Virus record (IMG/VR): IMGVR_UViG_3300038551_000023
Location: 1-47,069 of that record
Origin: a virus
Reading direction: 5' to 3' (one strand)
Length of the DNA stretch: 47,069 bases
Shown: one piece after another, positions 1 to 47,069 of the stretch
How the letters are laid out: each line of letters opens with the position of its first letter
Position numbering within the stretch: the first letter of the stretch is position 1
Notes under the pieces: generated by a model
Databases searched by the model: none
Told to the model about the DNA's origin: nothing
The model's input: the letters and a program-made list of their open reading frames with translations, nothing else
Position numbers and translations under genes: made by a program

Positions 1-126
1 GGAGTCTTCAGGATCAAGGCGCAAATTCATGATTCTATCCCTTTCCAATACAAACAAGAAGCTGATTGGGTGCCTGCTGAAGTATCCCGACTCATGGAAA
101 ACAGTACTGAAGTACGTGGGGCAGAT
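1..126. repeat. Terminal direct repeat, left copy (circular overlap)
   Basis: Bases 1-126 are identical to 46944-47069. The DNA polymerase frame runs through the right copy and is completed by bases 127-198 after the left copy. The simplest reading is that the window is a linearised circular assembly with one redundant overlap. It lies inside a coding gene, so it is unlikely to be a natural terminal repeat. True termini (cos, pac or direct terminal repeats) cannot be located from this. Confidence 0.93.
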
Positions 127-198
127 GGTAAAGTACGGACAATGCGAATTCCGGTGGGAATGAGCTACGGAAAAGAAAGGTGGAGCGAGCTGAAGTAG
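1..198 (+). CDS. DNA polymerase family A, C-terminal end (continues from right edge)
   Basis: This is the last 65 codons of the family A DNA polymerase whose main part is at 44886-47069. It is in frame from base 1 to TAG at 196-198. It carries palm motif C as QIHDS; the Asp is the second catalytic metal ligand, and the residue after it is Ser where Pol I and T7 polymerase have Glu. With the circle closed the protein is 751 residues and this Asp is residue 697. The next gene starts 6 bases after the stop. Confidence 0.92.
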   Translation, partial: GVFRIKAQIHDSIPFQYKQEADWVPAEVSRLMENSTEVRGADGKVRTMRIPVGMSYGKERWSELK

Positions 199-204
199 AT
201 TCTT

Positions 205-1494
205 GTGGCGCTCCTTTTCGATACGTACTTCCAGTACGTTGAAAAAACTGAACCTCCACTGATTTACCATCGGTGGAGTTTAGCTGCGTGCGTTGGAGCT
301 GCGCTGGGCCGCCAATTCTTTCTCCCCTTTGGGCCATGGAAAATTTTCCCTAACATCTATGTGATGTTAATAGGGAATCCCGGCACTAGAAAGAATACAT
401 CAATTAATCTTGCAACTGAAATTTTAGAAGCTAGCGGCTATGCTCATTTCAGTGCCAATAAAACAAGACTAGAAAAGTTTCTAATAGATTTAGAAGGTGC
501 AACTCCTGATGAATCTGATGCCGACCGCTCCGCTAAACGCAACAGCACGAACATTGTATTTAAAAATCTCTTCAACGAGGATGAAGAAGATTGTACTGGC
601 TTAGAACCTAGAGAAGTATTTATTTGTGCTCCAGAATTTAACACATTCATGCCACGAGGCGATATAGATTTCATTGCTATTCTTGGTGACCTCTGGGACT
701 GGAACAATGACAAGCGTAGATGGAAACATCGCCTCAAGAACTCTAAGCAAGTTCACATATACCAGCCAACGATTTCTCTATTAGCAGGAAACACTCATGC
801 CGGATTTCAAGATATGTTTCCTCCCCAAGCCATTGGTCAAGGATTTCTATCACGAATTATTCTTGTTTATGCGGAACCGAGCGGCAAAAAGATCTCGTTT
901 CCTGAAACCCCGTCTGCGTCCACGAAACAAAACCTTATCAGGACTTTTACGGATATCAAGCAAAAGGTTGTCGGCGCAGCATCAATTGCGCCAGACGCAA
1001 AAAACGGTTTGGATATTATCTATCGAACGTGGCATGAAATTGACGATCAAAGATTCAAGCATTACAGTACACGAAGATTTACACATCTTCTTAAACTCAC
1101 GCTTATTTGTGCTGCATCGCGTGTCAGCACTAAGATTGAAATGTCAGATGTACTCTTGGCTTCCAGTTTGCTTTCTTTCACAGAAGCCGATATGCCAAAG
1201 GCTCTTGGAGAATTTGGAAAAAGTAGGAATGCTGAAGCTGCTAACAAAATTATGCAGAAACTCTATGAGGCTAGACGCCCGCTTACGCTCATAGATTTAT
1301 GGAAAGTAGTTAGTAGTGATCTTGAAAAGATGAAAGACTTAGGAGAACTTCTAGCAAATCTTCAACAAGCTGATAAGATTCAAGCAGTGGCAGGAAAGGG
1401 ATTTTTGCCTAAGCAAAAACCTCTTGATAGAAAAATGTTGTACGTTGATTATAACATATTAAAGGAGTACACAAGTGGAATCACAGGCCGGTGA
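205..1494 (+). CDS. P-loop replication protein, DUF3987-like
   Basis: This 429-residue protein begins with a GTG 6 bases after the polymerase stop. Residues 20-60 (YHRWSLAACVGAALGR, then a PNIYVMLIGNPG strand) resemble the start of DUF3987-type phage and plasmid proteins, which are primase/helicase-associated NTPases. The nucleotide-binding loop at residues 57-66 reads GNPGTRKNTS. The Walker Lys is present, but the preceding Gly is Arg and the residue after Lys is Asn followed by Thr, so the loop is non-canonical. Its place between the polymerase and a MazG-like gene supports a replication role, perhaps helicase or primase-helicase. There is no TOPRIM or zinc-binding primase region, so priming activity is not shown. 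Its last 20 bases overlap the next gene. Confidence 0.6.
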   Translation: MALLFDTYFQYVEKTEPPLIYHRWSLAACVGAALGRQFFLPFGPWKIFPNIYVMLIGNPGTRKNTSINLATEILEASGYAHFSANKTRLEKFLIDLEGATPDESDADRSAKRNSTNIVFKNLFNEDEEDCTGLEPREVFICAPEFNTFMPRGDIDFIAILGDLWDWNNDKRRWKHRLKNSKQVHIYQPTISLLAGNTHAGFQDMFPPQAIGQGFLSRIILVYAEPSGKKISFPETPSASTKQNLIRTFTDIKQKVVGAASIAPDAKNGLDIIYRTWHEIDDQRFKHYSTRRFTHLLKLTLICAASRVSTKIEMSDVLLASSLLSFTEADMPKALGEFGKSRNAEAANKIMQKLYEARRPLTLIDLWKVVSSDLEKMKDLGELLANLQQADKIQAVAGKGFLPKQKPLDRKMLYVDYNILKEYTSGITGR

Positions 1495-2068
1495 TACGCA
1501 AAAGACGAATGAAAAAGTAGCATTGATGCAGCAGATTGCATCTATTCAAGCAGTTGTGCCTTCTGGAATGCTGCACTTCTATACGCAGTTTGACAATGTT
1601 CGCCAGTTTCATGAGGGCGCGCAAAGAAAAGGAAACTGCTTCGTTGGTTCCCTAGGAAAAAACCCTCCACCGTTGGCAGTTGTAGCCGCTCGCTGCCACA
1701 TCATCAAGGAAGAATTTGGAGAAGATGGAGGAATTTCCCTACTGGAAAAACTAGGAACCGGAGAAGTTCCTATGTCTCTAGAAAATCTGGCTACTCTGCT
1801 AGATTGGATTTGTGATATGAACTACTTTTTCATGGGGCTAGCAATAAACTTTGGTCTGCCCTACGATGCAGCTTTTGAAGCGGTACACGGAGCCAACATG
1901 AAAAAAGTTGTGCGTCCGGGTGGCCCAGTATTTAGAGAAGATGGAAAGGTAGTGAAACCTGAAGGTTGGGTTGGGCCAGAGAAACAAGTGTGGGAAATTA
2001 TGTTGGCTGCTTACAAAGAGAGTACTATTCTTGACCCTCATCAGAAACCGGGGATGCCTCAGAAGTAG
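1475..2068 (+). CDS. MazG-like / HisE-like nucleotide pyrophosphohydrolase
   Basis: This 197-residue protein starts at GTG 1475 with AAAGGAG 7 bases upstream (1461-1467), inside the end of the preceding gene. The C-terminal half has the all-alpha NTP pyrophosphohydrolase pattern: a helix with LLDWICDMNYFFMGLAINFG, then AAFEAVHGANMKKV, then a GKVVKPEGW segment. That arrangement is typical of phage MazG-like and phosphoribosyl-ATP pyrophosphohydrolase-like proteins. Such enzymes hydrolyse (d)NTPs to monophosphates and can shape the dNTP pool or remove an unwanted base. The usual acidic helix ExxE is not clear in the N-terminal half, so substrate and activity are uncertain. The gene ends the rightward arm, and its last 44 bases overlap the convergent 1714-residue gene. 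Confidence 0.7.
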   Translation: MESQAGDTQKTNEKVALMQQIASIQAVVPSGMLHFYTQFDNVRQFHEGAQRKGNCFVGSLGKNPPPLAVVAARCHIIKEEFGEDGGISLLEKLGTGEVPMSLENLATLLDWICDMNYFFMGLAINFGLPYDAAFEAVHGANMKKVVRPGGPVFREDGKVVKPEGWVGPEKQVWEIMLAAYKESTILDPHQKPGMPQK

Positions 2069-5000
2069 TGGGAGTTGCTAACATCATGGCGCGGTAGTCC
2101 TGCACAGTACTGCCGCCCATGATTTCCTGTAATCTCCTAGAATAGCTACTTCTGTGCTGTTGTGCAAGCTGATTAATTACCGATACGTTGGCGTCCTTAC
2201 TCCAGCGTTGCATAGTCTTTGCGTAATTTTCAATCCTCCCACCAGCTTTCGCGTAGTCCAACTGAAACTTCTGCAATTCTTCCAAAGATGGAAGTTTCCC
2301 CGCACGAAGTTTAGTTTTTACAACTTCCCCGAGTGTCTGCAAACGTACTTGATCTGCGGCTTCATAAGAAGCAAGTCTGAATTTTGCATTCAGCGCAATA
2401 CTCTCGTCTACAGGTTTGCTACCAATTAATCTTGCAGCAGTAGCAATAGAGAAGAAATCGTTAGACGCGCTAATCAAAGAACCTTTGCTGGTAGTGCTGT
2501 ATCCTTGCACTGCCTGAGCAATGCCAGCAAGCGGGCGACTAAGACCATTATGTTCTAGTCCTTCAAACAATACACTAGTAAGGTCTGCGCCTTTCACTGC
2601 TTTCTTGCCCATATCTAGCAAGTTACTTACAAAGCGAATACTCCCATCTACTGCCGGTACGTCAAGCGGAGTAATAGGAATAACAGAAATGTGGCGAGGA
2701 TTAATATCACCACGAGTATAAAGACTGGGAGCCTGACTAGACCAAAAAGGAAACGCAGAAGCCGTTCCATACATTAACCAATTCCCAAGATCTTTGTTTA
2801 GTTGTGGGATGGTGGAATACACATCTCTGTGTTCTGGATTGAGAGAACTGTTTCCAATCAATGAAGTATTAACTGCTTCAAAAAATGGAATGCCGTTCAA
2901 TCCATACATTCCAGTTTGCATTGCTCCCAAGGTAGCAAGTGCCCGCACATTTCTATTCTCAATGTGGCGAAAAAGTTGTTGCAAAAAGTTAAATTGGTAC
3001 GTCATGAACAAACCAATGGCGCTTCCTAGTACGCCTTGGAAAGCAATTGGACGTTGCGAACTAATGTAGTTACCTTGCACACGATTTACAAATACACTGA
3101 TGTATGCGTTTTGCTCTGCAACACTCAACTTCCCAGCTTGTACAATGGGATCAGTAAGTCTACGCATTACATCAGCAGAAACAAAGCGAGTGAAATCTTC
3201 TGCAAATGCATTACCAGTAAACTTTGCGCCAGTTTCGATACCTCGCGCCGCTCTCTCTGTAAGTTCGCTGGCTTTCTTATATGGCTTGTATGCGAAATGA
3301 TCTAGCATCTCATGGTACTGGCTAGCTACATCTCGCACTGCACCAATATCTTTGTATCGCTGGATAAGTTGATTCTTCTCAGGGCCAAAGAAGTTCTTAA
3401 TTCCTTCAGCAATTAGCCCCGTAGTACTGGGAACACGCACTGCTCCCTCAGTTCCGGGGACAGCAATACTACGCAGCTCACTCAGTTTTCCTACAAGCAC
3501 AGGATCTTTAGCAATCAAACTACGAATGCTTGCCATCTCTGTGCTAAGAAGAATAGGAGTGCTGATAATATTAACGAGGGAGTTAGCAAAGTCTAGGCGC
3601 AGGTTTAAATTCACCAGCGTCATATTTGCCTTGGCTACAAAGTCTTTAATGATGCTACGTTCTGCAGGAAGATTAGCAGCAAAGTAGCCAGCTTCATCCG
3701 TATACGGGCCTTTGATTCCAAAGCGTTCACTAATCCTGTTAGCTTCTTCCCAGCTAACAGTTCCTGCCATTGCTTTCTCTCTATTTACACCAAAGATCCG
3801 ATACGCACTGCGTCCAAGTTGCTCAACAAACTCATTGGCTTCATGAAGCAGAGTGTATTCGCCTCTCTTACTAATGTCCAGCGCAGTTTTGATATAATCG
3901 TTGAATGGGTTTTCAACTTGACTTCGAAACTTTTTAAGACCGGCGCTGGCCTTAGAGGTTCCAAGCTCGGTGAATTGTTTACCAATTCCACGGAGTTCTT
4001 CAATAGTCTGTGCGTATTTAGTTTCGGTTGCACGCCGAACAAGGCTAACTTCCTGTCGCTGGTGCCAATTAATATAATCTTCAAGCACGTTCTCAGCTTT
4101 TGTTTCTGGGAAGAAATCTCCCAAGATCCCGCGGCGTTGCAAAGTACTATCAACGGTGGGTTCTTTAATGGTAAGAGAATAATCGTAATCTCCTTTAATT
4201 CTGTGGAACCGCTCAGTATTCTCTTTGAAAATTACTTCGTAGTCATCAGGGACTTTAGTAACAAGTCCATGAAGTTCTTGTTCCGTGCGCGCCGTAATCA
4301 TAGAAACTTCTGAAGAAGTACCGAGCATTTCTGGCTTCTTCCGTACAAATGCAAAGTATGGATAGCGCCCAGTATCCACTGGAGGAATATAAACTACCCG
4401 AGGATCGTAGTTGTAATTGAACCCACGGCTAGTCATAAGGACTTTATTTTTTTCAATTCTACGGGCGTTAGCCACAGAACTTGCAGAAATAAATTCTGCG
4501 ACTTCATCTACTTCCATTACAAACTGATGTGCTCTTCCAGCTTTTTGCAATTCAATTAGTTTAGCTTCATTTACAATCCAACCACCTTCTGGCGCTTTTT
4601 CTACCGCTTCCAAATTCACAAGTCTCTTATTATTGATCGGATCAATCATGAATTTTTCAGGAGTTCTACGCATAGCCGTAGTGAGGATGCCAAGCTCTGC
4701 GGCAGCTTGCTTAGAATCTTTGATCCGAATCATTAAAGGCTGGAGTTCGGAGAGAGTAGCATTGGCATTGCGCCGACTAATTTCATGGACAAGGGCGCCA
4801 GTATATTGGCTCCACAAGCCTAGAACATCTCCGTAATCTGCATTGGAACTTTTCAGGAGACCCGCACCACTACCTGCTTGGTTAGCAATGTTGAGCACAG
4901 TATCAGCATTTAACTCTACAAACTTGGAAGCGTCTACCGTTCCCATGACAGCAGCAAAAGCTGACTGTCTTGCATCATTGCCGAGTTTTACTCTATACGC

Positions 5001-7169
5001 CCAGCCAAGCTCTCCGTAGATAGTATTGCCAGCAGCTTCTGGGAATCCTTGCACCATTACAGTATTAGGAACTTTTCCTGTTTTCCCAAGCAATGAATTT
5101 TCTAGGAGCTTAGGATGCGCAAAATCCCACAATACTTCCATGTTCTGTGGGCGCGTGCTTGCGCTGAGAGGCAAGGAAAATCCGCTACTAAGTTTCTCTG
5201 TAGGAATGAAGTTAGCAGCGATAGCATCCTGAATCCACACAGGATCGACATTAAGTTTGACCCCAAGACTTAAGAGATCTTCTCCTTTCTCATTCTTCCC
5301 AAGGAAGGATTGGAGAATCGCAAGCTTCTGCTCTTTAAGCCAAAGGCCAAAATCTTTAATGTCTCCTACTTTCCGCTCAGTATTGTCAGCAGAGCGCAGC
5401 ACTACATCTTTCCACTTATCTGCGCCATCTTGAAAGATACGTTCGAGCAAAGGAATATCCGTGTCTGCAACTTTCTGCGGGACAACTTTCAATTCCTTAC
5501 TTCCTGCCCAAACGTACCGCGCTGAAGCTTTGAGAGTATCGAGTTCTTCAAGAGCAAAAACATTATACGGTGCCATACTCCATTCTTTCCCTCCACTAAC
5601 AAGATGGGAAACAGAAGTCATAGCAAGGGGTTTAGTAGTCGTAGCAATGTCAGCTACAGTAGGATAGGCTACGTCAGTAAATGCTCCTACGCGCGCATTG
5701 AAGAAACTCTTCGGAGCAGTAATAGGTTCGTCTACTTTCCTAAATTTACTGCTCTTTGGATTAATACGGATAGTACCATTAGCCAATACAGCTACATCGT
5801 AGCCGTTGGAGAATGCATCATCTACTACAGCAAACCGCGCATAGCTAGTTTCAAGTACTGGCCCTTCTTGTTTCAATCCAACCAGCGCAACTTTAACATC
5901 ATCGCCAGTACCTACAAGTTCATAGGGAGTCTTAAATCCTTCTTTCCCCTTCGGACTTCTGCTAACTACTTCTGTAAGGAAAGAATTAAAATCTTTGATC
6001 TTGAAGATACGTTCTGGATCAATCTCTTTTGCAACGTAGAAAAGAGCAGGATCGTCGGCAGCATTCGCACTAACTCTGCGAATCTGCTTTACATTAAACA
6101 AGTGATCGCCTACACGATCCAAAATTTCCTCTTTGCTCTTCCCCGCCTGTTGTTCGCGCTTTACGAGATTGATTAGATAATCGGAAAATTGGTTTCCAAG
6201 TTCTGGGTCGCTCTGCGCCATGCGGTTGACAGTTTCACGAAAATCATCCCATCCACGTTTTTGTGCACTTTCTGCTGCACGTTCCAGCGCCTGCTTAGTA
6301 GGAAGCTCTAGCTTCCGTGTTTCTCCGCCAATGCGGTAGGTAAATTCAATGTCTCTTGCAGTAGTAGGAAGTTCCAGCAAACTCCTAACAGTACCGTAAG
6401 CTTTATCGCCAAGCACAATATCACCTTCAATGTGCTTGACAACATCAAACTCACGCATAGCAGCATCAATACTTCTAGTGCCTTGTTTGAAAATGGAGTT
6501 AATAGCGATAGATTCAATAGCTCCACCAATTCCACCAAACGCAAGGCTGGTAACAGCGACGTGCTTAAATACATCAGTCCATTCATCTTTCTCTAGCAAT
6601 GGACTTTGCTTCATTGTAATAGCTACAGCAGTTTCAAATGCTGCAACATTAATAGCTTGGTCAGCAGTTGCCCAAGCCATAGATGCAAGTTTATTTTTAT
6701 TAATGAGATTAAATACAGTTCCGCCCTCTGTAGCAAGTTCTTTGAGTCCTTGCTCCAGATAAAGTTTTTGTCTAGTGCTTGCATAGCCAAGAGCACGACC
6801 GAATGGCCCCAACATAGTACCAGCTTTCGCTAGTTGTACGCCTTTCAGCGCAAGGCCACCGGGGATTAAGCTAGTACCAATGAATCCTGCAAGATCTGTA
6901 AGTTGCTTATTTTGTTGGTAGTACAAACCAAGATGTTCATCATTGTCGCTAAGCCACTGCGCCACATTCCACTGTTCTTCCCCGAGTAAATTTGCGGCAG
7001 TATTATAGACGGACGCAATACCACTAACAGCGGCAGATTTAGTAAACATCCCTGCACGTTCAATCAGACTGTATTCACTACCAGCCTGCATATTTGCCGT
7101 GTCAGCGGCAGTGATTACAGGATGGATTGATGCGTAATCTGTTACTTCAGAAACATTATTTTCGGCCAT
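2025..7169 (-). CDS. Very large internal virion / DNA ejection protein
   Basis: At 1714 residues this is the largest gene, and it is the last gene of the leftward virion operon. Near residues 90-135 there are Gly/Ala/Leu-rich stretches (DLAGFIGTSLIPGGLALKG), and others around 170-220, that could enter membranes. The rest is long, helix-rich and lacks signal peptide or enzymatic motifs that I can recognise. Position right after a transglycosylase-bearing virion protein, size, and the end-of-operon location match the large ejection proteins of podoviruses (analogous to T7 gp16 or the big inner proteins of N4-like phages). The start ATG overlaps the preceding stop by one base (TAATG at 7169). 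Function is inferred from context. Confidence 0.6.
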   Translation of the reverse strand: MAENNVSEVTDYASIHPVITAADTANMQAGSEYSLIERAGMFTKSAAVSGIASVYNTAANLLGEEQWNVAQWLSDNDEHLGLYYQQNKQLTDLAGFIGTSLIPGGLALKGVQLAKAGTMLGPFGRALGYASTRQKLYLEQGLKELATEGGTVFNLINKNKLASMAWATADQAINVAAFETAVAITMKQSPLLEKDEWTDVFKHVAVTSLAFGGIGGAIESIAINSIFKQGTRSIDAAMREFDVVKHIEGDIVLGDKAYGTVRSLLELPTTARDIEFTYRIGGETRKLELPTKQALERAAESAQKRGWDDFRETVNRMAQSDPELGNQFSDYLINLVKREQQAGKSKEEILDRVGDHLFNVKQIRRVSANAADDPALFYVAKEIDPERIFKIKDFNSFLTEVVSRSPKGKEGFKTPYELVGTGDDVKVALVGLKQEGPVLETSYARFAVVDDAFSNGYDVAVLANGTIRINPKSSKFRKVDEPITAPKSFFNARVGAFTDVAYPTVADIATTTKPLAMTSVSHLVSGGKEWSMAPYNVFALEELDTLKASARYVWAGSKELKVVPQKVADTDIPLLERIFQDGADKWKDVVLRSADNTERKVGDIKDFGLWLKEQKLAILQSFLGKNEKGEDLLSLGVKLNVDPVWIQDAIAANFIPTEKLSSGFSLPLSASTRPQNMEVLWDFAHPKLLENSLLGKTGKVPNTVMVQGFPEAAGNTIYGELGWAYRVKLGNDARQSAFAAVMGTVDASKFVELNADTVLNIANQAGSGAGLLKSSNADYGDVLGLWSQYTGALVHEISRRNANATLSELQPLMIRIKDSKQAAAELGILTTAMRRTPEKFMIDPINNKRLVNLEAVEKAPEGGWIVNEAKLIELQKAGRAHQFVMEVDEVAEFISASSVANARRIEKNKVLMTSRGFNYNYDPRVVYIPPVDTGRYPYFAFVRKKPEMLGTSSEVSMITARTEQELHGLVTKVPDDYEVIFKENTERFHRIKGDYDYSLTIKEPTVDSTLQRRGILGDFFPETKAENVLEDYINWHQRQEVSLVRRATETKYAQTIEELRGIGKQFTELGTSKASAGLKKFRSQVENPFNDYIKTALDISKRGEYTLLHEANEFVEQLGRSAYRIFGVNREKAMAGTVSWEEANRISERFGIKGPYTDEAGYFAANLPAERSIIKDFVAKANMTLVNLNLRLDFANSLVNIISTPILLSTEMASIRSLIAKDPVLVGKLSELRSIAVPGTEGAVRVPSTTGLIAEGIKNFFGPEKNQLIQRYKDIGAVRDVASQYHEMLDHFAYKPYKKASELTERAARGIETGAKFTGNAFAEDFTRFVSADVMRRLTDPIVQAGKLSVAEQNAYISVFVNRVQGNYISSQRPIAFQGVLGSAIGLFMTYQFNFLQQLFRHIENRNVRALATLGAMQTGMYGLNGIPFFEAVNTSLIGNSSLNPEHRDVYSTIPQLNKDLGNWLMYGTASAFPFWSSQAPSLYTRGDINPRHISVIPITPLDVPAVDGSIRFVSNLLDMGKKAVKGADLTSVLFEGLEHNGLSRPLAGIAQAVQGYSTTSKGSLISASNDFFSIATAARLIGSKPVDESIALNAKFRLASYEAADQVRLQTLGEVVKTKLRAGKLPSLEELQKFQLDYAKAGGRIENYAKTMQRWSKDANVSVINQLAQQHRSSYSRRLQEIMGGSTVQDYRAMMLATPTTSEASPVSDEGQE

Positions 7170-9325
7170 TATTTAGCCCCAGCTTCTTGTTTCTTCAAGT
7201 AACCACCAAAGCCACTAGGATACGGAGTAAATTCGTAGCCTTCTGGTACAACAAACCCTTGGGGAGCACCTTGAACACGAATCCGCGCCAGAGTAAACAA
7301 ATTCTCTAGTTCCGCAGGCGCCAAAAGATTTACAGTTTTCTTAGATTCTTTTGGCAGTACCTTGTAATCATCCTGCGGACTCATACCATAAAGATGGAAA
7401 CTATAGGCTCTGTTGTTCTCATCTACCGCAGCCGTATAGTAGTCGGACATTTGGCGTGCAGCATCAGCAGGAGAAAGAGCACCAGATTCCACCATCTTAT
7501 AAATGGTAGTAAACAGAGTAGAATCATTGTACCTAAGCTTGTTTACAGCTCCATCTCGTACAATCTTGTAGATTGCATTCTCAGGATCTCCCTTCCATGC
7601 AGTTGCCATTACTCCATGCCGTGCTTTGTAGGGATTAAGCGCAGAATTTGGAGTTTGAATCATCATATTGTTACGAGCAGCAAAGAATTCACTCTCCAGC
7701 GAACGCGCCGCAGATCGCAGAAGTTCTTCTCTGGAAGGAATTTTACCCCCTTGTATTTGAATCTTAGCTGCCTCCATCTGTGCTAGATTAAACATAGCAC
7801 TTTGGGTATTACGAATAAATTCTGCAAGCTGCGCGCTCCCAGAATTTTTCATATTCGCAATCCAACCCGGCTTCAACCAAGTTGCAGCTTCATACAAATC
7901 ATTTCCGATGTTATTAGACGCTGCACGTTCCATCCATTCTTGCTGTTCTTTTTTACTCATACGCTTCAACAGCGTACTATTCATTCCCGGCGCACCAACT
8001 AAAGCACCAAGGCGTGCAAGTCTATCATCAAGCTCTTGAAGATCTGCCTTTTCTCGCTCTTTCAGTTGATCTACTTCTTTATCGCTCTGCACCACCCTAT
8101 TCCACTGTGCAACTTTAAGCTTGTTATCTAGTTCTCGCTCAGTGAGATTGGCAATAGTAATAACTGCACGAGCGGTAGCACTGGCAGCTCTCGCTTTAGA
8201 TTCTGCGGCAGCAGCATTAGCTTGAGAGACTTTTACGTTACCAACGTGAATACCAAGTTGTGCAATTTGATCCGCAGATGCGGAAATATCAATACGTTCT
8301 TGCTGCTCTGCTACACCCTGCATAGCACGCATAACAGCAAAAGCTTCATTCTGTTTTCTAGCTACAGCATTACGCTGCGCCAGCATCCCCGGAAGCATAG
8401 TCTGGTTAATAAGATACTGTAGAGGATTGTCAAAAAATCCTACAGCTTCTTTCTCATCAATAGTTGCATCCATTTGCTTTCGCGCAGGATCAAGCGTATT
8501 GAACTCAGCAGTTTTCTCAGCGATAACATTGTCTGCTTGGCGCGTGTCCAAGTTCAGGATGCCAAGAATTCGCTCTCGCGTTTGCGTTGCAGCAGCTTCA
8601 ATACTTGCACGAATTTGTTCTGCTTGCGCAGCTTCTGAGCCAGCAAATACAGCCGCGGCAGCAGCTTCTTCTTGGGCTGCTCTTTCCGCTTCCGTACTCT
8701 GTGTAATAGCTTCAATGGATTTGCGAGTATGAATTGCATTATCTCGCAAAATCTGTGTAATAGCGTCTGCTCCTGCAACTTGTGTAGTAGTTACTGTACT
8801 ACGAGTAGCGGGACGCTGCTCACGAATAGTAGATCCTTTGGGCAGTGCTTCAGTACCTACTAGCCTAGCGTGAGCAATATCTAGACGTTTTAGATAGTCA
8901 AGAGTTTCAGTAGGCAGCCCACTTATATCACCTGAAAGAACTACATCACCACCTTTTGGCCCAGCATTATAATCTGCGCCAATTACACGATAGTCTGTAG
9001 TCTTTCTCCGCTTCTGAATTTCCTTCAATGCAGCTAATCCTGCGTGAACATTACTCTGCCAATCAGTTCCAGCAGCATATTCAGGAGAGAGAAAACCTTG
9101 ATCTACAAGAGCTTGCCTAGTAGCCGGCATTACTTGCATTAGTCCGGCTGCGCCACGAGGCGAAATCTGGCCCGTCTGCAAAACTTGAGGAACTTCTCCA
9201 GTTGGCCCCATATTCTCAGACAACAGAATTGCCTGAGCATTTAGCGAATCTACACCATATTCGCTAGAAGCCCTTGTAATGTAGGAAAGAGCTTCTCCCA
9301 AATCTACTTGTTGTGCGTTAGCCAT
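7169..9325 (-). CDS. Internal virion protein with SLT lytic transglycosylase domain
   Basis: This protein has 718 residues from ATG 9325. That start has AAGGGA upstream and overlaps the previous stop in ATGGCTAA, so a 33-codon longer upstream reading was not used. Residues 10-150 form an SLT-type (lysozyme-like) domain: candidate catalytic Glu37 in LLSENMG, then GAAGLMQVMPATR at 58-70, and ADYNAGPKGG near 117-126. The remainder (200-700) is Ala/Glu/Gln/Arg-rich, with coiled-coil-like stretches. Such a domain in a large virion protein cleaves peptidoglycan locally during genome entry, as T7 gp16 does. Its position between two other large virion proteins supports a role in the ejection apparatus. 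Confidence 0.8.
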   Translation of the reverse strand: MANAQQVDLGEALSYITRASSEYGVDSLNAQAILLSENMGPTGEVPQVLQTGQISPRGAAGLMQVMPATRQALVDQGFLSPEYAAGTDWQSNVHAGLAALKEIQKRRKTTDYRVIGADYNAGPKGGDVVLSGDISGLPTETLDYLKRLDIAHARLVGTEALPKGSTIREQRPATRSTVTTTQVAGADAITQILRDNAIHTRKSIEAITQSTEAERAAQEEAAAAAVFAGSEAAQAEQIRASIEAAATQTRERILGILNLDTRQADNVIAEKTAEFNTLDPARKQMDATIDEKEAVGFFDNPLQYLINQTMLPGMLAQRNAVARKQNEAFAVMRAMQGVAEQQERIDISASADQIAQLGIHVGNVKVSQANAAAAESKARAASATARAVITIANLTERELDNKLKVAQWNRVVQSDKEVDQLKEREKADLQELDDRLARLGALVGAPGMNSTLLKRMSKKEQQEWMERAASNNIGNDLYEAATWLKPGWIANMKNSGSAQLAEFIRNTQSAMFNLAQMEAAKIQIQGGKIPSREELLRSAARSLESEFFAARNNMMIQTPNSALNPYKARHGVMATAWKGDPENAIYKIVRDGAVNKLRYNDSTLFTTIYKMVESGALSPADAARQMSDYYTAAVDENNRAYSFHLYGMSPQDDYKVLPKESKKTVNLLAPAELENLFTLARIRVQGAPQGFVVPEGYEFTPYPSGFGGYLKKQEAGAK

Positions 9326-11177
9326 GAGTCCCTTCGTCCACAGGAGTATGAGTAGCAGCCACAAGTTGATCGAGCGTATGTTTTCCAATAGCCGCAACGG
9401 TACTAGCAGGGAGGATATACTCATCTACGGAGACTCTCGCAAGAATGGAATCAGACGTTCGAGTACCTGCACCTTTAACTAGTCCTGCTTGTTTTTCTTT
9501 CTTTTTTTCTGGTTGTGGTTTCCGTGGAATATAGGTGCTTTTTTGCCCCCAGCGATCTACCATACCGCCATCGGCCCAACCATCACCATCTCCACCAACT
9601 CCACCATCACCACCACCGTCGCCATCACCATCACCAACTCCACCTTCTGCACTTTCTCCGCCAATACCAGTAGTCGCACCAATACCTTCAGCATCGCCAA
9701 AACCACCGATGCCGCTATCAGCACTTCCTACCTCTCCAAAAGATTCAAATCCCGGAATGCCAAGAGCTGCACCAATAGCAGCAGCGGTATCAGCATCAAA
9801 ACCACCAACACCGGGGCCAGCAGGAGATCCTTCAGTTGTAAATCCTTCTTCTGGTTCTCCCATAGCTAACGCCATACTAGGGTTAGCAGCAGGCAACCCT
9901 TCTACTGTTCCAGCAATTGTAGGATCAAGAATTGCTGGAGGCATAGTTTGAATAGCCGGTGGCATCATTGCTTCTTCTGGTGGAATTGGCAGATTAAATA
10001 CTTCCTGCAACATTTGTTGCACTGCCATTTGAATGCCCTTAGTAGCTGCGACTGCTGCTACCACGGACATTGGTGCTCCTAAAAGTCCTAGGCCAGTAAG
10101 CCCCATAGAAACATTTGCTGGAGAAACCATCGAAGAAATGTTAGCGATAGCAGCAGGGCTAGCAAAACTTGTGTTAGGGGCTACAGCACTTGGCCCCGGA
10201 GCTTCCATATCTGCTTGCGCACCCTGTCTAGGGCTTCTACGCGCAGCAGCAGTTACTTGCGATGGTACATGAAGTTGCATAGCTTGAGTACGTTGTGGTG
10301 CTGGACGCGGCCCCATATTTGGCCTGCCACGAATTTGCCCACCATCAGCATACTTTCTGACCATGCCACCATCACGGAACCAGCCCGGAATGTCAATATC
10401 AATCAGATTTCCTACATCAGAAAAAGCATCTGCTACGTCTAATTCTGGAAGATCGAAATAATCGTAGCCGTAATCCATGCCTCCTACATCTGGCGCAGCA
10501 GACGCAGCAGCAGAAAAGTCTACGAAATCAAGAGAAGGGATAGAACCAAGGGAACCACCAGCTTCTGCTACGCCGGGAGTAGGAATGAAATCTTGCGGAG
10601 GAATTCCAGTTTCATAATCTGTAGGTGCAGGAAAACTAGGAAGTGGGGCTTCTCCCGCAGGAGCTTCTGTCCTAGGAGTTTGCGCCTTACCAATTCTATT
10701 GAGTACACTTCCAACTACTGTGGGAAGTACCGCACGCCCAAGACTTCCCGGTTGCGTCTTTTGCGTTTGCTGCGTAGTCCTAGTTGCTTGAGCAAGTTGT
10801 CCAGCCCCTTGTACCGCAGTTTGCTGTTGTTGAGCAACCGCTTGTGCAATAGCTTGTGCAAGCTGTTGATTAAGCAGTGCAAGGCTTTGCGAAAGCATGG
10901 AATTATTACTAGTGCGCGTACCAGTAGCATTTGCAAACTGAGAAGTAAGCGCAGGAACCTGAGCAGCACCTTGCTGGAAAAGATTTGCTACAATGTTCTC
11001 CAGATTCCCCGGAGCCATAATTTGCGCAAGAATGGCCTCCAACTGAGCAGTTTGCCCAGTAGTTCTAGCTTGCGTATCAGTACGACTACCAGCAAGCCAC
11101 TGAGAAAAGTCTAATACAGGAGCAACTTGACTAGGTTGCCCTGTTCTCATAGGAACTGGAGCATTTTCAGTAGCCAT
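9318..11177 (-). CDS. Low-complexity virion protein with conserved C-terminal motif
   Basis: This is 619 residues, rich in Ala, Gln, Gly and Pro. Residues 60-160 are Gln/Ala-rich and helical. Two short DGGMV elements occur at about 268 and 535, with an aspartate/glycine-only tract just before the second one. The C terminus carries KGAGTRTSDSILARVSVDEY followed by ILPA, a variant of the G-x-G-T-x-x-S-D-x-I-P-A-x-L pattern found near the ends of many podoviral internal or tail proteins. That pattern and the location upstream of the SLT protein suggest a virion or ejection protein. No enzyme domain is seen. Confidence 0.55.
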   Translation of the reverse strand: MATENAPVPMRTGQPSQVAPVLDFSQWLAGSRTDTQARTTGQTAQLEAILAQIMAPGNLENIVANLFQQGAAQVPALTSQFANATGTRTSNNSMLSQSLALLNQQLAQAIAQAVAQQQQTAVQGAGQLAQATRTTQQTQKTQPGSLGRAVLPTVVGSVLNRIGKAQTPRTEAPAGEAPLPSFPAPTDYETGIPPQDFIPTPGVAEAGGSLGSIPSLDFVDFSAAASAAPDVGGMDYGYDYFDLPELDVADAFSDVGNLIDIDIPGWFRDGGMVRKYADGGQIRGRPNMGPRPAPQRTQAMQLHVPSQVTAAARRSPRQGAQADMEAPGPSAVAPNTSFASPAAIANISSMVSPANVSMGLTGLGLLGAPMSVVAAVAATKGIQMAVQQMLQEVFNLPIPPEEAMMPPAIQTMPPAILDPTIAGTVEGLPAANPSMALAMGEPEEGFTTEGSPAGPGVGGFDADTAAAIGAALGIPGFESFGEVGSADSGIGGFGDAEGIGATTGIGGESAEGGVGDGDGDGGGDGGVGGDGDGWADGGMVDRWGQKSTYIPRKPQPEKKKEKQAGLVKGAGTRTSDSILARVSVDEYILPASTVAAIGKHTLDQLVAATHTPVDEGTHG

Positions 11178-11179
11178 CG

Positions 11180-11716
11180 CTACCCTCCAAGCTTAGAAGT
11201 AAGATTGCCAATGGTCTCGTCTTTAGCTTTGCTAGAACGAGTCGTACCAAATTCGAAATTGTAAATAGCATCTAGATAGCCAAGGAACCTACCGAGTACC
11301 AGTGTTACAATTCCTTTAACGTATTCATTAATTGCTTGATCTGCCCACACCATGTAAAGGAGAAAGACGATTACGCCTACTGCAATTCCAAACATTAGGT
11401 GAGCACGATAGTTTCTATAGCCTGCTTGAGCTAGTTTTACATCTCTATCGCGAGCAGATTGTACATCTTTCAAGTACATTTCATCCCAACGCATTTCATT
11501 CTCTTGCACCATGCGCCGGAACTCTAAAACTTTGTCGGGGTTTGCGCGAAGAATCTCTACAGCTTCTTCTGGCGCCTTAGCTCCCGTAACAGTTTGCACC
11601 ACATTTACAACTTCTTCAGTGATTTTAGTAGCTTTGTCGCCCGCTCCAACAAATTTCATTAGAGAAGGCGCAAAACTAGCAAGTTGAAGAAGGATCGGGA
11701 TCAATGGCGCAACCAT
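11180..11716 (-). CDS. Holin, 3TM type (GTA_holin_3TM-like)
   Basis: This is 178 residues from ATG 11716, which overlaps the stop of the preceding gene as TAATG. A further upstream start would bury the overlap and was not used. There is a weakly hydrophobic N-terminal segment (LIPILLQLASFAPSLM, residues 6-20), a charged middle region with RRMVQENEMRWDEMYLKD, then strong membrane segments at about 106-125 and 134-150. This is the layout of the 3TM holins of gene transfer agents and Gram-negative phages. Holins form inner-membrane lesions that time lysis. The adjacent DUF5675 protein and this gene form the probable lysis cassette. Confidence 0.75.
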   Translation of the reverse strand: MVAPLIPILLQLASFAPSLMKFVGAGDKATKITEEVVNVVQTVTGAKAPEEAVEILRANPDKVLEFRRMVQENEMRWDEMYLKDVQSARDRDVKLAQAGYRNYRAHLMFGIAVGVIVFLLYMVWADQAINEYVKGIVTLVLGRFLGYLDAIYNFEFGTTRSSKAKDETIGNLTSKLGG

Positions 11717-12117
11717 TAGAGAATCTCCATTTCCTTTATATCTAACTGAATACGTTCGAACATTCCATACTTTGCCCAAAACTGATTGAATCCAATCCCA
11801 CTTTCTGCAATGCCGGGAACACCATTAAAATCTTCAAACTTTTCCCCTATTGCAACACACCCTGCTAACTGGGTTTCTAGATTTGCTTTATGGAAAAGAA
11901 TTCTGTCGTGGCCTTGCACTTCAATTTCAAATGTATCATATCCACCCTTGTGATACTTGTCTCTGTGGCAATCGTATACACCGGGAGATAGCAGAGATTT
12001 TCCGTCTGCAAAAGTATGTTCTAGTGTAACAGCAAATGGTTGCCCATACATATCAAACATCATACCAAAAGCACCTTCTGGGCGCCTAGTTCGTAAGATG
12101 TAAACTTTTGGCGTCAC
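11716..12117 (-). CDS. DUF5675 family protein, possible endolysin-associated factor
   Basis: This is 133 residues. The fold-defining features of DUF5675 are visible: an early TLE strand (residues 31-33), PGVYDC, and the late motif ILFHKANLETQLAGCVAIG, which has a His and a Cys in the places conserved across that family. DUF5675 proteins are common next to holins, and the His/Cys pair recalls YkuD-like chemistry. However, no peptidoglycan activity is established for the family that I know of. No other stand-alone endolysin is present in the window, so this gene is the best lysis-enzyme candidate by position. It overlaps the methyltransferase by four bases (ATGA). Confidence 0.6.
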   Translation of the reverse strand: MTPKVYILRTRRPEGAFGMMFDMYGQPFAVTLEHTFADGKSLLSPGVYDCHRDKYHKGGYDTFEIEVQGHDRILFHKANLETQLAGCVAIGEKFEDFNGVPGIAESGIGFNQFWAKYGMFERIQLDIKEMEIL

Positions 12118-12725
12118 ATTGGTTCCTTGACAAAGAGTGCGCGCATATCTTGAGCAGCTTCTTTGTAAAATTGGATGGCAAATGATTTAAATTCATCATT
12201 CCTAGCTGTTAACGCGGGATGCATTGTCCAGTCGCCAGTTACGGTGAAATTACATTTGTAAAAATCATTGTGTGGAGCATTGGCTTCGCGCCATGCTTTA
12301 GATAGGTATCCGAACCAGAATTCAGAAACTGGCGGCCATTTATGAGTAAGATCCCCGTAGGCGCGGGCACTTGCCCAGTAGGGGACAATAATAACTGCTT
12401 TGCCACCGGGGACTAGAACTCTCCAAAGTTCATTGACAAAATTGATGCGTTCTTGTGCATCTAGATGTTCAATGAAATGACAGCAAAATACTTCTGCTAC
12501 AGATTCGTTGGGGAGAGGATCTGCGCCTGGAACAGCATAAGTTTCTCCAGTATCACTGCGTGTTGCCCACGGAGTAAGTACCCAAGGAGTTTTAGCTAGA
12601 TCGCAATGCATATCTACACCTTTAAAACTCATACTATCTACGCCAATAAATCCTTCTTGTTTGCGTGTTCCACAACCGAGATCAAGTTTGAGAAGTGTTT
12701 TTTCTGGAAGAGGTTGAGCAATCAT
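12114..12725 (-). CDS. Class I SAM-dependent methyltransferase
   Basis: This is 203 residues. Motif I is KLDLGCGTRKQEGFIGVD (residues 13-30), with the acidic end of strand 2 at GVD. Motif IV/post-motif is FCCHFIEHLDAQERINFV, then LWRVLVPGGKAVIIVPYW. This is the type 11 (small-molecule or glycan) methyltransferase layout, with no target-recognition domain, so it is unlikely to be a sequence-specific DNA methylase. It lies nine bases downstream of a glycosyltransferase. Together they could modify a virion surface glycan or a host envelope glycan. The substrate is unknown. Confidence 0.75.
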   Translation of the reverse strand: MIAQPLPEKTLLKLDLGCGTRKQEGFIGVDSMSFKGVDMHCDLAKTPWVLTPWATRSDTGETYAVPGADPLPNESVAEVFCCHFIEHLDAQERINFVNELWRVLVPGGKAVIIVPYWASARAYGDLTHKWPPVSEFWFGYLSKAWREANAPHNDFYKCNFTVTGDWTMHPALTARNDEFKSFAIQFYKEAAQDMRALFVKEPM

Positions 12726-12734
12726 TTTAGTCTT

Positions 12735-13472
12735 TCACCACATTGTGTCAGGAGGGCCGAATTTACCTTCAAGGTCGTAATGACCAACTCTAATACTACA
12801 ATCAATTGCACAGCGGTATCCAAACTTTTGAGCGTCTGACCAGAAGTAAAGATCTTGAGTTCCTACGCCTTCTTTCGTCTGAGTTACAAACCACGGGCGC
12901 CGGAGTTTAGAATCTTTAAACATTGCAGTACGGAACATAGTAAACCCCATACCAGTTCCATAACATTCTACAAGTCCGCCATTCAAATCTGGTGGCTGAG
13001 GGCGAAAATTAATCATGGGATCAGCTCTTTCGCCCCAAATCTGAGGTACTCCGCCATAACCTTTAGTAAAATATAGCCCACCAATTGCTGCATACTCTGG
13101 GTGAGCTTCCATTTGTTCCAAAAGTTTCATCACGCCATCATGCGGCGGAGAATTATCATGCTCAAGAGTGAGAATGTATTCCCAATCTTTAAGTTGTGGA
13201 TGATTAATAATTTCATTGATTGCTGTACTGTACGCTTCACCTACTTCTATTCCTAGTGCCAAATAACGATATACCCCGTTATTGGGAGGATAGATTAGGT
13301 TTGTATGTGATAAATATACTTTTGCAGGAATAGTTGCAGCAGCAGGAACAATAACAATAATACGTTGTTGTTTCCAACTTCCGCCACGAAAAATTCTTGC
13401 GTGTGCTGCATTTAAATCGGAGTTGTGAATACCGCCAATATCTTGAACTACAATTTGAGGTTTGATATCCAT
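12735..13472 (-). CDS. Glycosyltransferase, GT-A-like
   Basis: This is 245 residues. After a variable start the protein has YRYLALGIEVGEAYSTAINE, then WEYILTLEHDNSPPHDGVMK, in which EHDN occupies the DxD-like metal/sugar-nucleotide position. AAIGGLYFTKGY, YGTGMGFTMFRTAMF and a late QDLYFWSDAQKFGYRCAIDC followed by VGHYD complete a GT-2-like pattern known from phage and viral glycosyltransferases. No membrane segments are seen. It pairs with the methyltransferase downstream. Acceptor candidates are the tail fibre, capsid or DNA; no modified-base synthesis gene of T4 type is present, so a protein or envelope acceptor is more likely. Confidence 0.65.
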   Translation of the reverse strand: MDIKPQIVVQDIGGIHNSDLNAAHARIFRGGSWKQQRIIVIVPAAATIPAKVYLSHTNLIYPPNNGVYRYLALGIEVGEAYSTAINEIINHPQLKDWEYILTLEHDNSPPHDGVMKLLEQMEAHPEYAAIGGLYFTKGYGGVPQIWGERADPMINFRPQPPDLNGGLVECYGTGMGFTMFRTAMFKDSKLRRPWFVTQTKEGVGTQDLYFWSDAQKFGYRCAIDCSIRVGHYDLEGKFGPPDTMW

Positions 13473-13479
13473 AATTTAT

Positions 13480-14148
13480 TTATGCAGTTAACCATGCAGC
13501 TACTATTCCAGTATCTGCGCTAGCTTTTAATGAAATAGCTGACATAGACGAATAAGCTTCTCCTGTCATATTTACCGTAGTAGACGCACCACCACTCGGA
13601 GTTACGTCACTTACATCATATCTTTCTGAATTAAGAGTTACATCATTGATGAATACTGATCCGTCTAGAGAAGGGTTGGCATTAAAAGATTGGCACGCTG
13701 CACTAATAATGTCTGTAGGATCACTAGAAATAGTTACAGAACAATTATTTGTACTTACTTGTACATCTACATCGGCAGCTCTGAAAGGATCACCTGTGTT
13801 AGCATCTTTATAAAATACAAGAACAATCCAGCCACCTTCAGTTCTTGCACCGCCCCCAGACCACGCCCATGCAACAGTTTGAGACCCAGTTGCAGGGTTT
13901 ACTAAAATTGCTACACCGTGCCCAGATGCATCAGTTATAGATCCTTCTTCAATTTCTGCTTTTGCTGGAAGAAAACTTACTCCATTGAGAGTAAGAGTTG
14001 CTAAAGTTGTTCCTCCATTACTATCAAAATGTGCCCAATGTGCTACTACAAGATTGCAATCTGCTGGGATAGTATGGGAACCGCTACCACTTCCTGCGCC
14101 TGAAGCATCAATTTGTACCGCAGTGCCAGTTCTGGAAGGCGTCGGCAT
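13480..14148 (-). CDS. Putative tail/fibre-associated beta-sandwich protein
   Basis: This is 222 residues rich in Ser, Thr, Gly and Ala with alternating beta-strand patterning (NLVVAHWAHFDSNGGTTLAT, GWIVLVFYKDANTG) and no charged helices. The composition fits an all-beta virion accessory or a receptor-binding module. It lies directly downstream of the repeat-rich fibre gene (6-bp gap), so a fibre tip or adhesin role is plausible. I do not recognise a named family. Confidence 0.45.
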   Translation of the reverse strand: MPTPSRTGTAVQIDASGAGSGSGSHTIPADCNLVVAHWAHFDSNGGTTLATLTLNGVSFLPAKAEIEEGSITDASGHGVAILVNPATGSQTVAWAWSGGGARTEGGWIVLVFYKDANTGDPFRAADVDVQVSTNNCSVTISSDPTDIISAACQSFNANPSLDGSVFINDVTLNSERYDVSDVTPSGGASTTVNMTGEAYSSMSAISLKASADTGIVAAWLTA

Positions 14149-14154
14149 ACAACT

Positions 14155-16311
14155 TTAGTAAGTGCTGCTTCCAAATCCAATTACAGGGAAACGCCTAGCA
14201 GATGCATGAGTTCCGTTGATCTGGCTAAATGCAATAGACGCAGGAAATGCAGTAGTTGACGCGCTGTAGAATCCTTGTCCTAGGCGCGGTTGCTTAGTAG
14301 CATTAGTCGCAGTTCCAAACTGCCCAGAAAAGTTAGAACTAATATTGCTAACTAGCATATTCGAATACGATCCATTGGCGCCAGCAGTGCTGGTAGAACT
14401 AATGAATGCAATCCAGTACCGATTTTCTGGAATACTAGTAGCACCAAATGTAATTGGAAACATTCTGTTTCCAGAATACCAAGAGTAAGAGCCAGCAGTT
14501 CCAGAATGAGTTACTGCTGTAGAGCCAGTAAAGGAAGTAAATAGGGAAAGTCTACTGGCATCTCGCGTATAGAGTCCTACAGAGAAACGAAGTGTATGGG
14601 AGCCAGAAGAGTTGGAACTATTGGTATTCTGTAGTCCAAGAACAAGTCGGTCAAAAGATATATTAGGGAGATTTTGAGGATCAATAATAAGAGATCCTTG
14701 TCCAACTTGAGCAACTATTTGTACTAAGTCATCATATGGATGGTATCCCGGAGCAGTAAATCCTCCGCCACCGCCACCTGCCCCTACACTGAATCCAATA
14801 GTAGACCCAGTAGTACCAATAGTAATGTTAGTAATTGCAGAAAGACTAGATGTGGGGGGAGCACTGAAATTAATTACACTTCCATTAGTTCCAGAAAGTG
14901 TAAGATTAATTCCAGAAAACCCAATAGTAGAACCACTGGCCGTGGTGTTTCCAGAAGTATTGGCGCCAAGTAGATGATGCCAATTCGCCTCGGCTGCTGC
15001 TCCGGGGGCAGCTACAGAAAGATCAACTCGCAATCCATTAGTGTTAATGGTAAGCGAGCCAGAGATATTTGTACCATTGAATGTAGTAGCAGTATTACTG
15101 AAGTATTGCGTTACAGATGGTACAGATGGTACGGTATAACTACCAACTAATGAGCCGTTGGAGGTGTAGAAACTGAATCCGTTGAGGTTTCCGAAAGTTG
15201 CAGTTTGGAAAGTGAAACTGCCATTTGATCCACTAAGTGCCTGATTGCTTTGACTCGTAAGTCCATTATGACTAGCTGTGATTGAGTTGCCTGCGCTCGT
15301 GCCAAAGCTGATTCCATTAGCGTTACTAAATCCGAGAGTTTGGAATGTAAAGCTACCATTCTGTCCACTTGCTGCTTGGTTAGATTGGCTTGTGAGTCCA
15401 TTGTGGCTTCCGGTGATTGTCTGTCCATTTACTCCAAAAGAAATACCGTTGGAGTTAGAGAATACTGCTTCTCCTGTAGTAATTCTTGTAGTGCCCGCAC
15501 TGATGGATTGAATGCCCGGTTGTACAGATTGGGTAGGTACAGTATAAGCACCTGTAATAGTACTACCGTCCAAGCCAAAAGAAAATCCATTGGAATTACT
15601 AAAAACTACAGATTGAAGATTGTTACTAGTAGTTCCTGCAGAAAAGTTTACTGCTCCACCGCCGCCGGGCGCTGCAACTGAGAGATCTACCCGCAGTCCA
15701 TCAGTATTGTGGGTAAGAGACCCACTGATGTTCGTTCCATTGAATGTAGTATTTGTATTGCTAAAGTATGGCGTGAGCGATGGAATGGAAGGAACAGTAT
15801 AACTTCCAACGAGAGAGCCATTGGAAGTATAAAAACTCATTCCATTCAAATTTCCAAACGTAGCAGTTTGAAAAGTAAAAGACCCATTAGAGCCACTAAG
15901 TGCTTGATTACTTTGACTAGTTAAAGCATTGTGGCTAGCAGTAACTGTTTGGCCATTAACGCCAAAAGAAATACCATTAGCATTGGAAAATTCTACTTGG
16001 CCAAGAGTTGCATTTGTAGTGCCAGCAGAAATAGACCCAGCAGGAGCCGCAGGTGCAGCACTAGCAGTAATAGTGCCGCCGTTTAGCCCAAATGAAACTC
16101 CATTAGCATCTCCAAAGACTACTGACTGGAGATTGGCACTTGTGGTGCCTGCGCTAAAGTTAATGGCAGCGCCGCCAACAGCAATAGCGGCTGCTAACTG
16201 AGTAAAAGGTACACGAAAGTTAGTCGTACTACTTACATCAATAACAAACAGGCCAGCACTTAGCTGTGGGCCACTAGGCTCTGGAAACGCAAAGATTGGC
16301 AGACCGGACAT
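14155..16311 (-). CDS. Repeat-rich tail fibre protein
   Basis: This is 718 residues. Residues 1-35 form a short conserved head ending in FRVPFTQLAAA, like the attachment segment of many phage fibres. Residues 40-470 are built from copies of SAGTT...F(S/G)N.NG(I/F/M)SFG...T(V/I)T.S. On top of this, a unit of roughly 110 residues (from HN.LTSQSNQALSGSNGSF to GLRVDLSVAAPG) occurs twice, at about 105-220 and 330-445, with few substitutions. The last 190 residues lack the repeats, contain a Gly-rich hinge (VGAGGGGGGF) and look like a globular tip. The repeats suggest a trimeric beta-structured shaft, with host range set by the tip. The start is one base inside the previous stop. Confidence 0.7.
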   Translation of the reverse strand: MSGLPIFAFPEPSGPQLSAGLFVIDVSSTTNFRVPFTQLAAAIAVGGAAINFSAGTTSANLQSVVFGDANGVSFGLNGGTITASAAPAAPAGSISAGTTNATLGQVEFSNANGISFGVNGQTVTASHNALTSQSNQALSGSNGSFTFQTATFGNLNGMSFYTSNGSLVGSYTVPSIPSLTPYFSNTNTTFNGTNISGSLTHNTDGLRVDLSVAAPGGGGAVNFSAGTTSNNLQSVVFSNSNGFSFGLDGSTITGAYTVPTQSVQPGIQSISAGTTRITTGEAVFSNSNGISFGVNGQTITGSHNGLTSQSNQAASGQNGSFTFQTLGFSNANGISFGTSAGNSITASHNGLTSQSNQALSGSNGSFTFQTATFGNLNGFSFYTSNGSLVGSYTVPSVPSVTQYFSNTATTFNGTNISGSLTINTNGLRVDLSVAAPGAAAEANWHHLLGANTSGNTTASGSTIGFSGINLTLSGTNGSVINFSAPPTSSLSAITNITIGTTGSTIGFSVGAGGGGGGFTAPGYHPYDDLVQIVAQVGQGSLIIDPQNLPNISFDRLVLGLQNTNSSNSSGSHTLRFSVGLYTRDASRLSLFTSFTGSTAVTHSGTAGSYSWYSGNRMFPITFGATSIPENRYWIAFISSTSTAGANGSYSNMLVSNISSNFSGQFGTATNATKQPRLGQGFYSASTTAFPASIAFSQINGTHASARRFPVIGFGSSTY

Positions 16312-16634
16312 TATGGAGACCTTAGCAGGGAGCCGCCACCCGCAGATTGGAGAATTGCATTCTCATCACTACCACCACCGCCGCCTGCAAATTCTTTTTG
16401 CTTTCCAAAAATTGCTTCCATAAAAGCGCGCAGGAAGAAATCTTTTTCATATTCAATATCATCCTGTGGGCCTTCAAAAGGATATTCAGAGTAATCAAGA
16501 CCTTCTTCTAGATCTTTTAATTTTTTTCCTTCTTCAGTTTCCCCAGCTCCATCTACAATGATTACTGCAATAGTACGCGCCGGAGACGCAGAAACAATCG
16601 CCTCTACAATTTCTTCTACGTTTGCGCGCGACAT
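16311..16634 (-). CDS. Small acidic protein between tail genes, unknown
   Basis: This is 107 residues, not recognised. The N-terminal third (ANVEEIVEAIVSASPARTIA) is predicted helix-strand. The middle is acidic (EGLDYSEYPFEGPQDDIEYE), and the end is Gly/Ser-rich with five consecutive Gly. It is tightly coupled to both neighbours (one-base overlap with the fibre, 3-base gap upstream). Operon position suggests a virion or assembly role. Confidence 0.55.
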   Translation of the reverse strand: MSRANVEEIVEAIVSASPARTIAVIIVDGAGETEEGKKLKDLEEGLDYSEYPFEGPQDDIEYEKDFFLRAFMEAIFGKQKEFAGGGGGSDENAILQSAGGGSLLRSP

Positions 16635-16637
16635 AGT

Positions 16638-16955
16638 TTATTCCTCACGCTCCAATTGCCTGCGTTTGCGAATTTTAGTCTTGAGACTTTCTGGCATTGA
16701 AATATTTAGAGCTTCCCGTTTTTCTTGTGGCAATGAAAGCACATAAGTTTGTTCATTAAGTGCTTCCATAATTTTAAGATGAGCGTGCTCTCCATCAGTG
16801 TAAATTACATACAAAAAGTATGCAATAAATGGCAAGCTGGCCGCAGAAAGAACAAGTACTAAATCATATCCTCGAAATTCAATAGGATTTCTACTCCACG
16901 GTACGGGGATTCGTACTATTCTTCTACGCTCTTCGTGCTCTGCTTCTTCGTCCAT
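16638..16955 (-). CDS. Small single-membrane-span protein, unknown
   Basis: This is 105 residues from ATG 16955, which has TGAGG 5-6 bases upstream and follows the previous stop by 7 bases. A longer reading from 17066 would overlap that gene by 104 bases and lacks this ribosome site. It has a basic N-terminal half (EERRRIVRIPVPW), one hydrophobic segment at about residues 31-53 (DLVLVLSAASLPFIAYFLYV), and a charged, very basic C terminus (KTKIRKRRQLEREE). It could be a membrane protein of the lysis or entry step; nothing specific is recognised. Confidence 0.55.
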   Translation of the reverse strand: MDEEAEHEERRRIVRIPVPWSRNPIEFRGYDLVLVLSAASLPFIAYFLYVIYTDGEHAHLKIMEALNEQTYVLSLPQEKREALNISMPESLKTKIRKRRQLEREE

Positions 16956-16962
16956 TTTAGCC

Positions 16963-17529
16963 TCAGACCGTCGGGAAATAGAAGCTAGGATTAGATAGCA
17001 ACCTAGTAGGGCTAAGAGCAAAACCCAATACTTGGACAATATTTCCAGCGCCTGCTGGTGCAGCATTTTGAATAACTCCGTTTGTAGTACTAAGCCAATA
17101 ACGGTCGCCTGAGATCATTCCAGCTACACCAGTAATTAAACCTCTAGTGCGAATTTCTACATATTGCCCTGCGGAAAAAGTTCCAATAGAGTTTACAAAG
17201 CCACAGCACCATCTACTAGCATTGGTAGCATTTGCCAAGCGTACTTGTAGCTCAGATCCTACTAGAATTGGGCTTACCGCAGCTCCAAAACTAATAATTT
17301 CATTAGCCTTGGCGTACCAGCGGTTTAAGTTTCCATCCTGAATTGTATCATCTACAGTTACTTGAGATTGTTCTGCCTCAGGTACCGGATCTACGCCAGC
17401 ATAAAGACTAAGACTTCTTGCCAAATTATGGATGGCAGTGTAGACAGTGAAGAATGAATTGAATAATTCCTGAGGAACATTCTCAGGAAATTGTGGAAGT
17501 CCTACGATAATTCTGCTATCGTTTGCCAT
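16963..17529 (-). CDS. Small virion structural protein, unknown
   Basis: This is 188 residues. The C-terminal 90 residues (RLANATNASRWCCGFV..., ISGDRYWLSTTNGVIQ..., GNIVQVLGFALSPTRLL) match a recurrent beta-barrel segment seen at the ends of phage tail or decoration proteins, where a 'token' of Ala-Thr-Asn and a GxxYWLS strand recur. The N-terminal part is helical. It sits between the propeller-like tail gene and the fibre gene, which fits a tail-associated role. Confidence 0.5.
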   Translation of the reverse strand: MANDSRIIVGLPQFPENVPQELFNSFFTVYTAIHNLARSLSLYAGVDPVPEAEQSQVTVDDTIQDGNLNRWYAKANEIISFGAAVSPILVGSELQVRLANATNASRWCCGFVNSIGTFSAGQYVEIRTRGLITGVAGMISGDRYWLSTTNGVIQNAAPAGAGNIVQVLGFALSPTRLLSNPSFYFPTV

Positions 17530-17533
17530 TTAC

Positions 17534-19123
17534 TTAACGATTTCCGTGTCGCGTAATAGTAAATGTAGCAGTATTCAATTCAAATGATCCAATAACCCCA
17601 AGAGTAAAGTTAACACCAGTTCTGGATTTAGCGTGAGTTGTAGGCGCAGGAGCACCATACTTTACAACTCCACCATCACCGTTATTCAGTAAAACTTGTA
17701 GCTCTTCAGGAGCTTCCAATTTCTTACCATCATAGCTTACCTGTAAAAACACGCTAGGCGGGTATGCTTGATGCAGACCTTCTAGCTCTACAAATTGAAA
17801 GGTAACTCTCTTTTGACGAATGAGTTGATACTTTCCAAGGAGAATAACTCCTTGGTTGGCGCGTTCCCGATAGTCCATAATTACAAGATCTATCTGTCCA
17901 GAAGATTTGAGGAAGGCAAGACTACGTTTTGGGGGAGTCTCTGTAATTACTCCCGGCAGATTAGGGTAGGGATACAGTAAACAGTCTACATGGTCAATAC
18001 GCAGTTTTCCCCAACGCTTCAAACCCAGATCATAGACGAGTGCATGAGTATAAACTTGTAGTGGGTTTGTAGGCCGCCCGTAAGAAATTACGAGAAAACG
18101 GCTACTAACGTAAGTAAGTTTTACCTTAAGATCTTCATTCAGTCGCTGGAATGTAAGAGTCTTGGTAGTTAAGTCAAATTCTTCAAGGACGCGCCCCGCC
18201 AAGAAATCCATTGCGCCGCTAGAAAGACTCTCGGCGTTGTTGGAACTAATTTTCTGGAGGCCACCTGTTGTCCATGCATAATGGAAGCCTAGAGTTGCTT
18301 CCAAACTAATCTGCTCTGGCCCCATTACTCCACCAGCATTGGAAATCTCTCTAAATACAAATGGCGCTCTAGCATTATTCGTATAGAGGGCTGCAATTGC
18401 ATTTTTAGTAGTATAAATTACAAAGCCCCCGGAGATTGGTACAATGGCGCGGGCAATGCCTTTCATGTCCTGCGGAATTGCATTTCCTGCACCAGTCTGA
18501 AGAGATGGTACGAAATCTGTAGGATCTACAAGACTTGACCAGTAGACCGTAATACCAGCGACTGCAATGAGATAATTGTTGCTAGCACCGATAACCGTAA
18601 CATCACTATTGTTTAGACCACTAAAAGGAACTGATGGAAAAGTATTTCCACTGGTATTGTATTCATGCGTGGTAAAATTTTCAAAGTGAACGAATGTTCT
18701 TCCGTTCACATACGCACGAGATACAATATCTTTAGTCCAGCCTACGAATGGATCTACAGATTGCCATGCAGGAGAATCTGCCCTGTAGATATAGTTCTTT
18801 CCTCGTGCAGGAACATAGAGGAAATTATTTTCGTCTACATCTCGCAGAATAATTGCTTGGTCGAATTCTGTAGATGGTGGTGAAAGTGCAGGAATTACTT
18901 GTGTAAATCCTACAGACGCCAAGCCTTCCGCAGTAGGAAGTACATTCTGACAGTAGAAGTGCTGTGCAAGTTCAGGATTGGATGCTTCTGCTGCTCCCGC
19001 AAAATAGCGAGGGAGGCGCGGCGGCTGATCTATAGATGGAATAATAATGCTTCGCTGAAAGAAATCAGCGATAAAAGGAAACTCAGCAGCGTTTAGGAGA
19101 GCAGTAAAAGTATCGTAGGCCAC
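17534..19123 (-). CDS. Propeller-like tail hub / nozzle protein
   Basis: This is 529 residues. Repeated strand pairs with similar spacing run through the first 400 residues (ILRDVDENNFLYVPARGKNY, YLIAVAGITVYWSSL, FVIYTTKNAIAALYT, LVISYGRP), with a WxSxxDPTDFVP segment. These are typical of the beta-propeller tail proteins of podoviruses (P22 gp10-like, T7 gp12-like nozzles). The position beside an adaptor-sized gene and the fibres agrees. Assignment to one named family is not possible by eye. Confidence 0.55.
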   Translation of the reverse strand: MAYDTFTALLNAAEFPFIADFFQRSIIIPSIDQPPRLPRYFAGAAEASNPELAQHFYCQNVLPTAEGLASVGFTQVIPALSPPSTEFDQAIILRDVDENNFLYVPARGKNYIYRADSPAWQSVDPFVGWTKDIVSRAYVNGRTFVHFENFTTHEYNTSGNTFPSVPFSGLNNSDVTVIGASNNYLIAVAGITVYWSSLVDPTDFVPSLQTGAGNAIPQDMKGIARAIVPISGGFVIYTTKNAIAALYTNNARAPFVFREISNAGGVMGPEQISLEATLGFHYAWTTGGLQKISSNNAESLSSGAMDFLAGRVLEEFDLTTKTLTFQRLNEDLKVKLTYVSSRFLVISYGRPTNPLQVYTHALVYDLGLKRWGKLRIDHVDCLLYPYPNLPGVITETPPKRSLAFLKSSGQIDLVIMDYRERANQGVILLGKYQLIRQKRVTFQFVELEGLHQAYPPSVFLQVSYDGKKLEAPEELQVLLNNGDGGVVKYGAPAPTTHAKSRTGVNFTLGVIGSFELNTATFTITRHGNR

Positions 19124-19150
19124 TAGACTAAGATAGGAATTTAATGGTTA

Positions 19151-21430
19151 CTACCAGTTTCTTCGAACATATAATTCATAACGCCAGAAAGACGGTGTAA
19201 GTCCAATAATACTGAAATTAGTTGCATGAGTTATTAGCACGCCAGAAGACGACGATCCGTGAATTACATTCAATGAGTTTCTAGTAACGCTTCCGATTGG
19301 TGAAGCGCACAGTTCTGATGTTCCACTTTGATAATATGAAGTTGGATTAATAGCTCGCTGGCCGGGCGTATATCCACCTTCTGCTGTTGCATTCACAAGC
19401 GCGTATATCGTAGAAATATCAATACATCCAATATTGTGAGTATGCGCCGTTGCTGTACTAGCACCCGGCAGCGCATCCGATTTTCGGTATTCTCCCCGTA
19501 GCGCATAGTTACGGACAGCACTTACACTCCCCGCACCAGTATCTGCTTCTCCCACAAACAATCGCGTAACTTGTGAAAGTGTTGGATTTACTGCTGGAGT
19601 AGTAGAGGGAGCAGTTACTTCATACATTTTCATTTCTGGAACTGAGAAAAAATGTACAGGAAAATCGGTAATACTGGGGGCACTTGCACTTGGCGTTTGT
19701 GTACTAGTAACAGTAGCACAACGAACAAACCGGAAAGCATCAATCCACCCGTTAAATGATTCTATCCCGCTAGGTGCGATACCAAGGCGGAATAGTGTTC
19801 CTGTACAAACTTTTGCAGTACTACTAACTGTAATTTCTTGGACTTCTGCGGCACCATTATTTGATACATATACTCTATAAGTGCCAGCAAGCGCGTCAAA
19901 TACAATACGAATTCTATACCACGTTCCTGTAGAAAAAGTATTAGTAGATAGAGTAGCGTTAGATACGTCCCAAGATGTTCCCGTACTTGAAATATATAAA
20001 CTAAATCTAGAAGCGGTAGTAGCACGAAGAAGTACACCAAAATCACTTGCATTACCAAAATGAAATACTGACATATTGGTAGCAAATGAATTAATACGTA
20101 CCCACCCACACATTTCCCACGAACTACTGCCTAGTGTCAGGATATTAGATGTGGTAATACCATCGCCGGTACCATCACATAGTAATGAAGATGTTCCAAA
20201 TTTAAACTGTGCAGTATCAATTTGTGCGTTGCCAATGGCAGACCATGAATTTCCAAAGTCGTCAATGAAAGTAGTACTAGTATCAGCGCCTTCAAAATTA
20301 AGAAGTGCACCTTCAGTTCTATCAAATGTGTAACCATACTGTGGCGGAATAAGACAACTTCCCCAAGTAACAGAACTAGGATTTACTCTAGTTGCGTGGA
20401 GATAGTTAATATTATTCGCTACCAAACTTCCTTGGTTAGTCTGATCGGCAGTGAGATAGGTAAAAGCATCTTGTTGTCCACCTGCGCCAAAACCTTGGGC
20501 AAATGTAAGAAGTGCAGGAGTTGTAGTAGCAGCAATATTGTAGTTAAGAGCTGCTCCTGCACTTACTAGATTACAGTAGCCAGCCGCAGTTAGTGCGGCG
20601 GCAAGAACTGTTTGACGTACTGGCGGAGAGGCGACTGCTCCCCAAACAAGTCCTTTAGCCTGCGTACTATCAGCTTTAAGTACTTCACCGTCATTTCCTC
20701 TTGCGAGTACAGCAGCTTGAATAATAGAACCTACTTGTTCTCCAACAAGCAAGTCGCCTTTTGCTGTAAAAGCTGTAGCAGAAAGCCCTCTCTGGAACCC
20801 AACCATTCGCCAGTAAGGGCTAGAATCATTGATTTTTCTCCACCGTGCCACATCTCCATCTGACAAAGAAATGTTACTATTGCCTAGCAAGATCAAACTC
20901 GTAGCATTGTGCGTAAGAGTAATAGTTCCGCCAGTGATAGAGAAGATAGTTTCAATCTCTGTACCAGCAGGGAGTGAATCACCACCAAGAGATGTAACTA
21001 CTGTATCTCCAGAAGTATTAGTAACTGCGAGGACGTTACCTGTAGCGTTTCCAAGATCAGTAGTTGCCGCAGCAGTAATGTCTGCTCCAAAGTCCTCTTG
21101 GAGAAGTTTACTGAGTAGTTGGACATTGATACTCCATTGCGCCAGAGATCCAGAAACACCGAGGACTTTAGCACCACTGATGGCGAGAGCTAGGCCACTG
21201 CTCCAATAGAATCCACTGGTAAGTTGTCCAGTAAATGTATAGGATGGGGCGCCTACTGCACCTACAGGAACAGCAAATTGATCGGTAGCATTGTCAAACG
21301 TGGCAGCTTTGTACTGGAGAGCAGTTGCAGCAGCATTCATGCCAAGAAGCTGGTTAGCAGTACCTAACAGAGCTTCCATTGGAAGTTGATAGGTAACGCC
21401 TCCAACTACTGCCCAAATATTAGCGGCCAT
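19151..21430 (-). CDS. Tail fibre with LamG/concanavalin-like lectin domain
   Basis: This is 759 residues from ATG 21430, which overlaps the previous stop over 11 bases; an upstream TTG at 21439 is less likely. The N-terminal 300 residues alternate strands and Thr/Asn/Gly turns, including the fibre-like AKGDLLVGEQVGSIIQAAVL. A LamG/ConA-like jelly roll spans about 385-560: SSLLCDGTGDGITTSN, WEMCGWVRINSF, TGTWYRIRIVFDALAGTYRV then YVSN, and FNGWIDAFRFVR. The C terminus is a small all-beta tip. Such domains bind glycans, so this is a second adsorption protein, located between the adaptor and nozzle genes. Confidence 0.7.
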   Translation of the reverse strand: MAANIWAVVGGVTYQLPMEALLGTANQLLGMNAAATALQYKAATFDNATDQFAVPVGAVGAPSYTFTGQLTSGFYWSSGLALAISGAKVLGVSGSLAQWSINVQLLSKLLQEDFGADITAAATTDLGNATGNVLAVTNTSGDTVVTSLGGDSLPAGTEIETIFSITGGTITLTHNATSLILLGNSNISLSDGDVARWRKINDSSPYWRMVGFQRGLSATAFTAKGDLLVGEQVGSIIQAAVLARGNDGEVLKADSTQAKGLVWGAVASPPVRQTVLAAALTAAGYCNLVSAGAALNYNIAATTTPALLTFAQGFGAGGQQDAFTYLTADQTNQGSLVANNINYLHATRVNPSSVTWGSCLIPPQYGYTFDRTEGALLNFEGADTSTTFIDDFGNSWSAIGNAQIDTAQFKFGTSSLLCDGTGDGITTSNILTLGSSSWEMCGWVRINSFATNMSVFHFGNASDFGVLLRATTASRFSLYISSTGTSWDVSNATLSTNTFSTGTWYRIRIVFDALAGTYRVYVSNNGAAEVQEITVSSTAKVCTGTLFRLGIAPSGIESFNGWIDAFRFVRCATVTSTQTPSASAPSITDFPVHFFSVPEMKMYEVTAPSTTPAVNPTLSQVTRLFVGEADTGAGSVSAVRNYALRGEYRKSDALPGASTATAHTHNIGCIDISTIYALVNATAEGGYTPGQRAINPTSYYQSGTSELCASPIGSVTRNSLNVIHGSSSSGVLITHATNFSIIGLTPSFWRYELYVRRNW

Positions 21431-22067
21431 GATCTTCAATCTCCGTCATTTTCAGCAATTGATACTCACCACCAGTAGGAGCCTGTGCAGTTCCCGGCGG
21501 TGGGCCAAATAACATTACAGCTAGTTTATTTGCTGCTTCAATATATCCGATCATTTCGAATATACGTTTAGCCGCATCCAATACAATTACTGCTGGCTGC
21601 TGTCTTGCAATCCAACTTTCGTAGCTGCCTTCAGGAGTAAGTACGGGGTTTGCATAGTAGCCAACAATGAAAGAATCAATGGCTGCGGCTAGACGAATAT
21701 TCAAATTCGTGCCAGCAGTATAGTAGACACCAGTTTTCTCAATTAGATACTCATCGAAAATTCCTGCAGGCGCAATAGGTTCAAGGAGGAAATTTACTGG
21801 ACTTTGCGTTACAGAATCGTAAGGACGAATATACGCAAAGTTGCGCCAATTCGGAAATAACGTAGGAATATCTAATTGATAAATTGATTGCGCAGGAGAC
21901 GCAGAAGGAGTAATAACTTCTACAATATCTTTCTTGTAGTAATCACTACGGTGTGCTGCAAGAGTTGCTTGGCGAACAGCCAATGCCGTCTCTGCTACTA
22001 GATCAGGACGGTTAGTAATGGAGTAAACTCCATCTGCCCCAGAAACCAAATCAGAGAAGAGCGACAT
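21420..22067 (-). CDS. Head-tail adaptor / tail tubular protein-like
   Basis: This is 215 residues. Size and position after the capsid gene, the helix-rich N terminus (LVAETALAVRQATLAAHRSD followed by YY), the FPNWRNFAYIRPYD strand and the C-terminal helices (AAKRIFEMIGYIEAANKL) resemble T7 gp11-type adaptor (tail tubular A) proteins that cap the portal. The family is inferred rather than proved. Its end overlaps the lectin fibre start. Confidence 0.5.
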   Translation of the reverse strand: MSLFSDLVSGADGVYSITNRPDLVAETALAVRQATLAAHRSDYYKKDIVEVITPSASPAQSIYQLDIPTLFPNWRNFAYIRPYDSVTQSPVNFLLEPIAPAGIFDEYLIEKTGVYYTAGTNLNIRLAAAIDSFIVGYYANPVLTPEGSYESWIARQQPAVIVLDAAKRIFEMIGYIEAANKLAVMLFGPPPGTAQAPTGGEYQLLKMTEIEDHGR

Positions 22068-22084
22068 TGGCTGTATTTAGTTAG

Positions 22085-22531
22085 TTATTTTTTATCAATA
22101 GCTGCTTGTGCTGCTTCAAAAGATTTCTGTAAGCCTGCTTGCGCAAGCGTAGGAGGGCCAGATTTCTGCACCGGAATAGGAACAGTTACAGGATTTCCTT
22201 TGATGTTTTTATCATCATCAAAACTCCCGGTAGCAGCTTGCATGATTTCTCCCACAACTAACTTCTCTTCAGGCGCAAGTACTTCTTGCGTAGTAAAGAT
22301 ATGGGACGAAGGAATGTTAGCTACTGCATCCAGTTCTCGCTCTACCAAACTCCTATAGGCAGGATCAATAGACGAGAGTCGAATAGTTCCACCAACGAAT
22401 GAAAGTTCTTTAATTTTTCCGGGTTCTGGAGATACATAGAATTTTGCACCCGGAGTTCTATGGTGGTACACCTTTTCACGTTTTGCCATGTTACTAAGAG
22501 CTTCTGCTGCCTTCATTTGAACGTCAGACAT
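22085..22531 (-). CDS. Small head-completion-region protein, unknown
   Basis: This is 148 residues, not recognised. It contains a central segment AKFYVSPEPGKIKELSFVGG TI that looks like a beta-strand region, and Glu/Lys/Ala-rich tails. It lies between the capsid terminator hairpin (22554-22582) and the adaptor gene. A head-joining or decoration role is possible. Confidence 0.5.
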   Translation of the reverse strand: MSDVQMKAAEALSNMAKREKVYHHRTPGAKFYVSPEPGKIKELSFVGGTIRLSSIDPAYRSLVERELDAVANIPSSHIFTTQEVLAPEEKLVVGEIMQAATGSFDDDKNIKGNPVTVPIPVQKSGPPTLAQAGLQKSFEAAQAAIDKK

Positions 22532-22553
22532 TTTGACCTCGTAGTTGAATGAA

Positions 22554-22582
22554 GGGAGGCGGACTGCTGCTATCCGCCTCCC
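22554..22582 (-). terminator. Strong hairpin downstream of capsid gene (attenuator/terminator)
   Basis: There is a perfect 10-bp GC-rich stem: GGGAGGCGGA (22554-22563) and TCCGCCTCCC (22573-22582), with a 9-nt loop. It lies 9 bases beyond the capsid stop. On the transcribed (minus) strand it is followed by TTCATTC, a weak U-tract, so it is probably a leaky terminator or an mRNA 3'-end stabiliser. It would let capsid transcripts exceed downstream ones, like the hairpin behind T7 gene 10. Confidence 0.6.
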
Positions 22583-22590
22583 CTCTGGGA

Positions 22591-23805
22591 TTAACCAACA
22601 GCCGCAGCAGTGAAGTTATACAGAATCACATTCGCTGCCGGGTTCTTAACAAGGCAAGTAAGCTCAGTAGTAAGAGTGCCACCACTGGCATCAATGCCAT
22701 TGTCAACAACTTGGCCGCTCATGTTAAATTCCATATTTTCGGTCTTTCTACCTTGTAGATACGCACAGTTGAAGGTAGTAAGATCGACACCAATCGCCAT
22801 CTTAGCCCACGTAGACGTGGCACCAAAAGCATTGAACAGGGGATGCTCAATGATGTTAAACGTACCACGGGGAGTCTTAATGGAGTCAAATTGCAGACCC
22901 CAAGAAGTTTCAGACGACTGGATGAAGTAGGTAGAATTCAGTCGGCAGATATTGTGAATTACACGCCGAGCAAATCCACCTACGAACAGCACCCGCATAT
23001 TTGGAACTTTTGGATCAGTCGTTTGATTAAATGCAGGATCAAGAGCAGCTTCCAATTGCGTCCAGTTGGTAGTAGCAGCCAACGTAGTAATGTTACCGGG
23101 CGCATTCTGCGTAATGATGGAAATGAGACCATCCATCGTATGGAAAGGTTGCCCATTCCTCGAACCAAGGAACTTCTGGCCGAAGAAAAACGCCTTCTCA
23201 ATATCCGCAGCATGGAAAGCAGCACAGTCTTGGCGGGATTCTGCCACATTACCACTTCCCGCAATATTCATCGTGGCGCTAGTAGTTTTCGACAGCGCCC
23301 ACGTATTACGGAAAATCTGCGTGAAGTTGGTAATACGATTCGGCACAATCACCATAGATTGCGGACGGAGGGATGCTTCTTCAAAAGCATTTCCCACCAT
23401 CCACAAATTGACGCTTGCGCCAATCGCTTGTGCTGCAACAGTGCCAACTGCTCGTTGCACCTGCAATTGCGTCGGAGAAACTACGGAGATTACAAGTACG
23501 TTCTCACCAGTAGTATCTACACGCAGCATCATCCCCGGAAGGATGTTAGTAGTAGAAATACCAGTGAATGTAGTATCGACGTTGGTTTGCCCGCCAGCAG
23601 TTACTTGGAACGACGGGAAAATCATCGTCTTGCTGAAGTAACCATGCTCAAACTGGTACGCGGTTTCTTCCTTCAGCATTGCAGTAAGGCCAAATAGCGG
23701 CGCCGTACCATTAGGCATTAGCCGCGTAATCATCGCTGCGAATGATTTCTTCGCAAGATCCTGTGTGATTTGGCCCGTATTAAAGATTCCAGTTACTCCA
23801 GCCAT
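22591..23805 (-). CDS. Major capsid protein
   Basis: This is 404 residues from ATG 23805, nine bases after AAGGA; an alternative ATG at 23811 is only three bases from it. It has the HK97-type layout: helical N-arm (GQITQDLAKKSFAAMITRLM), a long beta/E-loop region (YFSKTMIFPSFQVTAGGQTN), a spine helix with AAFHAADIEKAFFFGQKFLG, then P-domain and C-terminal strands (MRVLFVGGFARRVIHNICRL, TTFNCAYLQGRKTENMEFN). Codon use is the most GC-rich of the virion arm, as expected of a highly expressed gene, and a strong hairpin follows. Confidence 0.85.
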   Translation of the reverse strand: MAGVTGIFNTGQITQDLAKKSFAAMITRLMPNGTAPLFGLTAMLKEETAYQFEHGYFSKTMIFPSFQVTAGGQTNVDTTFTGISTTNILPGMMLRVDTTGENVLVISVVSPTQLQVQRAVGTVAAQAIGASVNLWMVGNAFEEASLRPQSMVIVPNRITNFTQIFRNTWALSKTTSATMNIAGSGNVAESRQDCAAFHAADIEKAFFFGQKFLGSRNGQPFHTMDGLISIITQNAPGNITTLAATTNWTQLEAALDPAFNQTTDPKVPNMRVLFVGGFARRVIHNICRLNSTYFIQSSETSWGLQFDSIKTPRGTFNIIEHPLFNAFGATSTWAKMAIGVDLTTFNCAYLQGRKTENMEFNMSGQVVDNGIDASGGTLTTELTCLVKNPAANVILYNFTAAAVG

Positions 23806-23846
23806 GTGCATTAATCCTTATAGTGGTTAAAAGGCAGCGCAGTTAC

Positions 23847-24482
23847 TTAGTTCGTCATCACCCCGATAGAATCCAGTTGGATCCTCGGGAAGAAGGTTAC
23901 TGCAATGTTGTCAGCCGTAGCCGTAGATGCAACAGAAAGTTCAATTTCTTGGCGGTCTTCAGAAACTCCAAGAACTACTGCCGCAGCACCAATGCCAGTA
24001 CCAGTTGCGCCCATGCCCGGCATTACTGCCTGACAAGTAGCTTTCGGCACATTGGTAAGAGTAGCATCAGTATTAGTAGTGCTGACAACTCCAACATGAG
24101 TACGACGGTTGGAGAGAATCGTATGCAGATACCACCGAGTAAGGCTGGCAGCTACCGTAAGAGTACCGATACCAGCAACAATACCAGTTCCCGCCGCAAA
24201 GGTCATAGCTTGCGCTACACCATTACGGTAGGCTAGCATGAACGAATCTCCAACTTGCGGGTTTTCCATCGCAGCAAGAATTTGATCCGCAGAAGGCCAA
24301 GTATCAGTAAAACCGGCGCCCGGCCCTGTACGGTTCAAAACTCCCGACATTACTTGTGCAGCCGTCAGAGTAGCAGAACCAGCCGTAGAGTTAGCTTGTA
24401 CTGCAAGCTGGTCTAGGGCTTTTGCGCCACCTTGTTGCTGCTGCGTAAACCCACCAATTTGCACAATATTACGCGCGAGCAT
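23847..24482 (-). CDS. Head decoration-like protein
   Basis: This is 211 residues. The middle (ADQILAAMENPQVGDSFMLA then YRNGVAQAMTFAAGTGI) is a recurrent beta-barrel-type pattern of phage proteins next to capsid genes. The last third is small, Ala/Val/Thr-rich, beta. AAGGA lies 9 bases upstream of ATG 24482. Position (scaffold, this gene, capsid) and high-expression codon use suggest a decoration or capsid fibre protein. No catalytic motifs are seen. Confidence 0.55.
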   Translation of the reverse strand: MLARNIVQIGGFTQQQQGGAKALDQLAVQANSTAGSATLTAAQVMSGVLNRTGPGAGFTDTWPSADQILAAMENPQVGDSFMLAYRNGVAQAMTFAAGTGIVAGIGTLTVAASLTRWYLHTILSNRRTHVGVVSTTNTDATLTNVPKATCQAVMPGMGATGTGIGAAAVVLGVSEDRQEIELSVASTATADNIAVTFFPRIQLDSIGVMTN

Positions 24483-24570
24483 CTGTAAAAGTCCTTATGA
24501 AAGTTAATGAGATAGAATCAACGGCAAGCAGACTTGTACAGATTTTACTGCTGCCTTTCTTCCACTACTT

Positions 24571-25383
24571 TTAAATACTGCCGCTACCTTCTTCAAGAAA
24601 CTTAGTCCAGTCTGGAGCACTATTTCCCCCGCCTCCAGCAGCCTTTGTATCTTGCGTAGCCTTTGTAACTTCGCTCATTGCAGCGCCCATTGCCAAGAAA
24701 TAATCTTCTGCTTTTCTACTTACATCAGAAGGAGAAAGTTCTGGGTTCAAATCTGCAATATGTTTTCTCATTGCAGCTAGAACTGGTTGCGCTGCGGGGT
24801 GCTGGAGAGCTTTGTTTTCAGGTTTTGAGAAATTAATTTGGAAGTCTCTAAACCTATTTCCAAGAACAGATTCGAATCGGTCGTTGTTCTTGCGAAAAGC
24901 AGCTTCATTAATTCCCACCATCATCTGTACGACAGTGGCAAATGTTCCTTGAAGTGCTTGGTTTAGAGCTTGATTGAAAGCAGAGGCATCCCCCTGCAAA
25001 GCTTTTGATACTAGCTCTTGATTAAGAGTTCTAGTAAAATCCATTTTTGAAACAGCTTGCGAAAACTTTGACGGATCTAGCTCCATGAGCTTCTCCGCTA
25101 GCGGATTTTTTGCAGGCTGTTTAGTATCATCTACTTTAAAGAGTTCCTGAAAACTATCAAGCGGGGAACTCGTTGTCGTCTTAGGAGTTCCATCCGGATT
25201 CTTATTGTTAGCATTAGGATCAGGAACTTCCGTAGTAGTAGGAACAACAGGTTTCGTACCTGTGGGGTCTGGCTTTGCTGGCGGATTAGCATCTGTCGCA
25301 GCTTTCGCAGCGGCGTTAGGAACGCCACTTTGGGCGCCAGAAAACATTGAAGCAATATTGAATCCTGCGTTTTCACCGGCCAT
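24571..25383 (-). CDS. Scaffolding protein (inferred)
   Basis: This is 270 residues. The first 90 residues are Pro/Asn/Thr/Lys-rich and disordered. The rest is helical with many Gln, Glu, Lys and Ala (residues 90-235), and the C terminus is short and mixed. Size, composition and location between the portal and capsid genes match phage scaffolding proteins, which guide procapsid assembly and then exit or are cleaved. No separate prohead protease is visible, so removal is probably by exit. Confidence 0.65.
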   Translation of the reverse strand: MAGENAGFNIASMFSGAQSGVPNAAAKAATDANPPAKPDPTGTKPVVPTTTEVPDPNANNKNPDGTPKTTTSSPLDSFQELFKVDDTKQPAKNPLAEKLMELDPSKFSQAVSKMDFTRTLNQELVSKALQGDASAFNQALNQALQGTFATVVQMMVGINEAAFRKNNDRFESVLGNRFRDFQINFSKPENKALQHPAAQPVLAAMRKHIADLNPELSPSDVSRKAEDYFLAMGAAMSEVTKATQDTKAAGGGGNSAPDWTKFLEEGSGSI

Positions 25384-25403
25384 GATAATTACCTATCCTC
25401 TAT

Positions 25404-25715
25404 TTAAGTGGTTGACTTACTTGGGGTTGAAATCTCTGCAACTTCTTTTTGCTCTCTGGCTTCTGGTACTGGGGTATTATCTGCCAGCCATAGCAGATAT
25501 TCATATGCGCGAATACTGCCTTGTAACTCTGCTTCGCGCTGTATAAATGCATAAGGATCTTTTGGATCTACTAGCAATTGATTCTTCTCTACAGCATCTT
25601 TTGCTAGAAGAGTTTGTAGGAGCATTTTATTAAGATCCGTAAAACGAGTTGCTGCGTAGAATTCTAGTTTATCGAATTCGTACTCAGTAAAACGATTAAC
25701 AAGAGGTGCGGGCAT
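25404..25715 (-). CDS. Small protein after portal, unknown
   Basis: This is 103 residues, entirely helical by composition (FTEYEFDKLEFYAATRFTDL, FIQREAELQGSIRAYEYLLW). Its ATG overlaps the portal stop by one base (TAATG). It could be an assembly chaperone or head-joining factor; no family is recognised. Confidence 0.55.
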   Translation of the reverse strand: MPAPLVNRFTEYEFDKLEFYAATRFTDLNKMLLQTLLAKDAVEKNQLLVDPKDPYAFIQREAELQGSIRAYEYLLWLADNTPVPEAREQKEVAEISTPSKSTT

Positions 25716-27634
25716 TAGGGTTGTTGTACCGTAGTTTGAGCAGCATTTTGTGGTCTAGCTTGTGGAGGAGTTTCCATTGCTTGAATCTGCGAGAGAATTT
25801 GATCTCGTTGTTCAGGAGTACGTTTAAAATCTTCAAACCACTGGGCACCATTAATCTTGCACCAGTAAGTGAATGCGCTGATAATATCAAACTCAGCCTG
25901 CATAAGCGGCGATGTTTGAATCGTCTGCATAAATACTTGCAGAAGTTCACTGCTCATCAACTTGTCCGTGGGCAAGAGACCATCGGAAAGCTTGAATGCA
26001 AGGGCAGTTTCTCTCAAGGTGCGCGGATCAACAGTTACAGCTCTCTTAGCCGTAGGACTGTAGATAGTACCAGTGGTCTGGTACTGGAGAATGTTAAGTT
26101 TCAAAATCTCCTTGAGAGGTACAAATACTTGATGTTCCAGCATTAGCGCAGAAAGCTGTTGACGGTTATTTGCCCCGCCCATAGTTTCTACAAACTCTGT
26201 TCGAGTCTTATTTCCTTTCTGAAACTGTCCGCGTTGAACTCTATTCTGTCCATTGGCAATATCTGCCATGTTAGTAATAGCTTCTGCCAGCGCCACATCC
26301 ATCGTAGATTCACGATCATTAAATGGAATGTGGTAAATAGCTTCAGAAAGTGGTTTTCCATAAGCAGACTGTTTTACGGGAATCCGCGCAACAGATGCAG
26401 CTTTGTCGATATCTTCTTTGCGAATTCTAGAAGGATCGTAGAAAAGACGGTCGTATACATGGCGCCGCTTGGCTTCAATTACCGCATTCCAAATACTAGT
26501 GCTCATTGATTGGAATGGGATAGCATTATCAAGGAATGACTTAGTTTGATAGCCAAGACCATCTTCCGTAGGCTGGCAGATTAGTACAGGAAGATAGTTA
26601 TGTGCATTGGTTTGGCGCTCTACATAGATTAGGACGCGCCGATTAACTACAATGAATTTCCAAATCTGTGGCTGGTTGCGCTTTGGAACAACAAGTGTAA
26701 AGTCTTGTGGAATGATCTTTCCGTACAATGTAGTTACTTCGTACATATTATTGTACTGGATATCTTCTTTATTCCCTTGTCTTCCATCCAACATTGCCCA
26801 TGCTAGCCAATTTGTAGTTGGATAGGTTTGTGTACCAATAAAGGAGAAGGGATTCACTTGCGGGATGTAGTACCAAGAATCTGAACCATTAAGACTAATT
26901 GATGGTGTACCAGACTCAAATGCAGTCTTTGCATTCATGGTAAGCTGCGGATTCAAATCTAGGAATAGCTGCTTAAGCTGAATCCTAGACATGATACGAG
27001 TATCTCCTACAAACTCTCCATCGCAATAAACGTGCGCAGGATCTACTCGTTTATCCCAAATAGTATTGTAGGGATCAAGTCTACGGAGTCTATTTCCTTG
27101 GTAGAATAGCTCTTCCTGAGAACCTTTTGTAAGATTCTGTACAGGATCATTTACAAGAGAATAGATTCGCTTCTTATCCCATGTAACTTCTACAGCTCCG
27201 AAGTTGTATTTAAGGCCATCGCGCAAAAACATAATCAATTGGCGCAGCCAGCCGTACTGCATAGAATTATCACCAATCACTGATTCCATTTGCAAGGCTG
27301 CGTCTGCATTCTGTGGAGAACTGACTACTCCAAACATTGGATAGCCAGTAAAGAAAACTCCCGCGAGATATGCAAGAGCAGATTCTACTTGCGGCATGAC
27401 AATAGGAACTGTCATGTTCTGGTACTTGAATGGATCGCCTGCGCGATTAGCTGCAAGCGCACGGGATTGCTCTAAACTGCGGTCAATCTCACGATAGTAG
27501 AAAAGATCTCTGAGAAGAAACTGTTCCCGTAAATTCCAGACAGTGGAGAGAGATTCTATGCAATTCGTAACGTACTTTACGATTGCTTCTTGTTGTTTTG
27601 AGTTTACTTGATAGGGAACAGAAGGACTAGACAC
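25715..27634 (-). CDS. Portal protein
   Basis: This is 639 residues. The typical course of a podoviral portal is visible: helical clip/stem start (VKYVTNCIESLSTVWNLREQ), early wing with VPIVMPQVESALAYLAGVFF, FLRDGLKYNFGAVEVTWDKK near residue 140, PFSFIGTQTYPTTNWLAWAM, and a long C-terminal crown ending in a Gln/Pro-rich tail. Location between large terminase and scaffold confirms the role: the dodecameric channel for DNA packaging and exit. Confidence 0.85.
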   Translation of the reverse strand: MSSPSVPYQVNSKQQEAIVKYVTNCIESLSTVWNLREQFLLRDLFYYREIDRSLEQSRALAANRAGDPFKYQNMTVPIVMPQVESALAYLAGVFFTGYPMFGVVSSPQNADAALQMESVIGDNSMQYGWLRQLIMFLRDGLKYNFGAVEVTWDKKRIYSLVNDPVQNLTKGSQEELFYQGNRLRRLDPYNTIWDKRVDPAHVYCDGEFVGDTRIMSRIQLKQLFLDLNPQLTMNAKTAFESGTPSISLNGSDSWYYIPQVNPFSFIGTQTYPTTNWLAWAMLDGRQGNKEDIQYNNMYEVTTLYGKIIPQDFTLVVPKRNQPQIWKFIVVNRRVLIYVERQTNAHNYLPVLICQPTEDGLGYQTKSFLDNAIPFQSMSTSIWNAVIEAKRRHVYDRLFYDPSRIRKEDIDKAASVARIPVKQSAYGKPLSEAIYHIPFNDRESTMDVALAEAITNMADIANGQNRVQRGQFQKGNKTRTEFVETMGGANNRQQLSALMLEHQVFVPLKEILKLNILQYQTTGTIYSPTAKRAVTVDPRTLRETALAFKLSDGLLPTDKLMSSELLQVFMQTIQTSPLMQAEFDIISAFTYWCKINGAQWFEDFKRTPEQRDQILSQIQAMETPPQARPQNAAQTTVQQP

Positions 27635-27643
27635 AATTCTCTC

Positions 27644-29176
27644 CTAGATAGGTAATCTATTCGCGGCGCGCGCGTTTTCCCAGTTGCCAATAGCTTCTCC
27701 GTTCTCAAATTGGAGAGCTTCAGGTGAGGCATCTACGGAAACATTTATACTTCCCATGAGTTCCATAGAAGTTCCGTAAAGTTCGATAGCTCTGTATGTC
27801 CATGCAAGCAAGTCAAGCAAATCATCCGTGTTATTCATCTTCAATGGATTCCAATGGACGATTTGATGGACTACTTGACTACGCACGCTGGGGTGGAGAA
27901 GAATTTCTCCTTTTGTAAGCTGTGGTAGCATATTTTTGATCTTGGAATTCTTACTCATGGCACCAGCGAAGAGTTCACAGAGATCAATGCCAGAAATCTG
28001 TAGCTGTTGGCACACAAAATCGAACCAGAACAGCAAAGTGTACTGATACGCGTTAGATTCTACACAAATAACTTTGATTCTGTGAGTAAGAGCTAGACGC
28101 AGTGCAGTATGAATGGTTTCTAGCGGAGAAAACTTCCCCGCCTCCATTGTTTTCAGGAGAGGTTTACCATCGTAGATGAAAAATACACCGATGGCTACGT
28201 CATTGCCCTGCTTTTTACCGCTTGCAGGATCAATAACAATAAATCCGCCTTGAGGTTCAAGAGAATCTAGTTCTTGCGGATAAGCTGGAATCTTAGATAC
28301 GTCAATTCCAGAAACAGTTCCAGCTTCTTCGTCATTAAGTACTTCACTGTAGAAGATTTCTGGATGCCCCATAGCTATATCGTTCTCAAGTTCCGCGAGT
28401 AACGATTCTAACGGGCGCAGTTCTTCCCAAAGAGACTTACCATCTGCAAGAATTCCTCCACAAATGAAGGAAATCCATGTCTTGTTGTACTTAAGTTTGC
28501 GCAGAATGCAATCTTCGAATGGATACATATTACCTACGAATACGAAAAGGCATCTTTCGTAGCTTCTGGCCTTCATCAAAGTACCCATCATCCAGATAAG
28601 TTGCTTCTGTGCTACGATTTTCTGCTCTGCGTCTTCTCTGGATTGCATATCATCCATGATAATTACATCTGGACGACGAAATTTCAAGTTGAGACCGCGC
28701 ATGGAGGTTCCAACTCCGATGCCTGCGAGGATAATGTCGCGTCCTCGGAAGCCAAACTTCTTCAGTGCCTGTGTATCCTTCTCAATTCCTAGTTTCCAGT
28801 CGCCAAAAAGAACTTTGATATTCGCAGAAGATAGAATATCCATTACATCTGCAATAAAGTTTAGGGCTAGTTGCTCCGTATTGCAAACGACAAGAATAAA
28901 TTTACGATCTGTAAATAGGATACAGTAGACTACGAAGAGTTTTAGGAACGCTGTTTTAGCAAAGCCGCGCGGAATACCGATTGCAAGTTGAAGAAGTCCT
29001 GTGGGTTTCTTTACAGCATCTACTAACAACCCCCAGATTGCAATGAAAATAGCAGGAAAGAAGTATGTAAATACATCAGGGACGCAAATTCCCCCAAGGA
29101 AGTTTAGATCTCCCTTGCAATTTTCAATTACTTGCTGTCTGTCGTATACCGGAGTACTAGGTTCTGTAGCTTCCAT
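27644..29176 (-). CDS. terL: Terminase large subunit (packaging ATPase-nuclease)
   Basis: This is 510 residues. The ATPase has a Walker A variant GIPRGFAKT (residues 67-75), a coupling region, and Walker B VIIMDD (171-176). The C-terminal nuclease starts with GFIVIDPASGKKQGND, in which Asp316 and Asp326 are candidate metal ligands; a later pair is NNTDDLLDLLAW near 460. This is the standard TerL plan: ATP-driven translocation through the portal plus cleavage of concatemers. It lies 3 bases after the small-subunit gene. Confidence 0.9.
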   Translation of the reverse strand: MEATEPSTPVYDRQQVIENCKGDLNFLGGICVPDVFTYFFPAIFIAIWGLLVDAVKKPTGLLQLAIGIPRGFAKTAFLKLFVVYCILFTDRKFILVVCNTEQLALNFIADVMDILSSANIKVLFGDWKLGIEKDTQALKKFGFRGRDIILAGIGVGTSMRGLNLKFRRPDVIIMDDMQSREDAEQKIVAQKQLIWMMGTLMKARSYERCLFVFVGNMYPFEDCILRKLKYNKTWISFICGGILADGKSLWEELRPLESLLAELENDIAMGHPEIFYSEVLNDEEAGTVSGIDVSKIPAYPQELDSLEPQGGFIVIDPASGKKQGNDVAIGVFFIYDGKPLLKTMEAGKFSPLETIHTALRLALTHRIKVICVESNAYQYTLLFWFDFVCQQLQISGIDLCELFAGAMSKNSKIKNMLPQLTKGEILLHPSVRSQVVHQIVHWNPLKMNNTDDLLDLLAWTYRAIELYGTSMELMGSINVSVDASPEALQFENGEAIGNWENARAANRLPI

Positions 29177-29179
29177 CCT

Positions 29180-29782
29180 CTATACTAATTCATGTACAGG
29201 GAGAAAAGAAAGTTTAGCAAGGTTGTCGATGCGTTCTTGCGCCCGCGCCTTATCAATTGCATCTTGTGAAGGATGCGGAATGATCTCTTGTAGCTGTTTT
29301 CTACGCTCCAGTTCCTTCACTACAGCGTTAGCAGGCATGGTAGCAATGCTCCTTCCATCAACTTCTACAACTTGGTTGGCAGGATTTACGACAAACTTAG
29401 CAGCTAAAAGCGAAGGCATATGCAAATGAACGTGCGTTTGGTTTGCTACTGGTTCCAGTTCTCGTGGGTTGCTTCTACGAGTCGCGCCGTTCACTGTTCT
29501 TAGCGCCTGAAGAACTACTGCGGGATTCGTAAGAGTAGGAAGTAAGAACTCCAGCTTATCCAGAAGTTTATCTTCCAGAGTGTTCCACTTTCTATCTCGC
29601 TCTGTAGCTTGCGTAAGATTTACAAGTTTTAGAGTTTGTACTTCATCCGCGAAAGTTTCTTCGCTTAGCCACTGCGAAACTAGCGAGGCACTGACGCCCA
29701 GCGCAGAAGCAACTACGCTGTTCTCAAGTCCTGCCCCCAGAAGTTCTCTAGCCTTGTCTTTTGCAGAAGAAGTTGTCGCCAT
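29180..29782 (-). CDS. Probable terminase small subunit (HTH)
   Basis: This is 200 residues. The N-terminal helix-turn-helix is at about residues 18-45 (NSVVASALGVSASLVSQWLS), followed by a helical central region with coiled-coil character, a strand pair around 120-145, and a Gln/Arg-rich C terminus. HTH plus oligomerisation helices directly upstream of terL is the small terminase arrangement, which selects packaging sites. A transcription regulator with the same fold cannot be ruled out. The non-coding stretch upstream with repeats (29933-30046) is its natural candidate target. Confidence 0.65.
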   Translation of the reverse strand: MATTSSAKDKARELLGAGLENSVVASALGVSASLVSQWLSEETFADEVQTLKLVNLTQATERDRKWNTLEDKLLDKLEFLLPTLTNPAVVLQALRTVNGATRRSNPRELEPVANQTHVHLHMPSLLAAKFVVNPANQVVEVDGRSIATMPANAVVKELERRKQLQEIIPHPSQDAIDKARAQERIDNLAKLSFLPVHELV

Positions 29783-30234
29783 ACCTACTATTCTCCAGAC
29801 CTAGAGAGTTTCTGCTAGCGGGGAACCCTCTCGAATTTTTTAGAAAATTTTTGAGATGAGTATGTAGGACTTGCAGCTTTCCACGCTCAAAAAAGTACTC
29901 CCCCCGTCAGCACAGTAGGATTTTTCGTAACCGAGCGAAGCGAGCGGTGCGACGAGCGAACGAAGTGAGCGATTGTTTGTCGCACTCGATTCGCCTCTGC
30001 CGAACGAAGTGAGGCTCGTTGCTTTTCCGGTGCGAGCGCAGCGAGCACTCGATTCCAGCAACACCAACAAGAAAGAACCACTATCCAATTGGTATCCTCA
30101 GCACTCAACGCGCAGAAGCAACAAACGAAGGCTGAGACGCTAAATCGCGCGCGCACAGAAAAAATGCTGCAAGGCAACAAGTCTGCAAGTTGTTTGCTTG
30201 CAAACCTGCTGCCGTTGCAGAGTTTTTCTGGCTG
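29783..30234. other. Non-coding stretch upstream of terS with GAGCG-type repeats
   Basis: This 452-bp stretch has no convincing gene; reading frames here run through the repeats and lack ribosome sites. It contains an A/T-rich segment (29836-29856, ATTTTTTAGAAAATTTTTGAG), the GAGCG-type repeat cluster at 29933-30046, and a 6-bp hairpin TGCAAG/CTTGCA at 30184-30202. A possible leftward promoter, TTGAGC with TACATA 18 bases on (about 29866-29895 on the minus strand), is weak. Candidate roles are packaging site, replication origin or the late promoter region. Confidence 0.5.
29933..30046. repeat. Cluster of four GAGCG-type mirror-like repeats
   Basis: Units: GAGCGAAGCGAG (29933-29944, an exact mirror repeat), GAGCGAACGAAGTGAGCG (29954-29971), GAACGAAGTGAG (30002-30013) and GCGAGCGCAGCGAGC (30032-30046). 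The word GCACTCGATTC also occurs twice between and after them (about 29981 and 30045). The units are purine-rich on one strand and lie in the non-coding stretch directly upstream of the small terminase gene. Confidence 0.75.
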
Positions 30235-30411
30235 CTACTTCCTAGGCATGAATCCTAGCAGAATCCAGTGCGCAGCATTGAAGCTGAATCCTCTATGCTG
30301 CAAGTAGGACGCTGCTACTTTCATGCCCTGAAGTATCGCCAGTGCTTTCGCAGTGCGGATAAAATGCACCGTTTGGCTGTCCGTGCGAAACTTCTTGATG
30401 GTTTTAGGCAT
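30235..30411 (-). CDS. Small basic protein, unknown
   Basis: This is 58 residues from ATG 30411, 10 bases after the stop of the upstream gene. A longer reading from 30504 would overlap that gene and was not used. The sequence is basic at both ends (MPKTIKKFRTDSQTVHFIRT ... GFMPRK) with one helical core (AKALAILQGMKVAASYLQ). No ribosome site is obvious, so it may be translated by coupling. It is not recognised. Confidence 0.5.
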   Translation of the reverse strand: MPKTIKKFRTDSQTVHFIRTAKALAILQGMKVAASYLQHRGFSFNAAHWILLGFMPRK

Positions 30412-30421
30412 GACAGCACGC

Positions 30422-31066
30422 TCAGAGTTCGTCTGCGTCAGGCGTGCTCGCCATGAGTTTCTCCAACCGCTTGCAGACTGCGCGGCAGATCGGGTGCTCG
30501 GCATCTTCGGTGCTGACGTAAGCCAGCATCTTGGTTGCCAGCGGCACAGGGATAGCGGGATTGTTGCTTGCCAAGCTCAGGAATTTCTCCCGCAACGCGG
30601 CTTGCTGTTTCTTCCCTTTTTCCTCATTGCCGTAACGCTCCGTCGCGGCCTTGCAGGTTTCGCTCGCGTCATACCATGCACCGATCGCGTCACCATTGAG
30701 GCGCTGCGAGGTCTGCTGTTGCGCCATCTCGGAGACAACAGCCGAGAAGCTGAGAAAGTCTGCGGGGATGTTCTTCGCGTCTTTCTTCTCGTCGCAATAG
30801 CGCCGCAGGATGGTTGAAGCAGCATCAAGGAAAACAGAGTGCAGCGCAGCCGTGAAGATGTTTTGCACTTCGGTTTCCTGCTGCTCGTTGCTGCCGTCGC
30901 CGTAAGCAACGCAGTCAAGGCCCGTATAGCTCGGCACCAGCACTGCGCGATAGCTGTCTGCTTCGGAGACTTTCTTGCGGCGGAAACTGATGCACTGCTT
31001 CCCTGCTTCCGCTTTCGGTTCGGCGCTGAAAATTTCCAGTGCCGTTTGCTGCTCTGGCGTATCCAT
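30422..31066 (-). CDS. Unknown helical protein, first gene of the leftward arm
   Basis: This is 214 residues, with AGGAG 7 bases before ATG 31066. It is helix-rich after residue 65, with SVFLDAASTILRRYCDEKKD and LATKMLAYVSTEDAEHPICR. GC content and codon choice are clearly higher than in the terminase genes, more like the 220-residue gene at 37140. An eye alignment of residues 90-205 to that protein (W..D...C/Y.A...R...; KF.....N; L...LA) suggests remote homology. It lies next to the control region and would be transcribed early. Function is unknown. Confidence 0.7.
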   Translation of the reverse strand: MDTPEQQTALEIFSAEPKAEAGKQCISFRRKKVSEADSYRAVLVPSYTGLDCVAYGDGSNEQQETEVQNIFTAALHSVFLDAASTILRRYCDEKKDAKNIPADFLSFSAVVSEMAQQQTSQRLNGDAIGAWYDASETCKAATERYGNEEKGKKQQAALREKFLSLASNNPAIPVPLATKMLAYVSTEDAEHPICRAVCKRLEKLMASTPDADEL

Positions 31067-31310
31067 CTAAACGCTCCTAGTAGTTGGTTGAGTTGCAGGA
31101 CAGGCTTTTGTCAAGGGTGCTTTCTCCCTTCTCCTATCCTGTGCTTGCTGTCCCAGTCATTAGCACCCTTGCAAGTGCACCCTCTGTCGAGGGCTGTCGT
31201 AACTGGCAGGCGTACACAACTAGAAGCAAGTGCCATGCCAGCACAAGCAGAAAGAAAGATGCAAGCGAATCAGACACTTAGCATTAGCCCTGTCCCTGCC
31301 ATGTGACAAT

Positions 31311-31332
31311 TTTGGGCAGGAAAGTGCCCAAA
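31311..31332. promoter_or_regulatory. Hairpin / operator-like inverted repeat TTTGGGCA
   Basis: This is a perfect 8-bp inverted repeat TTTGGGCA (31311-31318) and TGCCCAAA (31325-31332) around GGAAAG, followed by TTTT on the plus strand. The same half-site recurs downstream at about 31375. It could be a protein-binding operator or a small rho-independent terminator for a plus-strand RNA. Confidence 0.5.
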
Positions 31333-31427
31333 TTTTGCGCAGGAGAATCAAGCACTTAGCTAGTATGTGCCACTTTTGGGCATCTGTCAGCTTTCCAACT
31401 CTGGCCCGGTTTTCGGGCACATAGTTA

Positions 31428-31471
31428 AATGAGTAGACAGCTTTTGAGTTAGTGCTTCAATGAGTAGACAG
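31428..31471. repeat. 13-bp direct repeat, 31-bp period
   Basis: AATGAGTAGACAG occurs exactly at 31428-31440 and 31459-31471. A 31-bp period is close to three helical turns, so both copies would face the same side of DNA, as expected for iterons or a cooperative operator. Confidence 0.75.
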
Positions 31472-31665
31472 GCTAGAAGTTTGTGAGTTGAGGCACGATT
31501 CCCCTGTGCATCCTGTACCATTTGTGCATCTGTTCACCTGTACCGCTCCCCCACACTCTCCCCCGTGGAGGGTCTATCTAAGATACTTTCATGGTTCTAT
31601 GGTAAGAGAAAGTTTCTCTTTTCTTTTGTTGTTTCTTTCTACGGAAGGGGTCAAAAACTAACGGC

Positions 31666-31671
31666 ATTATA
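31666..31671 (-). promoter_or_regulatory. Leftward -10 element candidate
   Basis: A perfect TATAAT on the minus strand. No good -35 box lies 16-18 bases upstream, and the distance to the first leftward gene is about 600 bases, so it is only a candidate for the leftward early promoter. Confidence 0.25.
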
Positions 31672-31837
31672 GGCTAACTACCACAGAGGGGGGAGGGTGG
31701 CACATATGCACAAGTGAACAAATGGCACAGAGGCACAATGGGGAACCCAAGTGCAGAGAGATCTACCGCTCCAGTGTAAACAAATAGCACACATTCCTGC
31801 TGTGCGAGGCTGGCACGATTCTTGCTTGTGTATTCCG

Positions 31838-31846
31838 TGATATACT
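31838..31846 (+). promoter_or_regulatory. Rightward early promoter, extended -10
   Basis: TGATATACT (TGn plus TATACT) lies about 60 bases before the first rightward gene. The -35 region is poor, as is common for extended -10 promoters. The repeated word GGCACGATTC covers the -35 region (31812-31821), consistent with an operator. Confidence 0.5.
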
Positions 31847-31904
31847 GGGGTGCTACCCATAGCGCCTAACCTTGCTAACTCAACTAAATAGAAGGGAAAC
31901 AGCA

Positions 31905-32069
31905 ATGCCCGGAATGAGAGAGCAACTGAAACAAGCGAAAGACATTTACGAACTGGAAAAAATCTGGCACGAAGTGATGTTCAGAGCACGCACCGGAACA
32001 CTTAGTATTAAGGCGCAAAGACGGTGCAAGAAAGTTTGGGAAGAGAAAAGCAGAGGGTTCCAGAAATGA
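31905..32069 (+). CDS. Small charged protein, first gene of the rightward arm
   Basis: This is 54 residues from ATG 31905, with GAAGGGA about 7 bases upstream; a start 33 bases earlier lacks a ribosome site. It is helical and strongly basic at the end (RRCKKVWEEKSRGFQK). It overlaps the next gene by ATGA. Being the first early gene, it might act on the host, but nothing is recognised. Confidence 0.65.
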   Translation: MPGMREQLKQAKDIYELEKIWHEVMFRARTGTLSIKAQRRCKKVWEEKSRGFQK

Positions 32070-33094
32070 GCACTGAACCTCTAGCCTTGGACAAATTCCA
32101 TATGCCGCTAGTTTGCGTGCGTAGTGGATTATTCCTCGGCAAATTCTACCCCAGCGTAGGACTTGCAAGCACAACTCCCTACGTCCAAGCATGGAAAGAA
32201 ACAACTTTCCTACATCCAATCTTCAGTCTCTCACTAAGTGCTCTGCTTCATCGCGCCACAGCTTGCTGGCAGCTTGAGAAAAGTGGAACCAAGCAGTTTC
32301 CAATGCAGCACAAACAACTGCTTTTCCTCGCAATGCTGCACGCAAGCAACTGCATCAAACAAGATGTTGCAGGCTTGCCAAGTCCAAAGATCGTAGAAGT
32401 ACACTTCACACGAGTGATTGAATTACTTGGGTGGAAAAACGATCAAGCTAGTGAACGTTTACAGTTTCCGCGTCTGCACATTTGGAAAGGTGCAGTAAAG
32501 GAAGATGCGGAAAATCTGTTCAGGAATGTTCCTGCATGGATAAGTGCCTGCGAAAGTGTCCGCGATGAATGGGAAAACGTAGTTAGAGAGAGCCAGAAAA
32601 AAGCTAAGGCGCAGGCTACCGCGCTAGCAATGCGGAACATTCGGCGCGCCATGTATCAAGATATCTCCCTGCGGCGCCTTTGGAATTGGATTAGCACACA
32701 GGTTCCGCAATCTGTCTTAGAAAACAACAGCGACCTGCAACAGCTTTTCTTTGCAGAAGAATCACAGATCAATGTCTGGACTGAGGAAGATATCACAGCT
32801 CTTGAAGATCTGGTGATTCAATACTGCGAACTAGGTAATTCCATCAGCCATGAAGTAATGCGTAGAATTAAAGAGCTGATGGGCTGGTGGCAGATCTACT
32901 ACGATACATTCGAAATTGTCGTGGACACCGAGAAATTCAGCGGCTACAAAGGCGCCCCGGAACCGAAACTTGCAGACTTCACAACGAAAGCTGCATATCT
33001 CGTTGAGCTGGCGCGCTGGAAACTTGGAAACATGGAGCAGAAAGCAGCGTCCACAACGGCCAAGGGCAGCAAGATTACTGCGGAGGATCTGTAA
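32066..33094 (+). CDS. Unknown 342-residue protein with ITAEDL tail
   Basis: The start ATG 32066 lies in an ATGA overlap with the previous stop. The protein is mostly helical, with a basic Ala-rich stretch near residue 180 (ESQKKAKAQATALAMRNI) and a Trp/Tyr-rich segment (IKELMGWWQIYYDTF) near 275. The final residues KGSKITAEDL form a charged tail ending in a motif shared with two other proteins of this arm. It is located just before the helicase-protease gene, so a replication role is plausible. No family is recognised. Confidence 0.65.
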   Translation: MSTEPLALDKFHMPLVCVRSGLFLGKFYPSVGLASTTPYVQAWKETTFLHPIFSLSLSALLHRATACWQLEKSGTKQFPMQHKQLLFLAMLHASNCIKQDVAGLPSPKIVEVHFTRVIELLGWKNDQASERLQFPRLHIWKGAVKEDAENLFRNVPAWISACESVRDEWENVVRESQKKAKAQATALAMRNIRRAMYQDISLRRLWNWISTQVPQSVLENNSDLQQLFFAEESQINVWTEEDITALEDLVIQYCELGNSISHEVMRRIKELMGWWQIYYDTFEIVVDTEKFSGYKGAPEPKLADFTTKAAYLVELARWKLGNMEQKAASTTAKGSKITAEDL

Positions 33095-33226
33095 ATGAAG
33101 TGGATACGAGACACTGATGGCGATCTTGGATTGTCTTTTTGGAACATTGTAGTGTTTATCAAGTACAAACACTCAGTGATTGTAGAATTCTTCAAAGATT
33201 ATCCACAAGCTGAGAAGTGGACTTAG
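33095..33226 (+). CDS. Tiny protein between replication genes
   Basis: This is 43 residues (MKWIRDTDGDLGLSFWNIVV...EKWT). GGAGG at 33082-33086 lies 8 bases before ATG 33095, and the gene starts directly after the previous stop, so translation is likely. The middle is hydrophobic and beta-like (FWNIVVFIKY) between acidic and Lys-rich ends. The stop TAG overlaps the AGGAGG of the next gene. Function is unknown. Confidence 0.55.
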   Translation: MKWIRDTDGDLGLSFWNIVVFIKYKHSVIVEFFKDYPQAEKWT

Positions 33227-33234
33227 GAGGAAAG

Positions 33235-35559
33235 GTGAGCCTTGACAAGAATCGTTTGCTAGAGCTGATCGCTGAAGCAAAAAAGCGAGAAGCAGAACGT
33301 AAACAACAGGCAGCGAATCCTGCTCCTGTCCCTACGCACCATCACAAAACTGCGGAAGAAATTGTTGCTGCCGCAGTTACGGCTGCCGATCCTAATGCAT
33401 TCGAATGGAATGAGGAACAGCAACGCGCCATTGATCTAGCAGTTACGCGGAAAAGTTTCTGCTTGATCGGCGCGGCTGGCACTGGCAAGACAACTACTGA
33501 GCGCGAGATTGTTCGCCGCCTCATTGCAGAGAATGTAGCAGTGCCTCTTTCTATGAGCACAAAATACCTGAAGCATGGTGTTCCGGGTATCGTGCTTACT
33601 TCCTTTACTCGCCGTGCAGTGCGGAATATGCGGAAGGTAGTTAGTGAGGAAATGAAAGAGCATTGCATTACTCTACACAAACTTCTGGAATACGAACCTG
33701 TATACTACGAAGTTTGGGATAATGAAACGCAGAAGTACAAAAACACAATGCGTTTCGAGCCAATGCGCAACAAAGAGTGCAGGCTTCCCAATGAGCTAAC
33801 TACCGTAATCATTGACGAAAGCTCAATGGTAAGCACTGACTTGTTCCAGAAACTTCTAGAAGCACTGGCATCTGTGCAGAATACGCAATTCATCTTTGTC
33901 GGTGATTTGCACCAGCTCCCGCCAGTGTACGGCCAAGCAATCCTTGGTTTCAAACTTCTGGACTTGCCTACGATTGAACTCACAAAGATTTATCGGCAAG
34001 CACAGAAATCTCCCATCATCACTCTCGCGCATAAAATCAAGAATGGTGAAGATATCCACCAAAGTTCCGAGAATGTGAAAATAGCGACTGAACAGGGCAC
34101 TGTAACTATCAGACCGTGGAAGAAGCCTCTTAGCGACTTTGATGCTACGCTAACAGCAAGTGCCTTCCTCAAGAAACTAGTAGCTGAGGGCGACTACAAT
34201 GAAGAGGAAGATATTATTCTCTGTCCGCAAGAGAAAACCAAGAATCTCGCCTTCGGAACTAACGAGTTTAATAGAATTATTGCACAAGCTCTTGGTGACA
34301 AGAGAGATGCAGATGTTTACGAAGTTATTGCTGGATACGAAAAGCACTATCTCGCAGTCGGAGATAGATTGCTCGTTGGAAGGGAAGATGCTGTTGTTAC
34401 GGCTATCGTTAAAAATTCCAAATACTGGGGAAAGCGGCCTAAGCAGCATTCTCCAAATTTGGATAGATGGGGAAGCTACAAAGCCAAAGTAGAGGCCGAT
34501 AGCGATGATGCCGATTTTGACGTTGATAAGTATCTTGAGAACTTCAGTCTTGAAGGCCAAGATAAAGACGACGACAGAAAGCAGGAAGCTAGCCATGTAG
34601 TTACGGTGGAGCTGCTTGATTCTGGTGCTACAGAGAATCTCACAACTGCTGGAGAAATCAATGCAACGCAATTTGCCTACGCCCTCACTGTGCATAAGTC
34701 GCAAGGCAGTGAATGGAACAGAGTCTTTTTCCTTACTCATCAATCCCATGTCATTATGTGGAACAGAGAACTTCTTTACACTGCTGTTACTCGTGCTAGA
34801 CAAGAACTCTACATTATCTGTGAACCTGACAGACCGGGACGTAGAGGAACTCTTTGGAAAGCTGCAAAATCTCCTAGGATCAAAGGGGATACACTTGCGG
34901 AGAAAGCAGAATTCTTCAAAGGCAAGCAAGAAGAGTACCAAAACAAATACAAACAAGACTTCAGCGATGCAGACAGCGGGCGGAGAATCTACAAAGAAAC
35001 TCCCAAAGAGTCTGCCCCAACCCCTACAATTCCCCCGGCGCCGCCAGTACATCTAGTTAAGATGCATGAGTTTGTTTCTGAGGCATTCAAAAAGAAAGCT
35101 TCAGAATCTCTCCGCACATTCTGGAACAAAGCACTGGCAATCTGGGGCTTTGGAAAGATTGGGCCACTCCCTACGATAGATTACAATTTGCAGCGGCATT
35201 CTGTCGTAGGGCTGGCGCGCCTGCAACTCCAACAGATTGCACTAAATCCAGTTTGGTGCATCATGGCAGAGAAAGATCCTGCGGTTGCTCATGAAATGCT
35301 CCATGAAACTATTGGGCATGAAGTTGCCCATCTAGTAGCATGGAATTACAGCAAAGATCGCGGCCATGATTCTGGATGGATCATGACTATGAAGCTGCTT
35401 GGGTTGACTCCTGATGTATTCCTGAATGACAAAGATCTTCCTAACTGGGCAAAGCAGTACAAAGAACTAATGCAAAAAACGCTGGAAGAATTGAAGGCAA
35501 CAAAGAACGCAGATACTTCTGAAGATTCCACTGGATTTAACTCCTACGACGAGGTGTGA
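33235..35559 (+). CDS. RecD/Dda-like helicase fused to SprT-like metalloprotease
   Basis: This is 774 residues from GTG 33235, which has AGGAGG 4 bases upstream; a GTG at 33217 lacks a site. Residues 60-560 are an SF1B helicase: Walker A GAAGTGKTT (79-87), Walker B IIDES (D194, E195), motif III FVGDLHQLPPV, motif IV IYRQ, motif V ALTVHKSQGSEW, motif VI YTAVTRARQELYII. An acidic insert (about 415-455) precedes motif V. After a Lys/Pro linker (550-615), the last 150 residues are SprT-like: HETIGHEVAHLVAW with zinc ligands His695, His699 and His711 (RGHDSGW) and catalytic Glu696, then MKLLGLTP. SprT/Spartan proteases cut proteins crosslinked to DNA. A 5'-3' helicase carrying one could clear roadblocks from the phage genome. 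Both halves look intact. Confidence 0.87.
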   Translation: MSLDKNRLLELIAEAKKREAERKQQAANPAPVPTHHHKTAEEIVAAAVTAADPNAFEWNEEQQRAIDLAVTRKSFCLIGAAGTGKTTTEREIVRRLIAENVAVPLSMSTKYLKHGVPGIVLTSFTRRAVRNMRKVVSEEMKEHCITLHKLLEYEPVYYEVWDNETQKYKNTMRFEPMRNKECRLPNELTTVIIDESSMVSTDLFQKLLEALASVQNTQFIFVGDLHQLPPVYGQAILGFKLLDLPTIELTKIYRQAQKSPIITLAHKIKNGEDIHQSSENVKIATEQGTVTIRPWKKPLSDFDATLTASAFLKKLVAEGDYNEEEDIILCPQEKTKNLAFGTNEFNRIIAQALGDKRDADVYEVIAGYEKHYLAVGDRLLVGREDAVVTAIVKNSKYWGKRPKQHSPNLDRWGSYKAKVEADSDDADFDVDKYLENFSLEGQDKDDDRKQEASHVVTVELLDSGATENLTTAGEINATQFAYALTVHKSQGSEWNRVFFLTHQSHVIMWNRELLYTAVTRARQELYIICEPDRPGRRGTLWKAAKSPRIKGDTLAEKAEFFKGKQEEYQNKYKQDFSDADSGRRIYKETPKESAPTPTIPPAPPVHLVKMHEFVSEAFKKKASESLRTFWNKALAIWGFGKIGPLPTIDYNLQRHSVVGLARLQLQQIALNPVWCIMAEKDPAVAHEMLHETIGHEVAHLVAWNYSKDRGHDSGWIMTMKLLGLTPDVFLNDKDLPNWAKQYKELMQKTLEELKATKNADTSEDSTGFNSYDEV

Positions 35560-35560
35560 A

Positions 35561-35803
35561 ATGGAAGGTGAAATCAGACCAATCACAGACGGGGATGTTT
35601 TCTGTGAAGATGACAACTCATTTGTCGGGAGCTACGAAAACATCGAGAAAGAAAGCATACCCTTGGAATTGAGTGTCTACTACAAGGGTAAACTGTTTAT
35701 CTACACACTAGCTAGAAAGGAACAGTACGAAAATGACGCCGGAAATGAAGAAACAACTGGACATGGTGTGCTTGAAGCTGACGGAAGAACTCAAGGTTCC
35801 TAG
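35561..35803 (+). CDS. Small acidic protein, unknown
   Basis: This is 80 residues, with GAGGTG just upstream inside the helicase end. It is acidic in the first half (DGDVFCEDDNSFVGSYENIE), followed by a beta-like LELSVYYKGKLFIYTLARK. Its last 71 bases overlap the next gene in another frame; both have ribosome sites. Confidence 0.5.
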   Translation: MEGEIRPITDGDVFCEDDNSFVGSYENIEKESIPLELSVYYKGKLFIYTLARKEQYENDAGNEETTGHGVLEADGRTQGS

Positions 35804-36089
35804 AGATTTTATTGAACTCACCATTAACTGCTCCCTTCTAAATACGAAACTCCAAGTTATTGGGAACAGTATTCAAGACAAAAGAATAGATATAAAGGGC
35901 ACATTTGCTCATTTGTCCAGTGAGTTGATGAATATCTTGGTCTGCGCCGGGAAACTCTTGCCAACGCCTTTGAATAGTTTGGAAGTAGTCGGCATTGAAA
36001 ACAAGGTAGCAGAAGGAATTACTCCAATCGTGCAATTCCATTACTTCGGAGTGGCAGTACAAGATCGTAAACAGGAGGTAATACAATGA
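35733..36089 (+). CDS. Small helical/beta protein, unknown
   Basis: This is 118 residues, preceded by AAAGGAA at a normal distance. The N-terminal half is helical (MKKQLDMVCLKLTEELKVPR), and the end is a beta hairpin (IVQFHYFGVAVQDRK). It overlaps the previous gene by 71 bases and the next by ATGA. It is not recognised. Confidence 0.6.
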   Translation: MTPEMKKQLDMVCLKLTEELKVPRDFIELTINCSLLNTKLQVIGNSIQDKRIDIKGTFAHLSSELMNILVCAGKLLPTPLNSLEVVGIENKVAEGITPIVQFHYFGVAVQDRKQEVIQ

Positions 36090-36724
36090 TTGGCAATGAT
36101 AATTCTGGTAAACTAAAACAATTGGTGAAGTTGGCTGAAGAAGCGTGGGTTGCTACTGGATATCCGGCAACCGCATATCTTCACACAGAACTTCTTGCAC
36201 TTCAGTCCTCCGCTGCTGCCAGTGCGAGCGGTGCATTGCTCGCTGATGCGCGACTTGTAAACGCTCCATATGAGCCGAGAAAACGGGTCATTGGCATCGT
36301 GATTGACGAGGACAAGTTTCAATATATGCACGAAGCTATCGATTGGCTGCGATCTATGCTTGTTACAGCGCCGTGCAACATGGACGTGATTGTGTCACAT
36401 GAGCGTCACGAGCATCTGCTGGCGTGCGAGAAGGCGGCACAACGGTATAACGAGGAACAGCAGGCCGCAGTAGAGAATGCGACGCTGGCAAAAGTTGCGT
36501 CAGTAAGCAAGCGCGAGTTGGATGCAGAATGCTACTCACCCGGAGATACAGAGATTCTGCATTTGCGCGATCAAGTCAAAGCTATAAAAGAGCGCGAGCA
36601 GCGGGCGGTGGAGTTGGTGCGAAAAGCATTACAGCGCGCGATGCAGGATTACGGCGCGACAGAGAAGGAACATTACAAACAGGAAGCGGAAGAATATGCC
36701 GCCTTGCTCGGAGACTACAAATGA
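36086..36724 (+). CDS. Coiled-coil-like protein, unknown
   Basis: This is 212 residues, translationally coupled on both sides (ATGA overlaps). Residues 70-110 contain a small alpha/beta segment (IGIVIDEDKFQYMHEAIDWL). Residues 130-210 are charged helices likely to form a coiled coil (QVKAIKEREQRAVELVRKAL). From about 36210 to 36715 the DNA is richer in GC and in CG dinucleotides than its neighbours, so this part may have been acquired separately. Confidence 0.6.
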   Translation: MIGNDNSGKLKQLVKLAEEAWVATGYPATAYLHTELLALQSSAAASASGALLADARLVNAPYEPRKRVIGIVIDEDKFQYMHEAIDWLRSMLVTAPCNMDVIVSHERHEHLLACEKAAQRYNEEQQAAVENATLAKVASVSKRELDAECYSPGDTEILHLRDQVKAIKEREQRAVELVRKALQRAMQDYGATEKEHYKQEAEEYAALLGDYK

Positions 36725-37026
36725 TGGTATTTCCAAGTATGCTAATGACTGCTGCAACTCAAGCAGGAATGAAAGTTCCAACAGAGTCTGAATTGGAAAG
36801 ATATGAGGAAGTAGAAGATCTAGCGAGAGATTTTCCAGACTTTATCCAACGCTATCCGCATTTCCATGTATTCTGTAATCTTCAACTTTGTCGGCCTATT
36901 CGTTGGGGAGAACATTGGGAAAATGCTAAAGTAATTGCGGCCATTCCTCTGGAGAAATTAAAAACAATGACTCTAGAAGATTTTATTGCTGCTGGATTAG
37001 AGTATCATACTGCTCCATCAATCTAA
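36721..37026 (+). CDS. Small protein, unknown
   Basis: This is 101 residues from ATG 36721, with GGAG 7 bases upstream and an overlap with the previous stop. It has an acidic helix (TESELERYEEVEDLARDFPD), then PHFHVFCNLQLCRP, and ends with helices typical of a small globular domain. AT-rich codons resume here after the GC-rich preceding gene. It is not recognised. Confidence 0.6.
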   Translation: MMVFPSMLMTAATQAGMKVPTESELERYEEVEDLARDFPDFIQRYPHFHVFCNLQLCRPIRWGEHWENAKVIAAIPLEKLKTMTLEDFIAAGLEYHTAPSI

Positions 37027-37064
37027 TTTTCTGTGCCACACCATCCCCCTTTCCGGCGCGAGTG

Positions 37065-37073
37065 TGTTATGCT
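37065..37073 (+). promoter_or_regulatory. Extended -10 promoter candidate
   Basis: TGTTATGCT (TGn plus TATGCT) lies in a 113-bp gap, 67 bases before the 37140 start. No strong -35 is seen. It would give the abundant-looking 220-residue gene and its downstream ribozyme their own transcript. Confidence 0.4.
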
Positions 37074-37139
37074 GTTCATGCCGGACGAACAACCGGGAAC
37101 CACAAATCTTTTAACCACAGAAGGGAAGTACACAAAGTC

Positions 37140-37802
37140 ATGTCTGAAACCCCAACGGTTGTAAACATTCCTACCGAAGCAAAGGAAACTTCCTTCCACT
37201 TCAAGAAAGAAAAGATCCGTGATCCGAAAGGTTCCGTGATCGGTGAAGGGAAGAAACTTCCTAGCCTGAAGCTGAATGTTCCTGTTCCTACGGCTGAAGG
37301 CGTGCTGGAAATCGTGAAAGCTGGCGGCAAAGAACTGGAGTTGCTGCTTTCTGCCTGTGCTGATACTGTGTACGGGCGTCTGCGCACTGTCATCAATGAA
37401 GTGCGTGAGAAACTTCCGGCAGATGCTGAAATCAAGCCTGAAATGATTGACCTGTCGCAAGCTAGTTGGTCGGTCATTGCCAGCATTCCAAAAGCGCAGC
37501 GTGCTGGCCTTGGTATCAGCGACGAAGATTGGAACGATTTTGCTGCTGACTACCGCGCAATCATGGCGGCGGCCACTGGCAAAGATGCTGACCGGATCGA
37601 AAAGCATATCCAGCTTTTCCAGAAGAAATTTGCGCCCTGCCGCAATGACAAGAAAGCTCTCGGTGTTCTTAAAGAGATGCTTGCTGTCTGGGCTGCAAAC
37701 ACTGGCAGCATGGAAGATAACCAGACTGTGTACGAATACCTGAGCAATCGGGTTGACAGTCTGCTGGCCGAGGAAGAGAAGATTCTTTCCGAAGCTCTGT
37801 AA
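37140..37802 (+). CDS. Unknown helical protein upstream of the hammerhead ribozyme
   Basis: This is 220 residues (MSETPTVVNIPTEAKE...). A basic, beta-like start (SFHFKKEKIRDPKGSVIGEG) is followed by a long helical part: VIASIPKAQRAGLGISDEDW, NDFAADYRAIMAAATGKDAD, then LKEMLAVWAANTG. Codon choice is like that of the capsid gene, suggesting strong expression. The closest ribosome-site candidate, GAAGGGAAG, is about 15 bases upstream, farther than usual. It may be a remote homologue of the 30422-31066 product. The stop codon is directly followed by stem I of a hammerhead ribozyme, so its mRNA would be cleaved about 75 bases after the stop. Function is unknown. Confidence 0.7.
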   Translation: MSETPTVVNIPTEAKETSFHFKKEKIRDPKGSVIGEGKKLPSLKLNVPVPTAEGVLEIVKAGGKELELLLSACADTVYGRLRTVINEVREKLPADAEIKPEMIDLSQASWSVIASIPKAQRAGLGISDEDWNDFAADYRAIMAAATGKDADRIEKHIQLFQKKFAPCRNDKKALGVLKEMLAVWAANTGSMEDNQTVYEYLSNRVDSLLAEEEKILSEAL

Positions 37803-37882
37803 ACCAACTGATGAGCTGGTGAAATTCCAGCGAAACGAGGAAGGGTTACAAATGGATTGTATCCTCCCTTTCTCGTCTTGGT
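37803..37882 (+). ncRNA. Type I hammerhead ribozyme
   Basis: All invariant core positions are present in order. Stem I is ACCAA (37803-37807) with TTGGT (37878-37882). The core CTGATGA is at 37808-37814. Stem II GCTGG/CCAGC (37815-37819, 37827-37831) closes a 7-nt loop and keeps the G10.1-C11.1 pair. GAAA follows at 37832-37835. Stem III CGAGGAAGGG/CCCTTTCTCG (37836-37845, 37866-37875) is 10 bp with one G-U and is extended by TACAA/TTGTA. The cleavage triplet GTC is at 37875-37877, with cleavage after C37877. Stems II and III are capped and stem I is open, so it is type I. It starts at the first base after the preceding stop codon. Loop-loop tertiary contacts cannot be judged by eye. Confidence 0.9.
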
Positions 37883-37911
37883 AATTTAATAGATGCTGTG
37901 CTTATTCTAGG

Positions 37912-38098
37912 CTAGCTACCTAGATTTTGTGGGATTATAAAAAGCACACTGGAACCACAGTAACCAGTTAGGTAGAGGCCAAACCTTGCAGTAACGTGCT
38001 GTGAGGTTCTACCTAAGAGAGCACTGGGATGGTGAAGTTAAGCCCATCAAAAATGAAAGCAGTGCTCTCCTAGGTAGTTGGACGAAGTACCCCACAAA
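37912..38098 (+). ncRNA. Structured non-coding RNA with pseudoknot, unknown class
   Basis: Hand folding gives one coherent structure. Closing stem P1 is CTAGCTACCTAG (37912-37923) with CTAGGTAGTTGG (38070-38081), 12 bp with two G-U. A pseudoknot pairs TTTGTGGG (37926-37933) with CCCACAAA (38091-38098), 8 perfect bp. Between them are three hairpins: ACTGG/CCAGT (37948-37968); TTAGGTAGA/TCTACCTAA (37968-38016) with an inner 9-bp ACCTTGCAG/CTGTGAGGT stem; and GAGAGCACTG/CAGTGCTCTC (38017-38069) with an inner GATGG/CCATC. Hairpin 3 abuts both hairpin 2 and P1, as in a stacked junction. It does not match tmRNA, RNase P, 6S, group I intron or riboswitch signatures that I know. Confidence 0.7.
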
Positions 38099-38259
38099 CT
38101 GCGTAACGGACATCCGGCAAACTAATTGAGGCCAAAACATCCGTGGACAATCTGGCACACAACGCTCAGACAATAACGCGAGGGAAGAGTGCTCCGAGTA
38201 ACCCTCATATTCTTTATACAGTGAAGTGTTATCTCTACTATGTAGAAAGAGGCACAAAG
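38099..38259 (+). other. Leader between structured RNA and next gene
   Basis: No gene is seen. It contains a 5-bp hairpin GAGGG/CCCTC near 38181 and the word GAGGCCAAA (38128-38136), which also occurs inside the structured RNA (37976-37984). AAAGAGG just before 38260 is the ribosome site of the next gene. Confidence 0.4.
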
Positions 38260-38517
38260 ATGGATAAACCCCGTCCTAAAACTAACCTTCCTGTAACTCC
38301 CTCCAAGCCATCGCAGTCTGCTGCGAAAAATATCTTCACGATGGCATCGTACAATGCAGAGCAACTGAAGAAACAAGTAGCTCTGCAAACTTCCAACATG
38401 GTAGGCATGGGCATCCTGATGAAAACGCGGGAAATGCGTACTGTGTCTAAATACGCTCCACATCAGGGAGCTAGGGAGATTGCGCGAAGGAAGAAACAGA
38501 GTGGCATCAGTTCTTGA
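38260..38517 (+). CDS. Small basic protein after the structured RNA, unknown
   Basis: This is 85 residues from ATG 38260, with AAAGAGG upstream; an in-frame start at 38143 lies without a ribosome site in the leader. The N terminus is Pro/Lys/Ser-rich and disordered, and the C terminus is helical and basic (APHQGAREIARRKKQSGIS). It may bind nucleic acid. It overlaps the next gene by 17 bases. Confidence 0.6.
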   Translation: MDKPRPKTNLPVTPSKPSQSAAKNIFTMASYNAEQLKKQVALQTSNMVGMGILMKTREMRTVSKYAPHQGAREIARRKKQSGISS

Positions 38518-38827
38518 AATCTTCAACCGTCTTGTAGAAGAAAAACATATAACAATCAAGACAAGTAATTTCAAAACGCATGATGCTCTTCGCATACGTT
38601 TGGTCAAGTGCTACTCTCGCCATAAAGATTTGCTACGAGATATTGGCGTTGATGATGGTAGTAGTAGCCTGTCTGTTTGCGCTATGTTTGCTCCTTCTTC
38701 TGGAACTTCTACTTTTCATATTAGGCGGAGAAAGTCCTCAGAAGAAGGACAGAAACTAGACTTTGAGATTGTGGAAACTCCGCAAACCGGAATTGTCTAC
38801 GATCATGCAAACTCAGAAGGTATCTAG
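38501..38827 (+). CDS. Small protein, unknown
   Basis: This is 108 residues from GTG 38501, preceded by AAGGAAG. It has a mixed alpha/beta pattern: VLEIFNRLVEEKHITIKTSN, LRIRLVKCYSRHKDLLRDIG, then Ser-rich strands. It is not recognised. Confidence 0.55.
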   Translation: MASVLEIFNRLVEEKHITIKTSNFKTHDALRIRLVKCYSRHKDLLRDIGVDDGSSSLSVCAMFAPSSGTSTFHIRRRKSSEEGQKLDFEIVETPQTGIVYDHANSEGI

Positions 38828-38829
38828 CT

Positions 38830-39072
38830 GTGTCTAGACGTTACACTTCTATCTGGATTGCTCTCAAAAAGCACAGGAAAATCACAGTGCGATGCAAGCC
38901 AGAGAAAATGAATACATTAATCCAAGCTGTAAAAAAAGAAAAAGCAAGAGAAGTGGCTCCGCGCCGAGCACTGGAACTTCCGATACCGGGAAAGTTAGAG
39001 ATTACTCGGCACCGAGATAAAGGCGAAATCGAATTCAAACTCGTATCATTCAACCGTTCGGAGAATCTCTGA
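38830..39072 (+). CDS. Small basic protein, unknown
   Basis: This is 80 residues from GTG 38830, 2 bases after the previous stop, with AGAAGGT upstream. It is Lys/Arg-rich throughout (IALKKHRKITVRCKPEKMNT, VKKEKAREVAPRRALELP) and ends in two beta strands. Its charge suggests nucleic-acid or membrane contact. Confidence 0.55.
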   Translation: MSRRYTSIWIALKKHRKITVRCKPEKMNTLIQAVKKEKAREVAPRRALELPIPGKLEITRHRDKGEIEFKLVSFNRSENL

Positions 39073-39074
39073 TT

Positions 39075-39248
39075 ATGGACACCGGCGATAAAATTGTGCT
39101 TGCCATACTGATTGGCATCCTTTCAGTAGCTTTTCTACTTGTCATAGGTACTTATATTTTCAACGAACAGACGTATCGTTGTTATGAAATTTTCCAGTAT
39201 CGTTCGGCTGCTGAGTTGCATTTGCTCTGCAACAGTTCTACTAACTAG
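39075..39248 (+). CDS. Small membrane protein overlapping a lipoprotein gene
   Basis: This is 57 residues from ATG 39075, 2 bases after the previous stop. A strong membrane span is at residues 7-29 (IVLAILIGILSVAFLLVIGT), followed by a 28-residue tail. Its last 65 bases overlap the lipoprotein gene in another frame. This embedded membrane-protein/lipoprotein layout recalls i-spanin/o-spanin pairs, but the periplasmic part is very short for a spanin. Confidence 0.55.
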   Translation: MDTGDKIVLAILIGILSVAFLLVIGTYIFNEQTYRCYEIFQYRSAAELHLLCNSSTN

Positions 39249-39492
39249 CTGCGCGCAATCTGACGTAGTTAAAATCCGTTGGCTGCGTGTAGCAGACCCA
39301 CACAAATTCTGTGCTGCAATGGCTACGAAATCTTATGGCAATCAAAAGATTCTTGGCTGCCAATTCATTGCAGACGATGGCATCTGTACCATAGTAGCTA
39401 AAGATTTTGCTACTGAAACAAACTACAGAGAAATGTATGTTCTTGGTCATGAAGTCAAGCACTGTTTTGATGGTAAATGGCACCCTGAATAG
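39184..39492 (+). CDS. Lipoprotein with zinc-protease-like HExxH motif
   Basis: This is 102 residues. The signal sequence is basic then hydrophobic, with lipobox LLTSC (Cys23), so the mature protein is likely anchored in the outer or inner membrane facing the periplasm. The C terminus reads VLGHEVKHCFDGKWHPE: His89, Glu90, His93 and His100 have the spacing of a small metalloprotease site. Four further Cys could form disulfides. It could act as a periplasmic protease, a superinfection-exclusion lipoprotein, or an outer partner of the overlapping membrane protein at lysis. Which of these holds is unknown. Confidence 0.65.
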   Translation: MKFSSIVRLLSCICSATVLLTSCAQSDVVKIRWLRVADPHKFCAAMATKSYGNQKILGCQFIADDGICTIVAKDFATETNYREMYVLGHEVKHCFDGKWHPE

Positions 39493-39501
39493 GAGATTAC
39501 C

Positions 39502-39687
39502 ATGCCAGCAGAATTTGATGCGTGCAGAAAAGCTGGAGGAAAGATTAGAACAGTCTCCGGCCCTTCCCAGCAATGGGGATTAAGTGCAAATGAATACTTG
39601 CATATCTGCGTTCGCAGAAACGGTTCAGTTGTCCGTGGAGAAAAGAAAACAAAAGTCAGCATCACTAGCAAAGAAAAGAAAACGTAA
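39502..39687 (+). CDS. Small conserved-type phage protein, unknown
   Basis: This is 61 residues, with TAGGAGA upstream of ATG 39502. The pattern PAEFDACRKAGGKIRTVSGP, then NEYLHICVRRNG, is one I associate with small single-domain proteins common in phages of Gram-negative bacteria. The tail is Lys-rich. Function is unknown. Confidence 0.65.
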   Translation: MPAEFDACRKAGGKIRTVSGPSQQWGLSANEYLHICVRRNGSVVRGEKKTKVSITSKEKKT

Positions 39688-39763
39688 TCGCGCCTACTAC
39701 AAGCGCAATGCAGAAGTTATTCGCATGAAAAGAATGTTGCTTTACTATGCCAATAGACCCTAA
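39635..39763 (+). CDS. Tiny basic protein overlapping both neighbours
   Basis: This is 42 residues from GTG 39635, in a second frame over the end of the previous gene. It is very basic (EKRKQKSASLAKKRKRNRAY, then YKRNAEVIRMKR), a composition seen in short nucleic-acid-binding phage proteins. No clear ribosome site is seen, and an in-frame TTG at 39629 is an alternative. It overlaps the following gene by 17 bases. Confidence 0.4.
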   Translation: MEKRKQKSASLAKKRKRNRAYYKRNAEVIRMKRMLLYYANRP

Positions 39764-40022
39764 AAATATCTTCATGTTTCCTGAGAGCTACAATGAACTC
39801 AGGAAAGAATTGTATACCCACTGGCCGGAACTTTGGAATGATCCGCGCGGTGGTTGGGCAATGGCATTTGATGCAGAACTCTTTGTAGAATTCATGAATT
39901 CAAAACTCGATGGAGTCTATAAGGTTCGTCCTGCAACTAACAATGACGAACTTGCTATTGACTACATCTGCAAAACCTTTCTAACAGAACTCAGGAAAAG
40001 ACGTGGAGAACTCAATCCGTGA
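39747..40022 (+). CDS. Small protein, unknown
   Basis: This is 91 residues. Trp/Glu-rich helices (YNELRKELYTHWPELWNDPR, GGWAMAFDAELFVEFMNSKL) suggest a compact alpha-helical domain, and the end is basic (LRKRRGELNP). It overlaps the next gene in GTGA. Confidence 0.6.
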   Translation: MPIDPKNIFMFPESYNELRKELYTHWPELWNDPRGGWAMAFDAELFVEFMNSKLDGVYKVRPATNNDELAIDYICKTFLTELRKRRGELNP

Positions 40023-40216
40023 AACCAAAGAAATGGATTACATTTAAAATTAAAGTTCCCACTACAGGAACTGATGGACAACCTTTAGACCCTAGAGTAG
40101 TTAAAGAATATATTAAAGATGCAATAGAGAGTTGGTCTGGACAATTCGACCCCAGTGAAGATAATATGTTTTATTGGGCTAAAAATAAAACTAAGGTGAC
40201 TCGTGTCAGAGCTTGA
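40019..40216 (+). CDS. Small basic protein, unknown
   Basis: This is 65 residues from GTG 40019 (GTGA overlap). It has a short beta strand (KKWITFKIKVPTTGTD), one helix (VVKEYIKDAIESWSGQFD) and a basic end. It resembles one half of a small alpha/beta domain. It is not recognised. Confidence 0.55.
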   Translation: MKPKKWITFKIKVPTTGTDGQPLDPRVVKEYIKDAIESWSGQFDPSEDNMFYWAKNKTKVTRVRA

Positions 40217-40496
40217 TCCTCAAAAGAATCCACAGCTTCTAGCACTTCTCCCCAAGCTGGAAGCCCTAGAGAAAGCTCTTCTATCTGCTGATCCTTTGAT
40301 GCCTACGCATCTTAAGGAGATTCATAAGCACTTAATCCAATACGAAGAGCTAGCGCATCTGTTGACTGAAGATCAAATTGCTGTGATCTTGGAAGGTCAG
40401 CAGAAGAAGATTGGAATAATCCTTGCTGCTGAAACTACGAAAGCAAAAGGATCTAATTCCAAAATCAAGGGAGGCGTAAGTGCTGACGACCTCTGA
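40203..40496 (+). CDS. Small helical protein with SADDL tail
   Basis: This is 97 residues from GTG 40203, preceded by TAAGGTG. It is helical throughout (LLALLPKLEALEKALLSADP, HLLTEDQIAVILEGQQKK), followed by a flexible Lys/Gly/Ser segment and the C-terminal GGVSADDL. This is one of three proteins with the shared [IV][TS]A[DE]DL tail. Its last 17 bases overlap the next gene. Confidence 0.65.
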   Translation: MSELDPQKNPQLLALLPKLEALEKALLSADPLMPTHLKEIHKHLIQYEELAHLLTEDQIAVILEGQQKKIGIILAAETTKAKGSNSKIKGGVSADDL

Positions 40497-40833
40497 GGAT
40501 GGGCCGTTTTGTTGTGATTGTAAATATCTTGTAGGGGTAAGACGAAACCTTGAAAACGCCAAGGATTGGCGGTGTAACCATCCAAAAAATATACTACATA
40601 AAGGTTATGATCCAGTTTCTGGTATTCCTGTTTATATTCGCAAATTTGAATCTTGTAACCTTTTGCGAGAACGACAAGATATTTACGAAAAAAAAGAAGA
40701 TGCAACTGCTTGCTGTATTGTGGGATATTGGTACGAAGAATACGTAGATCCTCTCTCCCTCTACGAAGAATCTCAAGCAACTAAAAAACAACAAAAACAA
40801 TCTCTCAAAAATATTACTGCTGATGATCTGTAG
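40480..40833 (+). CDS. Cysteine-rich, possibly zinc-binding protein with ITADDL tail
   Basis: This is 117 residues from GTG 40480, with GGGAGG upstream. Cysteines in CCDCKYL, RCNHPKN and ESCNLLR are spaced like a small zinc-binding domain, and a CC pair occurs near residue 79. A Lys/Gln-rich linker leads to the C-terminal NITADDL. The nuclease gene starts 2 bases after its stop. It may be a DNA-binding accessory of the recombination module. Confidence 0.6.
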   Translation: MLTTSEDGPFCCDCKYLVGVRRNLENAKDWRCNHPKNILHKGYDPVSGIPVYIRKFESCNLLRERQDIYEKKEDATACCIVGYWYEEYVDPLSLYEESQATKKQQKQSLKNITADDL

Positions 40834-40835
40834 TT

Positions 40836-41906
40836 ATGGCTCTAAATGCTGACGACTTTCTGTCGCTATCACTAGATTCGTCTGCTCCCGAAGCGGAGAT
40901 AGGGACTATTGGTTCCGCTCCTAGCTTTGCGGCTATCCAAGCTCACAAAACATCAAAGAAAAACTATCGTGATGCTTATATCTACATCAACGTAACTTCA
41001 CACAGTCAGATTGAAGTTCTTCAAGACTGTGCTCGGAAGTTTCAGATCTCCAAATCTCCTGCGCACCAAACATCTGAAGGAATCTTCAATATAGATTTCG
41101 TGTTTGGTCATGCCGTGGGCGCAGGAGTCCAAGCATACCTAGCTACTAACTCCCCCACACAAGCACAGCTCGCCTCAATGCTTGCGTGGAACATAGATCT
41201 AGACGCAGAATTTCCAAAGAAAGGTAAAAGTTCTCCGCTCGCAACTTTAGCAGTGGAGAAGTTCATTCAATTTTGGAAAGCTACTTACGAAGATGAGTGG
41301 GAAATTGCACTACTCAATGGTAAACCAGCAACCGAGTTAACATTCTGGATTGATTTTGAGAATGGCTATTTCCATGCTGGGCACATTGATGTAGTCCTGC
41401 GCCACAGAGTTACACACAAGCTCATGGTGGTAGAGATTAAGACTACTGCCATCCGTAGTATTGACGAAGCACAGTACGGTAATTCTGAACAAGCTCTTGG
41501 ATATTCCTTAGTTGTAGATCGTATCGCAGAGTCTACAGAGATTGCACAGAACTATAATGTAGTTTACTTTGTATACTCTAGTACTAACCGTGAATGGCAA
41601 GCTATGCCTTTCATTAAAAATCGTACACAAAGACTTGAATGGCTCCAAGCGCGGCTACTTAACCACGCGAATATTGGAACATTCAGAAAGATTTCTTTTT
41701 TCCCAAAAAACGGGTCTGCTTGCTGGTCATTTAGTTCTCGCTGTCCGCACTATGGTTTGTGCGACATGAAATCTATGCAACGTACAGATTTCCGTGTATT
41801 CGATTCCACAAAAGATCCAATGCCAGAAGCAATGGACTTTACTTTCAAACTTTCTGAACTTGCAACAGCGGTGCTGCGTGAACCAGAGATCTCCAAGAGT
41901 ATTTGA
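40836..41906 (+). CDS. RecB/Cas4-like PD-(D/E)xK nuclease, likely iron-sulfur
   Basis: This is 356 residues. Motif I is SHSQIEVLQDCARKF (Cys65) and FGHAVGAGVQ (His92). The catalytic core is GHIDVVL (Asp185) and VVEIKTT (Glu200, Lys202), followed by EQALGYSLVV (motif with Gln). C-terminal cysteines 306, 313 and 319 (ACWSFSSRCPHYGLC) together with Cys65 have the Cas4/AddB pattern of a 4Fe-4S cluster. Such enzymes resect DNA 5' or 3' ends. Next to a Sak4-like ATPase and an SSB-like gene, it fits an exonuclease plus annealing-protein recombination module. The start NADDFLSL echoes the ADDL tails upstream. Confidence 0.8.
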   Translation: MALNADDFLSLSLDSSAPEAEIGTIGSAPSFAAIQAHKTSKKNYRDAYIYINVTSHSQIEVLQDCARKFQISKSPAHQTSEGIFNIDFVFGHAVGAGVQAYLATNSPTQAQLASMLAWNIDLDAEFPKKGKSSPLATLAVEKFIQFWKATYEDEWEIALLNGKPATELTFWIDFENGYFHAGHIDVVLRHRVTHKLMVVEIKTTAIRSIDEAQYGNSEQALGYSLVVDRIAESTEIAQNYNVVYFVYSSTNREWQAMPFIKNRTQRLEWLQARLLNHANIGTFRKISFFPKNGSACWSFSSRCPHYGLCDMKSMQRTDFRVFDSTKDPMPEAMDFTFKLSELATAVLREPEISKSI

Positions 41907-41955
41907 GTATCGCTTCGTAGAAAAAAACACAAAGAAAACCGGAGCTTTATTCTTT

Positions 41956-42150
41956 ATGTGTAAGATGTGTGAACAAAAATATAATCCACCAATACTCATT
42001 AAAGGTACACACATTTTAGAATGTATTGGCCCCGCAGAAAATCAATCTGTGCCATGCTGGAAATGCACAGAAACTATTCGCTCTAACGAGACAGTAGAAA
42101 AAGGTACTTTCAAAAATTTAAGGAGAAAGAGTGCTTCTCACAGACTATGA
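41956..42150 (+). CDS. Small zinc-ribbon-like protein
   Basis: This is 64 residues from ATG 41956. CKMC at the N terminus and CWKC in the middle (PCWKCTETIRSN) form a two-CxxC zinc-ribbon pattern; a further Cys lies at IECIG-like position 24. The end is basic (RRKSASHRL). The ribosome site (CCGGAG, 11 bases away) is weak. It overlaps the Sak4-like gene by 20 bases. Confidence 0.45.
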   Translation: MCKMCEQKYNPPILIKGTHILECIGPAENQSVPCWKCTETIRSNETVEKGTFKNLRRKSASHRL

Positions 42151-43048
42151 ACAGAAAAAGTCCCACAAGATTTGTGTATTCGGGCGCGCCAAGGTAGGGA
42201 AAACAGCTTTGGTTGCGCAACTTGCGCGCATCGGCAAACTCTGGTGGTTTGATCTTGAAGATGGAATTAAAACTGCTCTCAATGAATCTATCCTCCCTAA
42301 AGAGTACTGGAAGAACATTGAAGTAATCAGAATTCCATCGCTTCAAGCTGTCCCTATGGGGATAGAAACTCTACTGAAAGTTATCAAAGGCGATGACTGC
42401 AAAATTTGTTGGACACATGGCAAGGTCAGTTGTCCAGTTTGCGGCAAAGATCCTACTGCATATCATACTAATATTTGTCTGCGCAATTTTACTAGTAACG
42501 ATTGGCTCGTGATTGATTCAATCACCCAGCTAAGCGCAGACGCAAATGCCGCAGTTCTCAAATTCATCTTCGGCACTGCCGACACTCCAGAAAAATTCAT
42601 ACTGGATAAAGATACTGGAGGCAAAGATTTCAAATATCCAATGGCTGTGTCTTTTATGCTTGATCGTATCTTTTCCACTATTCAAGCTGGCAACTTCAAT
42701 TGTGCTGTTATCTCTCACGAAGTAATGACTGAGCGCACAAAAGATACAGGACATATGCCGGGAAAAGGAGAGAATCAGCCTAGCGATAATGTAGAAATGA
42801 TCTTTCCTGCGGCGGGGAGTAGAAACTTTAGCCGCAATTTCGGTAAATATTTCGATATGCTGATTCATGTAGATATCGTGAATCGCAAGCATCGTGCATT
42901 TTCTTCCACACTCTATCATCCTACCATCCAAACTGGCAGCAGACTTCCTTTTAACATTGAAGATATGAAAGATGAAAAAGGAAATACACTGACGCCGGGG
43001 GATGCACTAGTAGCAATGTTCAAACCACAGATTAAGGAAACCAAATAA
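42131..43048 (+). CDS. Sak4-like RecA-type ATPase (single-strand annealing/recombinase)
   Basis: This is 305 residues from GTG 42131, preceded by AAGGAGA. The P-loop GRAKVGKT (18-25) is followed by WWFDLEDGIKTAL. Walker B is WLVIDS (Asp129). A zinc-ribbon-like insert, Cys90/93 and Cys101/104 (CKIC...CPVC), lies between them, which is not usual for the family. Sak4 (AAA_24) proteins are phage RecA-like annealing factors that work with an SSB. Here an SSB-like gene lies 450 bases downstream and a nuclease upstream, the expected set for homologous recombination. Confidence 0.8.
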   Translation: MLLTDYEQKKSHKICVFGRAKVGKTALVAQLARIGKLWWFDLEDGIKTALNESILPKEYWKNIEVIRIPSLQAVPMGIETLLKVIKGDDCKICWTHGKVSCPVCGKDPTAYHTNICLRNFTSNDWLVIDSITQLSADANAAVLKFIFGTADTPEKFILDKDTGGKDFKYPMAVSFMLDRIFSTIQAGNFNCAVISHEVMTERTKDTGHMPGKGENQPSDNVEMIFPAAGSRNFSRNFGKYFDMLIHVDIVNRKHRAFSSTLYHPTIQTGSRLPFNIEDMKDEKGNTLTPGDALVAMFKPQIKETK

Positions 43049-43467
43049 TGGGTACACCAGTTCTTGATTCTTTGCGCCCGCTGGATCTAAAGCGCGTATG
43101 TCCTAACGAAGCATTTGACGGACTTGTAAAAAGAGTTTTTATGACAGTAGAATCTACTCTTGCTGTCAAAGGTGGAGAATATGCAGGAGACAACGATCGT
43201 CTTGCGAATTTCCGCCGTAATGCTCTCGCTCTTGGTATTCCTGCTGAAACAGTTTGGGCAGTGTACGCAGGAAAGCATTGGGATTCTCTCATGCAGTACA
43301 TCAATGATATTAGTACCAAAACTAACAGGCATAGAGCAGAACCTATGACTGGAAGAATTGTAGATCTGATTGCATATCTAATGTTGTTCTACGCAATGGA
43401 GGAAGAAAAAGCCACTATTGGTTGGCTACCCAACGCCAGTTACGCAAACGATACTAAACGAATCTAA
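43048..43467 (+). CDS. DUF1599 / nucleotide modification associated domain 1 protein
   Basis: This is 139 residues. The core AVKGGEYAGDNDRLANFRRN, then VWAVYAGKHWDSLMQYINDI and GRIVDLIAYLMLFYAM, is the pattern of the phage DUF1599 (Nmad1) family. That family has been linked by genome-context studies to nucleotide modification or dNTP-pool control. The enzymatic reaction is not established. Its start overlaps the previous stop (TAATG). A MazG-like gene is present elsewhere in the arm. Confidence 0.75.
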   Translation: MGTPVLDSLRPLDLKRVCPNEAFDGLVKRVFMTVESTLAVKGGEYAGDNDRLANFRRNALALGIPAETVWAVYAGKHWDSLMQYINDISTKTNRHRAEPMTGRIVDLIAYLMLFYAMEEEKATIGWLPNASYANDTKRI

Positions 43468-43498
43468 ACGAAACGAAACTCTAAGGTAAATAAACATC

Positions 43499-43960
43499 AT
43501 GTCCGATGAAATGAAAGTAGTTCCTATTGACGATCTGATGGACGCCAGCATTGACGATCTTTCGGATATGCCGAAATTTGAGTTGCCTCCACAAGGCCAC
43601 TACAAATTCAGCGTATCACTGGCGCAAAAAGTTGTCAACGAGAAGAAATGCATTGAAGCTACTCTCGTTGTTGACGAGACTCTGGAATTGGCAGATTCTA
43701 CCCAAGCTCCTGTCGAAGCAGGGAGTAAGTTCAGCGCCCTGTTTATGATGGAAAACGAGTGGGGGCAAGCCTCTTTCAAAGAATTCATTCTCCCGATTTC
43801 TAAAGCCCTTGGTTACAAAACGGTGGGAGAAGCGATTCAGCAGTGCCAGAATGTTAAGGTTGCTGCTGTTCTGAAACATCGCGTGCATAAGGAAGATAAG
43901 GACAAGCCTGCCGATGAGCAGCGCAAGTATCCGAATCTGAAAGATATCACGCCTCTGTAA
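43499..43960 (+). CDS. Probable single-stranded DNA-binding protein
   Basis: This is 153 residues. An acidic N-terminal stretch (VPIDDLMDASIDDLSDM) precedes a beta-barrel-like core: PPQGHYKFSVSLAQKVVNEK, IEATLVVDETLELAD, FSALFMMENEWGQ. A basic segment VAAVLKHRVHKEDKDK and a short KDITPL end follow. I associate this layout with phage SSB-like proteins beside Sak4-like recombinases. Codon use suggests abundant expression. The acidic stretch is at the N terminus rather than the usual C terminus of bacterial SSB. Confidence 0.55.
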   Translation: MSDEMKVVPIDDLMDASIDDLSDMPKFELPPQGHYKFSVSLAQKVVNEKKCIEATLVVDETLELADSTQAPVEAGSKFSALFMMENEWGQASFKEFILPISKALGYKTVGEAIQQCQNVKVAAVLKHRVHKEDKDKPADEQRKYPNLKDITPL

Positions 43961-43965
43961 GTAGT

Positions 43966-44301
43966 GTGCTGAAAACTTCCTGCGCCGTGGCACCAAAAGT
44001 TCCGGGGCGCAGGAAGCCTATTCCAGCATGGCGGAGAAAACAACGTGCAAAAGAAACCGTATGTAACTGCGATGCATATAAATTCCCCCATAGATTCGGT
44101 GGCGGTAAATGTTCTTATTTGCTCTGGGTCGAACGGCTTTACTTACGAGGATCTAGAGAATGCGCTAAGTGCAGCTTACGGGGAAGTGGTGAATGCGAGA
44201 TTGTTAGCGGAGCGGAGCGAGCCACAGAGTGCCCCGCGTTTCAAGAATTTGCGGATAGACATGAGATAAATCTATGGCCTCGAAAGAAACGAAGGCAGTA
44301 G
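43966..44301 (+). CDS. Small Cys-rich protein with CDAYxFPHRFGGGKC motif
   Basis: This is 111 residues from GTG 43966 (weak ribosome site). NCDAYKFPHRFGGGKC is a strongly conserved motif of small, widespread phage proteins. Further cysteines (ECAKCSLRGSGECEI, then TECPAF) suggest zinc binding. Function is unknown. Another frame (44045-44269) is also open here but lacks family features. Confidence 0.6.
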   Translation: MLKTSCAVAPKVPGRRKPIPAWRRKQRAKETVCNCDAYKFPHRFGGGKCSYLLWVERLYLRGSRECAKCSLRGSGECEIVSGAERATECPAFQEFADRHEINLWPRKKRRQ

Positions 44302-44645
44302 ATATCTTCATGCAGAGTTTAGATTCTTTGCCCGGAAAAGTTACAGAATCTATGTCCACTGCTGTAAAAATTCCGGGGATTAAAATCCTGACAAATACGA
44401 AAATAGACGATCTTCCAACTCTTATTCTCCGGAGTGTTGAGGAAGATCTTAGATGGGCAGCGCAACGACAACTTGCTCTGCGTAAAGCTATGGCAAATCT
44501 TTTCAGGAAGGAAATCCATGCCCTCAGACAACGACAAGTACGAATTGAGAAACAATCCAGAGATAGAAAAAAGACTGCGAAAGGAACGCGAAGCAAAGCG
44601 CAAAAGAAAACTGGAAGATCTAGATCTAGAAGATCTCAAAGATAG
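44274..44645 (+). CDS. Small protein with very basic C terminus
   Basis: This is 123 residues from ATG 44274. It has a helical N-terminal part (VDIFMQSLDSLPGKVTESMS, VEEDLRWAAQRQLALRKAMA) and a Lys/Arg/Ser-rich C terminus (KTAKGTRSKAQKKTGRSRS) likely to bind nucleic acid. The last 128 bases also encode the start of the next gene in another frame. Confidence 0.55.
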   Translation: MASKETKAVDIFMQSLDSLPGKVTESMSTAVKIPGIKILTNTKIDDLPTLILRSVEEDLRWAAQRQLALRKAMANLFRKEIHALRQRQVRIEKQSRDRKKTAKGTRSKAQKKTGRSRSRRSQR

Positions 44646-44715
44646 AGAGGAACTTACCAATGACACAGATGGTGAGCAGCGCGAACTCACAGGTAAACCT
44701 ACCTTTCGTAAGTAA
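44518..44715 (+). CDS. Small highly charged protein
   Basis: This is 65 residues from ATG 44518, with AGGAAGGA upstream; a longer start at 44434 lacks a site. It is almost entirely charged: EKRLRKEREAKRKRKLEDLD, then LEDLKDREE. It is a predicted single helix or coiled coil. Its first two thirds share DNA with the previous gene. Confidence 0.55.
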   Translation: MPSDNDKYELRNNPEIEKRLRKEREAKRKRKLEDLDLEDLKDREELTNDTDGEQRELTGKPTFRK

Positions 44716-44914
44716 CCCGCGTTGGAAGATTGGTGATGAGGTCTGGACAAACTTTTCAGGGCATTGGACACAACATACTATTACCAAAGTCTTGACAGAT
44801 CGTATTAGTCAAACCGGCGTATCCTATAAAGTAACACCTGCTCTTGGAAATAACTGGGCAGATGCTTACGACGAAGGATGGTTTCGTGCATCTCCTTTTA
44901 GCGACGACGCCTGA
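44660..44914 (+). CDS. Small SH3-like/beta protein, unknown
   Basis: This is 84 residues, with AGAGGAA 8 bases before ATG 44660. KIGDEVWTNFSGHWTQHTIT, KVLTD and VSYKVTPA resemble a small beta-barrel (SH3/KOW-like) of phage proteins. It starts inside the previous gene and ends inside the DNA polymerase start region (29-base overlap). Confidence 0.55.
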   Translation: MTQMVSSANSQVNLPFVSNPRWKIGDEVWTNFSGHWTQHTITKVLTDRISQTGVSYKVTPALGNNWADAYDEGWFRASPFSDDA

Positions 44915-47069
44915 CCAGCAAGCGCATTTAGCAAGATTTTCTCGTCTTGCCGTATTTCATGGGCACAAAGTTTCTGTAACTACAGGAACTCCTAGCACTC
45001 TCAGTGAACTTGAACTGAAGTGTAAGACCGCAGGCATTGAAGGAATTCTAATCGCAAACCAACAACTGCTGGATCGCGCCCTCAATGCTCTGCCAGATTT
45101 CCAGAAGCCCATAGAAAACAAGCAGCTTTCCTTGGACGACTATCAGGGAAGTTTTATTTCTGTTCGTTCACTTCCAGCAGTCGTCCTTAATCCTCCTGAA
45201 CATATAATGAGTGTTCCCTATGGCGCATTTATCTTTTCTCGATTTATTACTAAACTTACAAAACCAACAGATTGGTTTCCAGCCACCAACTTTAATTGGA
45301 AGGTATTCGATCCAAGAGATTTACCATTTTGGCGGGAATGGCTGCGTAACTCTAGACTCATCGCAATTGATATCGAAACTTTCAGGAATGACCCTCTTAA
45401 GCGTATATCTTGTATTTCATTCACAGGATGGCAAAGAGACGCACATCAAACTCAAACAGTTGTCATCCCCTTTGATTCCGTATATAACCTTGCCGTAATC
45501 CGTGAGTTTGCAGATCTTCCAGCCCCTAAAGTTTTCCAAGGTGGTACTTATGACAATGCATACCTTCTTCGTTACAACATCCCTGTTCGCAATTGGCTCT
45601 ACGATACTCTTCATCTTTTCCATTCTTACTATTCTGAGTTGCCAAAGCGTTTGGATTTTGTTACAGCTTTTACTCTCAGGAACGTCAGATTCTGGAAAGA
45701 CGATGGAAAGAGCGGAAATCTTGAAAACTATTTCCGTTACAATGGCATGGATGGTTGGGCTACTCTCAATTCTTGTCTTAGTCTTTTGGCTGAGCTTCCA
45801 GAGTGGGCACTAAGAAATTACACAGAGCATGAATTTCCGTTAGTCTATCCAGCTCTTCACTGTGAATTGGAAGGTTGGAGAGTAGCTCCAGATACATTCA
45901 AAACTGTAAAGGCAACACAGACAGCAGAAGCAGACAAGCGCCTTGCGAGCCTGCGGAAAATGTTGAAGGCGCCAAACTACAATCCCGGTAGTTGGCAACA
46001 AAATACCAAAGTGTTCATCATCCTTGGTTGTGGCGATTTGAAGGGGACTGGTGAACCTCAGATGAAAAAGGCGGAATATCGCCATCCTCTTAATGCTAGA
46101 ATCATTGGAGATATCCGTGAATATAAAAAGGCGCGCAAACTTGTTAGTAACTATTGTGACGAATCTAAAATCTGGCAGCACAGTGAGAATAACTGGCGCC
46201 TACACTATAGACTTAATCCTGCTGGAACCGATACAGGACGCCTTGCATCCAGTGAATCGTCTTTTTGGACAGGCTATCAGATTCAAAATATCCCTCGCGG
46301 GCCACGAATCAAGCAATATCTGGTTGCGGACGAAGGATGGAAACTGGGTGAACCTGATTTTGAGCAGAGTGAAAGCCGGTGTACTTTCTATCTTGCTGGA
46401 GAAGAGAAAGGAATCGCAGTTGTTGAGAGTGGCAAAGATTTCCATTGCTGGAATGCTCAACTCTTCTTCGGGTTTAAGTATGAGGATCTCTGGGACGAAA
46501 AACTTAAAAAATGTAAAACTCCAGAAGCCAAGCAAATCAGAGACGAGCCTGCTAAACGCACCAACCACGGAGCTAACTACAATATGACAGGTGGGGTCAT
46601 GCTAGATACTGTTGGCCCCAAGGTAGCAGCTAGAATGAAAATGATCCTACATCTTCCTAGCTCCATGAGTCTCAAAGACGTATGCCAATACTGTCTAAAT
46701 CAATGGAGCAAAACATATCCAAAGGTTCAAGGACAATGGTATGACGCGATCCGCAAGGAAATTGAACTCACGAAAAAGTTGGTATCTGCTCTTGGTTGGA
46801 CAAGACACTTCTTTGGCGATGTCAAAAATAACCGTCATTACTTTAATGCCGCCGTTGCGCATGGCTCGCAAAATCTATCCGTGGCGATCATTAATCGGAA
46901 GTTCTATAAACTTTGGTGGGAACAGATATACGGTAAGCTCCGTGGAGTCTTCAGGATCAAGGCGCAAATTCATGATTCTATCCCTTTCCAATACAAACAA
47001 GAAGCTGATTGGGTGCCTGCTGAAGTATCCCGACTCATGGAAAACAGTACTGAAGTACGTGGGGCAGAT
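44886..47069 (+). CDS. DNA polymerase, family A (continues at base 1)
   Basis: The gene runs off the right edge and finishes at 198. GTG 44886 has GAAGGA 7 bases upstream; an in-frame ATG at 44862 has none. A variable N-terminal 150 residues precedes a DEDD-type 3'-5' exonuclease (IAIDIETF, Asp162/Glu164). The polymerase palm and fingers have motif A EPDFEQSESR (Asp491), and a divergent O-helix AKRTNHGANYN (Lys557; His561 where Pol I has Phe762; Tyr565). Motif C HDS at 696-698 lies past the right-hand repeat start. It replicates the phage genome, probably with proofreading. No 5'-3' exonuclease domain is present. Confidence 0.9.
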   Translation, partial: MHLLLATTPDQQAHLARFSRLAVFHGHKVSVTTGTPSTLSELELKCKTAGIEGILIANQQLLDRALNALPDFQKPIENKQLSLDDYQGSFISVRSLPAVVLNPPEHIMSVPYGAFIFSRFITKLTKPTDWFPATNFNWKVFDPRDLPFWREWLRNSRLIAIDIETFRNDPLKRISCISFTGWQRDAHQTQTVVIPFDSVYNLAVIREFADLPAPKVFQGGTYDNAYLLRYNIPVRNWLYDTLHLFHSYYSELPKRLDFVTAFTLRNVRFWKDDGKSGNLENYFRYNGMDGWATLNSCLSLLAELPEWALRNYTEHEFPLVYPALHCELEGWRVAPDTFKTVKATQTAEADKRLASLRKMLKAPNYNPGSWQQNTKVFIILGCGDLKGTGEPQMKKAEYRHPLNARIIGDIREYKKARKLVSNYCDESKIWQHSENNWRLHYRLNPAGTDTGRLASSESSFWTGYQIQNIPRGPRIKQYLVADEGWKLGEPDFEQSESRCTFYLAGEEKGIAVVESGKDFHCWNAQLFFGFKYEDLWDEKLKKCKTPEAKQIRDEPAKRTNHGANYNMTGGVMLDTVGPKVAARMKMILHLPSSMSLKDVCQYCLNQWSKTYPKVQGQWYDAIRKEIELTKKLVSALGWTRHFFGDVKNNRHYFNAAVAHGSQNLSVAIINRKFYKLWWEQIYGKLRGVFRIKAQIHDSIPFQYKQEADWVPAEVSRLMENSTEVRGAD
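46944..47069. repeat. Terminal direct repeat, right copy (circular overlap)
   Basis: Identical to 1-126. Inside the DNA polymerase reading frame; see left copy. Confidence 0.93.

Follow-up and report, generated by a model that had tools for sequence, protein, structure and literature searches.

Why should several proteins with no other resemblance to one another end in nearly the same six residues? The question arises from the replication genes of a 47,069-base virus record (hereafter, the window, meaning the whole stretch of DNA analyzed), in which an earlier note had pointed to near-identical C-terminal tails on three proteins. All three tails were confirmed directly in the DNA, and they belong to the following genes.

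32066..33094, + strand: open reading frame of P342, a 342-aa replication-arm protein, directly upstream of the helicase gene
33074..33091, + strand: tail ITAEDL of P342, read from the DNA, apparently gained in the window's clade
40203..40496, + strand: P97, a small helical 97-aa protein, found at 56 loci and modeled with AlphaFold2
40476..40493, + strand: tail VSADDL of P97, read from the DNA
40480..40833, + strand: open reading frame of P117, a Cys-rich 117-aa protein, zinc-type by appearance, with a GTG start and homologues in L017, L018, L082, and L123
40813..40830, + strand: tail ITADDL of P117, read from the DNA

The proteins encoded at 32066-33094, 40203-40496, and 40480-40833 end in TTAKGSKITAEDL, SNSKIKGGVSADDL, and QKQSLKNITADDL, respectively. 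Each tail contains two acids per six-residue copy and comes after a segment with many Lys, Ser, Thr, Gly, Gln, or Asn residues; the linkers are Lys-rich. None of the three proteins has a Pfam or PHROGs family above threshold (for window P97, no match at E 0.05 and 0.01, the best PHROG standing at E 0.39), and phage records contained neither a DNA match to the window nor a tblastn match for P117 or P342.

Relatives were gathered with a polymerase alignment, yielding 80 IMG/VR loci and 7 genome-contig loci. Removed before counting were L015 (which duplicates the window's near-twin), L016 (which duplicates L006), and L001–L003 and L011–L014 (repeats of the same contigs). Using iterated HMMs, the nuclease was found at 72 loci, Sak4 at 83, the SSB-like protein at 85, P342 at 31, and P97 at 58 (56 after duplicate removal). 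The gene order is stable, with P342 and the helicase followed by P80, P97, sometimes P117, and then the nuclease, Sak4, SSB, and polymerase; the nuclease accompanies P97 at 56 of 56 loci, and Sak4 together with SSB at 54 of 56, the two exceptions (L005 and L007) ending early. Gene-level counts are approximate, because the simple gene caller overlooked the window's P117 in favor of a longer antisense ORF. Loci L111–L124 were read by eye, and L123 alone of these enters a test, that of tail co-variation. The near-twin contig (behind L003) runs through both window ends, with a 765-aa DNA polymerase spanning the join, and the window genome therefore appears to be circularly permuted. The window helicase, exonuclease, Sak4, polymerase, and primase have homologues in Pseudomonas phage PaP2 (Fredfastierviridae; each E 1e-28 or better), whereas the SSB-like protein reaches only E 0.02; several of these replication genes are also homologous to those of Polaromonas phage Tiera, Aeromonas phage P5, and EBPR podovirus 3.

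P97 is the most regular bearer of the tail. The pattern of the earlier note, [IV][TS]A[DE]DL, is C-terminal in 8 of 54 P97 orthologues compared to 0 of 1113 other + strand genes in the relatives, which places it beyond chance, and the broader pattern [ILVMF][STGD]x[DENSAG][DEA][LIVFM] is C-terminal in 41 of 54 distinct P97 proteins compared to 4 of the 1113. These pattern-matching tails follow a Lys/Ser/Gly/Ala linker. The last P97 residue (n = 54) is L in 40 cases, F in 8, I in 3, V in 2, and M in 1, and the penultimate residue is D in 41 of 54, with no Pro among the -2 residues listed. Conservation among P97 ends is clear not only for the acids but also for hydrophobic residues at -1 and -6 and for Thr/Ser/Gly at -5. 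The tail consensus is [LIVM][TSG][AVLI][DE]D[LI], placed at the very end of the chain and carried on a disordered Lys/Ser/Gly/Ala tether.

The earlier note had proposed that a docking motif would reveal itself by a conserved end behind a varying linker, and P97 behaves in this way. Among 42 sequences with <70% core identity, the mean pairwise identity of the last six residues is 0.342 (position-shuffled: 0.132), against 0.201 in the 12-residue linker that precedes them (shuffled: 0.166) and 0.349 in the core. The AlphaFold2 model of P97 (mean pLDDT 75.6) contains helices at residues 10-83, followed by a linker (residues 85-93) with pLDDT under 50; with the linker disordered in the model, the idea that the tail belongs to P97's own fold found no support. 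A search of the PDB with the P97 fold found nothing that reaches E 0.001, its best BFVD match is the unnamed A0A6G5YAZ4 (E 1.7e-3), and PDB sequence searches using A3 and A4 brought no useful match. The clear P97 orthologue of Aeromonas phage P5 (P5_0042, E 3e-23) ends SIEQIMSML. PaP2 gp44 (E 0.002), EBPR gp42 (E 0.006), and Tiera_038 (E 0.04) were left out of the P97 counts because their homology is marginal; the probable P97 homologues end IQSEF in PaP2 and SLEGF in EBPR podovirus 3.

The P117 family is small, with the tail in 5 of the 6 distinct members found. Its homologues end VKGVTADDL (L017), SKSKITADDL (L018), and IRDLTVSDL (L082) behind unrelated linkers, and a second P117-type protein in L017, a paralogue, is without the tail. 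The more distant homologue in L123 ends KLTGDDLANL; as an anecdote, three unrelated proteins of this locus have one altered ending in common (NDLNNL, DDLANL, and TSINNL).

P342 consists of a folded part, a variable linker, and the C-terminal tail. Within the window's clade it follows the same rule as P97, with the linkers MEQKAASTTAKGSK, KPAGSESEVKEKSRK, and RAEQPASSVQEKNRK preceding ITAEDL, ITAEDL, and ISAEDL, respectively, such that the P342 proteins of L004 and L005 keep the tail on wholly different linkers. Elsewhere in the 31-member family most proteins end differently: the 48%-identical orthologue in L104 (the contig of L017) has the degenerate end NLAEEL, and L097, L120, and L121 have a bare GDL or GEL that was not counted as a tail. 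With a position-specific scoring matrix (PSSM) for the tail, the C-terminal 35 residues of the whole P342 family stand at z 1.1, and 3 of 30 clustered members score >=5, exactly the three of the window's clade. Judged from these comparisons, the tail is a family trait of P97 and of P117. The refuting case named in the earlier note, orthologues without the tail, does apply to P342 outside the window's clade, where most members are without it. Because the P342 tail is confined to that clade and P97 and P117 are regular bearers, we read it as a gain rather than drift, and the tail of P342 was apparently acquired within the window's clade.

The best counterpart of the tail lies in a phage protein encoded a few genes downstream, and the surrounding genes were compared with the same PSSM.

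43499..43960, + strand: SSB-like OB-fold protein (AlphaFold2 mean pLDDT 88.8; nearest PDB fold PrgE)
43526..43561, + strand: N-terminal arm of the SSB-like protein, IDDLMDASIDDL, residues 10-21, with [ST]xDD[LI] (column counts, PSSM test)
40836..41906, + strand: PD-(D/E)XK exonuclease (domain match to PF12705), with N-terminus MALNADDFLSLSL
40845..40859, + strand: NADDF in the N-terminal arm of the nuclease, SADDF in relatives L004-L006
42131..43048, + strand: Sak4-like annealing protein without a tail, a candidate partner (phrog_124, E 2.9e-13)
33238..35559, + strand: Dda-like helicase with a C-terminal SprT-like domain, without a tail (Pfam/PHROG matches)
38830..39072, + strand: P80, a small protein ending SENL, with a tail-like end in a minority of homologues

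In the AlphaFold2 model, the SSB-like protein has an OB fold. Its nearest solved structure is PrgE of plasmid pCF10 (Foldseek E 4e-4, with a TM of only 0.47-0.54; VIA Z 8.6, rmsd 6.0 over 117 residues), and many SSB/RPA chains rank below PrgE among the structure matches; the SSB family phrog_378 is matched by 2 of 71 members, weak family support for the predicted ssDNA binding. The N-terminal arm has the consensus [LI]D[DSA]L[LMF]D[AGS][ST][LMI]DD[LI]xDLPxF in 71 sequences, with D at position 19 in 62 of 71, D at position 20 in 63 of 71, and L or I at position 21 in 70 of 71. A PSSM built from P97 tails gave a mean best score of 8.29 on 73 independent SSB arms, compared to 4.57 +/- 0.29 on composition-shuffled arms (z 12.7). 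The arm differs from the tails at one position that is hydrophobic in the tails and A/G/S in the arm, and also in its continuation xDLPxF, which is absent from the tails. In L079, L080, L081, L085, and L090, the P97 tail ends xAF and the SSB arm stays canonical.

The earlier note had likened the tails to the IDDL repeats of the SSB-like protein and to the nuclease N-terminus; both likenesses hold up statistically, the second weakly. Nuclease N-terminal arms reach z 4.5 over shuffles with the tail PSSM (10 of 54 at 8 or more) and z 5.8 with a 12-residue PSSM from the SSB arm (4 of 54 at >=8, compared to 1 of 1151 other N-termini). The best nuclease arm, MDDFLDAELDGL of L097, stands beside that locus's own SSB arm, FDDLLDSTLDDL. 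In many nucleases of the group the chain opens with the catalytic domain and has no arm, making the arm a lineage trait. The tail PSSM also gives a high score (z 9.9) to a segment close to the C-terminus of the nuclease (FKLSELA type), so some PSSM matches may be ordinary helix starts. Sak4 shows no tail at its C-terminus (z 1.3; N-terminus z 3.4), and the helicase N-terminus contains no tail-like peptide (z -1.4). Nearly all P80 ends listed are L or I, and 7 of 35 clustered members score >=5; on these numbers, and without co-variation with P97, P80 was dropped as a regular bearer and is possibly an occasional one. P238 (37062-37802), with 5 of 25 scoring >=5 and the window end LSEAL, is another possible bearer.

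The earlier note had named SSB tails and clamp-binding peptides as models, and neither identification holds in the strict sense, since there is no terminal PF and no QxxLF. Bacterial sliding-clamp-binding peptides, with the consensus QL[SD]LF or QxxLF, are a single short motif shared by many replication proteins that are otherwise unrelated, and the tails resemble them in this respect. In contrast to those peptides, the tails have no Gln and Phe at the needed places: QxxLF and QL[SD]LF are absent from the three window tails, and none was seen among the P97 ends listed. The C-terminus of SSB (E. coli DDDIPF; HK620 NDYPPF) is likewise short, terminal, and acidic-hydrophobic, and serves to dock proteins of genome maintenance, Sak4 among them (excerpts of PMC5928155); a flexible linker before the conserved peptide is found here too, given the linker drift and the P97 pLDDT under 50. 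Here, however, the peptide is borne by several unrelated proteins and by the N-terminal arm of an SSB-like protein, and all three window tails end D-L instead of Pro-Phe after acids.

Very probably, the tail serves as a short linear motif for docking, its end being conserved over drifting linkers. We infer that the tails bind, that they share a partner, and that this partner is the receptor of the SSB arm. The tail on its floppy tether would dock P97, P117, and, in the window's clade, P342 to a shared partner; by imitating the SSB N-terminal arm, the tails would compete for its receptor and thereby bring accessory recombination or replication proteins to SSB-coated ssDNA or to a replication enzyme that SSB contacts. 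We lean slightly toward this explanation as a whole, in which a docking peptide imitating the SSB arm recruits proteins to the arm's site. Counting against it are the divergent P97-type ends of the P5, PaP2, and EBPR phages, the five relatives with xAF tails beside canonical SSB arms, the differences in sequence between arm and tails, and the high-scoring segment near the end of the nuclease. The resemblance makes the site normally used by the arm the likeliest place for the tail bearers to plug in, and that both use the same site is about evenly balanced, if a shade doubtful. Should they do so, the receptor may tentatively be sought in the neighboring SSB subunit, with less expectation in the DNA polymerase, and with little in Sak4. 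A neighboring subunit has a precedent in PrgE, whose N-terminal tail binds the adjacent subunit on ssDNA and whose oligomerization and cooperativity fall when it is removed (PMC11137577, in excerpts). PrgE has its tail at the same chain end as the SSB-like protein, although the two share about 10% identity and the PrgE tail makes its contacts via polar side chains; the excerpted text of PMC11137577 makes no mention of other proteins sharing this tail. While the docking peptide proposed in the earlier note is supported, its single hub is not: within-genome co-variation of tails is not significant between P97 and P117 (11 of 120 permutations as good; five genomes) and is not detectable between P97 and P80 (1512 of 2000 permutations as good). 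A bolder version, which we regard as rather doubtful, is a single peptide code in which [ST]xDD[LI] of the SSB arm was copied by convergence to an end, C- or N-terminal, of four or more unrelated proteins (P97, P117, P342, and the exonuclease; possibly P80 and P238), which would swap for one arm in the SSB-ssDNA filament.

Other partners would fit parts of these data. The family A DNA polymerase, whose gene comes right after that of the SSB-like protein in the near-twin contig, might offer patches to both tails and SSB arm and so load accessory proteins at the fork, as in T7, where the tails of two different replication proteins, gp2.5 and gp4, act on the polymerase: helicase tails bind positive polymerase patches (excerpts of PMC8472574), and the tail of gp2.5 has been linked to binding of the polymerase and the primase-helicase (excerpts of PMC5686142). 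T7 tails are strongly acidic, unlike the six-residue peptides here, which have few acids, Lys-rich linkers, strict hydrophobic positions including the end, and no long acidic stretch; the co-occurrence of polymerase and tails is uninformative because almost every locus was located by way of its polymerase, and we think this version improbable. We give slightly less weight still to an arrangement in which Sak4 reads the SSB arm, and the tails of P97, P117, and the exonuclease share or compete for that site to build a recombination complex. HK620 Sak4 needs the last six residues of the phage SSB (NDYPPF) to bind SSB-coated ssDNA (PMC5928155, in part), and the gene order nuclease, Sak4, SSB is present at 54 of the 56 P97 loci; the HK620 tail, however, is C-terminal and of the SSB-Ct type, whereas the arm here is N-terminal in a different OB family.

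A host factor (a clamp, protease adaptor, or SSB-interacting protein, for instance), which the earlier note gave as a second option, is a poor candidate, since contigs that carry the motif were assigned by binning to very different hosts (Anaerolineae, Coxiella, and Ponticaulis MAGs) and the motif has its best counterpart in a phage protein, with neither the clamp motif nor the SSB ending, even though Tiera_039 of the Polaromonas phage ends DMDDDIPF, its last six residues being the E. coli SSB end (PMC5928155, in part), such that host-directed tails may exist in the group. Just as improbable is a convergent acidic end that acts on the protein's own DNA-binding face by autoinhibition or DNA mimicry: removal of the acidic SSB tail of Enc34 alters DNA specificity (excerpts of PMC5686142), but the tails here have few acids, and conservation extends to the hydrophobic -1 and -6 and to Thr/Ser/Gly at -5. 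Least credible is a non-functional peptide that arose by chance, as a DNA-level gene-end signal (a ribosome binding site for the gene that follows), or when short pieces of DNA were copied between genes. The P342 tail DNA does contain GGAGG 5' of the next ATG, and the tail DNA of P342 and P117 both match ATTACTGCKGAKGATCTG, found nowhere else in the window; the other two window tails have no GGAGG-type site at that position, and no control C-terminus matches the pattern of the earlier note. Moreover, synonymous codons of the tails drift in relatives, with all six Leu codons in use, while the peptide stays, showing that the constraint is on the peptide and not on the DNA; a DNA-level explanation was rejected on this ground, despite the ribosome-binding-like GGAGG of P342.

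Although the principle of terminal docking peptides is already known (SSB-Ct, T7 tails), we found no description of this motif in the open-access literature, a negative that carries little weight. Most of what is known about terminal peptides holding replication complexes together comes from a few models (E. coli SSB, T7), and here a large uncultured phage group carries one peptide on unrelated proteins and on an SSB arm. P342 seems to catch an unrelated protein in the act of gaining the tail. The putative docking motif provides a handle on three uncharacterized families (P97, P117, and P342), tying them to the genes for SSB and recombination, and supplies a peptide-receptor pair that lends itself to direct testing. 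With one peptide shared by unrelated proteins and the SSB arm, some of the partner network of these phages may be deduced from sequence alone.

Variant forms of the short acidic-hydrophobic C-terminal tail were found in L123, a related locus in which three unrelated proteins carry endings that represent a lineage-specific variant common to different families:

7830-8264, P117, ending in DDLANL
8972-9268, P80, ending in TSINNL
9857-10234, P97, ending in NDLNNL

Among the 382 minus-strand genes of the set, a single tail-like end was identified, in a protein of Aeromonas phage P5. Outside the replication arm, a short acidic end with Leu was also observed on a minus-strand window protein, and its L005 relative (50% identical) ends in SSQSDDL.

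L007 5270-5830, minus strand, P5 protein of 187 aa, ending in STTISIEDL
Window 30422-31066, minus strand, protein ending in STPDADEL

The DNA polymerase gene is cut in two by the window ends (44900-47069 and 1-198), which makes this record either a permuted circle or a piece taken from such a circle. L005 and L006 belong to one contig (IMGVR_UViG_3300021090_000031) with a nuclease region near each end, and these copies are similar, not identical; the doubling probably reflects a mixed-strain or over-extended assembly.

Several replication-arm proteins of Pseudomonas phage PaP2, EBPR podovirus 3, and Polaromonas phage Tiera share a basic peptide of the SFLEKLAxKKK type, unlike the tail, at their C- or N-termini:

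L009 1038-2066 and 11492-12448
L010 135-1124 and 6157-6453
L008 (Tiera) 9156-9593 (Tiera_039, 145 aa) and 13578-14540

Tiera_039, from the same gene neighbourhood, starts with the basic peptide TFKEKLAAK and ends in DMDDDIPF, the final six residues (DDDIPF) being identical to those of E. coli SSB, and is possibly an SSB-tail mimic. The basic peptide may constitute a second docking code of the PaP2/EBPR/Tiera branch.

Follow-up and report, generated by a model that had tools for sequence, protein, structure and literature searches.

Can one phage polypeptide both travel along DNA and digest the proteins stuck to it? The question is raised by a gene in the window, the whole 47,069-base stretch of DNA analyzed here, which is a podovirus-like phage record and a single uncultivated contig. 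The gene (33235-35559, plus strand, stop included) encodes 774 amino acids from a GTG start, and the original prediction held that these form a helicase fused to a SprT/Spartan-type protease. We find that the helicase-SprT join is a real and recurrent design, not the oddity of a single sequence.

Architecture of the fusion protein

The helicase and the C-terminal SprT-like domain both lie inside one uninterrupted frame, and the single-chain arrangement is borne out by that open frame, by family models, by structure prediction and by relatives. An alternative in-frame GTG lies upstream at 33217. We favor the start at 33235 because an AGGAGG Shine-Dalgarno-like site (33225-33230, plus strand) sits four bases ahead of it, and on account of the N-termini of two relatives, L002 and L003.

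Approximately residues 58-560 (33406-34914, plus strand) constitute an SF1B helicase part of the RecD2/Dda type. This part matches AAA_19 (5e-25), AAA_30 (2e-23) and UvrD_C_2 (7e-17) in Pfam and the Dda-like phrog_325 (1e-67) in PHROGs. For the full-length chain, AlphaFold with 42 sequences gives a model of mean pLDDT 83.5, which Foldseek matches to the PDB entries for RecD2 (3gpl, E 1e-22) and T4 Dda (3upu, E 5e-18). Motifs I, Ia, II, III, V and VI follow one another in order on a RecA-like double domain, confirming that the SF1B set is complete. On the plus strand, motif I (Walker A) reads GAAGTGKT (residues 79-86, 33469-33492), motif II (Walker B) IIDESS (192-197, 33808-33825), motif III GDLHQLPPV (223-231, 33901-33927) and motif V TVHKSQGSEW (485-494, 34687-34716); the motif VI region, LYTAVTRARQELYI (514-527, 34774-34815), includes LYTAVTRAR at residues 514-522.

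This motor had also been taken for a replicative helicase, a view that we revise. Because the same phage carries a separate primase/helicase-like gene (205-1494, plus strand; DUF3987, phrog_14296), itself a candidate replicative helicase, the fusion helicase is best called accessory; it is probably of the accessory RecD2/Dda type rather than the replicative one, and would move 5'-3'. Head, portal, terminase and tail-like genes occupy the minus strand of the window and early genes the plus strand, and the terminase is closest to those of Aeromonas phage P5 and the 119X/PaMx group (34-38%). Neighbors of the fusion gene are a PD-(D/E)XK exonuclease-like gene (40836-41906), which belongs to its early module, and a Sak4-like recombination ATPase (42131-43048). 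All three lie on the plus strand, which we count in favor of the mechanism preferred below. Upstream of the helicase, a protein of ~350 amino acids (32024-33094, plus strand) is conserved in L002 and L003 and matches nothing in Pfam or PHROGs. Small ORFs in the window (39184-39492, plus strand), L003 (12494-12811) and L002 (13200-13532) carry HExxH and a further histidine at their very C-terminus (GHEVKHCFDGKWHPE in the window, WHEEMHCKGWTH in L003) and may represent a second small metalloprotease-like gene or a lipoprotein gene.

A flexible linker rich in proline, alanine and lysine (residues 578-604, 34966-35046, plus strand; pLDDT < 50) precedes the SprT-like metalloprotease domain (residues 610-757, 35062-35505, plus strand), which is delineated by PF10263, structural models and Foldseek. 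The SprT identity of the C-terminal part holds: at 29.2 bits (E 8.6e-7) it passes the curated Pfam cut-off of 25.6 bits, with relatives scoring up to 53 bits, and AlphaFold models it confidently. Modeled alone from ten sequences, residues 606-774 reach a mean pLDDT of 89 and a pTM of 0.87, and the SprT-domain models adopt a zincin-type fold whose PDB matches are weak by E-value. Among viral structures, Foldseek ranks SprT proteins of phages first (prob 1.0, best E 7e-5). Matches in the PDB are weaker (prob 0.99 to 0.38, E 0.07-1) and comprise SPRTN, Wss1 and the archaeal selecase/abylysin, with selecase/abylysin at prob 0.99 and the SPRTN entry 6mdx at prob 0.72 and E 0.29. Sequence searches of the PDB found no solved SprT relative.

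Upon inspection of the putative active site, we find the zinc-binding and catalytic motif HEVAH at H695-H699 (35317-35331, plus strand), with E696 as the predicted catalytic residue and H711 (35365-35367, plus strand) as the predicted third zinc ligand, all correctly numbered from the outset. All ten fused proteins keep the HExxH and the downstream histidine unchanged, although identity in the SprT domain falls as low as 23%. The label "SprT/Spartan-type" survives for the SprT core but not for the zinc ribbon of SPRTN. The cysteine-based zinc-binding domain that follows the protease core of SPRTN is absent, the sole cysteine of the SprT part (C675) lying before HExxH, and this part has neither a SPRTN-like zinc ribbon nor a basic DNA-binding region. 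The C-terminal domain is a putative minimal SprT protease without SPRTN's DNA-binding zinc ribbon; it may function like SPRTN, and we do not class it as a SPRTN member. Because the domain lacks the ribbon, targeting of the protease to DNA would have to come from the helicase. We rejected an internal start that would yield a free SprT protein, as no methionine is conserved at the linker.

Distribution and descent

Uncultivated phage contigs in IMG/VR hold ten non-identical fused proteins, namely those of the window, L002 (72%), L014, L015, L114, L016, L124, L056, L059 and L091. The nine besides the window lie on independent contigs, each with the same domain order in one frame, and more than 80 further helicase relatives in IMG/VR lack the HExxH extension. 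A survey of fused versus split arrangements, suggested with the original prediction, turned up fused, lost and separate states. Among the matches listed from 50,697 annotated phage records, helicase matches end before SprT and SprT domains are separate genes. No fusion was found in a plasmid search, nor in bacterial genomes by scans with the SprT part and the whole protein, which used strict patterns of limited sensitivity. Three same-family helicases, L051 (2303-4480), L082 (3532-5808) and L070 (6087-8327), carry other C-terminal additions, most of them of low complexity, at the corresponding position, and these differing extensions suggest that extra segments may be acquired preferentially at this end of the helicase.

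The Fredfastierviridae and their kin (119X gp54, PaP2 p54, Tiera_046, Aeromonas P5 and EBPR podovirus 3) have Dda-like helicases 35-40% identical to the window's and genomes of similar size, and none of the four such helicases compared at full length has a fused SprT domain. Many phages carry stand-alone SprT genes. Those of VAP7, KVP40, Aeromonas 65 and Citrobacter Ci1 belong to the same protease family, but are separate genes with no helicase in the chain. In Vibrio phage VAP7 (L126, 1183-2445) a short ORF with the annotation "helicase c2" directly follows the SprT gene, which is also near a DNA repair exonuclease gene, another possible SprT-helicase association. The stand-alone SprT-like genes of L005 (1937-2356) and L021 (4788-5312), which form a distinct lineage with a YKPRNA.AGI end, have an unfused member of this helicase family within a few kb. 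We considered the stand-alone SprT-like genes of Tiera and L021 as split counterparts of the fusion and rejected them, since they belong to a distant lineage on the SprT tree.

When the helicase part is analyzed by itself, a maximum-likelihood tree of 48 rows unites the window, L002, L003, L014, L015 and L114 with support of 100/100, whereas L016+L124 and L056+L059 are placed elsewhere amid unfused proteins and L091 stands alone. A single clade of all fused rows is rejected by the AU test (p ~1e-109, a difference of 239 log units), which speaks against a single origin by vertical descent, and even a clade of L016, L124, L056 and L059 is disfavored (p 0.013). For SprT the picture differs: the domains of the window clade are sister to those of L016+L124 (99/98), whereas the corresponding helicases are not sisters, which points to an exchange of the domain or gene end between lineages. 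The SprT domains of L056/L059 and L091 belong to other SprT lineages with weak placement, so that by these trees the SprT domains of the fused proteins fall into at least two lineages. Because the helicases with a fused protease are not monophyletic and their SprT domains do not form one lineage, the fusion probably arose or moved repeatedly. Repeated gain is likelier than loss in many lineages, although counting cannot separate the two. The recurrence of the fusion in a single domain order strongly suggests that the two parts are linked in function.

One loss can be followed in detail. L003, the sister of fused L002 (100/100), has a helicase that ends in NAESK-stop; immediately downstream, in another frame, the sequence still encodes NDYQSNSYDEV-stop, which matches the fused C-terminus (DDYQSNSFDEV-stop in L002) and is homologous to the C-terminal tail of the window's protein (35506-35556, plus strand). 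A deletion of ~540 bp has removed the entire protease, and the 49-kb L003 record holds no other PF10263 match. The sisterhood with L002 and the scar of the old C-terminus imply that the fused form is ancestral in the window clade and that the protease can be lost; they also rule out a split ancestor for L003. Because L003 and most relatives lack the protease, and no other SprT gene was found in the L003 record, the fused protease is not essential in general. Where it is retained, dN/dS in the SprT part is 0.08 for L056/L059, and 0.13 for L002/window and 0.29 for L016/L124, the latter two being rougher, dS-saturated estimates from distant pairs; in the helicase part it is 0.09-0.11. By these ratios the SprT part is under purifying selection, less strict in distant pairs than that on the motor. 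The fusion is thus old and selected, yet dispensable in some phages.

Proposed roadblock clearance and competing readings

What would a helicase do with a protease of its own? Our preferred answer, which we hold to be somewhat better than an even bet, is that the protein is a phage accessory RecD2/Dda-type helicase whose SprT protease would clear proteins stuck on DNA. The motor would load close to a stalled fork, on single-stranded DNA, run 5'-3' into a protein covalently or tightly bound to DNA, and strain or unfold it. The SprT domain, on its flexible linker and without a zinc ribbon of its own, would then cut the exposed polypeptide and so allow replication or recombination to proceed. The direction of movement, proteolysis, its DNA dependence and its substrate are what we infer for this protein from its parts and their known counterparts.

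Those counterparts make clearance the best explanation, because the fusion joins a helicase motor and a SprT-type protease, the two kinds of part at work there, in one chain, in which the helicase could replace the zinc-binding domain. T4 Dda and Deinococcus RecD2 share the helicase fold and motifs with the fusion protein, and neither, to our knowledge, has a protease domain. FANCJ is an SF2 iron-sulfur helicase, and FANCJ and SPRTN are two separate eukaryotic proteins, whereas the window encodes an SF1B helicase in one chain with its protease. Dda moves 5'-3' and pushes bound streptavidin off DNA (PMC4191417), and UvsX and Dda rescue stalled forks (PMC3016281). FANCJ loads on single-stranded DNA, moves into a crosslinked protein and unfolds it, enabling cleavage by SPRTN (PMC12279946); the fusion pairs the same types of part. 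SPRTN/Spartan and yeast Wss1 have the SprT-type HExxH...H core in common with the fusion, whose predicted fold weakly overlaps 6mdx/6mdw and 5xbv. By contrast, the fusion lacks their zinc-binding domain, basic region and PCNA or ubiquitin motifs, is attached to a helicase and is encoded by a phage. By analogy, "self-contained roadblock clearing" is plausible. Against it count the dispensability of the fused protease, the missing SPRTN-like DNA-binding parts, the poor resemblance to solved SPRTN (weak in structure, nil in sequence) and the many phages in which SprT stays a separate gene. We advance more tentatively, at slightly under even chances, the narrower proposal of a single-chain, motor-driven DNA-protein-crosslink protease in which the helicase would unfold the adduct for the SprT domain, a counterpart of FANCJ plus SPRTN that would have originated repeatedly, through capture and swapping of domains.

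The main rival to the crosslink reading, to which we give perhaps one chance in a handful or a little better, is that the protease is aimed at non-covalently bound host or defense proteins on phage DNA (nucleoid proteins, RNA polymerase, restriction or other defense nucleases) and that the helicase only brings it there. The patchy presence of the domain and its loss in L003 fit such an accessory or host-dependent role, and for SprT-like proteins of jumbo phages, cleavage of host proteins has been put forward on the strength of their limited distribution (PMC7824862). ArdC, a single-stranded DNA-binding protein with a metalloprotease domain, offers a precedent, as it is reported to overcome restriction (PMC7213743). 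Yet the recurrent joining to one type of helicase argues for a task tied to movement along DNA, and SPRTN is reported to show little sequence preference when it cuts crosslinked proteins (PMC7826251).

It is improbable that the SprT domain acts on its own protein, releasing or switching off the helicase by self-cleavage. The long disordered linker between the domains would permit it, and autocatalytic inactivation of SPRTN is known (PMC7826251); however, a domain kept merely for its own removal is hard to reconcile with repeated gain, and L003 lacks the domain with its helicase intact. A catalytically dead domain whose one function is to bind DNA or protein, as the missing zinc ribbon and the lack of a sequence match to a solved SprT protein might suggest, is a shade more improbable still, given H, E, H and the third H in 10/10 fused proteins and the purifying selection. 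An artifact, be it a chance HExxH at the helicase end or an assembly chimera in the window's one uncultivated contig, has virtually no probability left and is refuted by the nine independent contigs and the PF10263 scores of up to 53 bits.

Significance of a fused motor and protease

The claim that this fusion had not been described agrees with our literature search, which covered few subscription journals and preprints and found no such paper. Both parts belong to known families, and it is their combination that we did not find in the literature searched. Human SPRTN can cut a model DNA-protein crosslink in vitro only after a helicase has unfolded it, and there the two are separate, heavily regulated proteins. 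If clearance of DNA-bound proteins is indeed the task of the fusion, a phage enzyme of ~770 residues would provide a minimal system for the coupling of translocation to proteolysis. It would also suggest that proteolysis of roadblocks matters for phage replication, and would give a likely role to the stand-alone SprT genes of phages, which are common but unexplained.

Follow-up and report, generated by a model that had tools for sequence, protein, structure and literature searches.

A covariation-supported structured RNA behind a predicted hammerhead ribozyme in an intergenic gap of a viral genome

The linear IMG/VR virus record analysed here (47,069 bases, the whole of which is called the window) contains a gap of 457 nt (37803-38259) between gene X and small ORFs starting at 38260, which raises the question what this gap encodes and how its product would act. 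Most likely, the locus encodes a structured RNA, for which we infer from the sequence both release by a hammerhead ribozyme and a function. A coding region was rejected because each plus-strand frame of 37803-38259 contains 7-12 stops and the alignment of the relatives contains gaps of 1 and 2 nt in this region, in agreement with the preliminary description of this DNA, which had placed an RNA in a non-coding gap. Neither the protein encoded by gene X nor ORF Z, the small basic ORF on the 3' side of the RNA, had a match in Pfam or PHROG. Terminator-like sites were as frequent in shuffled sequences as in the original (3.2 expected, 3 observed), so that an intrinsic terminator was rejected, and no 3'-processing signal or convincing terminator was found.

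The 187 nt from 37912 to 38098, which had been proposed as an RNA because so many compatible helices seemed unlikely by chance, fold with -67.4 kcal/mol versus -45.9 ± 4.2 kcal/mol in 200 dinucleotide shuffles (z -5.1, none of the shuffles as low), which bears out that estimate. For the wider region 37800-38260, z was -4.3 and none of 100 shuffles folded as well. A fold scan of the window in 180-nt stretches, with 20 shuffles each and 673 of the 782 stretch-strands scored, ranked the plus strand of the stretch from 37921 eighth and its minus strand first among all those scored. Other stretches with z below -4.7 were 30121-30420, 21721-21900, 24841-25020 and 14761-14940 on the minus strand and 31321-31500 and 2041-2220 on the plus strand.

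Hammerhead ribozymes are recognized by the conserved core CUGAUGA ... GAAA and an NUH cut site. The stretch 37804-37881 carries the complete core (37808-37814 and 37832-37835) and the cut-site letters U37876 and C37877, has three stems round the core and is open at stem I; by these features it is a canonical type I hammerhead and predicted to cleave itself (Table 1). All three stems are fully paired despite differing sequence in four phages, namely the window and the related contigs L002, L003 and L021. No Rfam hammerhead model reached its gathering score; the match to Hammerhead_3 was partial, with 18.5 bits (E 0.36) and a cut-off of 48.5. The assignment was hence made by motif and not by model. 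A regular expression detected no hammerhead in L005 or L018, but the same expression also missed the copy in L003 because of its stem II. The predicted cut after C37877 lies 34 nt before 37912, exactly the distance between cleavage site and structure that had been noted before. With natural phage hammerheads, such as those in PMC3088659, this hammerhead shares the CTGATGA/GAAA core, the three stems, the cut after UC and the intergenic position, whereas the conserved RNA on the 3' side of its 78 nt belongs to none of the hammerhead families. When the region was compared by blastn with the phages collection, five records were found, each matching 27-29 nt of the hammerhead only. In Pseudomonas phage phita81A (L100:1501-1600), a hammerhead-like motif with 29 nt that are 96.6% identical to those of the window precedes a tRNA-Thr gene by about 260 nt. 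Upstream of the hammerhead, L002 (about 4730-4776) and L003 (about 4684-4729) have a conserved hairpin with a possible pseudoknot GGGAGTATGGCGCCTGTAT...ATACTCCC, which is absent from the window.

Table 1. Positions of the RNA features, the flanking genes and the module M sites; positions refer to the window unless a contig is given.
Feature	Position	Strand	Remark
Gene X	37140-37802		upstream of the RNA gap
Type I hammerhead	37804..37881	+	core motif and three stems
Hammerhead stem I	37804-37807/37878-37881
Hammerhead CTGATGA	37808-37814
Hammerhead stem II	37815-37819/37827-37831
Hammerhead GAAA	37832-37835
Hammerhead stem III	37836-37845/37866-37875
Predicted cut	between 37877 and 37878
Domain A	37898..38081	+	conserved structured RNA, model R1
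P1	37898-37903/37942-37947 (within 37898..37947)	+	encloses hairpin P1a and GUGG strand
P1a	37907-37911/37919-37923	+	loop holds palindrome UAGCUA, 37913-37918
Probable pseudoknot	37928-37932/37955-37959	+	UGUGG with CCACA of P2 loop
P2	37948-37952/37964-37968 (37948..37968)	+	hairpin with GGAACCACAGUAACC
P3	37969-37976/38008-38015 (within 37969..38015)	+
P3a	37983-37991/37999-38007 (within 37969..38015)	+
P4	38017-38026/38060-38069 (38017..38069)	+	with inner GATGG/CCATC
Strand d	38071..38077	+	near-copy of P3 5' arm; alternative helix P5 with 38009-38015
Domain B	38101..38206	+	P0 38101-38104/38176-38179; P1 38106-38110/38140-38144
Domain B hairpin P3	38180-38184/38202-38206	+	GGA...UCCGAGUAACC
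ORF Z	38260..38517	+	small, basic; context 3' of the RNA, outside the RNA itself
Module M	L002:5116-5222
Module M	L021:6129-6265
Module M	L094:5318-5426
Module M	L095:2961-3127
Module M	L096:1442-1597
Module M	L105:6881-6988	-
Module M	L107:12350-12501
Module M	L108:1105-1209	-

Downstream of the hammerhead, domain A is very probably a real conserved structured RNA. In the alignment of the three distinct domain A sequences (A2: window, L002, L003), all 129 cells of its six helices with 43 pairs (37898-38069) are paired, and 15 of the 43 pairs change on both sides, a number that none of 500 shuffles reached; slid controls of the structure were 34-47% paired. The double changes are found in P1 (2/6), P1a (2/5), P2 (3/5), P3 (2/8) and P4 (6/10) and are missing from P3a (0/9), where one of the nine pairs changes on one side and the rest are identical across the three phages; over P3/P3a (columns 82-121 of A2), the sequences differ at two columns only. 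Many invariant letters of domain A are situated in loops and joining strands. RNAalifold, run without a supplied structure, returned P1, P1a, P2, P3a and P4, with P5 in place of P3. Addition of L018 and L005 gave 182 of 183 cells paired and 24 of 43 pairs double-changed, in an alignment that was fitted to the model and leans towards it. Within P1, the UGUGG strand is complementary to the CCACA of the P2 loop in all three phages and probably pairs with it as a pseudoknot, but the sequence of this contact is invariant and therefore offers no covariation test. The palindromic loop UAGCUA is also present in all three copies and may allow domain A to form a kissing dimer.

This architecture departs from the preliminary description, in which a 12-bp closing stem and an 8-bp pseudoknot to 38091-38098 were thought to hold three hairpins together. 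All pairings named there are present in the sequence, the five-helix listing for 37912-38098 was confirmed, and the three hairpins are P2, P3/P3a and P4 with the covariation given above. Covariation had been suggested as a check for the closing stem, the pseudoknot and the third hairpin; it was found for the third hairpin (P4) and neither for the closing stem nor for the pseudoknot. The 12-pair stem 37912-37923/38070-38081 includes two G-U pairs and is used by the minimum free energy fold of the 187 nt; it is paired in 30 of 35 cells, a level that 226 of 500 shuffles also reach, and it is broken at up to three pairs in a relative. It also competes with P1/P1a, whose pairs covary: 37907-37923 instead forms a covarying hairpin of its own inside the covarying stem 37898-37903/37942-37947. 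A five-pair core of the 12-pair stem (37914-37918/38075-38079) is kept, with 5/5 pairs in the window and L003 and 4/5 in L002, so that a contact between loop and strand at these positions is possible. The exact 8-bp match of TTTGTGGG (37926-37933) with CCCACAAA (38091-38098) exists in the window, but no exact counterpart of at least 5 nt occurs in the 3' flank of L002 or L003. As a whole, the exact fold described earlier is thus very unlikely, although both of its closing pairings can be drawn in the window. The RNA begins 14 nt upstream of the former left border (37898 versus 37912), and a count of three hairpins and one pseudoknot, correct for the hairpins, understates the structure since strand 38071-38077 competes for the second hairpin. 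Neither this competing helix nor a second domain (38101-38206) with the same GGA...AGTAACC hairpin had been described.

The competing helix, P5, forms because strand d repeats the 5' arm of P3 (arm b) in each of the three phages, and both strands change together with their shared partner b'; as a result, two alternative folds exist in all three phages. P3 and P5 are mutually exclusive. P5 comprises seven pairs, with 21 of 21 cells paired and two pairs changing on both sides. When only the helices were considered, the energies with P3 and with P5 were -49.9 and -49.8 kcal/mol in the window, -44.1 and -44.0 in L002, and -47.9 and -47.9 in L003, which means that they were equal to 0.1 kcal/mol in all three. 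With further pairs allowed, P5 was favoured by 3.3 (window), 0.3 (L002) and 7.9 kcal/mol (L003). Because the energy model prefers P5 once other helices are allowed, a true switch between P3 and P5 stays a proposal. The double changes are located at two neighbouring positions that set the window apart from the pair L002/L003 and may represent a single evolutionary event, and as only three near relatives carry the full domain A, few independent changes back the alternative helix. The covarying exchange of strands is therefore suggestive. Strand-exchange riboswitch platforms work with two near-identical strands that compete for one partner. Strand competition is common to both, whereas no ligand domain, terminator or ribosome-site output was found here. 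Arm b could also be paired with CTCTACT directly 5' of the ribosome site of ORF Z; this pairing was seen by eye in the window only, is absent from L002 and L003, and was rejected.

Domain B follows domain A and shares with it the GGA...AGUAACC hairpin, the second copy of which is located at 38180-38206, so that the hairpin recurs in the two domains within about 230 nt. The window contains two such hairpins with a stem of at least five pairs; dinucleotide shuffling (400 replicates) gave 0.0225 on average and never two. Compensatory changes preserve the three helices of domain B in L002 and L003, and a search for its pattern hit three contigs only: L002, L003 and a near-identical record of the window's phage.

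Relatives of the locus were collected through its neighbours. A search with protein X yielded five contigs, one of them distant, a six-row profile of protein X yielded 13 loci, and the neighbouring gene 42131-43048 yielded 20 loci. Model R1, made from the domain A sequences of the window, L002 and L003, was searched in 17 distinct contigs with a homologue of protein X, window included. It scored 227 bits in the window, 228 in L003 and 216 in L002, which match by construction, and it likewise matched L004, where the RNA is identical to that of the window. Independent matches were found in L018 (27.5 bits, E 3.1e-5) and, weakly, in L005 (15.7 bits, E 0.049), both in the same gene gap, while the other 11 of the 17 contigs, L021 among them, gave none. 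Over 62 further loci, the best score was 15.7 bits (L017, from the same contig as L005) and the next 11.7 bits; with a score only a little above noise, the support for L005 comes from its gene position. R1 had no match in twelve phage records outside the group, a scan of bacterial genome contigs with the domain A pattern gave no hits, the protein X profile found nothing in bacterial genome contigs, and protein X had no match in the phages collection. A loose pattern of the P1-P2 core occurred in 37 stretches of viral contigs; among the 39 sites listed, which include the copies already known, every site with a P2 stem of at least four pairs fell in one of the known phages, within a long open frame (L079, L068, L084) or in L073. 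In the latter (374-788, minus strand), a non-coding gap of about 415 nt, in which no frame is open beyond 22 codons, contains a GGAAACAAGTAACC hairpin at about 514-543 with a 6-pair stem, preceded by TATAAA. This hairpin resembles the P1-P2 core of domain A and makes L073 a candidate relative outside the group; R1 gave only 5.0 bits at this site and thus no confirmation. The next large ORF of L073 is presumably a jumbo-phage DNA polymerase. In L094, three spacers between tRNA genes (4375-4560, 4901-5020 and 5107-5222) show long closing stems by eye, and a hairpin loop UUUAGCUA in the first of them resembles P1a of domain A.

Comparison with known RNAs produced no assignment. Rfam 15 gave nothing at gathering score over the whole window, nor on 37891-38083, where the sub-threshold models were unrelated (E 0.36 or more); a known Rfam RNA was rejected on the grounds that only such chance-like matches were found, and the earlier statement that no RNA class fits holds for Rfam. 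No title or abstract opening describing the domain A RNA or the module M discussed below was found in open PubMed Central, the coverage of which stops short of subscription papers and preprints. The domain A RNA family is new, narrowly distributed among the sequences searched and absent from Rfam 15. It resembles ROOL and GOLLD, which, according to PMC12286853, are phage-encoded, elaborate and conserved structured RNAs with no known protein partner and are often located near tRNA islands, as is module M of the relatives. In contrast to these, domain A is far shorter (about 190 nt, or about 310 nt with domain B), is headed by a hammerhead, has no match to the ROOL/GOLLD models of Rfam, and is not accompanied by tRNA genes: neither tRNA nor tmRNA genes were found within the window, nor tRNA genes in the loci of L002, L003, L005, L018 and L021. 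The species 1 and 2 RNAs of phage T4 (rnaC, rnaD) are likewise small structured phage RNAs and adjoin tRNA genes in T4; a relation was rejected as models R1 and R2 had no match in the T4 genome. The phiKZ ncRNAs derived from untranslated regions, described in PMC8545117 as structured products of processing, about 100 and 180 nt long, from trailers or leaders, were also rejected as relatives, since R1 finds nothing in phiKZ and the loci differ.

The hammerhead locus shares its gap with a second RNA motif in L002, where it lies beside domain A, and in L021. This module M is a double-pseudoknot RNA of about 100 nt with the pattern CUCAAUU..CUGACG..AAUGAC..AAACUUACGGUGAUG..UAAACCGU, present in eight phages (Table 1) and absent from the window. 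In seven sequences, its four helices, which make two pseudoknots, are paired in 144 of 146 cells and 11 of 21 pairs are double-changed, while one of the four helices, the ACGGU/ACCGU contact, is invariant. A model built without L021 finds L021 with 42.1 bits (E 1.3e-6), and module M has no match in Rfam. Four phages (L094, L105, L107, L108) carry it within or close to tRNA genes; in jumbo phage Psa21 it follows the nuclear shell gene, and in jumbo phage phiHQ it occupies a gap flanked by genes annotated as hypothetical. In phiKZ-like phages (phiKZ itself, L097:2530-2923, and L098, L099, L095 and L096), the stretch from the nuclear shell gene to its next neighbour contains differing, structured-looking segments; these seem swapped between phages, with a terminator-like hairpin at the end.

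How the RNA acts can be approached from its gene context. A small ORF follows the RNA in the window, L002, L003 and perhaps L005: ORF Z has a homologue in L002 by tblastn and a similar ORF in L003 by eye, and the weak match in L005 directly precedes a small basic ORF. An ORF like Z was not found 3' of the RNA in L018 or L021; an unrelated ORF comes next in L018, and in L021, where by eye only a P1a-like hairpin accompanies the hammerhead, the gap runs into gene Y. The RNA region is retained where the gene behind it differs, and the same gap holds module M in L002 and L021; for these two reasons we favour an RNA that would work mainly stand-alone, acting in trans or as an RNA-protein particle during infection, with the exchange of b and d as its switch, a proposal that in our estimate has an even chance of being right. 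The position of module M near tRNA genes fits a locus for processed, trans-acting RNAs. Against the stand-alone RNA weigh that neither a 3'-processing signal nor a convincing terminator was found and that the regular expression gave no hammerhead in L005 or L018. A polycistronic transcript would be cut by the hammerhead after C37877, leaving an RNA whose folded body would start 20 nt from the new 5' end. During synthesis, P1-P2 would fold first, arm b of P3 would then pair with b', and P4 would form next, before strand d displaces b to give P5; this exchange could serve as a folding or binding switch.

The main rival to a stand-alone RNA is a cis-acting leader, in which A and B, with their common GGA...AGUAACC hairpin and a loop contact, would stand in tandem 5' of ORF Z as sensor-like leader domains, and exchange of b and d or the hammerhead cut would tune the next gene in the manner of a riboswitch or a protein-autoregulated leader. 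Domain B is situated in the ORF Z leader and reaches to about 50 nt from the start of the ORF, as expected of a cis element, which speaks for the leader and against the stand-alone RNA. The repetition of the hairpin in A and B far beyond expectation, the many invariant letters in loops and joining strands and the small basic ORF behind the match in L005 also favour the leader. Against it stand the exchange of the following gene in L018 and L021, the distance of about 180 nt between the end of domain A and ORF Z, and the finding that neither a terminator tied to P4 or strand d nor a conserved pairing with the ribosome site was seen; we regard a cis-acting leader as possible but less probable than the stand-alone RNA. 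Going beyond the stand-alone RNA, the locus could be conceived as a ribozyme-released island of exchangeable RNA modules, traded among tRNA arrays, the nuclear-shell locus in jumbo phages and the early-gene gap described here; in this island domain A would be bistable and its P3/P5 exchange together with UAGCUA would allow strand-swapped homo-oligomers. Wide spread was seen for module M only, with the hairpin core of L073 as the one outside candidate for domain A, and we consider this idea rather doubtful. For phage hammerheads that flank blocks of genes, a role in dividing long transcripts into gene-sized messages has been proposed (PMC3088659), and domain A, beginning 20 nt behind the cut, might merely shield the 5'-OH of a trimmed message from RNases without any specific partner; the long identical runs in P3/P3a exceed the needs of a stability stem and make this improbable. 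That the region acts as DNA, as a cruciform or as a recombination or replication site, is extremely improbable even though both strands fold well, as the kept helices use G-U pairs, the hammerhead is strand-specific and the invariant letters are found in single-stranded loops of the plus strand.

With domain A, a family supported by covariation is added to the few elaborate phage RNAs known. The locus also led to module M, a second unlisted RNA motif that is common to unrelated phages including phiKZ-like jumbo phages. A strand-exchange switch can be tested directly on the two folds, which have the same helix energy and are maintained by corresponding changes. The hammerhead would fix the exact 5' end of a structured RNA, and for natural phage hammerheads the release of such an RNA would be a concrete candidate job.
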